DNA of 46,470 nucleotides from a virus. Below, piece by piece: positions 1 to 46,470 of the stretch. A model generated the notes under the pieces. That model was not told where the DNA came from and searched no databases. It was given only the letters and a program-made list of their open reading frames with translations. Position numbers and translations under genes: made by a program. Location of the stretch: IMG/VR virus record IMGVR_UViG_3300017917_002605, positions 1 through 46,470 of that record; one strand, 5' to 3'. The stretch's first letter is position 1; every line of letters starts with the position of its first letter.

Positions 1-99
1 ATCGTTGATGTATGTCAGAGCATTCTTAAAGAATTGAATTCTCGCACTTTCCAATTACGTGACTTTATAGCATGGGAAAGATTCATTCAAGGTGTCTGA
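1..99 (+). CDS. uvsY: UvsY recombination mediator, C-terminal 32 residues only
   Basis: An open frame enters from the left edge and stops at TGA 97-99. The visible tail (VDVCQSILKEL, then NSRTFQLRDF, then IAWERFIQGV) matches the end of T4 UvsY, which reads LDFCSGALDAIKSRGFAIKHI with a similar hydrophobic and charge pattern and a final EAGK-like end. UvsY loads the UvsX recombinase on gp32-coated single-stranded DNA. It overlaps the uvsW start by 8 bp, and the two genes are also neighbours in T4. The frame is too short to be certain from sequence alone, but the adjacency makes the call likely. Only the 3' end lies in the window. Confidence 0.75.
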   Translation: MVDVCQSILKELNSRTFQLRDFIAWERFIQGV

Positions 100-1558
100 C
101 ATTAATCTGTATAAGGTAGATGAAGCATTCATCAAAGTAGAATGTGAAAGAGGATTCGCACAAGAACTCAGCGACTTCTTCACATTCTTCGTACCTGGCT
201 TTCAATTTACTCCAGCATTTAAGAACCGTTTATGGGACGGTAAAATAAGACTGTTTGACCTACGAAACAACCTAATGTATCGTGGGTTAATCCCATACAT
301 CCAAAAATTTTGTGATGAACGTGATTACAGTTTATCAGTTGAACCATCATTACAGCTTACTAAAAACTTCTCAGTCAAAGAGGCATTAGAGTTTGCAAAC
401 ACTTTAAATTTGCCATTTGAACCAAGAGACTATCAAATTAATTCGTTTGTTCATGCAGTACGTAACAGACGATTACTGCTTCTCTCACCTACCGCATCTG
501 GTAAATCTTTCATTATCTACCTGATACTGCGTTATCTACAACACACAGGTAAGAAAAAAGGTTTGTTGATTGTTCCAACCACATCATTGGTTGAACAGAT
601 GTATTCTGATTTCAAATCTTACGGATATGATTCAGAAACACATTGTCACCGACAGTATGCAGGTAAAGAGAAGACTACCGATAAACTCTTAACAATCACC
701 ACTTGGCAATCAATCTATAATTTGCCACAAGAATACTTTGAACAATTTGATTTTGTTCTAGGTGATGAAGCGCACCAATTCAAAGCAAAGTCTTTGACAA
801 CCATTATGACTGGTCTAAGAAACGCATCGTATAGAATTGGTTGTACAGGTACTTTAGACGGAACTCAAACTCACCGTTTGGTACTTGAAGGTTTGTTTGG
901 TGCAGTCTATAAGGCAACCACAACAAAAGAACTTATCGATAGTCAACAACTTGCCGATTTTAAAATCAAATGTTTGATTCTGAAATATCCGGAAGCAACC
1001 TGCAAACTAGCCAAAGATTGGGACTACAATGCAGAGATGGACTACATAGTAGGAAACACAGCAAGAAATCAGTTCATCAAGAATCTTGCTCTGTCACTTG
1101 AAGGAAATTCTCTGATTCTGTTCCAGTTTGTTGAAAAGCATGGCAGAGAACTCTATAGAATTATTAATGATGAAAAGAAAAAACGCAAAATATTCTTTGT
1201 GTTTGGAGGGACAGACGTAGATGTTAGAGAATCCGTTCGTGCAATTACTGAGAAGGAATCTGATGCCATTATTATTGCTAGTTATGGCACTTTCTCAACT
1301 GGTATTAATATACGTAATCTACACAATGTCATCTTTGCTAGTCCAAGTAAGTCTCGCATTCGCAATTTGCAGTCAATCGGCCGTGGTTTACGAAAAGGAA
1401 ACAACAAAACAGAAGCCGTTCTATTCGACATTGCTGATGATTTCCGACAAGGCAAATTTACCAACTACACATTGAAGCATTTCATCGAACGTGTTAAAAT
1501 TTATGACGAAGAAAAATTCGAATATAAGTTTTACAATATAGAGTTGAAAAATGGATAA
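92..1558 (+). CDS. uvsW: UvsW-type ATP-dependent DNA/RNA helicase
   Basis: A 488-aa superfamily 2 helicase, close to T4 UvsW in size, which unwinds R-loops and branched DNA and moves the phage from origin- to recombination-dependent replication. Visible motifs: Walker A SPTASGKS (132-139), motif II DEAH (225-228), motif III CTGTLDG (251-257), motif V SYGTFSTGIN (397-406) and motif VI QSIGRGLRKG (427-436). Residues 1-95 fit the small UvsW N-terminal substrate-binding domain. The start is GTG at 92, inside the end of uvsY; it gives the expected N-terminus and no better ATG lies nearby. The 3' end overlaps the next gene by 8 bp. Confidence 0.95.
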   Translation: MSDINLYKVDEAFIKVECERGFAQELSDFFTFFVPGFQFTPAFKNRLWDGKIRLFDLRNNLMYRGLIPYIQKFCDERDYSLSVEPSLQLTKNFSVKEALEFANTLNLPFEPRDYQINSFVHAVRNRRLLLLSPTASGKSFIIYLILRYLQHTGKKKGLLIVPTTSLVEQMYSDFKSYGYDSETHCHRQYAGKEKTTDKLLTITTWQSIYNLPQEYFEQFDFVLGDEAHQFKAKSLTTIMTGLRNASYRIGCTGTLDGTQTHRLVLEGLFGAVYKATTTKELIDSQQLADFKIKCLILKYPEATCKLAKDWDYNAEMDYIVGNTARNQFIKNLALSLEGNSLILFQFVEKHGRELYRIINDEKKKRKIFFVFGGTDVDVRESVRAITEKESDAIIIASYGTFSTGINIRNLHNVIFASPSKSRIRNLQSIGRGLRKGNNKTEAVLFDIADDFRQGKFTNYTLKHFIERVKIYDEEKFEYKFYNIELKNG

Positions 1559-2018
1559 TAACGTAAAAATCGTAAGAATGCAATCAGGTGAGGATATCAT
1601 CGCTACTGTTACAGAGCATGATTCAGAGGATGCAGTTACGCTTGGTAATCCAATGGTGGTCATATTCAAACGACTACCTACAGGTAGAGCAGTTATGATG
1701 ATGGCACCTTGGTTGCCTATTGAGTTGGTAAAGTACAATGTGGCAACAATCTATACGGCAGACATACTCACCATCATTGAACCTAAAGAATCAATGATTC
1801 AATATTATGATACTGCGGTAGGCGAAGCACAAGAATTGATGGAAGATTCCGATTCTGCCGTTGAGGAAGCTTTACAATCAAAAAGAAATGATGTTGGTAG
1901 TTCCGACTTTGAGAATGCCATGACTGACGAATCTGATGAAGAATTCGATGATGAAGAAGACTTCTTTGATAGGATGGAATCGGTTGGCAAGGAATCCAAG
2001 AAGCGGTTACTACATTAA
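1551..2018 (+). CDS. Sm-like (LSm-fold) phage protein, paralogue of 22533-22838
   Basis: 155 aa. The first ~90 residues look like a small beta-barrel: VKIVRMQSGEDIIATV opens like the Sm1 strands, followed by a LGNPMVVIFKR strand and an APWLPIEL...YTADILTIIEP ending. The C-terminal 60 residues are an acidic tail rich in D, E and S. I recall similar proteins in T4-like cyanophages annotated as LSm-domain proteins. The same pattern (SGE/NHTILGE, P-V-V, AP(W/F)L, DILT, P, YxxxxG) recurs in the protein before gp43, so the two are paralogues. RNA binding is plausible from the fold only. It overlaps uvsW by 8 bp and precedes the promoter of the late sigma factor. Confidence 0.6.
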   Translation: MDNNVKIVRMQSGEDIIATVTEHDSEDAVTLGNPMVVIFKRLPTGRAVMMMAPWLPIELVKYNVATIYTADILTIIEPKESMIQYYDTAVGEAQELMEDSDSAVEEALQSKRNDVGSSDFENAMTDESDEEFDDEEDFFDRMESVGKESKKRLLH

Positions 2019-2046
2019 ATCTTCAACGGTCAACACCAAGACTGTA

Positions 2047-2127
2047 ACATGTGTCAAGCGTTAATTGAGGCAAAGGTGATATAAAAGATGTACAAAACTT
2101 GACATTTCTGCCAGACACATGTATTAT
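2047..2127 (+). promoter_or_regulatory. sigma70-type promoter for gp55 with overlapping inverted repeats
   Basis: TTGACA (2099-2104), a 17-bp spacer and TATTAT (2122-2127) form a good host-type promoter 31 bp before gp55. An upstream arm ACATGTGTCAAG (2047-2058) can pair either with CTTGACA (2098-2104), which covers the -35 box, or with GACACATGT (2114-2122), which reaches the -10 box. The split symmetrical arrangement could be an operator or a hairpin competing with the promoter. The rest of the 139-bp gap 2019-2157 shows no convincing gene. Confidence 0.55.
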
Positions 2128-2157
2128 GAGTATATTATGTTTTATTGAAGGGATATT

Positions 2158-2766
2158 ATGGATACAACCACCGAAAAGAAACCGAGTAGGCACTATGTTA
2201 ATAATGCCGACTTCCTGAAAGCACTTGTCGATTACAAAGAGAAGTGTAAACTTGCCAAAGAACAAGGCAAGGAAGACCCACAGATACCGAATTACGTTGG
2301 TGAATGCTTTTATAAGATTGCGGACCACCTATCACGTAAACCAAACTTCATCTCTTATTCTTTCCGAGATGAGATGATTTCAGACGGCATCGAAAACTGC
2401 ATCATGTACTTCCGCAATTTCGATGAAACCAAATCCAAGAATCCGTTTGCATACTTCACCCAAATTATCTACTATGCTTTCCTTCGCCGTATTATGAAGG
2501 AAAAGAAACAGTTGTATGTCAAGTATAAGGCAACACAACAGTTCGGCATCCTTGATGAAGGTGAAATGTATGAAGATGAAAACGGTAACATGAAACAGTT
2601 TCAACTGTACGACAACATTTCCGAATTCATTCAGACGTTTGAAGAAAACAAAAAGAAGAAAAAAGCAAAGGCAAAAGGACTGGACAAGTTCATGGATGCC
2701 GAAGAAGTTACGGAAGATTTACCAGAACTGCCTGAAATTGATTTAGAGGATTTGGATAAAGAATGA
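2158..2766 (+). CDS. 55: Late-transcription sigma factor gp55
   Basis: 202 aa. It aligns by eye along most of its length with T4 gp55: YVNNADFLKAL at the start (T4 YVNNKELLQAI), then FRDEMISDGIENC (T4 QEMIADGIEAS), NFDETKSKNPFAYFTQ (T4 NFDETKYKNPHAYITQ) and RRIMKEKKQLYVKY. gp55 replaces sigma70 on host RNA polymerase and recognises the TATAAATA-type late element; elements of that kind occur at 30492, 39445 and 45398. The acidic C-terminus (EEVTEDLPELPEIDLEDLDKE-like) is where T4 gp55 contacts the sliding clamp. The start context is GGGATATTATG. Confidence 0.93.
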   Translation: MDTTTEKKPSRHYVNNADFLKALVDYKEKCKLAKEQGKEDPQIPNYVGECFYKIADHLSRKPNFISYSFRDEMISDGIENCIMYFRNFDETKSKNPFAYFTQIIYYAFLRRIMKEKKQLYVKYKATQQFGILDEGEMYEDENGNMKQFQLYDNISEFIQTFEENKKKKKAKAKGLDKFMDAEEVTEDLPELPEIDLEDLDKE

Positions 2767-3179
2767 AATTAGGATTCACTTGTTCATGTTTTGATTTGTT
2801 CCATGCCGGACACATTATGATGTTGAAAGAGGCAAAAGAACAATGTGACTATCTTTTGGTTGGTTTACAAACTGACCCAACAATAGACAGACCACAAAAG
2901 AACAAACCTGTACAATCTGTGTTTGAAAGATATGTACAATTACAAGCGTGTAAATATGTGGATGAGGTAGTCGTTTACGCTACGGAAAAAGACCTCATGG
3001 ATGTATTGCGTTCTTATCCAATTGATGTTAGAATCATTGGTGATGAATATCGAAACAAAGATTTTACAGGTAAAGAACTTGACATTGAGATTTATTATAA
3101 TCGCCGCAATCATAGTTTTAGTACAACAGAGTTGCGTCAAAGGGTTATCGAAGCCGAAAACGCAAAATTATACAAATGA
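2763..3179 (+). CDS. Cytidylyltransferase-like nucleotidyltransferase
   Basis: 138 aa, a complete small member of the HxGH nucleotidyltransferase superfamily (glycerol-3-phosphate cytidylyltransferase / RfaE C-terminal type, usually 130-160 aa). Motifs: TCSCFDLFHAGHI (6-18) with HAGH, KNKPVQSVFERY (47-58), RIIGDEYRNKDFTG (91-104) and the closing STTELRQRV (119-127), corresponding to ISTTxLxxRI. It would transfer CMP or AMP to a phosphorylated alcohol or sugar. The substrate cannot be read. The gene overlaps gp55 and gp47 by 4 bp each, so it is co-transcribed with the nuclease genes; the sugar cluster at 33636-39459 is a possible functional partner. Confidence 0.85.
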   Translation: MKLGFTCSCFDLFHAGHIMMLKEAKEQCDYLLVGLQTDPTIDRPQKNKPVQSVFERYVQLQACKYVDEVVVYATEKDLMDVLRSYPIDVRIIGDEYRNKDFTGKELDIEIYYNRRNHSFSTTELRQRVIEAENAKLYK

Positions 3180-4243
3180 AGATTATTATTTTAGGTGATA
3201 CACATTTCGGTATGCGTGGAGACTCACTTGAGTTTCATTCATACTACAAGAAGTTTTATGATGATGTTTTCTTTCCTTACCTTCTAGAAAACAATATCAA
3301 GATTGTTTACCAACTAGGTGACTTGTTTGACCGCCGCAAGTTTATCAACTTCAATTCGTTGTATCTTGCTCGCCAATATTTCTTCAACAAGTTAAAAGAA
3401 CATGACATTCAATTCTACACCTTACTTGGTAACCATGACGTTGCCTACAAAAACACCCTTGAGGTTAATAGTTCTCAACTCTTGCTCAATGAGTATGACA
3501 ACATCCGCATATTTGATGAGGCAACAAAAGTCAACATTGACGGTGTTGATGTAGATATTATTCCTTGGATATGTGCAGACAACGAAGCACATATTTCCGA
3601 ATTCATAAAATCTTCAACATCTGAAATTTGTTTTGGGCATTTTGAAATTGCTGGGTTCGAAATGGACCGAGGCAATGTTTGTCACGAAGGTATTGACAAA
3701 TCAATGTTAAATCGTTATGATGTTGTATTGAGTGGACATTTTCACCACAAGTCTTCTGATGGGCAGATTACCTATGTTGGTACTCCCGGCGAAATGACTT
3801 GGGCAGATTATAATGACCCACGTGGATTCCATGTGTTTGATACTGCCACACGTGAGTTGACCTTTGTAGAAAATCCTTACAAGATGTTTTACAAACTGAC
3901 TTATGATGACGGCAATCAAGACTTCGAATACTGGAAGACCTACAATTTTGAACAGTATAAGAGTTCTTATGTTAAGGTAGTTGTTCTTAATAAACAGAAC
4001 CCATATTTGTTTGATAACGTTATTGACAACCTATACAAGGCAGTTCCCGCAGACATTTCAATCGTTGAAGATTTCACCGAGACAATCACAGAAGAAGATG
4101 AAGAATTGATTGACCAGGCAGAAGACACGATGACAATACTTGGTAAATACATTGATGGTCTTACCGTGAATGTTGAACCAGAAAAGTTAAAAACACTGAT
4201 GCGTGAATTGTATGTTGAAGCATTGAATACTGAGACTGAATGA
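3176..4243 (+). CDS. 47: gp47 recombination nuclease subunit (Mre11/SbcD-like)
   Basis: 355 aa calcineurin-type nuclease. Metal-binding motifs: GDTHFG (7-12), QLGDLFDRR (46-54), LGNHD (84-88), then GHFE and GHFHHKS around residues 152 and 183. With gp46 it forms the phage Mre11-Rad50 complex that resects DNA ends and is needed for host DNA breakdown and recombination-dependent replication. The gene overlaps gp46 by 4 bp, as expected for a stoichiometric pair. The length is close to T4 gp47 (339 aa). Confidence 0.95.
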   Translation: MKIIILGDTHFGMRGDSLEFHSYYKKFYDDVFFPYLLENNIKIVYQLGDLFDRRKFINFNSLYLARQYFFNKLKEHDIQFYTLLGNHDVAYKNTLEVNSSQLLLNEYDNIRIFDEATKVNIDGVDVDIIPWICADNEAHISEFIKSSTSEICFGHFEIAGFEMDRGNVCHEGIDKSMLNRYDVVLSGHFHHKSSDGQITYVGTPGEMTWADYNDPRGFHVFDTATRELTFVENPYKMFYKLTYDDGNQDFEYWKTYNFEQYKSSYVKVVVLNKQNPYLFDNVIDNLYKAVPADISIVEDFTETITEEDEELIDQAEDTMTILGKYIDGLTVNVEPEKLKTLMRELYVEALNTETE

Positions 4244-5952
4244 TTATTTTTCGTAAGATTCGTTGGAAGAATTTCCTTAGCACAGGCAATTACTTCACAG
4301 AACTTGAACTTGACAAAGAATCGAATACACTGATTGTTGGTTCTAATGGTGCAGGAAAGAGCACAATGCTTGACGCATTGTGTTTTGGTCTTTTTGGCAA
4401 ACCATTTAGAAACATCAACAAACCACAGTTGTTGAATTCTATCAATGGCAAGGATGCTGTTGTTGAAATTGAATTCGACACAGGCAACAAGTCTTATAAG
4501 ATTGTTCGTGGTATCAAACCAAACAAGTTTGAAATCTATGTCAACGGCGACATGTTGAATCAAGATGCCGCAATTCGTGATTATCAAGAACACCTTGAGA
4601 AGTTTATTCTCAAACTGAACTATAAATCATTCACTCAGATTGTAATTCTTGGTTCGGCATCATTTGTTCCGTTCATGCAGCTGTCTGCTGCTGACCGTAG
4701 AGCAATCATTGAAGACTTGCTGGACATTCAAATCTTTTCCGCCATGAATACGGTGTTGAAAGATAAGCTGTCCAACAACAAAGACCTCATTACTGCAAAG
4801 AAGTATGAGATTGATTTGGCTGAACAGAAGATAGAATTACACGAAAAACATCTTGAAGAACAAAAACAAGACAACGAATCCAAGATTGTTGAATATGAGA
4901 CTGAGATTGAAAACAATCAAAGTGTTGTAGAAACTATTACTGCCGAAATCTCTACTCTAACTGAAGAAGTATCGACACTATCAGAACAGGTTTCTAGTAA
5001 AGTTGAAGTTGAAGGTAAAGTAAAACAACTTACCAAACTTGAATCGCAGATTGAAAGCAACCTGTCCAAATTCAAAAAAGATATAACCTTCTTTGAAACT
5101 AACGATAGTTGTCCAACATGCCGCCAGGCTATTGCTATGGAGTTTAAGCAATCTGAACTCACTGGCTTATCTACGAAGGTACAGAAGTGTGAGCACGGAC
5201 TAACCGAACTTGAACAGAAGTTGAATGAAGAACAGGAAAAGTTGAATCACATTTCCAGTATTCAGAAACAGATTCAGTGTAAACAAGTTGAGATTGCAAC
5301 CAAGAACACCACTATCACAGAAACAAATAAGTTGATTACTAGGTTGCAGAAAGAGATTAAACAACTCAAGGCAAAAGGTCAAAATTCTACGGACGAAGAA
5401 TCACAATTAAGTGTCTTAAAAGATACTTTAAATGAGTTAAAGCGCAATTTAAAGACACTTATAGATGACAAGACCTATCTTGAGGTTGCTTCTAATCTGT
5501 TGAAAGATACCGGCATCAAGACTAAAATCATTCGTCAGTACTTGCCAGTAATTAACAAATTAGTCAATAAACACCTTGCTACTCTTGATTTTTTCGTCAA
5601 TTTTAATCTTGATGAAGGTTTCAAAGAAACAATCAAGTCTCGCCACCGTGATGAATTCAGTTATGCATCATTCAGTGAAGGTGAGAAACAACGTATTGAC
5701 ATGGCACTGATGCTTACATGGCGTGCAGTTGCCAAACTGAAGAATTCTGCCAACACCAATCTGTTGATTCTGGATGAAGTGTTTGATAGTAGTTTGGATG
5801 CCAATGGTACAGAGTACCTAATGAACATCTTGCAGATGTTGGAGAACGTAAACCTGTTTGTTATCTCTCACAAGGGTGATATACTTGCAGATAAATTTAG
5901 AAGTGTAATTCGTTTTGAGAAAGTCAAAAACTTTTCGAGGATTGTGAAATGA
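4240..5952 (+). CDS. 46: gp46 recombination nuclease subunit (Rad50/SbcC-like ATPase)
   Basis: 570 aa SMC/Rad50 ATPase. Walker A GSNGAGKST is at 34-42; a long coiled coil is broken by a zinc hook CPTC (Cys291, Cys294); the signature SFSEGEKQR is near residues 480-488 and Walker B LLILDEVFDSSLD near 505-517. It powers the gp47 nuclease and tethers DNA ends through the hook. The size matches T4 gp46 (560 aa). It sits between gp47 and the peptide deformylase with 4-bp overlaps. Confidence 0.95.
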   Translation: MIIFRKIRWKNFLSTGNYFTELELDKESNTLIVGSNGAGKSTMLDALCFGLFGKPFRNINKPQLLNSINGKDAVVEIEFDTGNKSYKIVRGIKPNKFEIYVNGDMLNQDAAIRDYQEHLEKFILKLNYKSFTQIVILGSASFVPFMQLSAADRRAIIEDLLDIQIFSAMNTVLKDKLSNNKDLITAKKYEIDLAEQKIELHEKHLEEQKQDNESKIVEYETEIENNQSVVETITAEISTLTEEVSTLSEQVSSKVEVEGKVKQLTKLESQIESNLSKFKKDITFFETNDSCPTCRQAIAMEFKQSELTGLSTKVQKCEHGLTELEQKLNEEQEKLNHISSIQKQIQCKQVEIATKNTTITETNKLITRLQKEIKQLKAKGQNSTDEESQLSVLKDTLNELKRNLKTLIDDKTYLEVASNLLKDTGIKTKIIRQYLPVINKLVNKHLATLDFFVNFNLDEGFKETIKSRHRDEFSYASFSEGEKQRIDMALMLTWRAVAKLKNSANTNLLILDEVFDSSLDANGTEYLMNILQMLENVNLFVISHKGDILADKFRSVIRFEKVKNFSRIVK

Positions 5953-6521
5953 GTGAAGTATTAACCTTTAACACCGAAACTGGTGTCGTACAACAAGAAG
6001 ATATTCGTCCTCTTACCGTACTGAATGAAAATTTTCCTGGCCTACAACAGGTTATGCCTGAATATGATGTAACATCTTTGCCTAATCCAGTTATGTCAAG
6101 ACTGGTCAAACAAATGAAAATGACCATGAAGTTATACAACGGCCTTGGTCTTTCGGCAAATCAATGTGGTGTATTACAGAGACTGTTTGTTATCGGCAAC
6201 GGCGATTTTCAAATGGTCTGTATCAACCCAAAAGTGGTAAATGTTGCGGCACAAGTTAAGGCAGACAAAGAAATGTGCTTGTCTTTCCCAGCACTTGCGC
6301 TTACAATAGAAAGACCTACAGGTATTGATGTAGAATTTTATGATGAAAATGGGCAGAAACAAGAAATGCATCTTGATGGTTTGACTGCTCGTTGTTTTTT
6401 ACATGAACTGGACCACCTGAACGGCGTTCGTATGGTTGACCATGTTAAACCACTTGCTCTCGCAATGGCACGTAAGAAACAACAAAAATTGATTAAGAAC
6501 TACGTTAGAAGAAACAAATAA
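5949..6521 (+). CDS. def: Peptide deformylase
   Basis: 190 aa. The three metal-site motifs are present: GLGLSANQCG (motif 1), EMCLSFP (motif 2, with Met where most enzymes have Gly of EGCLS) and HELDHLNG (motif 3, HExxH). The family removes the N-formyl group from nascent proteins; many marine phages carry one, which is proposed to support synthesis of host or phage proteins with high turnover. The N-terminal ~45 residues before the PNPVMSRLVKQM segment are longer than in minimal phage deformylases. It overlaps gp46 and the following gene, so it belongs to the recombination operon. Confidence 0.92.
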   Translation: MSEVLTFNTETGVVQQEDIRPLTVLNENFPGLQQVMPEYDVTSLPNPVMSRLVKQMKMTMKLYNGLGLSANQCGVLQRLFVIGNGDFQMVCINPKVVNVAAQVKADKEMCLSFPALALTIERPTGIDVEFYDENGQKQEMHLDGLTARCFLHELDHLNGVRMVDHVKPLALAMARKKQQKLIKNYVRRNK

Positions 6522-7861
6522 TGGCATATTCCTTTGACCCAAAAGATGATGTAGAAGAACAGTGGAGAAAATGGTGCGATGCAAATCCACCAGATTCTTT
6601 CGTGCATGTGAATGAAGAAGAACTCCGCCAGAAAATGGTTGAGGACTTAACCTATGTCTCTCAGATGGATGTCAAAGAATATACACTGTACCAAAAGTGG
6701 TGTGAAATTCAAGACAAGTATCCTACAAAAACAGTAAATGATTTGTGGGAAGGAGAGAAGGTTGTACTTGAAGATGATGCACAGGCAGAAATGATTGCTG
6801 CCGTGAAGAACAACATTTGGATTCCAGAAAAACCAGAAGACTATCTGAACCTGAAACCTATTCTAGTATATACAGATGATTCAGGTTCAATCACTTCTAC
6901 AGGTCTTGATGGTTCGGCGGTTGAGATTGCCAAGAAACGCAGTAATCTACCAGAAGTTTGGAACACCATTCGTAACTTCATTTCAACAATGAAGAACAAC
7001 TCCAACATTGGTCGTAACTTGAATTTTTTGGTGATGGATGAAATCACTGGCAAGTACCTTGGTGTTATTTGCATTTCATCCGACTTCCTTGATTTGACTC
7101 CACGTGATAACACGATTGGTTGGCCAAGAGAATTGAAGACACAAGGCGGCATGATTAATCATACTGCCATCGGTTCAACGATTGTTCCTTTTCAACCACT
7201 AGGTTACAACTACGTTGGTGGTAAGTTGCTTGCTCTATTGTGTTTGTCTGATGAAGTACAACGCCTATGGAAGAAACAGTACGGTGATATTCTTGTTGGT
7301 GTAACGACAACATCACTATATGGCAAAACAAAAGCAGGTGGTCTTTCTCAGTATGACAATCTTGACCATTGGTTGCCTATGGGTTTCTCCAGTGGTTCAG
7401 TATCTTTTGAACCTGAAAAAGAAACACGTTATCTGATTCGTGAATGGTTGAAGACTAATCATACACGCAAATATTTTGAATGGTACGTTGCCAAGAAACC
7501 TAGTGGTCAACCACATAAACGTGACCACAAGAATCGTTCTCTAAACTTCACATATTCGAAGTTGAAGATTCCGAAAGAAATCATCAAGGCAGAACATCAT
7601 CGTGGCATTTACTTTTCACCTCTGTATGATAACACGTATGAATTCCTGCGTGGTGAAATTACCGAAGACAAGTTGATTAAATCATTCGACACATCGTATG
7701 ATGCTCTGGTTTCAATTTGGAAAGACAAGTTGGTGAAAGGTCGTATCAAACAACTGATGAAGAAGAATCAGGTATCTTACGAAACATTGTTCTATGATGA
7801 CCTAATCTATCTGACATGGGAAGAAACAAAGACGAAATATTTGCCTCAAGTTGGTAGATAA
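6521..7861 (+). CDS. DruA/DUF4338-like protein, copy A
   Basis: 446 aa. The middle third shows the pattern I recall for the DUF4338 family (PF14236, named DruA after the Druantia defence system): a TGKYLGVICISSDFLDLTPRD strand pair followed by IGW, then QPLGYNYVGGKLLALL (from ~225), a helix ending in KKQYGD, and TTTSLYGKT. A basic C-terminal region carries HHRGIYFSPLYDNT. The N-terminal 130 residues are acidic and helical. A clear paralogue lies at 29366-30481. Biochemical activity is unknown to me. It is the last gene of the recombination operon and is followed by a structured RNA and a strong terminator. Confidence 0.6.
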   Translation: MAYSFDPKDDVEEQWRKWCDANPPDSFVHVNEEELRQKMVEDLTYVSQMDVKEYTLYQKWCEIQDKYPTKTVNDLWEGEKVVLEDDAQAEMIAAVKNNIWIPEKPEDYLNLKPILVYTDDSGSITSTGLDGSAVEIAKKRSNLPEVWNTIRNFISTMKNNSNIGRNLNFLVMDEITGKYLGVICISSDFLDLTPRDNTIGWPRELKTQGGMINHTAIGSTIVPFQPLGYNYVGGKLLALLCLSDEVQRLWKKQYGDILVGVTTTSLYGKTKAGGLSQYDNLDHWLPMGFSSGSVSFEPEKETRYLIREWLKTNHTRKYFEWYVAKKPSGQPHKRDHKNRSLNFTYSKLKIPKEIIKAEHHRGIYFSPLYDNTYEFLRGEITEDKLIKSFDTSYDALVSIWKDKLVKGRIKQLMKKNQVSYETLFYDDLIYLTWEETKTKYLPQVGR

Positions 7862-7880
7862 AGTGGATATATAATTATAT

Positions 7881-7989
7881 GCGGTGAGTGATAGCACGAC
7901 ATTGGGTTCCCCTCAATGTTACCTGAGCAAAGCAGAGACACCGCTCCACATACCGACCGTTGTTGTAGAAATACAACAGCGGTTTTTTT
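7881..7989 (+). ncRNA. Candidate structured small RNA with tRNA-like closing stem
   Basis: The gap 7862-8045 has no convincing gene but is highly structured. GCGGTG (7881-7886) pairs with CACCGC (7939-7944), enclosing a GTG/CAC mini-hairpin, an 8-bp hairpin ACATTGGG/CTCAATGT (7899-7919) and a weak CTG/CAG hairpin, and is followed by T-CCA (7945-7948). A terminator hairpin closes the unit at 7957-7989. A TATAAT (7870-7875) sits at the right distance for transcription to start at the first stem base, though no good -35 is visible. The fold resembles a cloverleaf but lacks a TTCRA T-loop and a normal D-loop, so it is not a standard tRNA. It may alternatively be only the 3' UTR of the DruA-like mRNA. 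Confidence 0.45.
7957..7989 (+). terminator. Strong rho-independent terminator
   Basis: CCGTTGTTGTA and TACAACAGCGG form an 11-bp stem (one G-T pair) around a GAAA tetraloop, followed directly by seven T. It ends the uvsW-to-DruA-like operon and/or the structured RNA before it. Confidence 0.92.
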
Positions 7990-7993
7990 ATGC

Positions 7994-8021
7994 TTGCCTT
8001 TCCTGTTGGTTGTGTTATACT
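7994..8021 (+). promoter_or_regulatory. sigma70-type promoter for the 63-aa gene
   Basis: TTGCCT (7994-7999), 16-bp spacer, TATACT (8016-8021) with an extended -10 TGT just before it. It lies five bases after the terminator T-run and 24 bp before the ATG at 8046. Confidence 0.7.
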
Positions 8022-8045
8022 GTCCTTTTGATTAGGAGAGCAACC

Positions 8046-8237
8046 ATGTTAAATCAGGAACTAGAACAAAAGTTTTACTTTTCCGTGTTCGATGTGTCGG
8101 ATGCTTTCCGAGAATTCGGTGTACGTGCCGTCCTTGAGGAGGTACGACAAAATCCCCTTATAAATCAACAGCTTACCGAATATATAAGGACGCTTGACAT
8201 TCCTGCGGAAACCTGTATAATGGACAGTGTTGAGTGA
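8046..8237 (+). CDS. 63-aa protein of unknown function with its own promoter
   Basis: Start ATG 8046 is preceded by TTAGGAGAG (Shine-Dalgarno 8034-8039); an upstream in-frame GTG at 7884 is rejected because it would read through the terminator. The product is acidic and predicted helical (MLNQELEQKF, VSDAFREFGVRAVLEEV, NQQLTEYIRTL), with no recognised domain. Its 3' end carries the consensus promoter of the next gene. A solitary terminator-promoter-small ORF arrangement is typical of early phage genes that act on the host, but this is inference. Confidence 0.75.
   Translation: MLNQELEQKFYFSVFDVSDAFREFGVRAVLEEVRQNPLINQQLTEYIRTLDIPAETCIMDSVE
8194..8221 (+). promoter_or_regulatory. Consensus sigma70 promoter for the CobT-like gene
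   Basis: Perfect TTGACA (8194-8199) and perfect TATAAT (8216-8221) with a 16-bp spacer, inside the last codons of the 63-aa gene and 30 bp before the next ATG (8252). The best promoter match in the window. Confidence 0.88.
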
Positions 8238-8251
8238 CTAAGGCAAACTAA

Positions 8252-10612
8252 ATGACTACTTTTTCCGTTGAATCAAAATCGCAGCTGGCCAAACTGTTGG
8301 CCACTGAAAACCTGACCATTCAACACCAAAAGATTCGTACAGCCAAGTTTGACCCTACAAACCGTGTGCTGTATTGTCCTATTTGGAAAGATATGTCCGG
8401 TGACCTCTATGACCTGCTGATGGGACATGAGGTTGGTCACGCATTGGAAACTCCTGCTGACGGTTGGCATGAAGCTGTTAAGGAAGGTGTTTCTAAAAAG
8501 TACAAGCACTTCCTGAATGTTGTGGAAGATGCCCGTATCGAAAAGAAAATCAAGCGCCGTTATCCTGGTCTCCGTGCCAGCTTTGTTCGTGGTTATAAAA
8601 ACCTGCTTGACCGTGACTTCTTCGGTATCGCTGACCGTGATGTAAATACACTTCCTTTCATTGACCGTTTGAATCTGTACACCAAAGGCGGCACCCTTCT
8701 TGGTATTGAATTCAATGCTGAAGAAACGGAAATGCTTCGCCGTGTGGAATCTTGCGAAACTTGGCAAGATGTTTTGAATGTTACTGCTTCGGTTTACGAA
8801 TATTCTAAAACCGAACAACAACAAATGCAAGAGCAAGAAATGGCTTCAACTGCCATTGGTTCTGGTGATTATGATGAATATGAAGATGATTACGAATATG
8901 ATTACGATTCGTATGATGAAAATGAAGATGAACCTGAAGACACCGAAACTGGTGATTCCAATGAATCGTCCGATGAAGATGATGAAGGTGGCAAACAGAA
9001 CGTAGGTGAAAAACGTGACGTTGAAGAAAAATCGGAAGAAACCAAAAATTCTTCCGATGAAGAAACCGACAAATCGCCTGATGGTGAAGACACCGATGTT
9101 GTCAATAAGTTGAATCGTTGGAAAGATTCGACCGAATCCTATCACAAAGATTTTGAACCTGTTTGTTCAACTGATGAAACTTTCCGTGAAAACGAATCAC
9201 AGCTTCTGAATGAAGTGTGTAAGGAATATGTGTATGCCAATATTCCTACTCCTAACATGAAGCAAATTCTTACACCTTACAATCGTGTGCATGAACAACT
9301 TGAAGAAAAATTCAAGGAGCACCAAATTGATAGTGCAAAACTGTACAACGATTTTAAGTCCAAGAATGAGCGTTACATTTCTTTGCTTGCCAAAGAATTT
9401 GAAATGCGTAAGGCAGCTCGTTCATATTCTAAGACCAAAACTTCCGTGTCTGGCGACATTGATATTTCTCGCCTGTGGAAGTATCAAGTCGATGACAACA
9501 TTTTCAAGAAACTGCAACGCACACCTAAAGGCAAGTCCCACGGCCTTGTGATGTTGCTTGACCGTTCTGGTTCGATGACTGACAATATGGCTGGTTCTCT
9601 TGAGCAGATTATGGTGCTTGCATCGTTCTGCCGCAAAGTGAATATTCCTTTTGTTCTGTATGGTTTTGGTGACTGTGAAGATTCTCGCCGTATCGATTTT
9701 CCTAATGAGTTGAAGACCAAGTGCTTTAGTAACAACATCGGTGAATTGAACATGAGCAATATGTACCTGCGTGAATATTTGAATTCACGTATGGGTAATG
9801 CCGAATTCACCCGTTGCATGAGAAACTTGGCTGCTCTGAAAAAGTCCTACGAATCTCGGTACAGTCGTTATCTCCGTCCTTATTCGGAACACCTGAGCAA
9901 TACTCCTTTGCTGCAAGCAATGGTTGCCATGAAGAACATCGTTCAAGATTTCCGCAAAGTGAATAATCTTGACCTTGTTAATATGGTCGTTGTGCATGAT
10001 GGTGATGCCGATTCGTGTGATTACGTTATCGCTCAACGTAAAGGTTATGATGGTTCTATCTATTTGGGTGCCATGCCATTTGACAATCGCCGTCAAAATG
10101 TTGTGATTCGTGATGTTAAAAACAAAATCGAGATTCAACTTCGTAGTGAAGGTCCTAATCACCAATATGATGATGCGCTTCGTGCCGGCCTTTTCAAGTG
10201 GTTCAGCAAAGTGACTGGTGCCAAGATTTTTGGTTTCTTCATCACTGGCGGTAACCGCAGCACCAAGTTTGCTGTGTGTAACAAGTATATTGACAAAGAT
10301 GGCAGAAACGTTTATGATATGATGGGTATTGACCGTAATGCAAATTACGTTCATCGTCCTGACCGTAGTGAGTACGTTTCTTCAATTTCTAAGATGTTGA
10401 CAAAAGATAAATTTGTTGAATCTTTCAATGAAGGTTACACTGCTTTCTACATGATTCCTGGTGGTGAACACCTGCGGGTCGTTGATGAAGAATTGAATAT
10501 TGACGGTAAAGTTACCGCTGGTAAATTGAAGAATGCGTTTATGAAAGTTGCCAAGGCAAAGCAAGTGAATCGTGTTCTGGTTTCTCGGTTTATTCAAGGT
10601 ATCGCAGCGTAA
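8252..10612 (+). CDS. CobT-like protein: HExxH metal site plus VWA domain
   Basis: 786 aa. The N-terminal domain has MGHEVGHALETP (HExxH, H59-E60-H63) and VVEDARIEKK (a possible third ligand), like a zinc metallopeptidase. Residues ~200-290 are a very acidic low-complexity linker. The C-terminal half is a VWA domain with MIDAS DRSGS (D437, S439, S441) and a second VVVHDGDAD segment. This is the CobT-type partner of CobS found in several aquatic T4-like phages. With the following ATPase it forms a MoxR-VWA pair. No cobalamin gene is seen nearby, so a chelatase role is unproven. The acidic linker is also seen in bacterial CobT. Confidence 0.8.
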   Translation: MTTFSVESKSQLAKLLATENLTIQHQKIRTAKFDPTNRVLYCPIWKDMSGDLYDLLMGHEVGHALETPADGWHEAVKEGVSKKYKHFLNVVEDARIEKKIKRRYPGLRASFVRGYKNLLDRDFFGIADRDVNTLPFIDRLNLYTKGGTLLGIEFNAEETEMLRRVESCETWQDVLNVTASVYEYSKTEQQQMQEQEMASTAIGSGDYDEYEDDYEYDYDSYDENEDEPEDTETGDSNESSDEDDEGGKQNVGEKRDVEEKSEETKNSSDEETDKSPDGEDTDVVNKLNRWKDSTESYHKDFEPVCSTDETFRENESQLLNEVCKEYVYANIPTPNMKQILTPYNRVHEQLEEKFKEHQIDSAKLYNDFKSKNERYISLLAKEFEMRKAARSYSKTKTSVSGDIDISRLWKYQVDDNIFKKLQRTPKGKSHGLVMLLDRSGSMTDNMAGSLEQIMVLASFCRKVNIPFVLYGFGDCEDSRRIDFPNELKTKCFSNNIGELNMSNMYLREYLNSRMGNAEFTRCMRNLAALKKSYESRYSRYLRPYSEHLSNTPLLQAMVAMKNIVQDFRKVNNLDLVNMVVVHDGDADSCDYVIAQRKGYDGSIYLGAMPFDNRRQNVVIRDVKNKIEIQLRSEGPNHQYDDALRAGLFKWFSKVTGAKIFGFFITGGNRSTKFAVCNKYIDKDGRNVYDMMGIDRNANYVHRPDRSEYVSSISKMLTKDKFVESFNEGYTAFYMIPGGEHLRVVDEELNIDGKVTAGKLKNAFMKVAKAKQVNRVLVSRFIQGIAA

Positions 10613-10663
10613 GCTGTTGATTTTAAAGAGGAAATCTGTTGTAAAAAAACAACAACGTGTGGC

Positions 10664-10691
10664 TTGCCATCCTCCAGGTTTCCTGTATAAT
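10664..10691 (+). promoter_or_regulatory. sigma70-type promoter for the CobS-like gene
   Basis: TTGCCA (10664-10669), 16-bp spacer, TATAAT (10686-10691), 28 bp before the ATG at 10720. Same spacer and same CCTGTATAAT context as the promoter at 8194. Just upstream TGTTGT/ACAACA (about 10637-10654) can form a small A-loop hairpin. Confidence 0.82.
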
Positions 10692-10719
10692 TGTGATGTT
10701 CTAGTGAGAAAGGTATATT

Positions 10720-11931
10720 ATGCGTATCAAGATTGAAGCTCGTGAGAAGTTCATTAAACTTGCTCAGGCTACCGGTAAAACGGTTCTTACATTGCAGGAA
10801 ATTAAAGACCTGTGTGAAGAAAACGGACTTAAATTTCCTCAGTGGTTTGCTAAAGATATGGCGAACCGTGCCGGCCGTGGAATGTATTGGGTTCCCGCCA
10901 CGACCGTTGCTCAGGCGATTGAACCTGCTCCTGCCGTTGCTATGGCGCCTGCTCAAGTATTGAAAATGAAAACTGACCACGATAAAAATATGTCAGGTAA
11001 CCGTATCTCTAACGTTACAACTGACCTTGAAACCGTAAATCTTGTTCCAAAAGTTTATAAGAATTATGTTCCTTTTGGTAACTACGATGATATCCTTTCC
11101 ATTGTTGCTTCGAAGCAATTCTTTCCCATTCTAATTACTGGTCATTCTGGTAACGGCAAAACAATGTCTGTTGAACAGGCTTGTGCAAAACTTGGCCGTA
11201 AATTCATCTGTGTGTCCATGACACCTGAAACCGATGAATCTGACCTGCTTGGTAACTTTGTGCTTATCAACGGTCAAATGGAATGGCGTGATGGTCCTGT
11301 TACCGTTGCTGCACGCCAAGGTGCCGTGCTGTGTATCGATGAAATCGATTATGGTGCTCAGAACCTTTCCACTCTGCAACGTGTCCTTGAAGGCAAACCG
11401 TTTCTTCTGAAAAAGAAGAATGAACTGATTGTGCCTGCTGAAGGTTTCACAATCATTGCTACTGCAAACACCAAAGGTAAAGGCAGTGAAGATGGTCGTT
11501 ACATGTTCACCAACGTGCTTAACGAAGCTTTCCTTGAACGTTTTCTGAATACGATGGAACAGGAATATCCTCCTGTTACCGTTGAAAAGAAAATCATTAA
11601 GAAGGAACTTTCATCCGCTGGCCGTGCCGATGATGAATTTGCCGATAAACTGGTAACTTGGGCTGATGTGATTCGCAAAACCTTTGCTGAAGGTGGTTGT
11701 GATGAAATTATCTCCACTCGCCGTCTTGTGCATATCACCCGTACCTACGGTATTTTCGGTGACAAGATGAAGGCAATCAGTCTGTGTCTGAATCGTTTTG
11801 ATGATGACACTAAACTTTCCTTCCTTGACCTGTACACCAAGGTTGATGCAGGCGCAAATGCCGATACCATTAATCAACCGGCACCTGAAGAAATTCAAGT
11901 TGCCGAAAAGGATGAAGAAATCCCGTTTTAA
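10720..11931 (+). CDS. cobS: CobS/MoxR-like AAA+ ATPase
   Basis: 403 aa. After an N-terminal ~85-aa segment of unclear fold, a AAA+ module shows Walker A GHSGNGKT (141-148), a TDESDLLGNFVL segment, Walker B VLCIDEID (~202-209), a sensor region IIATANTKG and an arginine-finger region LERFLNTME. This matches the aerobic cobaltochelatase CobS / MoxR type. In bacteria CobS energises metal insertion with CobT; phage versions are often called cobS. Pairing with the VWA protein upstream supports a chelatase-like or chaperone machine. Own promoter at 10664 and terminator at 11953. Confidence 0.88.
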   Translation: MRIKIEAREKFIKLAQATGKTVLTLQEIKDLCEENGLKFPQWFAKDMANRAGRGMYWVPATTVAQAIEPAPAVAMAPAQVLKMKTDHDKNMSGNRISNVTTDLETVNLVPKVYKNYVPFGNYDDILSIVASKQFFPILITGHSGNGKTMSVEQACAKLGRKFICVSMTPETDESDLLGNFVLINGQMEWRDGPVTVAARQGAVLCIDEIDYGAQNLSTLQRVLEGKPFLLKKKNELIVPAEGFTIIATANTKGKGSEDGRYMFTNVLNEAFLERFLNTMEQEYPPVTVEKKIIKKELSSAGRADDEFADKLVTWADVIRKTFAEGGCDEIISTRRLVHITRTYGIFGDKMKAISLCLNRFDDDTKLSFLDLYTKVDAGANADTINQPAPEEIQVAEKDEEIPF

Positions 11932-11952
11932 TTTCCTCTCTCACTAGAGGTT

Positions 11953-11980
11953 GACCCATCGGCAACGGTGGGTCTTTTTT
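11953..11980 (+). terminator. Rho-independent terminator after CobS-like gene
   Basis: GACCCATCG and CGGTGGGTC form a 9-bp stem with a GCAA loop (11953-11974), followed by six T. Confidence 0.92.
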
Positions 11981-12001
11981 GAATGTTTACCTTAAAAGTG
12001 G

Positions 12002-12030
12002 TTGACATTCAAAAGAGAATTAGATACAAT
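12002..12030 (+). promoter_or_regulatory. sigma70-type promoter for the winged-helix-like gene
   Basis: TTGACA (12002-12007), 17-bp spacer, TACAAT (12025-12030). The expected start of transcription is about 12037-12038, exactly the first base of the structured leader. Confidence 0.82.
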
Positions 12031-12037
12031 AAAGAAT

Positions 12038-12080
12038 CTGAGGAATGAACCACTCCTCAGGTAATTGTGAAAAGTGGTTC
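12038..12080 (+). promoter_or_regulatory. Possible H-type pseudoknot in the mRNA leader
   Basis: Stem 1: CTGAGGA (12038-12044) with TCCTCAG (12054-12060). The loop bases GAACCAC (12047-12053) are perfectly complementary to GTGGTTC (12074-12080) downstream, giving stem 2. Loop lengths are 2, 0 and 13 nt, the last A-rich, which is geometrically reasonable. The element starts at the predicted mRNA 5' end and finishes 11 nt before the GAGGAAAC ribosome site. T4 gene 32 mRNA uses a 5' pseudoknot for autogenous control, so a translational switch is possible; an alternative is two mutually exclusive hairpins, the second followed by GTTTTATT as a weak attenuator. Confidence 0.6.
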
Positions 12081-12101
12081 GTTTTATTATGAGGAAACAT
12101 T

Positions 12102-12374
12102 ATGTCCGCAAAATCCAAAGTTCTGTCTTATCTGTCCAAAACTGATGGTTACAACACTCTGACTGCACAGAAGATGCAGAGCGTTTTTGGTATTTCTAAT
12201 CCAAGCGCAACCATTAATGAGCTTCGCAACGAAGGTCATGCCATCTATTTGAACACCCGCATTAACTCTAACGGTGAGAAGGTTTCTTTCTACCGTCTTG
12301 GCACTCCTACTAAGCGCCAAGTTGCTGCTGGCCTTTTTGCCCTACGCCAAGCAGGTATTAGCACTTTCGCCTAA
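12102..12374 (+). CDS. Small winged-helix-like DNA-binding protein
   Basis: 90 aa. The pattern SKVLSYLSKTDGYNTLTAQKMQSVFG, then ISNPSATINELRNEGHAIY and a beta-hairpin LNTRINSNGEKVSFYRLGTP, reads as helix, helix-turn-helix recognition helix and wing. It ends in an amphipathic helix. Basic overall (about 13 K/R). Such proteins occur in T4-like marine phages without known function; a transcription factor or genome-packing role is possible. It has a private promoter, a structured leader and a strong terminator, so it is probably made early and at high level. Ribosome site GAGGAAAC at 12091. Confidence 0.7.
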   Translation: MSAKSKVLSYLSKTDGYNTLTAQKMQSVFGISNPSATINELRNEGHAIYLNTRINSNGEKVSFYRLGTPTKRQVAAGLFALRQAGISTFA

Positions 12375-12394
12375 TTCATTAGGTGTAACTAGCG

Positions 12395-12431
12395 AGAGGA
12401 GCGATATATAATAGTATCGCTTCTCTTTTTT
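12395..12431 (+). terminator. Rho-independent terminator
   Basis: AGAGGAGCGATA (12395-12406) pairs over 12 bp (one G-T) with TATCGCTTCTCT (12415-12426) around an 8-nt loop, followed by T residues. It ends the early-type island. Confidence 0.92.
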
Positions 12432-12447
12432 ATTTTATGGGTATATT

Positions 12448-13263
12448 ATGGAAATTCAAGTAAAAGTAGATGACTTGAAACAACACAAGTTGTTTGTTGC
12501 CACACCAATGTATGGTGGCATGAATCACGGACTCTACATGAAGTCCTGCCTTGACCTTCAAGGTATGTTAAACCGCTACGGCGTGGAAGTGAAATTCTCC
12601 TTCCTTTTCAATGAATCTCTTATCACCAGAGCTCGCAACTACTTGGTGGATGAGTTTCTCCGCACAGATTACACACACATGCTGTTTATCGACAGCGACA
12701 TTCATTTCAATCCCCAAGATGTGATTGCTCTACTTGCACTTGATAAAGATGTTATTGGTGCACCGTATCCTAAGAAGTCTATCAATTGGGGCAACGTAGC
12801 ACAAGCTGCACGTACTCACCCAACTATGGAACCACGGGAATTGGAAAACCTGGTCGGTGAATATGTTTTCAACGTAGTTAAAGGCACTGAATCGTTCCAA
12901 GTTTCTGAACCACTTCAGGTTATGGAAATCGGTACTGGTTTTATGATGATTAAGCGTCATGTTTTCAACAAACTAGAAATCGAATTCCCTCAACTGCGAT
13001 ACAAACCAGACCATGTTGGTCAAGCCAACTTTGATGGTTCACGTTACATTCATGCGTACTTTGATACGATTATTGACACCAAAGAATCTGCAACTGGTGG
13101 TGGTTCCGACCGTTACCTAAGTGAAGATTATATGTTCTGTCAATTGTGGCGCAAGATTGGTGGAGAAATCTACCTGTGTCCATGGATGCGTACTCAACAC
13201 ATCGGCACATATGCCTTTACTGGTAATATGCCTGCTGTTGCTAACTATACTGGAAGACTGTGA
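12448..13263 (+). CDS. GT-A fold glycosyltransferase
   Basis: 271 aa. LFVATPMYGG at the N-terminus is the first nucleotide-sugar strand; NESLITRARN and YTHMLFIDSDIHF supply the DxD motif (DSD) for metal and sugar-nucleotide binding; APYPKK and IGTGFMMIKRHVF follow as in phage GT2-like enzymes. The C-terminus EDYMFCQLWRKIGGEIYLCPW is the typical acceptor-side region. Substrate unknown; phage targets could be modified DNA bases, virion proteins or host surface. It starts with GGGTATATTATG, a context also used by gp45 and cobS, and overlaps the next gene. Confidence 0.85.
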   Translation: MEIQVKVDDLKQHKLFVATPMYGGMNHGLYMKSCLDLQGMLNRYGVEVKFSFLFNESLITRARNYLVDEFLRTDYTHMLFIDSDIHFNPQDVIALLALDKDVIGAPYPKKSINWGNVAQAARTHPTMEPRELENLVGEYVFNVVKGTESFQVSEPLQVMEIGTGFMMIKRHVFNKLEIEFPQLRYKPDHVGQANFDGSRYIHAYFDTIIDTKESATGGGSDRYLSEDYMFCQLWRKIGGEIYLCPWMRTQHIGTYAFTGNMPAVANYTGRL

Positions 13264-13514
13264 TGCAAGAAACACAAAGCGAAATTAAAACTGTTGAAAC
13301 TGTAGAAGAACTACAGAATCTTTCTACCACATTGAAAAACCTTCATGTGCCACAACGCCTTGAAGGTGAATCATTCGATGACTATGTTAAGCGCCGCACT
13401 CTTTCCAATCTGAACATCAAGTACAATCGTAAGAATGGAAAGATGTTTTGGAATTCTTCTGAATTGGGAACTTATGTAAAGGCGAAAAATGGCAACGAAA
13501 CGGTTGAAGTCTGA
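13263..13514 (+). CDS. Small protein of unknown function
   Basis: 83 aa from ATG 13263, which overlaps the glycosyltransferase stop (TGATG). A GTG three bases upstream is less likely. The N-terminal half is acidic and helical (TVETVEELQNLSTTLKNL); the C-terminal half is basic (DDYVKRRTLSNLNIKYNRKNGK) and ends with WNSSELGTYVKAKNG. No family recognised. It overlaps the next gene by 26 bp in another frame, a sign of tight co-transcription with nucleotide metabolism and clamp genes. Confidence 0.7.
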   Translation: MQETQSEIKTVETVEELQNLSTTLKNLHVPQRLEGESFDDYVKRRTLSNLNIKYNRKNGKMFWNSSELGTYVKAKNGNETVEV

Positions 13515-13842
13515 AACCGATGCGGTCGCCGCTTCTCAGGTGGCGACCACCGGTGGTAGAAAATTTGACGGCGGTAAACTTGAATATGGTTTGTTGCCAC
13601 CTCAAGCACTAAAGGCAACTGTAGAAGTACTTACCTTTGGTGCTCAAAAATATGAACGTGATAACTGGAAGAATGTTCCGGATTCTAAACGTAGATATTT
13701 TGATGCATTACAAAGGCATCTATGGGCATGGAAAGAAGGTGAAATCCAGGACCCCGAATCTGGTAAACATCACCTAGCACATGCGCTTTGTTGCCTCATG
13801 TTTCTATATGAACATGATACAATCTATTCACGTGACGAATAA
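13489..13842 (+). CDS. dATP/dGTP diphosphohydrolase-like (DUF5664 type)
   Basis: 117 aa. The signature GGRKFDGGKLEYGLLPPQAL, then FGAQKYERDNWKNV, RYFDALQRHLWAWKEGE and KHHLAHALCCLMFLYEH is what I recall of the phage family named dATP/dGTP diphosphohydrolase, N-terminal (formerly DUF5664). The conserved D, E and H residues would bind metal and a nucleotide. Phages use such enzymes to shape the dNTP pool. It directly precedes the sliding clamp. The start ATG 13489 lies within the previous gene. Confidence 0.75.
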   Translation: MATKRLKSETDAVAASQVATTGGRKFDGGKLEYGLLPPQALKATVEVLTFGAQKYERDNWKNVPDSKRRYFDALQRHLWAWKEGEIQDPESGKHHLAHALCCLMFLYEHDTIYSRDE

Positions 13843-13860
13843 ATTTTTTTGGAGTATATT

Positions 13861-14541
13861 ATGAAACTATCTGCTGACACTATCTCTTTGCTGAAGAACT
13901 TTGCTACGATTAATCAAGGCATTCTTTTCAAGCAAGGCAAAACAATCAAAACCGTTTCTTCACACAAGAATATTCTTGCTGAAGCAAACATCACCGAAGA
14001 AATTCCGACTGAATTCGGTGTCTATGACCTGAACAACTTCCTCTCCGTTGTTTCTCTGCACAAAGATGAACCCTCTTTTGAATTCGTTCAGAATGATGTT
14101 GTCATTTGTGGTAACAAAGGTCGTTCTAAAATCAAGTATCGATTCTGTGACCCTAAGAGCATCGTAACTCCTCCTGAAAAGTCTTTGCAAATGCCTGACC
14201 CAGAGATTGCATTTGAACTTTCAGAAGAAGACCTTGGTTGGGTTCTGCGTGTTGCTTCTGTACTTTCTTCTCCTCAGATTGCTGTTGAATCTGATGGTTC
14301 TAAAATTAGTCTTGTTGCAATGAACCTGCAAGACAATTCTGCTCACACCGATACACTTGAAATCGCTGATGGTAATGGTGACAAGTATCGAATGATTTTC
14401 AAGACCGAGAATCTAAAGATGATTTCTGGTTCTTATGATGTTAAGATTTCCTCTAAGGGTATTTCTCATTTCAAGAACAAGAACAAAGACCTTCAGTATT
14501 GGATTACCACTGAAGCTGGTTCTACTTTCACAAAGGCCTAA
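13861..14541 (+). CDS. 45: Sliding clamp gp45
   Basis: 226 aa, essentially the length of T4 gp45 (228). The N-terminus MKLSADTISLLKNFATINQG is nearly identical to T4 (MKLSKDTTALLKNFATINSG), and YDLNNFLSVVSL matches T4 YDLNGFLGILSL. The trimeric clamp tethers gp43 to DNA and, with gp55, activates late promoters. The start is ATG 13861 preceded by TTGGAGTATATT; a TTG at 13849 is rejected because the ATG reproduces the T4 N-terminus. The UAUAUUAUG start context may be a RegA target, as gene 45 is in T4. Confidence 0.96.
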   Translation: MKLSADTISLLKNFATINQGILFKQGKTIKTVSSHKNILAEANITEEIPTEFGVYDLNNFLSVVSLHKDEPSFEFVQNDVVICGNKGRSKIKYRFCDPKSIVTPPEKSLQMPDPEIAFELSEEDLGWVLRVASVLSSPQIAVESDGSKISLVAMNLQDNSAHTDTLEIADGNGDKYRMIFKTENLKMISGSYDVKISSKGISHFKNKNKDLQYWITTEAGSTFTKA

Positions 14542-14543
14542 TT

Positions 14544-14720
14544 ATGTCCAAGTTTGCATTTGTGGTCGATGCGACCAATAAACAATCTATGGCTTTGAAT
14601 GTTGATAAGATTATGGCAATCATTGATGAAAAGCCTGTATTGATTCGACTGGTCGATGAAGTTGCTGTCAAGGTTGAAGGTGATTTTCTGGAAATCGTTG
14701 CACGTTTGAAGGCTGAATAA
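14544..14720 (+). CDS. 58-aa protein between clamp and Tat-like protein
   Basis: ATG 14544, two bases after the gp45 stop, to TAA 14718-14720. The product (SKFAFVVDATNKQSMALNVD, then KIMAIIDEKPVLIRLVDEVA, then VKVEGDFLEIVARLKAE) looks like a small beta-alpha-beta unit. No family recognised. Placement in a run of translationally coupled genes, normal codon use and a TAATG overlap with the following gene argue that it is real. Confidence 0.7.
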   Translation: MSKFAFVVDATNKQSMALNVDKIMAIIDEKPVLIRLVDEVAVKVEGDFLEIVARLKAE

Positions 14721-15067
14721 TGGAAAAGATAGGCCGTAGAAACTTTGCTAAGTCTCTTGGCCTTCTTGGTTTAATTGGCGTTGGTGTCGCTGGTTATAAA
14801 GAGGCCAAAGAACGAATTGTCTATAAACAGGACGAACTTCCAACTAAAGAGTTAGAAGAACAACTGAACACCAAACCTGTGTTGCAATTGACCGCAACGT
14901 ATGGTGAAGAATTACCAACACAACAACAAAGTTACGGAAACTATTACTTCATTGGTACAGGTCCAAATTACAAACCCGGTACAGAAAAACGGGTAGATGT
15001 AAGAATTGTGCCTGGTCCTGATGGCAAACTTTACGTCAAAGAGAATGACACTTGGCGTAAAATCTGA
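14720..15067 (+). CDS. Unknown protein with a twin-arginine-like leader
   Basis: 115 aa. The start GRRNFAKSLG followed by a hydrophobic stretch LLGLIGVGVAG (13-25) matches the layout of a Tat signal (RRxF-x-K then h-region), or a signal anchor. The remainder is polar: a KELEEQL segment, YGNYYFIGTGP and DVRIVPGPDGKLYVKENDTWRKI, which looks like a small beta domain. No family recognised. An exported or membrane-anchored protein between the clamp and clamp-loader genes is unexpected. A signal-peptide predictor would settle the leader. Confidence 0.7.
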   Translation: MEKIGRRNFAKSLGLLGLIGVGVAGYKEAKERIVYKQDELPTKELEEQLNTKPVLQLTATYGEELPTQQQSYGNYYFIGTGPNYKPGTEKRVDVRIVPGPDGKLYVKENDTWRKI

Positions 15068-15073
15068 TATAAT
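15065..15073 (+). promoter_or_regulatory. Extended -10 element before gp44
   Basis: TGATATAAT, a perfect extended -10 (TGn TATAAT), 25 bp before the gp44 ATG at 15099. No good -35 is seen, which extended -10 promoters can tolerate; otherwise a middle promoter. Confidence 0.4.
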
Positions 15074-15098
15074 GTTATTTTTATTATGAGGTCTGTGA

Positions 15099-16031
15099 AT
15101 GTCGGAACAACTACTGTGGACGGAGAAGTATCGTCCTAAAACTATTGCTGATTGTATTCTTCCTGAGCGACTGAAGAAGCCGTTCTCTGAATACGTTAAT
15201 GCAAAAGAAATCCCTAACTTGCTTCTGAGTGGCGGTGCTGGTGTCGGCAAGACAACTGTTGCCAAGGCCATGTGTGAAGAAGTTGGTTGCGATTATATGG
15301 TTATCAACGGTTCAGATGAAACTGGTGTTGATGCCGTTCGTTACAAGATTAAGAACTATGCTTCCAGTATGTCTCTTGCTGGCGGCCGCAAGGTCGTTAT
15401 CGTAGATGAGGCAGACTATCTCACGCCAAACGCTCAGGCTGCGTTTCGTAATGTGATTGAAGAATTTGCTGGTAACTGTTCTTTCATCTTCACATGTAAC
15501 TTCAAAAACAAAATCATTGAACCTCTGCACTCTCGTTGTGCGAACGTTGAATTCATACTGAAGGGTAATGAGAAGGCTCAGATGGCTGCTCAATTCTTCA
15601 AGCGAATTCAGATGATTTTGCAAAGTGAAGAAATCAAGGCGGATGATAAGGTTGTTGCTGAACTGGTCAAGAAACACTTTCCAGACTTCCGCCGTGTCAT
15701 TAATGAACTGCAACGTTACTCCAAGTTTGGTGAGATTGACACCGGCATTCTGTCTCAGATTGTTGAAGTAGGTCTGAATGATGTTATCAAGTTTCTGAAA
15801 GAGAAAGACTTTGGTAACATTCGTAAGTGGGTTGCTTCCAATGATATCGATTCTGCAAGTCTGTATCGTAAACTATATGATGCCTTGTATGATGTTTTGA
15901 AACCTCAGTCTATTCCACAAGCAGTCATTATCCTGGCTGACTACCAGTACAAACATGCGTTTGTTGCTGATGCCGAAATCAATACGGTTGCTTGTCTGAC
16001 TGAATTGATGGTGGAATGTGAGTTCAAATGA
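15099..16031 (+). CDS. 44: Clamp loader large subunit gp44
   Basis: 310 aa AAA+ clamp loader (T4 gp44 is 319). LLWTEKYRPKTIADC at the start is the RFC/gp44 signature; Walker A GGAGVGKT (45-52), Walker B VVIVDEADYL with DEAD, sensor 1 FTCN and the SRC motif HSRCANVEF follow. Four gp44 and one gp62 load gp45 onto primer ends using ATP. It overlaps a membrane-protein gene by 4 bp at its 3' end. Confidence 0.96.
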   Translation: MSEQLLWTEKYRPKTIADCILPERLKKPFSEYVNAKEIPNLLLSGGAGVGKTTVAKAMCEEVGCDYMVINGSDETGVDAVRYKIKNYASSMSLAGGRKVVIVDEADYLTPNAQAAFRNVIEEFAGNCSFIFTCNFKNKIIEPLHSRCANVEFILKGNEKAQMAAQFFKRIQMILQSEEIKADDKVVAELVKKHFPDFRRVINELQRYSKFGEIDTGILSQIVEVGLNDVIKFLKEKDFGNIRKWVASNDIDSASLYRKLYDALYDVLKPQSIPQAVIILADYQYKHAFVADAEINTVACLTELMVECEFK

Positions 16032-16318
16032 TTGATACTATATTCAAACCGACTATAGACTGGATTAAAGAAGATTATGCTAGCCATCCTTTTCGCTTTA
16101 TTGTCGAGCTTCTTGCTTGGGTTATTAGTATTGGCTGTAGCATCGCAATGGCCCTTACGGTCCCTACGCCACCTTTGCTTATTCTCTATCCCATTTGGAT
16201 TACTGGTTGTGCTTTGTACGCTTGGGCTGCTTTTACTAGAAAGTCTTTTGGCATGTTGGCTAACTACATCCTGTTAACCACTATTGATACTATTGGTCTT
16301 ATCAGGATGTTAACATGA
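16028..16318 (+). CDS. Small membrane protein with three predicted helices
   Basis: 96 aa. Hydrophobic segments at about 23-45 (FRFIVELLAWVISIGCSIA), 49-68 (LLILYPIWITGCALYAWAAF) and 74-93 (FGMLANYILLTTIDTIGLI) read as three transmembrane helices, with an amphipathic, acidic N-terminus. No family recognised. It overlaps gp44 and gp62 by 4 bp each, so it must be co-translated with the two clamp-loader subunits, which are adjacent in T4. Confidence 0.8.
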   Translation: MIDTIFKPTIDWIKEDYASHPFRFIVELLAWVISIGCSIAMALTVPTPPLLILYPIWITGCALYAWAAFTRKSFGMLANYILLTTIDTIGLIRMLT

Positions 16319-16698
16319 GTCCATTTGATTTTGTAAACCAGATTCTACAAGGTAAAGAGAACCTTATTGTAGATGAAGATACGGAGAACGATTACGCACC
16401 ATTCCTGGTGAATCGCAGTCTATCTTATCATAAAGACTGTATTCTATTCGCAAACGAAATGAACAGACGGCATTTCCTCGATAAAAAGTTGCAGAATGAC
16501 TTTTTACTAAATACCGTCAGGTCTCGGAAAAGACCTTTCGTTAAGTGGGTTAAACCTGAGAAAAGTGAAGATTTGTCATGCATAAAACAAGTCTATGGCT
16601 TTTCAGACGCCAAAGCCCGTGAAGCTCTACGCTTACTTAATGATGAAGAAATCCAACAACTAAAAAAACAAACCGATATCGGTGGATTGAGGAAATGA
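16315..16698 (+). CDS. 62: Clamp loader small subunit gp62
   Basis: 127 aa. MSPFDFVNQILQGKENLI, YAPFLVNRSLSYHKDCILFANEMNRR, LDKKLQNDFLLNTVR and RPFVKWVKPEKSEDL match what I recall of the short gp62 of T4-like marine phages; T4 gp62 is longer (187 aa). The C-terminus GFSDAKAREALRLLNDEEI is typical of this family. Context after gp44 and before regA is the T4 order. It acts as the clamp-opening arm of the clamp loader. Confidence 0.88.
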   Translation: MSPFDFVNQILQGKENLIVDEDTENDYAPFLVNRSLSYHKDCILFANEMNRRHFLDKKLQNDFLLNTVRSRKRPFVKWVKPEKSEDLSCIKQVYGFSDAKAREALRLLNDEEIQQLKKQTDIGGLRK

Positions 16699-16702
16699 TA
16701 AA

Positions 16703-17107
16703 ATGTTTGACCTATCAAACTTTGTTGAGGTAACTCTCAATGAACAAGATGATTTCTTGAAGGTTCGTGAAACTCTTACACGAATCGGTGTATCGTCAAG
16801 AAAAGAAAAGGTACTTTATCAGTCTTGCCATATATTACATAAACAAGGCAAATACTATATCGTACATTTCAAAGAATTGTTTGCGTTAGATGGAAAGCCA
16901 TCTAATCTATCTGAGAATGATGTTCAAAGACGTAATGCAATTGCAAAGTTACTTGAAGAATGGGGATTGATTACGATTGTTAATCCACAAGTGATGAAAG
17001 ATAACATTGCGCCGTTACACCAGATTAAAATTATTGCGTTCAAAGAAAAAGATGAATGGGACTTGATTGCCAAGTACCAAATTGGAACAAAAAAGAAAGA
17101 TATCTAA
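16703..17107 (+). CDS. regA: RegA translational repressor
   Basis: 134 aa. VEVTLNEQDDFLKVRETLTR, then IG, then KEKVLYQSCHILHKQGKYYI, VHFKELFALDG and LLEEWGLITIVNP align along the whole length with T4 RegA (IEITLKKPEDFLKVKETLTR, DKVLYQSCHILQKKGLYYIV). RegA binds the initiation region of many early mRNAs and blocks translation. Many genes of this phage start with a UAUUAUG-like context that could be its target. It follows gp62 by 4 bp. Confidence 0.96.
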   Translation: MFDLSNFVEVTLNEQDDFLKVRETLTRIGVSSRKEKVLYQSCHILHKQGKYYIVHFKELFALDGKPSNLSENDVQRRNAIAKLLEEWGLITIVNPQVMKDNIAPLHQIKIIAFKEKDEWDLIAKYQIGTKKKDI

Positions 17108-17122
17108 TGAGTGAGTATTGTT

Positions 17123-17290
17123 ATGAAAGTTTTGAAATTAAAGAACCGTTTCACAGGAGAGATAGTCTTCTGTAAGAACATTAATGATACTTCCGAGGGT
17201 AACGGAATCACCTTCATTAAGGTGTGGAAGGAAGAAAACCCTCAAAGAATTTTTCTTGTTAACCGTGAAGCCTTCTCGATTGTAGGATAA
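17123..17290 (+). CDS. 55-aa protein of unknown function
   Basis: ATG 17123 to TAA 17288-17290. The product begins MKVLKLKNRFTGEIVFCKNI and ends FLVNREAFSIVG, with a beta-strand-rich pattern; no family recognised. Similar short beta proteins follow regA in related phages as I recall, but I cannot name one. The GTTATG start resembles other RegA-type contexts here. The stop codon overlaps a late-promoter-like ATAAATA. Confidence 0.65.
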   Translation: MKVLKLKNRFTGEIVFCKNINDTSEGNGITFIKVWKEENPQRIFLVNREAFSIVG

Positions 17291-17293
17291 ATA
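17287..17293 (+). promoter_or_regulatory. Late-promoter-like element (GATAAATAT)
   Basis: ATAAATA inside GGATAAATATCC, matching the T4-type late element and the sites at 30492, 39445 and 45398. Transcription from it would begin near 17299, at the start of a structured intergenic region before hsp20. Confidence 0.5.
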
Positions 17294-17298
17294 TCCGT

Positions 17299-17420
17299 AC
17301 CCAATCGGGATGGGAACGTAAAGACTCTACTACCTTAGGAGCGTCTAACGCTGGCACAACGATATGGTGTCCCTGTATTCAGTAAGCAGGATTGATGCGC
17401 CTAATGGGCATCGCTTTTGA
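17299..17420 (+). ncRNA. Candidate structured RNA or long hsp20 leader
   Basis: The 155-bp gap 17291-17445 has no ORF but several short helices in a row: CCC/GGG near 17300, AGCGT/ACGCT (17340-17352), GGCAC/GTGTCC with a bulge (17353-17372), CTG/CAG (17373-17389) and GATGC-CC/GG-GCATC (17394-17412) followed by GCTTTT. The C-to-G content is higher than in nearby gaps. It could be a small RNA ending at the last hairpin, or a riboswitch or thermosensor leader of hsp20. I could not match it to a known RNA family. Confidence 0.4.
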
Positions 17421-17445
17421 TAACTCGCTTTAAAAGGAGATTAAG

Positions 17446-17892
17446 ATGACTTTGATTCGCTCACCTTATGGCACATTGCTGCCTTCTACCGTTGGCTTCG
17501 ACCGTATTTTCAATGTTTTTGAAAACATGGTAACCGAGAAGTCCAACTTCCCTCATCACAATATTTCAAAAACATCAGAGAACAACTATGTGGTTGAACT
17601 GGCTGTTGCTGGTTTCTCACAAGATGATATCGATATTGAAATTACTGATGGTGTTTTGAATATTCGTGGTTCTAAAGAAGACAAGAACGAAGTTCAATAT
17701 CTATACCGTGGTATTGCAACACGTTCTTTCCACAAGTCCATTCGCCTTGCTGATACAGTAGAGGTTCGTGGTGCAGACTTGGAAAATGGTATTCTAAAAG
17801 TTTACCTGGAAAATGTCTTGCCAGAAGAAAAGAAACCTGTTAAGATTCCTATTGGTAAAACTACCAGTAAGAAACAACTCTTGACAGAGTAA
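17446..17892 (+). CDS. hsp20: Hsp20 small heat-shock protein
   Basis: 148 aa alpha-crystallin protein, a typical length. The N-terminus has the family-like GFDRIFNVFENM segment; the core strands are NYVVELAVAGFSQDDIDIEI, LNIRGSKED and FHKSIRLAD, and the conserved GxLxV is GILKVYLEN. It is a holdase chaperone common in T4-like aquatic phages and is thought to help virion protein folding. The ribosome site is AAAAGGAG (about 17432-17440). It has a long structured leader. Confidence 0.95.
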   Translation: MTLIRSPYGTLLPSTVGFDRIFNVFENMVTEKSNFPHHNISKTSENNYVVELAVAGFSQDDIDIEITDGVLNIRGSKEDKNEVQYLYRGIATRSFHKSIRLADTVEVRGADLENGILKVYLENVLPEEKKPVKIPIGKTTSKKQLLTE

Positions 17893-17905
17893 TACTTTAT
17901 AATTA

Positions 17906-17947
17906 GTGTGGATGTTTGCCGCATCCACACTCCACTTGTGATATAAT
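17906..17947 (+). promoter_or_regulatory. Hairpin followed by extended -10 element
   Basis: GTGTGGATG/CATCCACAC (17906-17930) is a perfect 9-bp hairpin after hsp20, without a T-run. It is followed by TGATATAAT (17939-17947), which ends 9 bp before the phosphoesterase ATG, so a transcript from here would have a leader of only about three bases. Confidence 0.45.
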
Positions 17948-17956
17948 AGGCATATT

Positions 17957-18847
17957 ATGAAAATTGCAGTCTGCTCTGACCTGCATCTTGAGTTTGCTCC
18001 AATTACTTTGGAGAATACTGAAAATGCCACGGTTCTAATCCTTAGTGGTGATATCATTGTCGAACGTGACCTTGATATGTACGACCGCAGGCAAGTTGAA
18101 TTAGGATTTATGAACAAGCGTTCGCTTATGTTCCATGAATTCTTTCAAGATGTTGCCTCTAAATTTCCCCATGTAATCTATGTTGCTGGTAACCATGAAC
18201 ACTATCATGGTGATTTTAAGTTTACTCTTTCGGAACTTAAACGCAAACTTGCTTACATTCCAAACCTGTATGTACTTGACCGTGAATTGAAAGATATTGA
18301 CGGAGTTAAATTCATTGGTTCAACTTTGTGGACCGATTTTAACAATGGTGATTCGTTGACCTTATATCACATGAAGTCGATGATGAATGACTTCAATTGT
18401 GTTATGAATAGTAACCGTGAAGTCTCATACAAAGTTCCTGATTTACTAAGTGAAATCCCCGACAAGATGATTTTTAAAACTCGTCCTGCCAAATTCACAC
18501 CAGAAGATGCTTTCGAAGAACATATCAGATGTAAACAATATATTCAGGTTTGTACCGAGTTTCTAGGTGAAAATCCTGACAAGTATGTTGTGGTTGGTCA
18601 CCATGCACCTTCTCGTAGTTCTACGCATCCTCGTTATGCTGATGATACTATTATGAATGGTGGTTACAGTTCTAATCTGGATGAATTCATTCTTGATAGA
18701 CCTTGTATCAAATTATGGACTCATGGACACACACATGAACCATTTGACTATATGATTGGTGAAACACGTATCGTATGTAATCCACGTGGTTACGCAAACT
18801 ATGAACATCGTGCTTCGGAGTTTGAATTGAAGTTTGTGGAGATTTAA
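17957..18847 (+). CDS. Calcineurin-like metallophosphoesterase
   Basis: 296 aa. All metal-site motifs are visible: CSDLHLEF (D8, H10), LSGDII, VAGNHEHYHG, VVVGHHAPS and WTHGHTHEPFD. It belongs to the broad single-domain phosphoesterase family found in T4-like phages; the substrate (phosphoprotein, cyclic nucleotide or nucleic acid) cannot be told. It is distinct from gp47, having no capping domain and a different insertion (residues 125-200). Near-leaderless promoter upstream. Confidence 0.9.
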   Translation: MKIAVCSDLHLEFAPITLENTENATVLILSGDIIVERDLDMYDRRQVELGFMNKRSLMFHEFFQDVASKFPHVIYVAGNHEHYHGDFKFTLSELKRKLAYIPNLYVLDRELKDIDGVKFIGSTLWTDFNNGDSLTLYHMKSMMNDFNCVMNSNREVSYKVPDLLSEIPDKMIFKTRPAKFTPEDAFEEHIRCKQYIQVCTEFLGENPDKYVVVGHHAPSRSSTHPRYADDTIMNGGYSSNLDEFILDRPCIKLWTHGHTHEPFDYMIGETRIVCNPRGYANYEHRASEFELKFVEI

Positions 18848-18848
18848 T

Positions 18849-19181
18849 ATGAGAACCTATACGCCTGACCATTGGGTCGTATTGGAAATGAAGTATGGTG
18901 ATGAAACCATTCGAAAGGTTTTTTCAGGTTGGTCCGGCAGTTACATGTACGGTGCATCTTGGAAACTTTCGAGTGGAATCACCAAAGTTAATGAGTTTGA
19001 AGACCGTTATGAGTTTGAAAACTTTAGTGGCTCACTCTACGTATGTCGTAAAAATGCATATGGTATGAGTGGTTATATGATGAGCGTCTTCTCCAGTTTC
19101 GAAGAAGATGTAAAAAATAGTGATAATGTTAGTATGGAAATTGTAAAGGAATATGATGTACAAACCAGGACCCAACTTTAA
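18849..19181 (+). CDS. Conserved-looking protein of unknown function
   Basis: 110 aa from ATG 18849 (a start 15 bp upstream lies in the previous gene and lacks a ribosome site). A beta-rich sequence: PDHWVVLEMKYGDETIRKVF, SGWSGSYMYGASWKLSSGIT, YEFENFSGSLYVCRKNAYGM, then a VFSSFEEDV helix. The motif WVVLEM...KVFSGWSGGYLxGxSWKLNSGI is one I associate with an unnamed family of T4-like marine phages. No enzymatic motif. It overlaps the following small gene by 26 bp. Confidence 0.75.
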   Translation: MRTYTPDHWVVLEMKYGDETIRKVFSGWSGSYMYGASWKLSSGITKVNEFEDRYEFENFSGSLYVCRKNAYGMSGYMMSVFSSFEEDVKNSDNVSMEIVKEYDVQTRTQL

Positions 19182-19320
19182 AATCCCTAAGCAAGTCAAG
19201 CGCACCATGGCAACCATGGTAAATGCTGACGAAAGAAATGATTACAAGCGTTCTATGATTCAAGCAATTTTGTTTGAGCAGAACACCCGACCAAAGAGTA
19301 AAAAAGAAAAGTCTGAATGA
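19156..19320 (+). CDS. 54-aa basic protein
   Basis: ATG 19156, five bases after AAGGA (an ATG at 19153 is also possible), to TGA 19318-19320. The sequence is basic: YKPGPNFKIPKQVKRTMA, VNADERNDYKRSMIQAILFE, RPKSKKEKSE. No family recognised. It overlaps the dCMP deaminase start by 4 bp (ATGA), which supports it as a real coupled gene. Its 5' part overlaps the previous gene in another frame. Confidence 0.65.
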   Translation: MYKPGPNFKIPKQVKRTMATMVNADERNDYKRSMIQAILFEQNTRPKSKKEKSE

Positions 19321-19832
19321 AAGACAAATACATCCAAGCACATATGAAGGCAGCAGAGGTTTATGCCTCTCTGTCTTCCGCTGTTCGTCTTAAAGTTGGT
19401 TGCGTTGTCGTAAAAGATAACACCATCATCGGCATCGGTTACAACGGCATGCCATCTGGTTGGACGAATGAGTGTGAAGATAAAGAATACATGAGTGTTG
19501 ATGCTGGTGGTTGGCTTAGTCCCGAAGAAATCGAAGAACGTTGGCCATTTGAAGAAGAGGAACACGGACCTTATTACGAATATATTCGGCGTTATCGTCT
19601 AAAAACTAAACCAGAGGTGTTACATGCTGAATCAAATGCTCTGGCTAAGATTGCTCGTAGTACAAACTCAAGCGAAGGTGCCACAGTATTTGTGACCCAT
19701 GCACCTTGTATTCACTGTGCTAAGATGTTGTATCAGGCAGGAATTAATAGTGTTTATTATAGAAATGCTTATCGTGACGATGATGGTGTTAATTTTCTCC
19801 GCAAATGTGGTGTAGAGGTCAATAAATGTTAG
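19317..19832 (+). CDS. cd: dCMP deaminase
   Basis: 171 aa zinc-dependent deaminase. Zinc site HAES (103-106) and PCIHC (130-134); VGCVVVKDNTIIGIGYNGMP is the standard N-terminal strand-turn. An insertion of about 40 residues (GGWLSPEEIEERWPFEEEEH region) separates the two halves, longer than in the minimal enzyme. It converts dCMP to dUMP for thymidylate synthesis, a T4 core nucleotide function. It overlaps its neighbours by 4-7 bp. Confidence 0.94.
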   Translation: MKDKYIQAHMKAAEVYASLSSAVRLKVGCVVVKDNTIIGIGYNGMPSGWTNECEDKEYMSVDAGGWLSPEEIEERWPFEEEEHGPYYEYIRRYRLKTKPEVLHAESNALAKIARSTNSSEGATVFVTHAPCIHCAKMLYQAGINSVYYRNAYRDDDGVNFLRKCGVEVNKC

Positions 19833-20224
19833 AGTGTTTGATTATAGGTGACTCTATTGCTGTAGGAACACATCAGTTTAGGCCTGATTGTGTTGCGTAT
19901 GCAAAGGGTGGTTGGAACACTTGGCAATGGAATCGTGATTATCTAAAGAATGATTTATCTGCCAAGACCGTGATTATCAGTCTAGGCTCTAATGACCACA
20001 AAGGTGTTCGTACAAAAGCCGAACTACAACGTATTCGTGAGAAAGTTGGAACGAATACTAGAGTGTTTTGGATTATGCCAGCAATCAAGCCAGAAATTCA
20101 AGATATAGTCAAACAGATGGCACAAGAGTATGGTGATACAATCGTGCCCATCACACGACTACAAAAAGACGGTATTCATCCTTCTTGGGCAGGATACAAG
20201 GACATTGCAAATGCAACAAAGTAA
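19826..20224 (+). CDS. SGNH/GDSL-type hydrolase
   Basis: 132 aa. Block I GDSIAVG (8-14), a central Gly in YAKGGWNTW, block III SLGSND (50-55) and block V DGIHPSWAGY (catalytic D and H near 114-117). The family cleaves esters, including acetyl groups of polysaccharides or lipids. It is short but contains the full set. Phage members are found in tail or cell-wall functions and also as free enzymes; location cannot be read. Overlaps the following AbrB-like gene by 14 bp. Confidence 0.85.
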   Translation: MLECLIIGDSIAVGTHQFRPDCVAYAKGGWNTWQWNRDYLKNDLSAKTVIISLGSNDHKGVRTKAELQRIREKVGTNTRVFWIMPAIKPEIQDIVKQMAQEYGDTIVPITRLQKDGIHPSWAGYKDIANATK

Positions 20225-20414
20225 AACCTATACAGCTGAAGTTGTAGAAATCTGTGATAATGGTGACGCCATACTACAGTTGCCTCCCGAATTGTGTGAA
20301 GAATTGGGGTGGGTAGAGGGTGATACAATCAGTATTACCGAAAAAGATGGAGCAATCATTATTGCTAAAATCGATGATGGTGATAGGAATATATCATTAG
20401 ACAAACCAGCATAA
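20211..20414 (+). CDS. AbrB/SpoVT-type small DNA-binding protein
   Basis: 67 aa from ATG 20211. The core DAILQLPPELCEELGWVEGD, then TISITEKDGAIIIAKI, is the swapped-hairpin AbrB fold (as in MazE-type antitoxins and transition regulators). The N-terminus KTYTAEVVEICDNGD supplies the first strand. No toxin gene lies next to it, so an antitoxin role is not supported; autoregulation is possible, as an inverted repeat sits at its stop codon. The N-terminus overlaps the SGNH gene. Confidence 0.78.
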   Translation: MQQSKTYTAEVVEICDNGDAILQLPPELCEELGWVEGDTISITEKDGAIIIAKIDDGDRNISLDKPA

Positions 20415-20428
20415 TAGTGATATACTAT
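20414..20428 (+). promoter_or_regulatory. Inverted repeat overlapping an extended -10
   Basis: ATAGT-GATAT-ACTAT (20414-20428) is a perfect 5-bp inverted repeat containing TGATATACT, an extended -10 (TATACT at 20421-20426). It lies 52 bp before the peroxiredoxin ATG and directly after the AbrB-like gene; a partial copy GATACTAT occurs at about 20451. Possible operator for the AbrB-like protein. The 66-bp gap 20415-20480 holds no gene. Confidence 0.4.
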
Positions 20429-20480
20429 CGATAAGTATTAGAGTTAGTCTGATACTATTAAATTTTTATTAGGAGAAAAT

Positions 20481-21023
20481 ATGAAAACCGTTGGTGATAA
20501 AATTGAATCGTTCGTTGTTACTGGTGTGAAACCAGGTCAACCAGAAGATGCATTCTTTGACATTACAGAAAAGTCCTTTGAAGGTAAGTGGAAGGTAATT
20601 GTTTATTACCCTAAAGACTTCACCTTTGTATGCCCTACAGAAATCGTTGCATATGATAAACTGTTCCAAGATTTTGAAGACCGTGATGCGGTACTTTTGA
20701 CTGGCAGTACCGATAATGAATTCTGTAAGGTTGCTTGGCAGAAGGCACATTCTGACCTACAGAAAATCAAACACATCCAGTTTGCTGACACTCAGCGTGA
20801 TTGGGAAAAGTCTTTGATTGAACAACTTGGTGTGTTCTATAATCCTGCTGGTGCAGCTCTACGTGCAACATTCATTGTTGACCCGGATAACGTTATTCAA
20901 CACGTTACTGTTAACAACCTGAACGTTGGTCGTTCACCTGAAGAAACTTTGCGTGTGCTTGATGCATTGCAGACTGGTGAATTGTGTGCGTGTAACCGTA
21001 CTGTCGGTGGAGAGACACTGTAA
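20481..21023 (+). CDS. Two-cysteine peroxiredoxin (AhpC/Prx type)
   Basis: 180 aa. The peroxidatic motif DFTFVCPTE (Cys51) and GSTDNEFCKVAW are typical AhpC/Prx1 features, and the C-terminus GELCACNRTVGGETL offers the resolving cysteine (CAC). It reduces hydrogen peroxide and organic peroxides. The ribosome site TTAGGAGAAAAT is strong. It is followed by two small redox-type genes with overlapping or near-overlapping ends, forming one cassette. Marine phages rarely carry a full peroxiredoxin. Confidence 0.93.
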   Translation: MKTVGDKIESFVVTGVKPGQPEDAFFDITEKSFEGKWKVIVYYPKDFTFVCPTEIVAYDKLFQDFEDRDAVLLTGSTDNEFCKVAWQKAHSDLQKIKHIQFADTQRDWEKSLIEQLGVFYNPAGAALRATFIVDPDNVIQHVTVNNLNVGRSPEETLRVLDALQTGELCACNRTVGGETL

Positions 21024-21160
21024 TGGAAGAACAAAAGACTTTCCCTTGTGGTTGCGGCCGTAGTCCAACTGGTCAATGCATCGGTTGGCACAAGTTGACT
21101 GAAGAAGAATTCAAACAGAAACTTGCTGAGTATGAAGCGGAACAGGAGACAGGTGAATGA
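21023..21160 (+). CDS. 45-aa CDGSH-like Cys3-His miniprotein
   Basis: ATG 21023 overlaps the peroxiredoxin stop (TAATG); TGA 21158-21160 overlaps the AhpD-like start. The core CGCGRSPTGQCIGWH has the C-x-C...C-x-G-x-H order of CDGSH iron-sulfur proteins, but is one residue shorter and has Ile where CDGSH has Asp. The rest is an acidic helix (TEEEFKQKLAEYEAE). It may bind an Fe-S cluster or zinc. I recall similar short proteins in marine bacteria without a function. Confidence 0.72.
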   Translation: MEEQKTFPCGCGRSPTGQCIGWHKLTEEEFKQKLAEYEAEQETGE

Positions 21161-21663
21161 ACTTCATTGAATCCGTAAAAGCAGCATTGCCAGAATATGC
21201 AAAAGACACCAAGTTGAATCTTGATGCGGTTCTTTTGCGTAGCACATTAGAACCTGATGTTGCTATGGGTTGTGCTGTTGCCGCTTTGGCTGCAACTGGT
21301 AATGGCAAACTTTTGGGTGTTCTACTTGCAGACCAACCTGCTGACGCAAGCGCAGCGATGACAGCTGCAAGTTTGATGGCACAGAACAACGTTTGGTACC
21401 CTTACGTTGAAATGGCAGACGATGAACAACTCAAAGGTCTTCCTGCACAACTACGCATGAATGCAATCGCTACTCATGGTGGTACAACCAAGGCTCGATT
21501 TGAAGCATACTCACTCGCAGCTTCTATTGTAGGTAAGTGTCATTTCTGTGTGAAGGCACACTATGAAACTTTAAAGAAAGAAGGATATACCGTAGAACAA
21601 CTGCGTGATATCGGTAGAATTGCGGCAGTGATGAATTCGGCTGCAAAAGTTTTAAATAGTTAA
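21157..21663 (+). CDS. AhpD-like / carboxymuconolactone decarboxylase-fold protein
   Basis: 168 aa, all-helical. The active-site motif GKCHFCVKAHYETL contains C128-x-x-C131-x-x-x-H135, the AhpD CxxCxxxH. The first half (VKAALPEYAKDTKLNLDAVL and MGCAVAALAATGNGKLLGVL) matches AhpD-like alkylhydroperoxidases found in proteobacteria. In mycobacteria AhpD reduces AhpC. Located directly after a peroxiredoxin, it could recycle it. Overlaps the CDGSH-like gene by 4 bp. Confidence 0.9.
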   Translation: MNFIESVKAALPEYAKDTKLNLDAVLLRSTLEPDVAMGCAVAALAATGNGKLLGVLLADQPADASAAMTAASLMAQNNVWYPYVEMADDEQLKGLPAQLRMNAIATHGGTTKARFEAYSLAASIVGKCHFCVKAHYETLKKEGYTVEQLRDIGRIAAVMNSAAKVLNS

Positions 21664-21666
21664 TCG

Positions 21667-21673
21667 CTAAATA
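21667..21673 (+). promoter_or_regulatory. CTAAATA late-promoter-like element before tRNA
   Basis: CTAAATA within GCTAAATAAAGTTAGC, which can also form a 5-bp hairpin next to the tRNA 5' end. Similar to the CTAAATA at 39452. Weak on its own. Confidence 0.25.
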
Positions 21674-21678
21674 AAGTT

Positions 21679-21751
21679 AGCGGGTTAGTGAAATGGTATC
21701 ACGGTGGACTCATAATCCACAGTTCCGGTTCGACTCCGAGGCCCGCAACCA
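21679..21751 (+). tRNA. tRNA with CAT anticodon (Met or lysidine-type Ile2)
   Basis: Cloverleaf: acceptor AGCGGGT/GCCCGCA (pairs 2-7, last one T-G; position 1-72 is A opposite A), T8-A9, D-arm GTGA-AATGGTA-TCAC, anticodon stem GTGGA/TCCAC with loop CTCATAA (anticodon 21711-21713), T-arm TCCGG-TTCGACT-CCGAG with one C-A mismatch, discriminator A and an encoded CCA (21749-21751). The variable loop is only 3 nt. The D-stem pair T11-A24 and the lack of three G-C pairs in the anticodon stem argue against an initiator. Ile2 and elongator Met cannot be told apart by eye. Confidence 0.85.
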
Positions 21752-21760
21752 AGGATTATT

Positions 21761-22114
21761 ATGAATGATATGAATAAAGACGTTAATACTTTTATTGACG
21801 CATGTGAACAGATTCCATCGATAGAGAATGTTGAATTATACAAGAAATTGATTGAGGAAGAATATAAAGAATTCCTTGAAGCAATAGAATTAAATGATGA
21901 AGTTGAACAACTTGATGCCTGCATGGACATGATTTGGGTTATCCTAGGTTACTGTCGCATGAAAGGGTACAAGGTAGACCCAGCATGGGCAGAAGTTGCT
22001 CGTTCCAACCTTGCTAAGATTGACCCAACCACAGGCAAGGTTATCAAACGTCCTGACGGAAAAGTATTGAAGCCTGCCGACTGGACTCCCCCAAACCTAA
22101 CCGCCTTTGTTTAA
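21761..22114 (+). CDS. MazG-like nucleotide pyrophosphohydrolase
   Basis: 117 aa. The all-alpha NTP pyrophosphohydrolase pattern is visible: LYKKLIEEEYKEFLEAIELND (ExxE(x)nExxD metal site) with EQLDACMDMIWVILGYCRMKG as the second helix pair, then EVARSNLAKIDPTTGKVIKR. I recall this compact type in T4-like phages. Candidate role: clearing (d)NTPs or ppGpp-like nucleotides. It starts 9 bp after the tRNA with GGATTATTATG. Confidence 0.82.
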   Translation: MNDMNKDVNTFIDACEQIPSIENVELYKKLIEEEYKEFLEAIELNDEVEQLDACMDMIWVILGYCRMKGYKVDPAWAEVARSNLAKIDPTTGKVIKRPDGKVLKPADWTPPNLTAFV

Positions 22115-22135
22115 GGCAAACATCTAACATTGCTC

Positions 22136-22164
22136 TTGCCTTCTAACATTAGCGATGTTATAAT
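22136..22164 (+). promoter_or_regulatory. sigma70-type promoter in an 80-bp gap
   Basis: TTGCCT (22136-22141), 17-bp spacer, TATAAT (22159-22164) with extended TGT. A near-repeat TCTAACATTGC / TCTAACATTAGC (about 22123-22133 and 22142-22153) lies across the spacer and upstream, a possible regulator site. It precedes the 75-aa gene by 30 bp. Confidence 0.65.
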
Positions 22165-22194
22165 CATAAAACACTGTTACATTATTGAGGTATT

Positions 22195-22422
22195 ATGAAC
22201 ACAAGCAAACTCGCCAAGCAAATCGCCATCGAACACAAACTGTTTAGGGCTTATAAGTATGACCTTGCTCTACGTGAGTATGATGGTATGGTAGAGGTTT
22301 TGGGTTTGGTCGATGACCCAACTCAAGACATGAGTAGGTTTGAGGGTAGAGAAATGCTCTATCCTAAAAAGTGGGTGACCCTTGAGGTCCTCGACCCAAG
22401 TTACGAAGTAGAAAATGTATAA
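22195..22422 (+). CDS. 75-aa protein of unknown function
   Basis: ATG 22195 in the context GAGGTATTATG. Sequence: TSKLAKQIAIEHKLFRAYKY helix, then DLALREYDGMVEVLGLVDDP and KKWVTLEVLDPSYEVENV strands. No family recognised. It has its own sigma70-type promoter and overlaps the following 49-aa gene by 8 bp. Confidence 0.7.
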   Translation: MNTSKLAKQIAIEHKLFRAYKYDLALREYDGMVEVLGLVDDPTQDMSRFEGREMLYPKKWVTLEVLDPSYEVENV

Positions 22423-22564
22423 AGTAACTTATACTAAAGGCGGTAACTCCGCCTTTTCTCAATGGTTTGAAAGCTTCGCAGAAGCAGCAAAGTTTTCATT
22501 AGAACAAAAATTTATTATTGAAATTAAATATTATGACCCTGAAACTTATTACCTTCAAGACTAA
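22415..22564 (+). CDS. 49-aa protein of unknown function
   Basis: ATG 22415 to TAA 22562-22564. Reads YKVTYTKGGNSAFSQWFESF, then AEAAKFSLEQKFIIEIKYYD and PETYYLQD, a plausible beta-alpha-beta miniprotein that I recall in several T4-like phages as a short unknown. Both ends overlap neighbours (8 bp upstream, 32 bp with the Sm-like gene), consistent with translational coupling. Confidence 0.6.
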   Translation: MYKVTYTKGGNSAFSQWFESFAEAAKFSLEQKFIIEIKYYDPETYYLQD

Positions 22565-22838
22565 TCATACAATCTTAGGTGAAACAAACGAACAGACCGC
22601 TTTTGTTGAAGTGACAAAACCTGTTCAGGTTGTATCGATTCCACCTTCACCACAGAATCCTAATGGTGGTGTTGCGTTTGCTCCTTTTTTGGAATATTGT
22701 GATGAATTTAAGACAGGTATTCGAATTGAACGTTCAGATATCTTAACGATGACTACACCAGTCCGTGACCTTGAAAATCAATACAATCAAATTTTTGGCA
22801 GTGGCATTACGATTGCCTCTTCCATTCCAAAGATGTGA
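22533..22838 (+). CDS. Sm-like (LSm-fold) phage protein, second copy
   Basis: 101 aa from ATG 22533 (context AATATTATG; a TTG 15 bp upstream is unlikely). The pattern LKLITFKTNHTILGETNEQT, then FVEVTKPVQVVSIP, VAFAPFLEYCD, IERSDILTMTTPV and LENQYNQIFG follows the same order as the 1551-2018 protein, minus its acidic tail. It ends 12 bp before gp43. An LSm-type ring next to the polymerase gene and another next to the sigma factor gene suggests an RNA- or replication-linked role, but that is inference. Confidence 0.6.
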   Translation: MTLKLITFKTNHTILGETNEQTAFVEVTKPVQVVSIPPSPQNPNGGVAFAPFLEYCDEFKTGIRIERSDILTMTTPVRDLENQYNQIFGSGITIASSIPKM

Positions 22839-22844
22839 TATAAT
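22836..22844 (+). promoter_or_regulatory. Extended -10 element immediately before gp43
   Basis: TGATATAAT ends 6 bp before the gp43 ATG (22851). If used, the transcript would start at or within one base of the ATG. TTGCCT lies 20 bp upstream of the -10, which is too far for a regular -35. Confidence 0.4.
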
Positions 22845-22850
22845 AACTGA

Positions 22851-25394
22851 ATGAACTACTATACAAATGTTATTGCTCTAGGTAACAATGTTCTGTATCG
22901 TGGTGTCAAGGACGGTAGGCGAGTAAAACTGAAAATCGGTTACTCGCCTACTTTGTTTTTGCCTGCCAAGAAACAGGGTACCTATAAAACACTTCATGGT
23001 GAACCTCTTGAGCCCATGAAGTTCGAATCTATGCGTGAAGCTCGTGATTTTATTAAGAATTACGAAGACGTTGGTAATTTTAAAATTTACGGTCAAACAC
23101 GTTTTGAATACGCATTCATCGCTGAACAACACCCACAAATGGTTGAGTGGGACAAAGACCAAATTTCTGTTGGTGTAATCGATATTGAGGTTGGTTCAGA
23201 GAATGGTTTTCCTGACCCATACAAGGCATACGAACCAATCACCGCAATTTGTTTGAAGTATGTTAACGGTCAAACTTATGTTTGGGGTTGTGGTGACTTC
23301 AACAACTACGATGACAACGTTACCTATTTCAAGTGTAAAGATGAATACACGTTGATGCAACGTTTCATTGAGCATTGGCAAACAGATTGTCCTGATATTA
23401 TCACCGGTTGGAACATCAAGTTCTTTGATATTCCCTATCTGTGTAATCGTTTTGAGAAACTTGGTGGTGAAGATTACAAGAAGAAACTTTCTCCTTGGAG
23501 TCTTATCAACGAACGTAAAGTTGTTGCAATGGGTAAAGAAAACATTGCATACGAATTGCTTGGTTGTGCCACACTTGATTACATTGAACTGTACCGCTGG
23601 TATGCGCCAGGTGGTAAGTCACAAGAATCTTATCGCCTTGATAACATTGCCAACGTTGAGATTGGTGAAAACAAATTGTCGTATGATGAATATGACAACC
23701 TGCATCAACTCTATCGTTTGAACTATCAAAAGTTTATTGAATACAACATCAAAGACGTTGAACTGATTCTCCGCCTTGATGACAAGTTAAAGTTGCTTGA
23801 ATTGGCAATGACTCTTGCATATGACACAAAGACAAACTACGAAGATGTGTTTGCTCAAACTCGTATGTGGGATTCAATGACATATGCGTATCTGCTTGAG
23901 AAAAACATTATTGTTCCTCCACGTGTGGTGCAGAGCAAGAATGCCGCATTCGAAGGCGCATATGTTAAAGAACCTCAGGTCGGTATGCACAATTGGGTTG
24001 CATCATTCGACTTGAACAGTCTGTATCCTCACCTGATGATGCAGTATAATATTTCGCCTGAAACATTGATTGAACCTGAAGATTACACCGATGAAATGCG
24101 GCAGATTCTTTCACAAGGTGTTTCCGTTGATAGCATGTTGTCAAAGAAAATTGACACAAGTAAATTGACTGGTGCAACCTTGACTCCTAACGGTCAATTC
24201 TTCCGTACTGACAAGTGTGGTTTCCTACCTCAGATGTTGGAAGACATGTATGAAGACCGTAAGAAGTTTAAGAAGATGATGTTGTCGGCGAAACAAGAGT
24301 ATGAAAAAGAACACGACCCAACCAAAAAGTATGAAATTGAAAAGCGAATTGCAAGATTCAACAATCTTCAGTTGGCAAAGAAAGTATCTCTGAACAGTGC
24401 CTATGGTGCTCTTGGTTCTCAATACTTCCGTTTTTATGATTTGCGAATGGCATTGGGTGTAACTACAGCCGGTCAGTTGTCTATTCGGTGGATTGAACAC
24501 AAACTTAATCGATACATGAATGACCTATTGAAAACGGAAGATGATTATGTTATCGCCTCAGACACAGATTCGATTTATCTTAAGCTTGGTCCGCTTGTTG
24601 AAAAGGTGTATGGAGATGGAGGTAAAGTATCGCTGCCAGGAACCAAAGTCATCGAATTCATGGACCGTGTATGCGAAGACAAGATTCAACCTTATATCGA
24701 TTCAAGTTATCAGGAACTTGCTACGTATGTTCATGCGTACAAACAAAAAATGCAAATGAAACGTGAAGCCTTGGCAGACAAAGGTATCTGGACTGCCAAG
24801 AAACGTTACATCATGCATGTGTATAACAACGAAGGTGTTCAGTATGAAACACCCGATATCAAGGTCATGGGTCTTGAAATGGTCAAGTCTTCAACTCCAT
24901 CCGTCATTCGTGACAAGATGAAAGAGTTGATTGCTTTGATTTTGCGAAGTGACGAAACACGTGTGCAGGAGTTCATTGCTGATTTCCGTGATGCGTTTAA
25001 GAAGTTGCCACCTGAAGAAATTAGTTTCCCACGTGGTCTGAATGGTTTGAAAGAGTATTCTGATTCAGCAATGTTGTATAAGAAAGGCACACCTATTCAT
25101 GTTAAGGGTGCCATCATTTACAATCATCACCTGAAACAGTTGGGTCTTGACAAGAAATATCCTTTGATTCAGGAAGGTGAGAAGTTGAAATTCACCTATC
25201 TGAAACAGCCGAACATCTTCAAAGATACCGTGATTTCATATCCTTCTCGTTTGCCACCAGAATTCGGTATTCATCAGTATGTTGACTATGATACCCAATT
25301 TGACAAGGCATTCCTTGACCCGGTTAAGATTATTCTTGACTGCATCGGTTGGAACCATGAGAAGGTAAATTCGCTTGAATCGTTCTTTGGTTGA
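22851..25394 (+). CDS. 43: Family B DNA polymerase gp43
   Basis: 847 aa with an intact proofreading domain: Exo I GVIDIEVG (D111, E113) and Exo II DIITGWNIKFFDIPYL. Polymerase motif A FDLNSLYPHLMM (~386), motif B LAKKVSLNSAYGALG and motif C SDTDSIYL (D571, D573), then the KKRYIMHV thumb-side motif. The C-terminal SLESFFG fits a clamp-binding tail. Slightly shorter than T4 gp43 (898). Uninterrupted, with no intein or intron. Confidence 0.97.
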   Translation: MNYYTNVIALGNNVLYRGVKDGRRVKLKIGYSPTLFLPAKKQGTYKTLHGEPLEPMKFESMREARDFIKNYEDVGNFKIYGQTRFEYAFIAEQHPQMVEWDKDQISVGVIDIEVGSENGFPDPYKAYEPITAICLKYVNGQTYVWGCGDFNNYDDNVTYFKCKDEYTLMQRFIEHWQTDCPDIITGWNIKFFDIPYLCNRFEKLGGEDYKKKLSPWSLINERKVVAMGKENIAYELLGCATLDYIELYRWYAPGGKSQESYRLDNIANVEIGENKLSYDEYDNLHQLYRLNYQKFIEYNIKDVELILRLDDKLKLLELAMTLAYDTKTNYEDVFAQTRMWDSMTYAYLLEKNIIVPPRVVQSKNAAFEGAYVKEPQVGMHNWVASFDLNSLYPHLMMQYNISPETLIEPEDYTDEMRQILSQGVSVDSMLSKKIDTSKLTGATLTPNGQFFRTDKCGFLPQMLEDMYEDRKKFKKMMLSAKQEYEKEHDPTKKYEIEKRIARFNNLQLAKKVSLNSAYGALGSQYFRFYDLRMALGVTTAGQLSIRWIEHKLNRYMNDLLKTEDDYVIASDTDSIYLKLGPLVEKVYGDGGKVSLPGTKVIEFMDRVCEDKIQPYIDSSYQELATYVHAYKQKMQMKREALADKGIWTAKKRYIMHVYNNEGVQYETPDIKVMGLEMVKSSTPSVIRDKMKELIALILRSDETRVQEFIADFRDAFKKLPPEEISFPRGLNGLKEYSDSAMLYKKGTPIHVKGAIIYNHHLKQLGLDKKYPLIQEGEKLKFTYLKQPNIFKDTVISYPSRLPPEFGIHQYVDYDTQFDKAFLDPVKIILDCIGWNHEKVNSLESFFG

Positions 25395-25434
25395 GTACCC
25401 GAATACTAGATATAAGATAGACAAAGGAGTTATT

Positions 25435-26499
25435 ATGAGTTTGCTTGAAAAATTGAAGAAGAACACCACAATCAAAGACTCTGCCATCCTGGCAAAGTCC
25501 AAATTCTTCTCTGAAAAAGACAGTGTGCCTACACCAGTACCCATGGTGAACGTTGCACTTTCTGGTCGCCTTGATGGTGGCCTGACACCAGGACTTACTA
25601 TGTGGGCAGGTCCTTCCAAACACTTCAAGACTGCATTCAGTTTGTTGATGGCAAAGTCCTATATGGACAAGTATCCTGATGCCGTGATGTTGTTCTATGA
25701 TTCTGAGTTTGGTACTCCAATCAAATATTTTGAAACATTCAACATCGATATGGACCGTGTTCTGCATACACCTCTTACCGATATTGAACAGTTGAAGTTT
25801 GATATCATGCAACAGTTACAAGAAATCAATCGTGGTGATAAACTAATCATCGTGCTTGATTCTATCGGTAACTTGGCATCCAAGAAAGAAGTTGAAGATG
25901 CACTTGAAGGCAAATCAGTTGCTGATATGTCACGTGCTAAACAAGTTAAGTCCTTGTTCCGTATGGTGACACCACACCTGACCTTGAAGAATATTCCTAT
26001 GGTCGTTGTCAACCACACTTACAAAGAAATCGGTATGTTCCCGAAAGATATTGTTGGTGGCGGCACAGGTTCTTATTACTCTGCTGACAACATCTACATT
26101 CTTGGTCGCCAACAAGAGAAAGATGGTACCGAGATTACTGGTTACAACTTCATTATCAACGTTGAGAAGTCACGTTACGTAAAAGAGAAGTCAAAGATTC
26201 CAGTCAGTGTTTCTTTTGAAGGTGGTATCAACAAGTATTCTGGTCTGCTTGACATTGCACTTGATGGTGGTTTTGTTACCAAACCAAGCAATGGTTGGTA
26301 CGCAAAGGTCGACCGAAACACCGGTGAAATCGGTGACAAGAAACGTTTTGTCGATACTCAGACGGCAGATTTTATGGAGCCTTTATTGGCAAGTGAAGAA
26401 TTTAAAGATTACGTGAGAGACAAATATGCTATCGCTTATGGCTCGATTATGGGAGAAACTCCTGTTCTGGAAGCAACCGCAGATGAAAACGCCGATTGA
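25435..26499 (+). CDS. uvsX: UvsX recombinase (RecA-like)
   Basis: 354 aa. Walker A GPSKHFKT (59-66; T4 GPSKSFKS), AVMLFYDSEFGTP, Walker B LIIVLDSIGNL, MVVVNHTY and an IVGGGTGSYYSADNIYILGR loop 2 region. The start ATG 25435 has a good ribosome site (AAAGGAGTTATTATG); the ORF extends 60 bp upstream to a TTG, which is rejected. It performs strand exchange with UvsY and gp32 in recombination-dependent replication. Follows gp43 by 40 bp. Confidence 0.96.
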   Translation: MSLLEKLKKNTTIKDSAILAKSKFFSEKDSVPTPVPMVNVALSGRLDGGLTPGLTMWAGPSKHFKTAFSLLMAKSYMDKYPDAVMLFYDSEFGTPIKYFETFNIDMDRVLHTPLTDIEQLKFDIMQQLQEINRGDKLIIVLDSIGNLASKKEVEDALEGKSVADMSRAKQVKSLFRMVTPHLTLKNIPMVVVNHTYKEIGMFPKDIVGGGTGSYYSADNIYILGRQQEKDGTEITGYNFIINVEKSRYVKEKSKIPVSVSFEGGINKYSGLLDIALDGGFVTKPSNGWYAKVDRNTGEIGDKKRFVDTQTADFMEPLLASEEFKDYVRDKYAIAYGSIMGETPVLEATADENAD

Positions 26500-26806
26500 A
26501 TTTGAGGACTATGAACTGGTAGACTTTAAGGATTCATCCGTAACTGGTGTTGAAATCCTTAAAGGCAAATACAAAGGTGTCATTTATCATTATACCGGTG
26601 CAAGGGTTCTACAGGAAGAACCTTTGCCTAGGTTACAATTCGCTTATGTCATCGTAGATTCAGGCACACATGATACAGAGAGCTTGGAAAACGATGATGA
26701 ATTTGTTACAATGCTAGGTGACATCCTAACAAATATATTGACCAACGAAGCGGATTATAATGAATCGTTTAGAGCTCTCAATTCTAAAGAACCTGATTTA
26801 CAATGA
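26483..26806 (+). CDS. Unknown protein between uvsX and gp41
   Basis: 107 aa from ATG 26483, overlapping uvsX by 17 bp and gp41 by 47 bp in other frames. The sequence is acidic: EFEDYELVDFKDSSVTGVEI, LKGKYKGVIYHYTGARVLQE, LQFAYVIVDSGTHD and a helical GDILTNILTNE end. The small beta-sandwich-like pattern is one I have seen in the same place in T4-like marine phages, without a function. The double overlap is unusual, but reading is uninterrupted and codon use is normal. Confidence 0.75.
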   Translation: MKTPIEFEDYELVDFKDSSVTGVEILKGKYKGVIYHYTGARVLQEEPLPRLQFAYVIVDSGTHDTESLENDDEFVTMLGDILTNILTNEADYNESFRALNSKEPDLQ

Positions 26807-28166
26807 AGACTATGCGAGGAAGGTTATGCCCTTCCTCAAGTCTGATTACTTCAACGATAACAACGAACGTGTTATTTTCAATGAAGTAAAACAATTCATT
26901 GAGAAGTATAACAAGTTGCCTACACATGAGGCGCTTGTTATTAATTTTACCGAATCTAAGAATCATACTGATGAGCAGGTAAAAACTGCCATCACTACTC
27001 TTAAAGAAATCGATGACAATAGAAATCAACCAACTGAAACAGAATGGTTGACTGAACAAACAGAAAAGTTTTGTCAAGACCGTGCGTTGTATAACGCAAT
27101 CATGGAATCTGTTTCTATTCTGGATGAAAAGAACAAATCACCGAAAAGTAAAGGTGAAATTCCTAAGTTGTTGGCTGATGCACTTGGTGTTTCTTTTGAC
27201 CAGAATATCGGTCACGATTACACACAAGATTTCGAATCTCGTTACGATTTCTACCATCGTAAAGAGACAAAGATTCCTTTTGACCTAGAATTCTTCAACA
27301 AAATTACCAAAGGCGGTCTGCCAGCAAAAACTCTGAACATCGCTTTGGCTGGTACCGGTGTTGGTAAATCTTTGTTCATGTGTCACGTGGCTGCATCTTG
27401 TTTGGCACAAGGCAAGAATGTTTTGTATATCTCCCTTGAAATGGCCGAAGAACGTATCGCTGAACGTATCGATGCCAATCTTTTGAACATCACAATGGAT
27501 GATTTGCACAGTATTCCTCGTTCTGATTATGAACGTAAATTCGGTGCTCTGAAAAACAAAACACATGGCAAACTAATCATCAAAGAATATCCGACTGCAA
27601 GTGCTGGCGCAATGCACTTCCGTGCTTTGTTGAATGAACTGCATCTGAAGAAAAACTTCAGACCAGATATCATTATGATTGACTACTTGAACATCTGTTG
27701 TTCCAGTAGAATGAAACCTGGTAACTCTGTGAACAGTTACACATACATCAAGGCGATTGCTGAAGAACTGCGTGGTCTTGCTGTTGAATTCAACGTGCCT
27801 ATTGTTTCTGCAACACAGACAACTCGTAGTGGTTATTCCAACTCTGATGTTGACCTGACCGATACATCTGAATCGTTTGGTCTTCCTGCAACTGCTGACT
27901 TTATGTTTGCGTTGATTAGTACAGAAGAACTTGAACAACTTGGTCAGATTATGGTCAAGCAGTTGAAGAATCGATATGGTGACCCCAACTTTAACAAGAA
28001 GTTTGTTGTTGGTATCGACAGGTCTAAAATGAGATTGTATGATGCTGAACAATCAGCACAAGTCGATATCTCTGATTCAGGTCAAGATATTCCCGATAAA
28101 CCTTTGAATACGTTTGGTGACAGAGAACGTGCTCGTGTTAAAAAGTTTGATGGATTTAAAGTATGA
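26760..28166 (+). CDS. 41: Replicative helicase gp41 (DnaB-like)
   Basis: 468 aa, as in T4 gp41 (475). Walker A AGTGVGKS (197-204), VLYISLEMAEERIAERIDAN, Walker B DIIMIDYLNIC, PIVSATQTTRSG and a LKNRYGDPNFNKKFVVGIDR end. The N-terminal 110 residues form the primase-interacting helical domain. It unwinds DNA at the fork with the gp61 primase, which is not in this window. Overlaps the 2OG oxygenase by 4 bp. Confidence 0.95.
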   Translation: MNRLELSILKNLIYNEDYARKVMPFLKSDYFNDNNERVIFNEVKQFIEKYNKLPTHEALVINFTESKNHTDEQVKTAITTLKEIDDNRNQPTETEWLTEQTEKFCQDRALYNAIMESVSILDEKNKSPKSKGEIPKLLADALGVSFDQNIGHDYTQDFESRYDFYHRKETKIPFDLEFFNKITKGGLPAKTLNIALAGTGVGKSLFMCHVAASCLAQGKNVLYISLEMAEERIAERIDANLLNITMDDLHSIPRSDYERKFGALKNKTHGKLIIKEYPTASAGAMHFRALLNELHLKKNFRPDIIMIDYLNICCSSRMKPGNSVNSYTYIKAIAEELRGLAVEFNVPIVSATQTTRSGYSNSDVDLTDTSESFGLPATADFMFALISTEELEQLGQIMVKQLKNRYGDPNFNKKFVVGIDRSKMRLYDAEQSAQVDISDSGQDIPDKPLNTFGDRERARVKKFDGFKV

Positions 28167-28726
28167 AACATTATGTCACCGTCTTCCCTAATGTATGGGA
28201 CAAAGATTACTGCAAATCACTAATTGACCGTTTTGAGAAGAACACAAGTCAACATGTAGATACTTTTCTTGAAGGTCATAGACACTTCACTGAAATTACT
28301 ATTTCACAATATCCTGACTGGCAAGATGTACATGATAAAATTTTAACTGATGCTCAACGTGCATTGTTGCCATATAAACAACAACATGAAATTGATGACA
28401 AGGCTTGGCCAGAGAAACTAGGTTTTGAAATGTTTCGCATGAAACGTTATTTGCCAAATGGTCTGGATGAATTTGCTCACCATGTGGATGTAGGCAACTA
28501 TCAATCAGCACGAAGGTTCATGGTGTTCTTTTGGTATCTAAATGATGTTGCCGAGGGTGGTGAAACAACTTTCGAATACAACAGAAATGCCGAACCGTGG
28601 GCAGTTGTAACACCTGAAACAGGTAAGATGTTGATGTTCCCACCACTTTGGCCTTGGGGACACACTGGCAGAAAACCAATTTCTGGACCAAAATACATTA
28701 TTGGCGGATACCTGCACTACGTATGA
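28163..28726 (+). CDS. 2-oxoglutarate/Fe(II) oxygenase (prolyl 4-hydroxylase type)
   Basis: 187 aa. The iron site is HHVD (H107, D109) plus PLWPWGHTG (H167); K177 in GPKYIIGGY is the expected 2OG-binding residue, and GGETTF marks the core strand. These are common in T4-like aquatic phages, with proposed protein or nucleic-acid hydroxylation. Overlap with gp41 places it in the replication operon. Confidence 0.92.
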   Translation: MKHYVTVFPNVWDKDYCKSLIDRFEKNTSQHVDTFLEGHRHFTEITISQYPDWQDVHDKILTDAQRALLPYKQQHEIDDKAWPEKLGFEMFRMKRYLPNGLDEFAHHVDVGNYQSARRFMVFFWYLNDVAEGGETTFEYNRNAEPWAVVTPETGKMLMFPPLWPWGHTGRKPISGPKYIIGGYLHYV

Positions 28727-28728
28727 GC

Positions 28729-28757
28729 TTGCCAAGTAAAAGATTTTGTGTTATAAT
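28729..28757 (+). promoter_or_regulatory. sigma70-type promoter giving a leaderless mRNA
   Basis: TTGCCA (28729-28734), 17-bp spacer, extended TGT and TATAAT (28752-28757). The next ATG (28764) lies exactly where transcription should start. Confidence 0.7.
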
Positions 28758-28763
28758 AGTCAC

Positions 28764-29369
28764 ATGAAACATAAAACTCTTTACAAAAAACTGGCTGCAT
28801 TTGCCCCTAAGTTTTACGGTGAGAAAACTATGGGGCAAATTATGTATTGGGTTCGCAAAATGTTGAAACCCCATGGTGTAAAAGTTAATCGTATAATCGA
28901 TAAAACAAATACAGCATTAAGTGCTTTCACGGTTGGTGGTTTCTATGACCCATACCATGAATTTGATGAAGCAGATATTGAAATGTATTTGGTGTTTAAT
29001 GAATGCGAAAGAGATAATGCATTCTTTTTTGATGAAGAAACCACCGATATATTAATCAATGAATTGTTTATCACATTATCGCATGAGAAAAGACACAAGT
29101 ATCAATTTAGAAAACGTGGTCAAAATTACGGTGCAAAATATAAATGCAAAGTAACCGATGAAAATCTGAAACAACAATTAGAATATTATGGTGACTCAGA
29201 TGAAATTGATTCTTATGCTATTGAACATGTTTTAGAATTACAATTACATAAAGCAACTGAAGTAACCACACGTGATAAGTATCGTGAATTGTTTGCTAAA
29301 TATGACCCTAAGATTTACAATAAGTTTTTGAAGAAGTATTATAAGTTTAATCAACAAATTATATTATGA
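28764..29369 (+). CDS. Putative HExxH metallopeptidase-like protein
   Basis: 201 aa from ATG 28764 (a start 18 bp upstream would include the -10 element). LFITLSHEKRHKYQFRKRG contains HEKRH (H107-E108-H111), the HExxH zinc motif, and SDEIDSYAIEH (E147) 36 residues later could give the third ligand, as in gluzincin-like enzymes. The first half (FGG-YDPYHEFDEADIEMYLVFN) is a mixed alpha-beta region. I recall similar proteins in T4-like phages. Peptidase activity is not proven; overlaps the next gene by 4 bp. Confidence 0.65.
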   Translation: MKHKTLYKKLAAFAPKFYGEKTMGQIMYWVRKMLKPHGVKVNRIIDKTNTALSAFTVGGFYDPYHEFDEADIEMYLVFNECERDNAFFFDEETTDILINELFITLSHEKRHKYQFRKRGQNYGAKYKCKVTDENLKQQLEYYGDSDEIDSYAIEHVLELQLHKATEVTTRDKYRELFAKYDPKIYNKFLKKYYKFNQQIIL

Positions 29370-30481
29370 ATTTGAATAAAGAACAAGCAATTCATTGTGC
29401 AAATGTATTCTCGGATTATTTTGATAAGTTTGGTCGTATCGATGAATACATGAGAGAACAAAAACTGGCAGCAATGGCCGAAAGGCCATTTGTTTTGCCA
29501 GGTATGGGACCAGAAGAAGATTTGTTTTCTGATTTCTCCGTGTCGCCGGCTGACATGGAGTTTGAAATTGTGGAACTACCACAAGACAGATGGGATACCT
29601 ATCTTGATATGATTTCAAGTCACTCAAACATGACCAGTATTCCTGGTCGTTGTTTGCGTTTGGCTGTATGGGAAAAGACCACTAAGAAATGGTGTGGCTT
29701 CATTCGTCTTGGTTCTCCTGTTATCAACTGCAAACCACGTAATGAAATGTTGGGACAAGTATTCACCCAGCAAGAGGGTGGTGCTCAACGTTTCAATCAA
29801 TGTGCAACGATGGGTTTTGTTATTGTTCCTGCACAACCATTTGGTTTCAATTATCTTGGTGGTAAATTGCTGGCAGCCATCTGTACATCACATGAAGTCC
29901 GTAAAATGATGGACGAAAAGTATGACATGACCACGTGTCTGTTTGAAACCACCAGTTTGTATGGTTCATCAAAGACTGTATCACAGTATGATGGTATGAA
30001 GCCCCTGATTAGGTTCAAAGGTCTGACTGATAGTGATTTCTTGCCTATGTTGCACGGCAAGGCATACACCGATATTAAAGACTATGTTGAAGGTATCATT
30101 GGTGAACCTTTGGTTCCAGAAGATGCTTCATCACGTAAGTTGAAGATTTCCAACAGAATCATTTCACTCACCAAGGTTGCACTGAAAGGCACACCTGAAG
30201 GTGAAAAATTTAATCAGACTATCGAAAACGCAAAGAATCTGAATGAACAGAAACGATACTTCATTTCAGATTACGGTTTCAAAAACATGGTAGATTTCGT
30301 CAATGGCAGTGCAACTAAGTTGGTTCCTGGTGAAAACTATGAGAAACATAATCTTGCAAACATCATTGATTGGTGGAAGAAAAAGGCAATCAATCGTTAT
30401 GAAACCCTGAAGGCGGAGAACAGAATCCGAACCGAACAAGAGGTCTGGACTGGTGACAAACCTATTGACATTATCAGGTAA
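29366..30481 (+). CDS. DruA/DUF4338-like protein, copy B
   Basis: 371 aa. It shares with the protein at 6521 the core AQPFGFNYLGGKLLAAICTS (from ~157), HEVRKMMDEKYD, ETTSLYGSSK and SQYDGMKPL, plus the preceding KWCGFIRLGSP strand region. It differs in having an N-terminal helical segment of about 70 aa and lacks the IGW motif (it has NEMLG). Start context ATTATATTATG. Last gene before the first late promoter. Function unknown. Confidence 0.6.
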   Translation: MNLNKEQAIHCANVFSDYFDKFGRIDEYMREQKLAAMAERPFVLPGMGPEEDLFSDFSVSPADMEFEIVELPQDRWDTYLDMISSHSNMTSIPGRCLRLAVWEKTTKKWCGFIRLGSPVINCKPRNEMLGQVFTQQEGGAQRFNQCATMGFVIVPAQPFGFNYLGGKLLAAICTSHEVRKMMDEKYDMTTCLFETTSLYGSSKTVSQYDGMKPLIRFKGLTDSDFLPMLHGKAYTDIKDYVEGIIGEPLVPEDASSRKLKISNRIISLTKVALKGTPEGEKFNQTIENAKNLNEQKRYFISDYGFKNMVDFVNGSATKLVPGENYEKHNLANIIDWWKKKAINRYETLKAENRIRTEQEVWTGDKPIDIIR

Positions 30482-30491
30482 TTTCATTAGG

Positions 30492-30521
30492 ATAAATACC
30501 CAATAAAAATCTTTTTGGGTA
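30492..30521 (+). promoter_or_regulatory. Late promoter element and leader hairpin
   Basis: GATAAATAC (ATAAATA 30492-30498) is a T4-type late element at the boundary between replication and late genes. TACCCAA (30497-30503) and TTGGGTA (30515-30521) form a 7-bp hairpin that ends 5 bp before the ATG at 30527. The gap 30482-30526 holds no gene. Confidence 0.75.
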
Positions 30522-30526
30522 TAAAA

Positions 30527-31633
30527 ATGAAAGTTAAAGCCGATTCAACCACAACCAAAGATGATTCAGGTGGAATCTCTGGTGCAGGCTCAGAAGTAAC
30601 GGCTCTGGCCGAATCATTGCAGGCCTATGCTTGTGCGACCAGACAGTTCCTTGGTAAACCACTTGAGGACGTTTCTCAGATTACAGATAAAACTATCGCT
30701 GATGCTGATTGCGACCGTACATTAAAACAATGTATGGCCGGTTTGGATGAACAGTGGTTCTACAGTGTGATTGATACCGCCAATGCCATTTTCAATGATG
30801 TGCCTGGTGCCAAGTCTGGTAAACAATATAAGTTTTATCGTGGTGGTAAATTCGTAGATTCCATCTATGACGAATGGAGAAAGTTTAAAAAGGGCAGCGG
30901 TATTACTGGTGATGACAAGTGGAATCCTGCCGATATTTGGATGGTAAAGAAGACACATAAACATCAGTATGGATTCAATACGCTTGTAGATTACAATCAT
31001 TACATGTATAATCTGTTTGCGAATGCTGAATGTATTGGTATTTCTTTGAAGAAGTTGGCAAAAGGTTCACATGCACACTCTAAGATTTTCAATGCAGGTA
31101 AACCTTTAACAGCACAATACAAAGGAATCAAGTTGGGTGCCAATATGACCGATTCAAAGGACATATACATTCAATATAGTTCAGAAGGTAAAGATGGTGA
31201 AGTTCAGTTGAGAAACTTTTCTTCAAGACCGGTGCCTTCATCTTGGCAAGGTGAGATTAAAGGTAAGGCAGCTGCAGGTGGTAAAATTGGCGGCGGCGTT
31301 ATCTTTGAAGGTGCTTTAGATGTTGGTGTTCGTTCATCTAGTTTGGTTCTACCAAGTAAAACACCTATTGATAAACCAAAAGATTCAGATTTCAAAGAGT
31401 TTGCAACCGCTTTTAAGAACCTAACTGGTTCAAAAGAAAAACTTGAAACTCTTATCGCTCAAGCAAAAGCTGGTCACAGACAAGACAAAACCTGGTGGAT
31501 GTCTAAGTATATTGGTGTCATGTTAGTTGATACGGTTCTAAAAGAAAGAAAAATGGATGCACTGTGTTCTTATATTTTCCAGTATGCATCCTCAGCAACA
31601 AAGAATAGTTGTATCTTCATAAAGTATAGTTAA
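30527..31633 (+). CDS. Unknown late protein, possible PD-(D/E)xK-like core
   Basis: 368 aa from ATG 30527 (a TTG 12 bp earlier lies in the hairpin). DDKWNPADIWMV followed about 40 residues later by CIGISLKKLAKG resembles the D...(E/S)xK arrangement of restriction-like nucleases; the flanking YKFYRGGKFVDSIYDEWRKF and NAGKPLTAQYKGIKLG are conserved-looking. The N-terminus (SGGISGAGSEVTALAESLQA) is low complexity. First gene of the late operon, two bases before the ligase-like gene. It might instead be structural. Confidence 0.55.
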   Translation: MKVKADSTTTKDDSGGISGAGSEVTALAESLQAYACATRQFLGKPLEDVSQITDKTIADADCDRTLKQCMAGLDEQWFYSVIDTANAIFNDVPGAKSGKQYKFYRGGKFVDSIYDEWRKFKKGSGITGDDKWNPADIWMVKKTHKHQYGFNTLVDYNHYMYNLFANAECIGISLKKLAKGSHAHSKIFNAGKPLTAQYKGIKLGANMTDSKDIYIQYSSEGKDGEVQLRNFSSRPVPSSWQGEIKGKAAAGGKIGGGVIFEGALDVGVRSSSLVLPSKTPIDKPKDSDFKEFATAFKNLTGSKEKLETLIAQAKAGHRQDKTWWMSKYIGVMLVDTVLKERKMDALCSYIFQYASSATKNSCIFIKYS

Positions 31634-31634
31634 T

Positions 31635-32867
31635 ATGAATTTTAAAGAATATCTAACGGAAGCAACCAAAGCTGGTAAGAACGTACACCTTGAACATATT
31701 GAGGATGAAGTTCTTAATCGTGGTGTAACTGGTGCTCGTGAAGCAATTAACTTTTTGCAGGCACTCAGAGATATGCTTGCTGGCCATTCAACAACCAAAG
31801 TGAATGTCACAACAAAATGGGACGGTGCACCTGCCATTTTCGCTGGCATTAATCCAGAGAATGGTAAATTCTTTGTTGGTACCAAGGGTGTCTTTGCTAA
31901 GAACGCAAAACTGAATTACACTGATGCTGATATCGATGCCAATCATCCTTCTGAAGGTCTGAATAAGAAACTCAAGGTTGCTTTGCGTTACCTGCCTAAG
32001 TTAGGTATCAAAGGTGTACTTCAAGGTGACATGATGTTCTCTAAGGGTGATATCGATAAACAAGTTATCGATGGTGTCTCCTACATTACGTTTCAACCAA
32101 ACACAATTGTATATGCTGTGCCTGCTGATTCTGCACTAGCACGTGCCATGTTAGATGCACAACTTGGTGTGGTGTTTCACACATCATACACTGGCAAAAC
32201 CATTGAAGACATGCAAGCATCTTTCAACATTGATATTGCACACCTGACCAAAACTAAAGACGTTTGGTTCCGTGATGCATCATTTATCGATGCGTCTGGT
32301 TCTGCCACATTTACTGAAGAAGAAACAAAACAACTTACAGGTATCTTGTCTGATGCTGGACGTTTGTTCAAACAAATAAATTCATTGACGATGAATAGAA
32401 TTCCTGCAAGTGAAGTTATTCAGACATATATCAAAACATTTAATAACACCAAGGTACGTTCAGGTGAGGCAATCAAAGACACACGTGCTCACACAGTACA
32501 GTTGATTTCTTGGGTTGAAACTAAATTAAACAAAGCAGTTGAAGAAGCAAAGAAAGCAGAGACAAAGAAAAAACGTATTGCTGAGAAGACAGAAATTATG
32601 CGTTTTTTCCGTTCTTATGCTGGCGATTTGAAACTCATATTTGATTTGCAAAATGACCTTGTTCGTGCAAAGAATATGATTATTAAGAAGTTGCAAGAAA
32701 TTAGACAAGTCACTGGCACATTCCTAAAAACTGAGAATGGTTTTAAAGTTACCAATCCAGAAGGATTTGTTGCAGTTGATAAATTAAAAGGTAACGCAGT
32801 TAAGTTGGTTGATAGAATGGAATTCAGTCAAGCAAACTTTAACGCACAGAAAGCATGGGACAAATAA
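31635..32867 (+). CDS. Ligase-like (KxDG) protein with capsid-targeting leader
   Basis: 410 aa. TTKWDGAPAIFAG (K61-W-D63-G64) followed by GKFFVGTKGVFAKN is the motif I and downstream strand pattern of covalent nucleotidyltransferases (RNA/DNA ligases); GVLQGDMMF and ITFQPNTIVYAV are candidates for motifs III and IIIa. I recall it as a family of T4-like marine phages (DUF6267). Residues 1-10, MNFKEYLTEA, closely resemble the T4 internal-protein leader MKTYQEFIAEA with an L-T-E cleavage site. The second half is helical and lysine-rich. If correct, an injected ligase-like enzyme; motif V is not evident. Confidence 0.6.
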   Translation: MNFKEYLTEATKAGKNVHLEHIEDEVLNRGVTGAREAINFLQALRDMLAGHSTTKVNVTTKWDGAPAIFAGINPENGKFFVGTKGVFAKNAKLNYTDADIDANHPSEGLNKKLKVALRYLPKLGIKGVLQGDMMFSKGDIDKQVIDGVSYITFQPNTIVYAVPADSALARAMLDAQLGVVFHTSYTGKTIEDMQASFNIDIAHLTKTKDVWFRDASFIDASGSATFTEEETKQLTGILSDAGRLFKQINSLTMNRIPASEVIQTYIKTFNNTKVRSGEAIKDTRAHTVQLISWVETKLNKAVEEAKKAETKKKRIAEKTEIMRFFRSYAGDLKLIFDLQNDLVRAKNMIIKKLQEIRQVTGTFLKTENGFKVTNPEGFVAVDKLKGNAVKLVDRMEFSQANFNAQKAWDK

Positions 32868-33148
32868 TGGCAGACGTAAAATTTGATATCAACGCCATCA
32901 TGGAAGAATATGGTGATGATGATTTTGGTTTCACCGCAGAATCGGAAGAAGAATTTGAGGCAGTTATTGCCGAGAAAGAAGAAACTGTAGAAGAATATAA
33001 ACAAAGACTTCAACAGGTTGAAAAGATTATTCTTCCTTTCCTTACAAAACTATTGAAGACTGCCGACCAACCAATCATCAAGTGGCCAAACCGTGGTCCT
33101 GTACTAGAGTCGCAGATTCAAAAGATTTTGAATTTGACCAGGGGATAA
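32867..33148 (+). CDS. Small acidic helical protein
   Basis: 93 aa from ATG 32867, overlapping the previous stop (TAATG). Acidic N-terminal half (NAIMEEYGDDDFGFTAESEE), then a coiled-coil helix (VEEYKQRLQQVEKIILPFLT) and a short basic end PIIKWPNRGPVLESQIQKIL. In T4-like marine phages a protein of this kind precedes virion genes; I cannot name a function. Late expression is implied by the promoter at 30492. Confidence 0.75.
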   Translation: MADVKFDINAIMEEYGDDDFGFTAESEEEFEAVIAEKEETVEEYKQRLQQVEKIILPFLTKLLKTADQPIIKWPNRGPVLESQIQKILNLTRG

Positions 33149-33149
33149 T

Positions 33150-33617
33150 ATGTTGCGTCAAGTAGATGGAAGATGGGCATTGGTTTCGAAGAAAACCGGT
33201 AGACCTTTAGCATATTATAAAGGCGAAGGCAAACCATCCGAAGAATGGGTGAAGAAACAAGAAGCCAGAATACAATTTTTCAAACATGGTGGTGTGTCTG
33301 AACAGATTAATGAGGCTGCATATGTTGGCAACATTGGTGCGATGGAAATGTTCAAGTTTTTCCAGAAAGCATCCGAAGAACAGAAAAAGAAATTAAAAAC
33401 ACTAATTGACGGACAGAAAACAAAAGAAGCCTGGAAATTGGTGCAAGATGTTACCGGCGTTAAGTTGCACAAGTCGGTACATGAAGAAGTTAAACCAGAT
33501 ATTCTCCCGAAATCAGGCGCTGGTGCGTGGGGCACCGATGAATTGGTGAATACATATAAGGATGCAACACCAGGTCAAGAAAGAAAGTTAAAGACTTTTA
33601 AAGAATTCCGTAAATAA
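33150..33617 (+). CDS. Late protein of unknown function with WALVSKKTGRPL motif
   Basis: 155 aa. The N-terminal WALVSKKTGRPLAYYKGEG, then KPSEEWVKKQEARIQFFKHG is a short basic module I associate with T4-like marine phage proteins (a substitute for a nucleic-acid-contact strand pair). The middle is a helical FKFFQKASEEQKKKLKTLID region and the end KLKTFKEFRK echoes the F-x-x-F leader motif of neighbouring proteins. The IRES-like start has no strong ribosome site; coupled to the previous gene by 1 bp. Confidence 0.75.
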   Translation: MLRQVDGRWALVSKKTGRPLAYYKGEGKPSEEWVKKQEARIQFFKHGGVSEQINEAAYVGNIGAMEMFKFFQKASEEQKKKLKTLIDGQKTKEAWKLVQDVTGVKLHKSVHEEVKPDILPKSGAGAWGTDELVNTYKDATPGQERKLKTFKEFRK

Positions 33618-33635
33618 TTTGTAAGTGAGGTTGTT

Positions 33636-34505
33636 ATGAAAGATATTGTGGTAGGGTGTATTACCAATTACACCTTTGATAAGATTGCCCCTTGGGTAAA
33701 TTCTCTTGAGCGAAGTGGTTTCGATGGCCTCAAGGTAATGATTTGTTACAACATTGGTTATGATGTTGTAGAAGAACTCACCAAACGTGGTTTCACCATT
33801 TTTGGTTTCAAACGAAACGATGAACAGAAACGCCTTGAATACAAGGACAATTTCAACATCTGTTTAGACCGTTTTTCCCATATTGCCTATTTCTTCAATC
33901 GTTTGGAGAACAAAGAGCAATATCGTTATGTGATTTCAACTGATGTTAAAGATGTAATTTTTCAAACCAATCCTTCTAGGTGGTTGGAAGAAAACATTGG
34001 TGATAAGAAGATTAATGTTGCTTCAGAATCATTGAGATATGTCGATGAAGACTGGGGTAATCACAATCTTTATCAATCTTTTGGACCTTTAATTTATGAA
34101 CGAAACAAAGACAACACCATTTACAATGCCGGCACTATCGCAGGAGAGTTTCAACATTTTGTGGACCTCTGTGATAACATCTTTCTTGCTTGCGGAGGAG
34201 CTCCGCAAAATGTACCAGGTGGCGGTGGACCAGACCAAGCAGCACTTAACGTTCTATTGAATCTGAGTGCATACAGAAACATAACCAACTTTGCACCAAG
34301 TGAATCTGGTTATGCAGCACAATTGGGTACAACTGCTGACCCAAATAAGATTACACAATTCAGACCAAAGTTATTGGAACCTGAACCAATTATTGATTAT
34401 GGAACCGGTGAAGTCAAAACCTCCACAGGAAAACTATTCAGTATTGTTCACCAATACGACCGAGTACCAAAACTAAAAGAAGTCATTGAGAAGAAATTCG
34501 CATGA
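33636..34505 (+). CDS. Glycosyltransferase-like protein
   Basis: 289 aa. DIVVGCITNYTFDKI at the start, RYVISTDVKDVIFQTNPSRW with a D-x-x-D motif (TDVKDV), and NAGTIAGEFQHFVDLCDNI fit the GT-A fold; GGGPDQAALNVLL is a late-helix signature seen in phage and bacterial relatives. First gene of the sugar cluster, starting GTTGTTATG. Substrate not known. Confidence 0.75.
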   Translation: MKDIVVGCITNYTFDKIAPWVNSLERSGFDGLKVMICYNIGYDVVEELTKRGFTIFGFKRNDEQKRLEYKDNFNICLDRFSHIAYFFNRLENKEQYRYVISTDVKDVIFQTNPSRWLEENIGDKKINVASESLRYVDEDWGNHNLYQSFGPLIYERNKDNTIYNAGTIAGEFQHFVDLCDNIFLACGGAPQNVPGGGGPDQAALNVLLNLSAYRNITNFAPSESGYAAQLGTTADPNKITQFRPKLLEPEPIIDYGTGEVKTSTGKLFSIVHQYDRVPKLKEVIEKKFA

Positions 34506-35122
34506 ACTTCAGTTTCGGTATAACAACCGATTATTCTGACCTGAATCGGTTGAATGAAATTAAAGAATCTATTCGTGGTTTGCAAATACCGAATTACGAG
34601 ATTCTAATAATTGGCGGCCAACATCCCGAAGATGAGGATGATACATGCCACATCTTCTTTGATGAGGCTGCCAAACCAAATTGGGTTACACGTAAAAAGA
34701 ATACATTGGCACAGGCCGCCAAGTATGATAACGTTGTTATCTTCCACGACTATTACGTGTTCGACAAAGACTGGTATCAAAACTTTCTAACATTCGGTGA
34801 AGATTGGGACGTTTGTTCTAATGCTCAACGGTTAATTACCGATAAGAGACATTTCACCGATTGGGTTTGTTGGGATTCACCAATCTTCCCACGTTATACA
34901 TCATTACATTATGATGACTGGTCACATACTAAGTATATGTATCAATCTGGTGGTTACATGATTGTCAAAAAGAAATTCATGGAGAAATGTCCAATGAATG
35001 AAGAAATGACATGGGGTACCGCCGAAGATGTTGAGTGGTCTTTGAGAATGAGAGAGATTGCCAACTGGAAATGTAATGGTAAATCTATAGTGAAACATAA
35101 TAAAAGGCATCGTGATGCATAA
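34502..35122 (+). CDS. Glycosyltransferase family 2-like protein
   Basis: 206 aa. FSFGITTDYSDLNRLNEIKE, PNYEILIIGG and NTLAQAAKYDNVVIFHDYYV (DYY in place of DxD) are the GT2 nucleotide-sugar side; MTWGTAEDVEWSLRMRE is the typical ED acceptor motif. Short for GT2 but complete in motif order. Overlaps both neighbours by 4-8 bp in the sugar cluster. Confidence 0.8.
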   Translation: MNFSFGITTDYSDLNRLNEIKESIRGLQIPNYEILIIGGQHPEDEDDTCHIFFDEAAKPNWVTRKKNTLAQAAKYDNVVIFHDYYVFDKDWYQNFLTFGEDWDVCSNAQRLITDKRHFTDWVCWDSPIFPRYTSLHYDDWSHTKYMYQSGGYMIVKKKFMEKCPMNEEMTWGTAEDVEWSLRMREIANWKCNGKSIVKHNKRHRDA

Positions 35123-36485
35123 GTTAATTATTTTTGACCTTGATGGTGTGTTGATTGAATCCCGTGAGTTGCATTATCATTCGCTGAATGAAGCACTCGC
35201 TAGAATTGATATGAAGTATGTCATATCACGTGAAGAACACCTTTCATTGTATGATGGTCTGAACACCACAAAGAAATTAGAAATGTTGGCGCAGAAAAAA
35301 GGTCTGCCCAATTCCTACTTCAATCAGATTTGGCAAGACAAACAAACTGCCACATTCAAACTGATTAGACAGATTCCAAAAAACAATAACCTGAGGCAAA
35401 TGTTTGCAAACATTCAATCAAAAGGTTGGAAGATTGCAGTTGCCAGTAACTCCATTCGTGAAACGGTAAAGTTGGCATTATTGTCGATTGGTGTCATGGA
35501 ATATGTTGATTACTATGTCAGTAATGAGGATGTAAAGAGAACCAAACCTTACCCCGAAATGTACTGGCAATGTATGACGGCATTAAATGCACTTCCAAAA
35601 AGTACAATTATCGTGGAAGATAGTCATATTGGACGCCAAGGTGCAACCGATTCTGGCGCACATCTTTTGCCTGTCGAAAACGCAAATGACTTGACTTCAT
35701 ATAAAGTTTTGTGTAAAATACAAGAGATTGAAGAAAAAGAACACCACCATCATATACCATGGAGAGATAATAAATTGAACGTACTTATTCCTATGGCAGG
35801 TGCTGGCTCACGTTTTGCACAAGCCGGTTACACCTTCCCTAAACCCCTGATTGAAGTCAGAGGCAAACCTATGATTCAGGTAGTTGTAGAGAACCTGAAC
35901 ATTCAGGCAAATTATATTTTCTTGGTTCAAAAAGAACACTATGAGAAATACAACCTGAAATATCTACTTAATCTGATTGCACCAAACTGTAAGATTGTAC
36001 AGGTTGATGGTGTGACAGAAGGTGCTGCTTGCACCACATTGTTGGCAAAAGAATTGATTGACAACGACCAACCATTGGTTATGGCAAACTCTGACCAGTT
36101 TATCGAATGGGATTCCAACAATGTCATGTATTCGTTCCAAGCGGATGGTATTGACGGTGGCATTCTAACATTTAAAGCAACACATCCAAAGTGGTCGTAT
36201 GCCAAGTTAGATGAAAACGGTTTCGTCAGTGAAGTTGCAGAAAAGAAACCAATCTCCGATAATGCGACCGTTGGTGTTTATTACTGGAAGAAAGGTTCTG
36301 ATTACGTTAAGTATGCAGAACAAATGATTGAAAAGAACATTCGTGTAAACAACGAATTCTATGTTTGTCCTGTTTTCAACGAAGCGATTGCTGATGGCAA
36401 GAAAATTCGTGTGAAACAAATTGAGAGAATGTGGGGCATTGGTACTCCAGAAGACCTCAACTATTTCTTGGAGAACCACAAATGA
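35115..36485 (+). CDS. HAD hydrolase fused to sugar-nucleotidyltransferase
   Basis: 456 aa from ATG 35115 (GTG 35112 also possible). Residues 1-205: HAD phosphatase with FDLDGVL (D8, D10), VASNS and VEDSHIGRQGA. From ~217: nucleotidyltransferase with LIPMAGAGSRFAQAGYTFPK and PLIEVRGKPMIQ, then VMANSDQFIEW (metal D) and VGVYYWKKG. It could dephosphorylate and nucleotide-activate a sugar in one chain. Such fusions occur in bacterial capsule or glycan clusters. The linker (EIEEKEHHHHIPWRDN) is visible. Confidence 0.85.
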   Translation: MHKLIIFDLDGVLIESRELHYHSLNEALARIDMKYVISREEHLSLYDGLNTTKKLEMLAQKKGLPNSYFNQIWQDKQTATFKLIRQIPKNNNLRQMFANIQSKGWKIAVASNSIRETVKLALLSIGVMEYVDYYVSNEDVKRTKPYPEMYWQCMTALNALPKSTIIVEDSHIGRQGATDSGAHLLPVENANDLTSYKVLCKIQEIEEKEHHHHIPWRDNKLNVLIPMAGAGSRFAQAGYTFPKPLIEVRGKPMIQVVVENLNIQANYIFLVQKEHYEKYNLKYLLNLIAPNCKIVQVDGVTEGAACTTLLAKELIDNDQPLVMANSDQFIEWDSNNVMYSFQADGIDGGILTFKATHPKWSYAKLDENGFVSEVAEKKPISDNATVGVYYWKKGSDYVKYAEQMIEKNIRVNNEFYVCPVFNEAIADGKKIRVKQIERMWGIGTPEDLNYFLENHK

Positions 36486-37255
36486 ATAACAATATGACAG
36501 AAGAAAAGATTCAACAATATGCCGCAATGGCCAAGGCATTTATGAATCGACCAATTGGCCATCCTAACAACGTAGTAGGCAACTACGGATGGCATGAAAA
36601 ATATCCTTATGAAAAATACCTTCTTACTAGACCTTCTGATGAAAGTAAAACCGTGGTTCCAACCAATCAGTCTTTACTTGCTGTTGATTTTGGTTGTGGG
36701 CCTGGCCGCATGGTCAATCGTATGTCTAAGCTCTTCAAACGAGTTGATGGCATTGACGTATCCTCCTATGCGTTAGAATGGGCTCGCAAACAATTTCCAG
36801 AAAACAATTTCTATGAAGCCAGTGGTGCAGATTGTGGTGATGTTCCTGCAAACACTTATGATTTTGTTTACAACACTATTTCAATTCAACACATTCCCTG
36901 TCGTACTATTCGACAAAGAATTTATGAAGGACTATATCGTTGCATGAAAAAAGGTGCATCAATCACCTTGCAACTGGCATATAATCCAACATATGTTGCT
37001 GGTGTTTGGTCAAATGATACCGAACATGCATCATATGAATCCGACTTCTTTGATACCGACAAAACTAACGGTCATGCTGATTGTGTAATTAATGAAAAAG
37101 ATTTGCCTTTGCTGCAATCAGATTTTGAAAAAGTAGGTTTCAAAAATGTAGAGATTCGATTAGCTGAAGTTGCTAGTTTATATCCGAACCTAGAAGGTGA
37201 ATATCACGCACCTTATTGGGCTTCTCATTGGTTGTTTATTTACGGAAACAAATAA
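36482..37255 (+). CDS. SAM-dependent methyltransferase (class I)
   Basis: 257 aa from ATG 36482. The SAM motif LLAVDFGCGPGRMVNRMSKL and VDGIDVSSYALEWARKQF match the Rossmann methyltransferase core, with YDFVYNTISIQHIP as motif IV region. The enzyme lies within the sugar cluster, so it may methylate a sugar, but protein or small-molecule substrates are possible. Overlaps the HAD fusion by 4 bp. Confidence 0.88.
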   Translation: MNNNMTEEKIQQYAAMAKAFMNRPIGHPNNVVGNYGWHEKYPYEKYLLTRPSDESKTVVPTNQSLLAVDFGCGPGRMVNRMSKLFKRVDGIDVSSYALEWARKQFPENNFYEASGADCGDVPANTYDFVYNTISIQHIPCRTIRQRIYEGLYRCMKKGASITLQLAYNPTYVAGVWSNDTEHASYESDFFDTDKTNGHADCVINEKDLPLLQSDFEKVGFKNVEIRLAEVASLYPNLEGEYHAPYWASHWLFIYGNK

Positions 37256-37256
37256 C

Positions 37257-38039
37257 ATGCAAGTATGGATTTTGACGTTTAATCGTCCTGTTGTATTGAA
37301 CAGACAGATTAAAACATTTGGTGAACTTGGTTATGATGTTCATATCTTTTCCAATTATCCTGAAGTAGAAATTTACGCAGAGAATAAAGATTACATCAAA
37401 GAAGTATTCTTTAATAACCTATCTGACCCTGAGGCAAATTCTTATTGTGCTAGGTCATGGAACAATATCTTCATCAAATGTTTCAAGACCGAACAAGAGG
37501 CAATCTTTGTACAGGATGATACATGGTGCAGACCAGAGATTGGTAAACTAATCGAGGAAAACAAAGATAAGTTTGACCTGATTTGGGGACCTGCTGGCGA
37601 TACATTCTTCTACATGAAGAAAAGTGTTCTTGCAACCATTGGTTGGTTTGATGAGCGTTATCTTGCTTGTTATTGTGGTGATGCTGACTTCCTGAAACGT
37701 GCATGGCATTTTTATGATAAAGATAGATTGTCTATTGCTGAGACACACGATTGGGGATGGTTTCATAATGATGTAGGAATTCGTAATCATATTTCTTGGG
37801 ATTTACGTTCTAAATGTTTAGATGATAATTATGTAAATCAACATCAAGAAAATGAAGCCAAAATTGGTTCCTCAAACTACATGTTAGTACACTCACAAGG
37901 ACACTTTAAGAATAAATGGGCCACACCAGGTAATGGTATTAACGGTATTGGTCCTATTTGTTTATATGAAGAAGCACCACAGGTTGCAGAAATTGATTGG
38001 TATCCTTGGTTTACTAAAAAATATTTGAGAGGTGAATGA
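37257..38039 (+). CDS. Glycosyltransferase-like protein
   Basis: 260 aa from ATG 37257. VWILTFNRPVVLNRQIKTFG and the YDVHIFSNYPEV segment form a GT2-type start; AIFVQDDTWCRPEIG gives the D-D-x motif and GWFDERYLACYCGDADFLKR the acceptor-side D-x-D. A C-terminal YVNQHQENEAKIGSSNYML region is phage-specific. No precise family. Next to methyltransferase and GDPD-like genes. Confidence 0.8.
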   Translation: MQVWILTFNRPVVLNRQIKTFGELGYDVHIFSNYPEVEIYAENKDYIKEVFFNNLSDPEANSYCARSWNNIFIKCFKTEQEAIFVQDDTWCRPEIGKLIEENKDKFDLIWGPAGDTFFYMKKSVLATIGWFDERYLACYCGDADFLKRAWHFYDKDRLSIAETHDWGWFHNDVGIRNHISWDLRSKCLDDNYVNQHQENEAKIGSSNYMLVHSQGHFKNKWATPGNGINGIGPICLYEEAPQVAEIDWYPWFTKKYLRGE

Positions 38040-38500
38040 TGCGTATTATCGCACATAGGGGATTAATCAACGGTGCCGATAAGGCATTTGAGAATAGACC
38101 AGAAACTATCGAACTTGCATTTGATAATGATTTTGATGCAGAGATTGATATCTGGCGTGAAGATGGTGAATGGTTTCTAGGACATGATGAGCCACAATAT
38201 CCAGTAGATTCTGCTTGGATTATGTCGGCAGCACCACGAGCTTGGTTTCATTGTAAGAACTCAGAAGCAATGTTGTGGATGGCCAATCATTCCAAAGGTG
38301 TTAATTTCTTTTGGCACGATAGTGATGACTATACCCTCACCAGTACCGGATATGTGTGGGCATATCCAGGTTCTAAAGTTGAAGGCAATACGATTTTAGT
38401 TTTGCCAGAACGTATTATGAAAATTGAAGAAATTAAAAACATTCACTGTTATGGTGTTTGTACAGACTTTGCTATGCAAGCCAGAGAGGCACTTAAATGA
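38036..38500 (+). CDS. Glycerophosphodiester phosphodiesterase-like protein
   Basis: 154 aa. IIAHRGLINGADKAFENRPE, TIELAFDNDFDAEIDIWRED and FLGHDEPQY reproduce the opening half of GDPD enzymes (HRG, EN, E-x-D, HD). The full TIM barrel normally needs about 240 aa, so this may be a compact form of the family, and the downstream metal and barrel part is reduced. It could act on a phosphodiester-linked glycan. Overlaps neighbouring genes by 4 bp. Confidence 0.75.
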   Translation: MMRIIAHRGLINGADKAFENRPETIELAFDNDFDAEIDIWREDGEWFLGHDEPQYPVDSAWIMSAAPRAWFHCKNSEAMLWMANHSKGVNFFWHDSDDYTLTSTGYVWAYPGSKVEGNTILVLPERIMKIEEIKNIHCYGVCTDFAMQAREALK

Positions 38501-39459
38501 AAATTTGTTTTGTTGTTCACCGATATGCACCATTTCCTGGTGGTTCTGAATACTATGTCCAACAGATGGCGGAAGAATGTGTTCAGAGACACCATGATGT
38601 AACTGTTATTGCTGGTGAACACAAAGGTGATTTGAATGGTGTTCGTGTAACAAGTGACGCACATTATTTGAATGACCAAGATTTGGTTGTAGTTCACGGC
38701 GGTGATGTTGGCGTACAGAACTTTGTTTTGTCACATGCAAGACATATAAACTCACCTGTCTTGTATATGATTATCAAACCGTCCGATAGTCAAGTATGCG
38801 TTCAGGCATTACATGACTGTGAATTCATTGGTTGTTCCGCACCCGAGGATTGGGACCATGTACGTAAACATGGCGTGGAAAATAAGGCACATAAAGTAAT
38901 TCACGGTATTTCTCCTGTTGATTGTATCGGCAAAAAAGGCAGATTCAAACACCAGTACGGTATTCCTGCCGACAAACGCATGTTTCTATCTTGCGGTGGG
39001 TATTGGCCGAACAAAAAGATGATTGAACTTGCCAAGGCATTTGAGTCCGCAAACCTAGAGGACAGTATCTTAGTCACAACTGGTTACGATAATCGATTCG
39101 GTATCATGCCTCATGCGTCCGAGAAGGTCTTTCCTTTGATGGTCGATGACCCTAAGGATGTCAAGGATGCGATTGCCGATGCCGATTGTTATGTGATGAA
39201 CTCGGATGCCGAAGGTTTTGGTCTGGTAATCCTAGAATCTATGATTAACAAGACACCTTGGATTTCTCGAAATATCGCTGGTGCCAAACTTTTGGCTGAA
39301 CATGGCCAAGTGTACAATACAGAAGATGAATTGGTTGAATTATTGCGTGGTTTCAAAAGAAACGACACCAAAGTTAAAACTGCTTACGAATACGTAATTC
39401 AGAACCACCTAATCAAGAACACGGTCGATGATATTCTAGCTCTAATAAATACTAAATAA
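38497..39459 (+). CDS. Glycosyltransferase family 4-type protein
   Basis: 320 aa GT-B fold. MKICFVVHRYAPFPGGSEYY is the classic GT4 N-terminus; FLSCGGYWPNKKMIELAKAF and SDAEGFGLVILESMINKTPW contain the E-x(7)-E donor site motif. This is the last gene of the sugar cluster; its stop codon overlaps a late promoter element. Donor sugar unknown. Confidence 0.9.
   Translation: MKICFVVHRYAPFPGGSEYYVQQMAEECVQRHHDVTVIAGEHKGDLNGVRVTSDAHYLNDQDLVVVHGGDVGVQNFVLSHARHINSPVLYMIIKPSDSQVCVQALHDCEFIGCSAPEDWDHVRKHGVENKAHKVIHGISPVDCIGKKGRFKHQYGIPADKRMFLSCGGYWPNKKMIELAKAFESANLEDSILVTTGYDNRFGIMPHASEKVFPLMVDDPKDVKDAIADADCYVMNSDAEGFGLVILESMINKTPWISRNIAGAKLLAEHGQVYNTEDELVELLRGFKRNDTKVKTAYEYVIQNHLIKNTVDDILALINTK
39445..39458 (+). 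promoter_or_regulatory. Tandem late promoter elements
   Basis: ATAAATA (39445-39451, within AATAAATAC) and CTAAATA (39452-39458) are directly adjacent, 33-46 bp before ATG 39492. Either could be the gp55 -10 element for the second late operon. Confidence 0.7.
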
Positions 39460-39491
39460 CATATAAACTTTAACTGCTGTAGAGGCGGGGT

Positions 39492-41924
39492 ATGAAATTT
39501 AGAGATTTTATTAGAGAAGAAAAGGAAAAGCATGCCGTCCTGGCTTTCGGACGCATGAATCCACCAACAACAGGACATGAGGTCCTGGTCAATAAAGTCA
39601 AAGAGGTAGCAAGACAAAACAACGCATCACACCATGTTGTGCTATCTCACTCACAAGACAAAGCAAAGAATCCTCTAACACCCTCACAAAAGGCATTACA
39701 TGCCAGACGATTCTTTCCTGGTACCAATATCACATTGGCTACCAAAGAACATCCAAACTTTCTAACTCAGGCACAAAAGTTACATCAAAAAGGTGTAACT
39801 CATTTACACATGGTTGCTGGTTCTGACCGTGTTCCTGAGTATGATAAACTGTTAAAGAAATACAACGGCACACATGAAGGTGCCTTGTTTAATTTCAAAT
39901 CAATCAAAGTACATAATGCAGGCGAACGTGACCCTGATGCCGATGACACAAGTGGCATGTCTGCATCAAAAATGCGTGGTCATGCGGCTGCATCCAACTT
40001 TAAAGAATTCAAAAAAGGTATTCCTTCTCACGTACCGGAACATCATGCAAGAGAATTGTATGACCATGTTCGTAGAGGTATGGGTATTCGTGAAAACATG
40101 GATTTCACATTACCAATGGATGAAGAAGTTGCACAACTATTGTATGAAGGTGTGCATGATAAAGGTATCTTTAAGGCAGTATTCTTAGCAGGTGGTCCAG
40201 GTTCTGGCAAAGATTATGTATTGGACAACACACTTGCTGGTCATGGCTTGACAGAAATCAATTCCGACAAGGCACTAGAGTTTTTGATGGACAAACACGG
40301 TCTTGATAAGACCATGCCTCCTTCTGAACAAGAGAAACGTGATTACATTCGTGGTCGTGCAAAGAACATTACTGAATTGCGCCAGCGTTTGGCTCTACTA
40401 GGTCGTAATGGTCTTATCATCAATGGTACTGGTGATGATGTTGAAAAATATAAGAAGATTAAAGAACGACTAGAAGAAATCGGTTACGAAACTTCAATGG
40501 TTTCTGTTGTGACTGATGATGAAGTTTCTCGTCAGCGTAATATTGAACGTGGTCAACGTGGTGGTCGTTCAGTGCCTGAAGAAATTCGTAAAGCAAAATG
40601 GGATGCAGTTACCAAAGCACGTGCTGAAATGGCAAAGATGTTTGGTGATAACTATGTAGAGTTTGACAACTCACAAGATTTACGTACTGCTGACCCTGAA
40701 ACAGTCAAAGCCAAAAAAGATGAAATGCTTGGTATATTCAAGCGTGTTAAATCTTTTGTTGAAACACCACCATCTACCGAAAAGTCTCAGGCCTGGGTTG
40801 CACAAGAACTGAGTAAAAAAGACAATACGCTTGTTTCAGATGAAGATGCTGAAAAACATCCTCATCCAGATAATGAATCTTCTCAGCAAGCTCGCCAATT
40901 AGGTTTGACATATTATGGATTCGGCCGTTGGGGTAAAAACGGAGAGGTCACTCACCATTCCGTACATGGTCAACTGGTTGCAATACAAAAAGAAAAAATT
41001 AAAGATGTGAGTGTGCCTATCGATGGTTCATCACAGAAACCACCAGTTACCGTTAAGAAGGTAACAGCAAAGAACGCTACAATGAAAACAGAAAGCCTCG
41101 ACCATGAGTTTGAAAGTTTCTTAACTGAAGCAGTAACCATTACAGTTAAGGCTGACACAGCTGAAGAAGCTGCAAAAGCAGTCAAACTATTATCTAACGA
41201 ACCTGATGAACAAGAAGAAGTTGAAGAAGAAGTACAAGACGGTTTCTCTGATTTGACCGCCAAACAACTTCTAACTTTGAATCAAACATTCGGCGTTCAA
41301 GCAGAATCAAAAGACAACAAGAAACACATCTTCCCTTCCGAACATCTATTGAAAGATTCAAACGGTAAAGTGCGTGTGTTTATGATGCGCCGTGCTGCAG
41401 CAGCAGAAGCACACCAAAAAGGTGGCCAGGTGCAAAAATCAGGAAATGGTTATGTCGTTAAATTAAAGGAGGATACTCATGTTACAAGCGTTAATCAATC
41501 TGTTCAAGAGAAAACAACCACAAGTGCAGGAAGCACCGTACAAAGTGGAAGTGGAACAACCAGTTCAGGAAGTCTCATTACCGAAAGTAGAGACTCCGGT
41601 TGTGGTTGCGGCTGTGGAGGAGCAGAAGCCAGTTGCCAAGAAAAAGGCACCGGCAAAAAGAAAACCATCGCAGAAGTCAAAGCCAGTTGGTCAAAAGAAA
41701 AAGCAGTAAAAGAATCTATTGACAAAGGCATCGAACCAGGTCTTTCGATGGCAACTTCTGGTGAAAATTTGGTGCGTGGTGCAACAAAGAATAAACCAAA
41801 AGAAAAACCATTAGAAGAAATGCAGGGTGATGAAACCACCGCTTCAATTGGTGACCAAAAAGAAGATGAATTAAAGAAGAAAGGCATTAGTCTTTCATCA
41901 TTTAAAAAGAGAAATTACGTATGA
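39492..41924 (+). CDS. NadR-like adenylyltransferase-kinase fusion with capsid-targeting leader
   Basis: 810 aa. Leader MKFRDFIREE resembles the T4 internal-protein leader, with I-R-E. Domain 1 is an HxGH-superfamily nucleotidyltransferase: AVLAFGRMNPPTTGHEVLV (TGH 27-29) and SGMSASKMR (154-162). Domain 2 (from ~225) is a P-loop kinase: GGPGSGK (234-240), NGLIINGTGDD and RNIERGQRGGRSV, like zeta-toxin/nucleoside kinases. NadR has this NMNAT plus kinase order, but the substrate is unproven. Residues 540-547 FESFLTEA repeat the leader motif, so the C-terminal region may be released. That region is low complexity (CGCGCGG) and contains an overlapping gene. Confidence 0.75.
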   Translation: MKFRDFIREEKEKHAVLAFGRMNPPTTGHEVLVNKVKEVARQNNASHHVVLSHSQDKAKNPLTPSQKALHARRFFPGTNITLATKEHPNFLTQAQKLHQKGVTHLHMVAGSDRVPEYDKLLKKYNGTHEGALFNFKSIKVHNAGERDPDADDTSGMSASKMRGHAAASNFKEFKKGIPSHVPEHHARELYDHVRRGMGIRENMDFTLPMDEEVAQLLYEGVHDKGIFKAVFLAGGPGSGKDYVLDNTLAGHGLTEINSDKALEFLMDKHGLDKTMPPSEQEKRDYIRGRAKNITELRQRLALLGRNGLIINGTGDDVEKYKKIKERLEEIGYETSMVSVVTDDEVSRQRNIERGQRGGRSVPEEIRKAKWDAVTKARAEMAKMFGDNYVEFDNSQDLRTADPETVKAKKDEMLGIFKRVKSFVETPPSTEKSQAWVAQELSKKDNTLVSDEDAEKHPHPDNESSQQARQLGLTYYGFGRWGKNGEVTHHSVHGQLVAIQKEKIKDVSVPIDGSSQKPPVTVKKVTAKNATMKTESLDHEFESFLTEAVTITVKADTAEEAAKAVKLLSNEPDEQEEVEEEVQDGFSDLTAKQLLTLNQTFGVQAESKDNKKHIFPSEHLLKDSNGKVRVFMMRRAAAAEAHQKGGQVQKSGNGYVVKLKEDTHVTSVNQSVQEKTTTSAGSTVQSGSGTTSSGSLITESRDSGCGCGCGGAEASCQEKGTGKKKTIAEVKASWSKEKAVKESIDKGIEPGLSMATSGENLVRGATKNKPKEKPLEEMQGDETTASIGDQKEDELKKKGISLSSFKKRNYV
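41465..41709 (+). CDS. 76-aa lysine-rich protein encoded inside the previous gene (+1 frame)
   Basis: ATG 41479 is preceded by AAAGGAGG (41465-41472) with 6-nt spacing, the strongest Shine-Dalgarno in the window; the coding part is 41479-41709. The product starts with an amphipathic MLQALINLFKRKQPQ, has a V/P/E-rich middle and ends in KKKAPAKRKPSQKSKPVGQK, a very basic, histone-like tail. The main frame over the same bases is S/T/G-rich low-complexity sequence, which suggests this frame is the constrained one. A small nucleic-acid-binding protein is plausible. Confidence 0.65.
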
Positions 41925-42652
41925 AATCATTTAAACAATTTGTAAACGAAGACCTGCGTAAATGGTTCGATAAAGACCATCCTGAAGGTGGTTGGAAAAG
42001 AATTAATAGTAAAGGTGAGGCAATCGGTCCTTGCGCCAGAGAACCTGGTGAGCCAAAACCTAAATGCATGTCTAACGAAAAACGTGCTCAGTTGAGTAAG
42101 AAAGAACGTGCATCAGCAGTCGCAGCAAAACGCAGACACGACCCAAATCCAGAGAGAAAAGGTGAACCCATTAATGTTTCCAATTATGGAAAAGGAAAGA
42201 TTAGTGAAGACCAAGAATATCTTGAAGAAAAGAACGTACCAACAAGTCCTGAAAAATGGGCAAGAGCAAAGGCAATGGCAAAGGCTAAATTCGATGTTTA
42301 TCCTTCTGCTTATGCAAATGGTTGGGCTGCAAAGAAATATAAAGAAATGGGCGGCGGTTGGAAATCTGTATCGGAAGAAGTTGAAAATGTCGAAGAAGAT
42401 TGGCAAAAGGTCAACAAGTCCGATAGAACAGATGGTATGTCACAAAAGGCAGTTGATGCCTATCGCCGTGAAAATCCAGGTTCAAAACTAAAGACCGCTG
42501 TTACAGAAAAGAATCCTACTGGTAAACGTGCATCACGTAGAAAATCATTCTGCGCTCGTATGTCAGGTATGAAACGTGCTCATGCAAGTCCAGAAACTAA
42601 GCGTGACCCAGATTCACCAATTAATAAAGCTCTACGCCGTTGGAGATGCTAA
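41921..42652 (+). CDS. Basic DUF6321-like head-associated protein with capsid-targeting leader
   Basis: 243 aa. Leader MKSFKQFVNED has V-N-E. LRKWFDKDHPEGGWKRINSK, CAREPGEPKPKCMS is the module I recall as DUF6321; EKWARAKAMAKAKFDVYPSA, YANGWAAKKYKE a second module (DUF5872-like); the C-terminal half (DWQKVNKSDRTDGMSQK, SFCARMSGMKRAHASPETKR) looks like a diverged repeat of the first. Highly basic, so DNA contact within the capsid is reasonable. Overlaps the previous gene by 4 bp. Confidence 0.75.
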   Translation: MKSFKQFVNEDLRKWFDKDHPEGGWKRINSKGEAIGPCAREPGEPKPKCMSNEKRAQLSKKERASAVAAKRRHDPNPERKGEPINVSNYGKGKISEDQEYLEEKNVPTSPEKWARAKAMAKAKFDVYPSAYANGWAAKKYKEMGGGWKSVSEEVENVEEDWQKVNKSDRTDGMSQKAVDAYRRENPGSKLKTAVTEKNPTGKRASRRKSFCARMSGMKRAHASPETKRDPDSPINKALRRWRC

Positions 42653-43954
42653 GTGGCACAGTTTAGAACCGATTATATGAAATTGGATTCTGGTCAAGTA
42701 GTGACCAGATATGAAGTGTTTGGTTTAATGGAAACATTAACACCTTCCGGTTCGCTCGTGGATGCGTTTGGTCGTTTACGCACATCAAATCCAAAATCCA
42801 TATTCATGTCACAAAATGTTGGTGCAGAAGATGGCAAGTTTGATACCAAACTAACAGGTAATGCTAATACTGTTTATGTTGCCACAGAAAGTACCGTCTA
42901 TATGAATGTTGGTACAACTTCTGGTGATGAAGTTATTCGTCAATCAAAGGCCAGCATTCCTTATCAGCCAGGCAAGTCATCACAAGCGATGATTTCTTTT
43001 GTGATGGACACACCAAAAGCCAACCTCACACAAAGAGTTGGTTACTTTGATGAAAGTAATGGTGTTTACTTGGAGAGCGATGGTGTAAATTATAATTTTG
43101 TTTTGCGTTCAAACACAACAGGCACCATTGTTGAAACAAGAGTTCCACAAAGTCAATGGAATGTTGATAAGTTTGATGGTTCCGGTTATGCATATCAAGG
43201 CAATACCGATGTAAATAACAACTTACTTGACCTAACAAAGGGTAACATCCTTTGGATGGATTTTGAATGGTTGGGTGTTGGTGATGTACGTTGTGGTTTT
43301 GTTGTTGATGGAATTCCTTATGTTGCTCATATTTTCCATAACGACAATCATAAAACGTCCGTTTATATGACAACTGCTTGTTTGCATATAAGACAAGAGA
43401 TAAGAAATATAGGACCAACAACAAGTAATTCTAAATTAAAGCAAATCTGCTCAGCTGTTATGTCTGAGGGTGATTTTAATGTCCAAGGTAAGATTGAAGG
43501 TTGTGGTAGAGGATTCACGATTGCTGCGGCCGACACACTTGTTAGTGCAGGCACAGATTATCCAATGATTGCTTTCAGATTGAAATCTGGGAGACAAAAC
43601 AATATTGTTATTCCTCATTCTTTTCACGTTTATGTGGATTCAAATGCCACAGTATCATATAGAATTTGGAGAAATGCGACTGTAACTGGTGGCACATGGG
43701 AATCAAGAGATGCTGCAAGTCCTGTTGAATTTAATGTTGGTGTTACTGCAATGGACACAACAAACGCCGAAATTATCCAAGGTGGTTTTGTTACTGGTGG
43801 TCAAACAGTTGCGTTTGGTACTGGACTAGATAACCTTGATTATACATTAAGACACTTTTTAAACAATACTAGCGAAAACTATGTGTTGTCTTTAATACCA
43901 ACGAACAACAACATAAAGGTTTTATCAAAAGCCGACTGGATGCTTATTATCTAA
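42653..43954 (+). CDS. Virion structural protein (beta-rich)
   Basis: 433 aa. GTG start at 42653 directly after the previous stop (ATG 42677 is an alternative). LVDAFGRLRTSNPKSIF near residue 40 is a motif I associate with virion proteins of T4-like marine phages; the rest is repetitive beta sequence rich in T, G and N (YVATESTVYMNVGTTSGDEV, GYFDESNGVYLESDGVNYNF). It may be a fibre, decoration or tail protein; the exact position is not clear. Confidence 0.75.
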   Translation: MAQFRTDYMKLDSGQVVTRYEVFGLMETLTPSGSLVDAFGRLRTSNPKSIFMSQNVGAEDGKFDTKLTGNANTVYVATESTVYMNVGTTSGDEVIRQSKASIPYQPGKSSQAMISFVMDTPKANLTQRVGYFDESNGVYLESDGVNYNFVLRSNTTGTIVETRVPQSQWNVDKFDGSGYAYQGNTDVNNNLLDLTKGNILWMDFEWLGVGDVRCGFVVDGIPYVAHIFHNDNHKTSVYMTTACLHIRQEIRNIGPTTSNSKLKQICSAVMSEGDFNVQGKIEGCGRGFTIAAADTLVSAGTDYPMIAFRLKSGRQNNIVIPHSFHVYVDSNATVSYRIWRNATVTGGTWESRDAASPVEFNVGVTAMDTTNAEIIQGGFVTGGQTVAFGTGLDNLDYTLRHFLNNTSENYVLSLIPTNNNIKVLSKADWMLII

Positions 43955-43971
43955 TAACTTAGGAGAAAAAC

Positions 43972-44634
43972 ATGGGTAAGATGGAAGAAGAACTAAAGGG
44001 CAATCAACACAAGATTGACAAAAACAAGAACAACAAAATCGATTCACACGATTTTGCCATTCTACGTGGTGAAAAGAAAGCCATGAAACAAGAAGAAGTT
44101 GAACAGATTCAGGAATATGAATCTAAAGATGGTGTTTATCGCCATCAGGCCAAACAAGGTCGTTATGGTGGTTCCGAGAAACCAGTAGATTCTCTTGCTG
44201 GTGTTCGTGGTCCTGCTAAGTCTGACCTAGAAAAGATTGAAGCTGCCAAAAAGAAAAAGAAGTTTTCTGAAATGGTAGAAATTTACAAACAAGAAGGTAT
44301 CAAAGGCTTGTTTGAAGAATTGCGTGTTGTTGAAGAAGAAGCTTCACAAGAAGAATTCAACAAAGAGATAGAAAAACAAAAGAGAAAAGCTTCTGGTACT
44401 GCTACCGAAGCCGAAAAGGCTGATGTTGCTGCACCTGCAACCAAAGGTACAAAAGAAGTAAAAGAAGAAGTTGAGCAGATTGAAGAACGTGAGCTGACCG
44501 ATGCAGAAGCCAAGAAAAAAGAAGAAATCGTTAAAGGCATGAAAAAAGGCATTTCTGGTTTCAAAGAACGTTACGGTGAACGTGCAAAAGAAGTCATGTA
44601 TGCAACCGCTACTGCAAGAGCTAAGGGTGAGTAA
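43972..44634 (+). CDS. Charged protein with EF-hand-like loop
   Basis: 220 aa. HKIDKNKNNKIDSHDFAIL has a full EF-hand/dockerin-type calcium loop (D-x-N-x-N-x-K-I-D-x-x-D). The rest is highly charged helix (KSDLEKIEAAKKKKKFSEMV, EEFNKEIEKQKRKA) with two EEVEQI(Q/E)E motifs (positions ~41 and ~165). Similar proteins exist in T4-like marine phages. A strong ribosome site TTAGGAGAAAAAC precedes ATG 43972. Confidence 0.75.
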   Translation: MGKMEEELKGNQHKIDKNKNNKIDSHDFAILRGEKKAMKQEEVEQIQEYESKDGVYRHQAKQGRYGGSEKPVDSLAGVRGPAKSDLEKIEAAKKKKKFSEMVEIYKQEGIKGLFEELRVVEEEASQEEFNKEIEKQKRKASGTATEAEKADVAAPATKGTKEVKEEVEQIEERELTDAEAKKKEEIVKGMKKGISGFKERYGERAKEVMYATATARAKGE

Positions 44635-45396
44635 ATGAAAAATTTTGCTGGTCTTTTTGAGCAATTAAAACAAAAGCCAAAAGCTCGTGAAGCCAAGGAA
44701 GGCAGATTCAAATCTGCCCCTGCTCGTCACCCCTATACACCTGAACCTTTGGCCACACCAAGAGTTAATGAAGCTGAAGATATTTCAGGTGAACAAGGTG
44801 TGCATAAAGGCCAGTACAAATTTAAAAAGAAACCACAGGATATAGGTCTTCCACGTTCGGAAGCACCTATCATTCCTGAAGAAGTCGAACAGATTGAAGA
44901 AATCTCCAAACAACTGGCCACTGGTTATATGCATTCCGCAATCAGTGATAGAGCTCGCACAGATAAAAAAGTTTCTGATGCAATGGAGAAACAAAGAAGT
45001 TCATGGTCAAAAGTTCGTCATAAAAATATTACAAAAATGATGGATAAATCACAAAAGCGCACACAAGGAATTAGTATGGCACTAAGTAGAGTACAAAAAG
45101 AAGAAGTCGAAAAGAAAAAAGATGACGTTCCTTTTGACCCACCATACACAAAAAAGAAATCAGCTGTTGCTGGTAAACACGGACAAGGATATTCCACCGC
45201 TCGTCATCTTGCTAGACAAGCGATGGAAAAGTATAAGAAGAAACCTGTAAAGGAATCTCTACAAGAATCTCGCAAAGCAGAGATTGTGAAACAAGCATCT
45301 AAAGACGCTAAGAAGAAAGCTATGGAAAAGGTTAATTCTGACAAGTTTCAACCTGAACCTACTTTAGATAGCGAAATTATTAAAACAAATAATTGA
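44635..45396 (+). CDS. Basic head-associated protein with EEVEQIEE motif
   Basis: 253 aa, start ATG 44635 right after the previous stop. The leader MKNFAGLFEQLK is a weaker match to the capsid-targeting pattern (L-F-E). A proline/basic linker is followed by EEVEQIEEISKQLATGYMHS, a motif shared with the previous protein, then K/R-rich helices (KVRHKNITKMMDKSQKRTQG, ARHLARQAMEKYKKKPVKES). Likely packaged or scaffold-related; no enzyme motif. Confidence 0.7.
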   Translation: MKNFAGLFEQLKQKPKAREAKEGRFKSAPARHPYTPEPLATPRVNEAEDISGEQGVHKGQYKFKKKPQDIGLPRSEAPIIPEEVEQIEEISKQLATGYMHSAISDRARTDKKVSDAMEKQRSSWSKVRHKNITKMMDKSQKRTQGISMALSRVQKEEVEKKKDDVPFDPPYTKKKSAVAGKHGQGYSTARHLARQAMEKYKKKPVKESLQESRKAEIVKQASKDAKKKAMEKVNSDKFQPEPTLDSEIIKTNN

Positions 45397-45397
45397 A

Positions 45398-45404
45398 ATA
45401 AATA
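45398..45404 (+). promoter_or_regulatory. Late promoter element
   Basis: ATAAATA within AATAAATAC, 24 bp before the ATG at 45429. Strong ribosome site TTTAGGAGAAAATAA follows. Probably the promoter of the decoration-like gene. Confidence 0.7.
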
Positions 45405-45428
45405 CCTTAAACTTTTAGGAGAAAATAA

Positions 45429-45764
45429 ATGGCTCTATGGTCAAATACAGATGCTAACACCTCTGCACCAAAATTTGCAGTTGCAGGCGGTTACGGCGTT
45501 TCAGCGAACGGTAAAACACTTTTCAACACCAACACCGCAATCGGTCTAAACGGTACAGGTAATGTATCTGTTATGGGTGTTGATACCACAGAACAGCGTG
45601 TCGCTGGTAACCCTAAGGGTGGCCACGCAGGTTGGGTTTTGGTCAAACGTGGTACCGGTGGTCGTGCTGGCCGCATTCAAGTAGAAACATTGGTAGCAAT
45701 GGGTTCTATGACCGGTGACGGTGATGCAGTCGCTAATGATGACCCAACATTCGCTGATGCCTGA
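45429..45764 (+). CDS. Small virion protein (decoration-like)
   Basis: 111 aa. MALWSNTDANTSAPKFAVAG and GGHAGWVLVKRGTGGRAGRI, QVETLVAMGSMTGDGDA match a family I recall as abundant in T4-like marine phage genomes and possibly head-associated. It is glycine/asparagine/threonine-rich and neutral, as in capsid decoration proteins. It has its own late element and a very strong ribosome site, consistent with high copy number. Confidence 0.8.
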   Translation: MALWSNTDANTSAPKFAVAGGYGVSANGKTLFNTNTAIGLNGTGNVSVMGVDTTEQRVAGNPKGGHAGWVLVKRGTGGRAGRIQVETLVAMGSMTGDGDAVANDDPTFADA

Positions 45765-46099
45765 TGATTACGTTTAATAACTACCTGGTCGAATCTGAAC
45801 ACCTCGACCAGGTGAATGACCAACTCAGTCAAAAGTTAGACAATTTTGTGTCTTCTTTATCTGGTGCCTTTGAGATTCTAATAGAAACCCTAAGTGCTGC
45901 TGGCCTTTCTTTCGAATTGTCAGAATATGATGAAGAAGGCGATGAACTTGTCTTTGACTTGAATTCCGGTGAAACATCAACCGGCTTATTTTTGTATGTA
46001 ATTTATTATCGAACCGATGATGGTCAATATGACTTCTACGCCGAAGTAACGGATGAAGAAGGATTGGATGAACTAATGTCGGAGGATGAAGACGAATAA
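45764..46099 (+). CDS. Small acidic protein with capsid-targeting-like leader
   Basis: 111 aa. Leader MITFNNYLVESE has the F-x-x-Y-L-x-E pattern (L-V-E). Helical NDQLSQKLDNFVSSLSGAFE, then a beta section FELSEYDEEGDELVFDL and YVIYYRTDDGQYDFYAEV; strongly acidic end (ELMSEDEDE). The overlap TGATG with the previous stop supports ATG 45764. Function unknown. Confidence 0.7.
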   Translation: MITFNNYLVESEHLDQVNDQLSQKLDNFVSSLSGAFEILIETLSAAGLSFELSEYDEEGDELVFDLNSGETSTGLFLYVIYYRTDDGQYDFYAEVTDEEGLDELMSEDEDE

Positions 46100-46106
46100 T
46101 TAAGTT

Positions 46107-46470
46107 ATGCCTTTTGATGATTTGACGGACGAAAATGTACTCTTATATGCAATGAAAGCTTACGATAAGCCCAATTGTATAATGAGTGAGTTCAAAGAGG
46201 ACATGAAACGATTCAATTACCTTAAAAGATTGTTTCGTAGATATCGTAAGTTTGGTGAGATTAAAGAACGTTTGATATTAAACCATCTGGTTGTAATATA
46301 CAATGTTTTTGGTCCAGAGGTTGCAACAAGACTATTGTTTTTTAGAGTTATAAAAGACGATTATTCTACGTTGAAAACCTACCTTACCTTTTTGAATTTT
46401 ATGCCAGAAAGAGTACATGGTATAGAGGGGCATGATATAATTTCTTCTAATATTCCAATCGATATGACCA
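46107..46470 (+). CDS. Conserved T4-like phage protein, partial
   Basis: ATG 46107 opens a frame that runs off the right edge (121 codons visible). DDLTDENVLLYAMKAYDKPN, FKEDMKRFNYLKRLFRRY, ERLILNHLVVIYNVFGPEVA, TRLLFFRVIKDDYSTLKTYL, TFLNFMPERVHGI is what I recall as a helical family found widely in T4-like marine phages (listed as DUF7207). Function unknown. The start context AAGTTATG lacks a strong ribosome site. Confidence 0.8.
   Translation, partial: MPFDDLTDENVLLYAMKAYDKPNCIMSEFKEDMKRFNYLKRLFRRYRKFGEIKERLILNHLVVIYNVFGPEVATRLLFFRVIKDDYSTLKTYLTFLNFMPERVHGIEGHDIISSNIPIDMT

What the first reader, a model, noticed from the sequence alone, without database searches (positions are those of the whole stretch)
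31635..46099. A set of late proteins carries T4-like capsid-targeting leaders, suggesting an injected cargo
Seen: starts MNFKEYLTEA (31635), MKFRDFIREE (39492), MKSFKQFVNED (41921), MITFNNYLVES (45764) and weaker MKNFAGLFEQ (44635) share M-x(1,2)-F-x-x-(F/Y)-(L/I/V)-x-E. Known: T4 internal proteins IPI-IPIII begin MKTYQEFIAEA, which directs them into the prohead and is cut by gp21 after (L/I)-x-E. Inference: these unrelated proteins, including two enzyme-like ones, are packed in the head, matured by cleavage and delivered into the host with the DNA.
Basis: partly seen in the sequence, partly recalled or inferred. Interest (0 to 1): 0.87.

Follow-up and report, generated by a model that had tools for sequence, protein, structure and literature searches.

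The report
Head-packing tags on phage enzymes
Several unrelated proteins of this T4-like virus begin with the short tag that phage T4 uses to load proteins into its head, and relatives of one of them (an NAD-making enzyme) have been found in purified particles of related phages, so the virus probably carries ready-made, protease-trimmed enzymes along with its DNA.

Summary
Four ORFs (31635, 39492, 41921, 45764) match the leader exactly; 0.02-0.03 were expected among about 200 genes. A fifth (44635) is weaker. The genome also encodes a gp21 protease, a gp22-type scaffold and a gp23 with an IAE|A site.

In homologues the leader keeps the residues that matter in T4 (two aromatics, L/I, E) and is predicted to be unstructured.

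Best test: in phage S-CREM2 the motif marks 3 of 219 genes; all three are non-structural enzymes detected in purified virions, one an NMNAT-like relative of 39492. S-SCSM1 and S-SZBM1 each have a tagged, virion-detected NMNAT-like protein. Examples from phages without a T4-type head lack the tag. Misfits: three small tagged proteins went undetected, and S-CREM1 ORF157 has no tag.

New here: the 39492 protein has NadR domain order (NMNAT, then kinase) and carries similar sites between domains. In phage HTVC008M the kinase is a separate gene that starts at that site. In relatives, module borders carry L/I/V-x-E in 37 of 41 contexts (background 18%). I read these as cargo polyproteins cut by the prohead protease. 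Packaging is supported for the NMNAT family only; cleavage and injection are inferred.

The parts
31635..32867 (+). DUF6267 protein, 410 aa, with leader MNFKEYLTE|A (leader codons 31635-31661)
   Evidence: Pfam DUF6267 E 8e-111; 74 of 79 complete homologues keep the strict leader; residues 1-14 have model confidence below 50 while the model mean is 83.5
39492..41924 (+). NMNAT + P-loop kinase + C-terminal modules, 810 aa, with leader MKFRDFIRE|E (leader codons 39492-39518)
   Evidence: PHROG cytidyltransferase E 6e-66, Pfam Zeta_toxin/AAA_33; fold matches NadR, adenylate kinase, NadD; leader conserved
40122..40151 (+). Interdomain site EEVAQLLYE|G between NMNAT and kinase (residues 211-220)
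   Evidence: E and G invariant in 21 homologues; low-confidence stretch 201-222; in HTVC008M the kinase is a separate gene starting MIPFILKE|GLYD
41109..41132 (+). Internal leader-like site FESFLTE|A (residues 540-547)
   Evidence: recurs in many homologues; in low-confidence stretch 501-550
41577..41588 (+). Third candidate site LITE|S in a low-complexity linker (residues 696-699)
   Evidence: tails of homologues hold 68 [LI]xE[ASGD] sites against 26 +/- 4.6 in shuffles
41921..42652 (+). 243-aa protein: leader MKSFKQFVNE|D, DLRxWF module, YPSAYANGW module, DUF6321 (leader codons 41921-41950)
   Evidence: Pfam DUF6321 E 1.5e-12; the same modules sit behind leaders or L/I-x-E sites in relatives
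42200..42211 (+). Candidate module-border site ISE|D (residues 94-97) in the 41921 protein
   Evidence: downstream border of the DLRxWF module carries such a site in 20 of 20 contexts
42653..43954 (+). Virion structural protein next to the tagged gene
   Evidence: PHROG 1645, head and packaging, E 5.5e-97
44635..45396 (+). Weaker leader MKNFAGLFE|Q on a 253-aa protein that also holds EEVEQIEE
   Evidence: does not match the strict motif
45764..46099 (+). 111-aa acidic protein with leader MITFNNYLVE|S; least supported of the four
   Evidence: no match in the phage collection and only distant IMG/VR matches that begin at residue 15 or later
39440..39470 (+). Late-promoter-like elements upstream of 39492 (CTAATAAATACTAAATAACAT); approximate span
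   Evidence: TAAATA upstream of 16/55 genes of the structural region against 2/68 mid-genome genes

Best explanation
The leaders are T4-type capsid-targeting and processing signals. Late in infection the tagged proteins dock on the scaffold core of the prohead, the gp21-type protease cuts after L/I/V-x-E, the leader is lost, and the enzyme stays in the head and presumably leaves with the DNA at the next infection. In the 39492 protein (NMNAT, kinase, small modules), and less surely in 41921, the same kind of site recurs between domains, so these are probably cargo polyproteins split by the same protease. Shown here: the leader, its conservation, the protease and scaffold genes, agreement with virion proteomes of relatives, and enrichment of sites at module borders. 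Inferred: docking, every cleavage, ejection and activity in the host. My estimates: targeting 0.85 for the 39492 family, N-terminal cleavage 0.75, internal cleavage 0.6, injection 0.55.
For: 4 exact leaders against 0.02-0.03 expected. gp21, scaffold and gp23 in the genome. The regex on T4 finds ipII, ipIII, gp61.1 and one start inside uvsW. T4 residues needed for targeting and processing (4, 7, 8, 10; PMC9026906) are the ones conserved. Leader not part of the predicted fold. S-CREM2: 3 of 219 genes carry the motif and all 3 are virion-detected non-structural enzymes; over three phages 5 of 8 motif genes are detected, 1.4 expected, P about 0.006. No leader in two podophage DUF6321 proteins or in the virion NMNAT of non-T4 S-CBWM1. 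Internal sites and module borders.
Against: No cleaved peptide has been observed. Three small tagged proteins were not detected in virions, and S-CREM1 ORF157, predicted by me to have the leader, does not. An NMNAT can be found in a virion preparation without the leader (S-CBWM1). The S-SZBM1 enzyme is of low abundance (emPAI 0.26, portal 2.83), and the authors of PMC10665884 themselves allow that such enzymes are carry-over. The S-SZBM1 DUF6267 homologue (gene 141) is not in its virion list. Module borders were chosen after inspection and are related by descent.
Confidence: 0.75

Rival explanations
1. The leader targets the proteins to the prohead, but they are core or head-structural proteins, largely broken up or kept in the head, and not cargo that acts in the host.
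For: T4 gp22, gp67 and gp68 are cut at many L/I-x-E sites and mostly removed (PMC9026906). 43972, 44635 and the gp68-position protein share EEVEx[IL]xE elements.
Against: 39492 has intact enzyme folds with invariant active-site-like residues. Tagged proteins in S-CREM2 include a SAM lyase and a kinase, detected with 19 and 21 unique peptides.
Confidence: 0.15
2. The virion detections are carry-over of abundant late proteins, and the leader does something else, for example forming an N-terminal helix that helps folding or complex formation.
For: Authors of the proteome papers allow for carry-over. Low abundance in S-SZBM1.
Against: Carry-over would not track an N-terminal motif, yet all 3 motif genes of S-CREM2 are detected. 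The motif ends in a small residue after E in 68 of 69 DUF6267 leaders and recurs at domain borders.
Confidence: 0.08
3. Chance resemblance among unrelated N-termini.
For: The motif is short and was noticed after the fact.
Against: 4 observed against 0.02-0.12 expected; pattern kept by homologues at 31-34% identity (MLSFKSFLTEES, MKSFVNFLTEAA); agreement with proteome data not used to define it.
Confidence: 0.02

Closest known systems
T4 internal proteins IPI, IPII, IPIII with capsid-targeting sequence, cut by gp21
   Same: Leader length and key positions, L/I-x-E followed by a small residue, one leader on unrelated bodies, a gp21 homologue in the genome
   Different: Bodies here are larger and enzyme-like, and one carries repeated internal sites. 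T4 IPs are small proteins, shown to inhibit type IV restriction enzymes (PMC12373910)
T4 Alt, a head-packaged and injected ADP-ribosyltransferase
   Same: An enzyme packed in the head and processed by gp21, also at its C-terminus (PMC9026906)
   Different: Different enzyme class; the Alt start (MELITELFDED) does not match the strict motif
Cyanophage virion-associated NMNAT / cytidylyltransferase
   Same: Same protein family by tblastn for several of them; detected in virions of S-SM1, S-SCSM1, S-SZBM1 and S-CREM2
   Different: Those reports proposed no targeting signal in the passages read; the window protein adds a kinase and further modules
Polyvalent proteins of phages and plasmids (PMC5512222)
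   Same: Multidomain proteins thought to be injected and split by a protease
   Different: Those are linked to zincin-like peptidase or MuF domains; none was found here, and the splitting protease proposed here is the prohead protease
SPN3US / phiKZ head proteins cut by their prohead protease
   Same: Head proteins with propeptides removed by a prohead protease, long ones by several cuts (PMC10052503)
   Different: Long propeptides there; short leaders and interdomain sites here

Membership tests
T4 capsid-targeted internal proteins | Short N-terminal leader with two spaced aromatics, then L/I/V-x-E | tested here: met
   Exact in 4 ORFs; conserved in families 31635 and 39492; weak evidence for 45764
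T4 capsid-targeted internal proteins | Same leader on unrelated bodies | tested here: met
   DUF6267, NMNAT-kinase, DUF6321 and an acidic protein; 12 body clusters among leader ORFs of IMG/VR loci
T4 capsid-targeted internal proteins | Genome encodes gp21-type protease and scaffold core | tested here: met
   Peptidase_S77 and PHROG 207, scaffold PHROG 237
T4 capsid-targeted internal proteins | Present in the virion | tested here: inconclusive
   No proteome of this virus. NMNAT-family relatives with the leader are in virions of three phages; no such evidence for 31635, 41921 or 45764
T4 capsid-targeted internal proteins | Leader removed by the prohead protease | not testable with these tools
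   Sites are conserved, but no semi-tryptic data were available
T4 capsid-targeted internal proteins | Ejected into the host with the DNA | not testable with these tools
   Needs experiment
Polyvalent proteins | Embedded peptidase (zincin) or virion MuF domain | tested here: not met
   Pfam finds only Zeta_toxin/AAA_33 in the 39492 protein and nothing in its C-terminal part
NadR-type NMNAT plus ribosylnicotinamide kinase | NMNAT domain followed by a P-loop kinase domain | tested here: met
   Foldseek match to NadR 6gyf, E 7e-8 over 451 columns, but TM-scores of 0.14 and 0.27 mean the relative placement of domains is not matched; kinase substrate unknown
DNA/RNA ligase-like nucleotidyltransferases (for DUF6267) | KxDG and later ligase motifs within the adenylation fold | tested here: inconclusive
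   K61 and G64 invariant, D63 at least 90%, E376, G377 and K390 invariant; fold search not significant, with ligase adenylation domains recurring only among weak hits

The most novel reading that the evidence does not exclude
T4-like phages of the kind sampled here build cargo polyproteins: interchangeable modules, each bounded by the prohead-protease site and led by one capsid-targeting signal, so that a single gene loads several separate proteins, including an NAD-making enzyme, into the head. Fused genes keep former leaders as internal cutting sites.
Probability: 0.45. Interest if true: 0.84.

Novelty: new variant of a known kind. Interest (0 to 1): 0.7.

Why it matters
Cyanophage proteome papers found NMNAT-like and other enzymes in virions and could not say whether they were cargo or carry-over. 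A leader that coincides with these enzymes suggests a mechanism and a quick way to predict injected proteins in an abundant phage group. If the polyprotein reading is right, it is a way to deliver several proteins from one gene. In the open library searched here the only paper holding both 'cyanophage' and 'capsid targeting' is a T4 review that, in the passages read, does not connect them. Subscription literature was not searched.

Tried and rejected
Chance origin was rejected. A sequence search of solved structures for DUF6267 gave nothing and Foldseek nothing significant, so its ligase-like reading stays a lead. S-CREM1 ORF157, a virion 'lipase', was predicted to carry the leader before I looked and does not; it lies beside tail genes. 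The probability of 2e-10 that non-structural virion enzymes carry the motif is not used as evidence: I chose that class after reading the papers and left out endolysin-like enzymes as probable tail parts; with those four included the count is 5 of 10. The P value for pooled module borders is also not relied on, because the borders were picked after inspection and the contexts are related by descent. The DUF6267 scan used the leader as one of six seeds; none of the homologues analysed contains that exact peptide, but a bias towards close relatives remains. In one search, F3 and E9 are fixed in the ungapped set by the way it was selected; only the other positions are informative there. Some NMNAT homologues counted as lacking the leader have doubtful starts.
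Full report
What the window is. It is the first 46,470 bases of a 168,911-base virus record. At DNA level only short stretches match T4-like cyanophages and a Vibrio phage. The far end of the record holds head genes in T4 order: portal, a gp67-like gene, 163290, a basic gene, a small gene, gp21 (Peptidase_S77, E 1e-34), scaffold (PHROG 237) and a gp23 with IAE|A after residue 52.

The observation. The relaxed regex on the whole T4 genome finds ipII, ipIII, gp61.1 and one start inside uvsW, so it is a specific detector, though it misses IPI and Alt. Work on T4 IPIII puts targeting mainly at residues 4 and 7 and processing at 8 and 10 (PMC9026906); these are the positions shared here.

Conservation. 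Of 79 complete DUF6267 homologues 74 keep the relaxed-strict motif. In the ungapped set position 6 is F or Y, 7 is L or I, the residue after the glutamate is S, A or G in 68 of 69, and residues 11-16 vary. Homologues at 31-34% identity still begin MLSFKSFLTEES and MKSFVNFLTEAA. Of 52 NMNAT homologues 38 keep the motif; several others insert one residue yet keep L-x-E. AlphaFold gives residues 1-10 of DUF6267 a confidence of about 30 in a model of mean 83.5: conserved but not part of the fold, as expected of a signal.

Independent test. I compared the motif with published virion proteomes. In S-CREM2 (52 virion proteins of 219) it hits three genes, SAM hydrolase, APH-like kinase and cytidylyltransferase; all are detected and all were called non-structural by the authors. 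A further such protein, annotated as Cas9-like, has FASFMAE|A at residues 19-25. In S-SCSM1 the motif hits the NMNAT (detected) and a 106-aa protein (not detected); in S-SZBM1 the cytidylyltransferase (detected) and two small proteins (not detected). Together 5 of 8 are detected where 1.4 are expected, P about 0.006. Cases without a T4-type head: the DUF6321 proteins of HTVC100P and P-SCSP1o and the virion NMNAT of S-CBWM1 have no leader, and 99 kb of S-CBWM1 gave no hit. This is a handful of controls, and S-CBWM1 also shows that detection in a virion does not need the leader. One guess failed: S-CREM1 ORF157 has no leader.

Repeated sites. In the 39492 protein the motif recurs between domains: an x-E|G with invariant E and G, usually preceded by [LI], between NMNAT and kinase, and F-E-x-F-L-x-E|A further on, in stretches of low model confidence. 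In HTVC008M the kinase is its own gene and begins MIPFILKE|GLYD, the same site at an N-terminus. In relatives, the borders of the DLRxWF, YPSAYANGW, DUF6321 and TITVKADT modules carry [LIV]xE in 37 of 41 non-redundant contexts, against 18% of other 14-mers in the same proteins. The DLRxWF module appears both behind a leader (41921) and inside an NMNAT polyprotein (L146), with such sites on both sides. C-terminal tails of NMNAT homologues hold 68 [LI]xE[ASGD] sites against 26 in shuffles; the enzyme part has a smaller excess, 36 against 24.

What the cargo may do. By fold the 39492 protein matches NadR, adenylate kinases and NadD. Phage pathways that restore NAD after NAD-depleting defences exist (PMC12774641), so an injected NAD-making enzyme is a reasonable but untested idea. 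The emPAI of the S-SZBM1 homologue (0.26, against 2.83 for the portal) suggests few copies per particle, which speaks against bulk NAD supply. DUF6267 has invariant residues that resemble ligase motifs, without significant fold support.

Expression. TAAATA-type late-promoter elements are enriched before genes of the structural region (16/55 against 2/68 mid-genome), and one precedes 39492, in line with late synthesis.

Verdict. The leader is real and of T4 type, and is best read as capsid targeting. Packaging of the NMNAT family is supported by others' proteomics. For the other tagged proteins of the window, and for cleavage, the polyprotein step and injection, direct evidence is still missing.

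Noticed in passing
L186 (T4 NC_000866) 18966-19130 minus; T4 114210 plus (in L188): T4 gp61.1 (MKTFKEFIKED) and an in-frame start inside the annotated uvsW gene (MLLEFKQFLYEAS) match the leader regex; possible unrecognised T4 head proteins.
   Followed up: no
L007:16820-17545 (record 163290-164015): Gene between the gp67-like and the next core gene has a leader MKSLQDFKSTTISEA resembling that of T4 IPI.
   Followed up: partly
29366-30481: Pfam DruA (Druantia defence protein) match above cut-off, 36.4 bits against 27, just upstream of the DUF6267 region.
   Followed up: no
33636-39459: A block of ORFs that look, from their translations, like sugar-transferase, nucleotidyltransferase, HAD and methyltransferase genes separates DUF6267 from the NMNAT gene; in S-SZBM1 the two genes are adjacent.
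   Followed up: no
L190:42283-42612: Small leader-bearing cyanophage family (MKSYKQFLSESVNIAGDFNG...) found in 135 phage records with alignments from residue 1; next to a virion structural gene in S-SZBM1.
   Followed up: partly
43972-44634: EF-hand-like loop (DKNKNNKIDSHDF; weak Pfam match) and two EEVEQI-x-E elements, which recur in 44635 and resemble sites in the gp68-position protein and gp21.
   Followed up: partly
L168:17194-18252, L167:12203-13288, L072:3172-4239; window 30527-31633: In HTVC008M and Melnitz-3 a 350-360-aa gene just upstream of DUF6267, and a similar-length gene in L072, carry leader-like starts; the window ORF in that position does not. Homology was judged from position and length only.
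   Followed up: no
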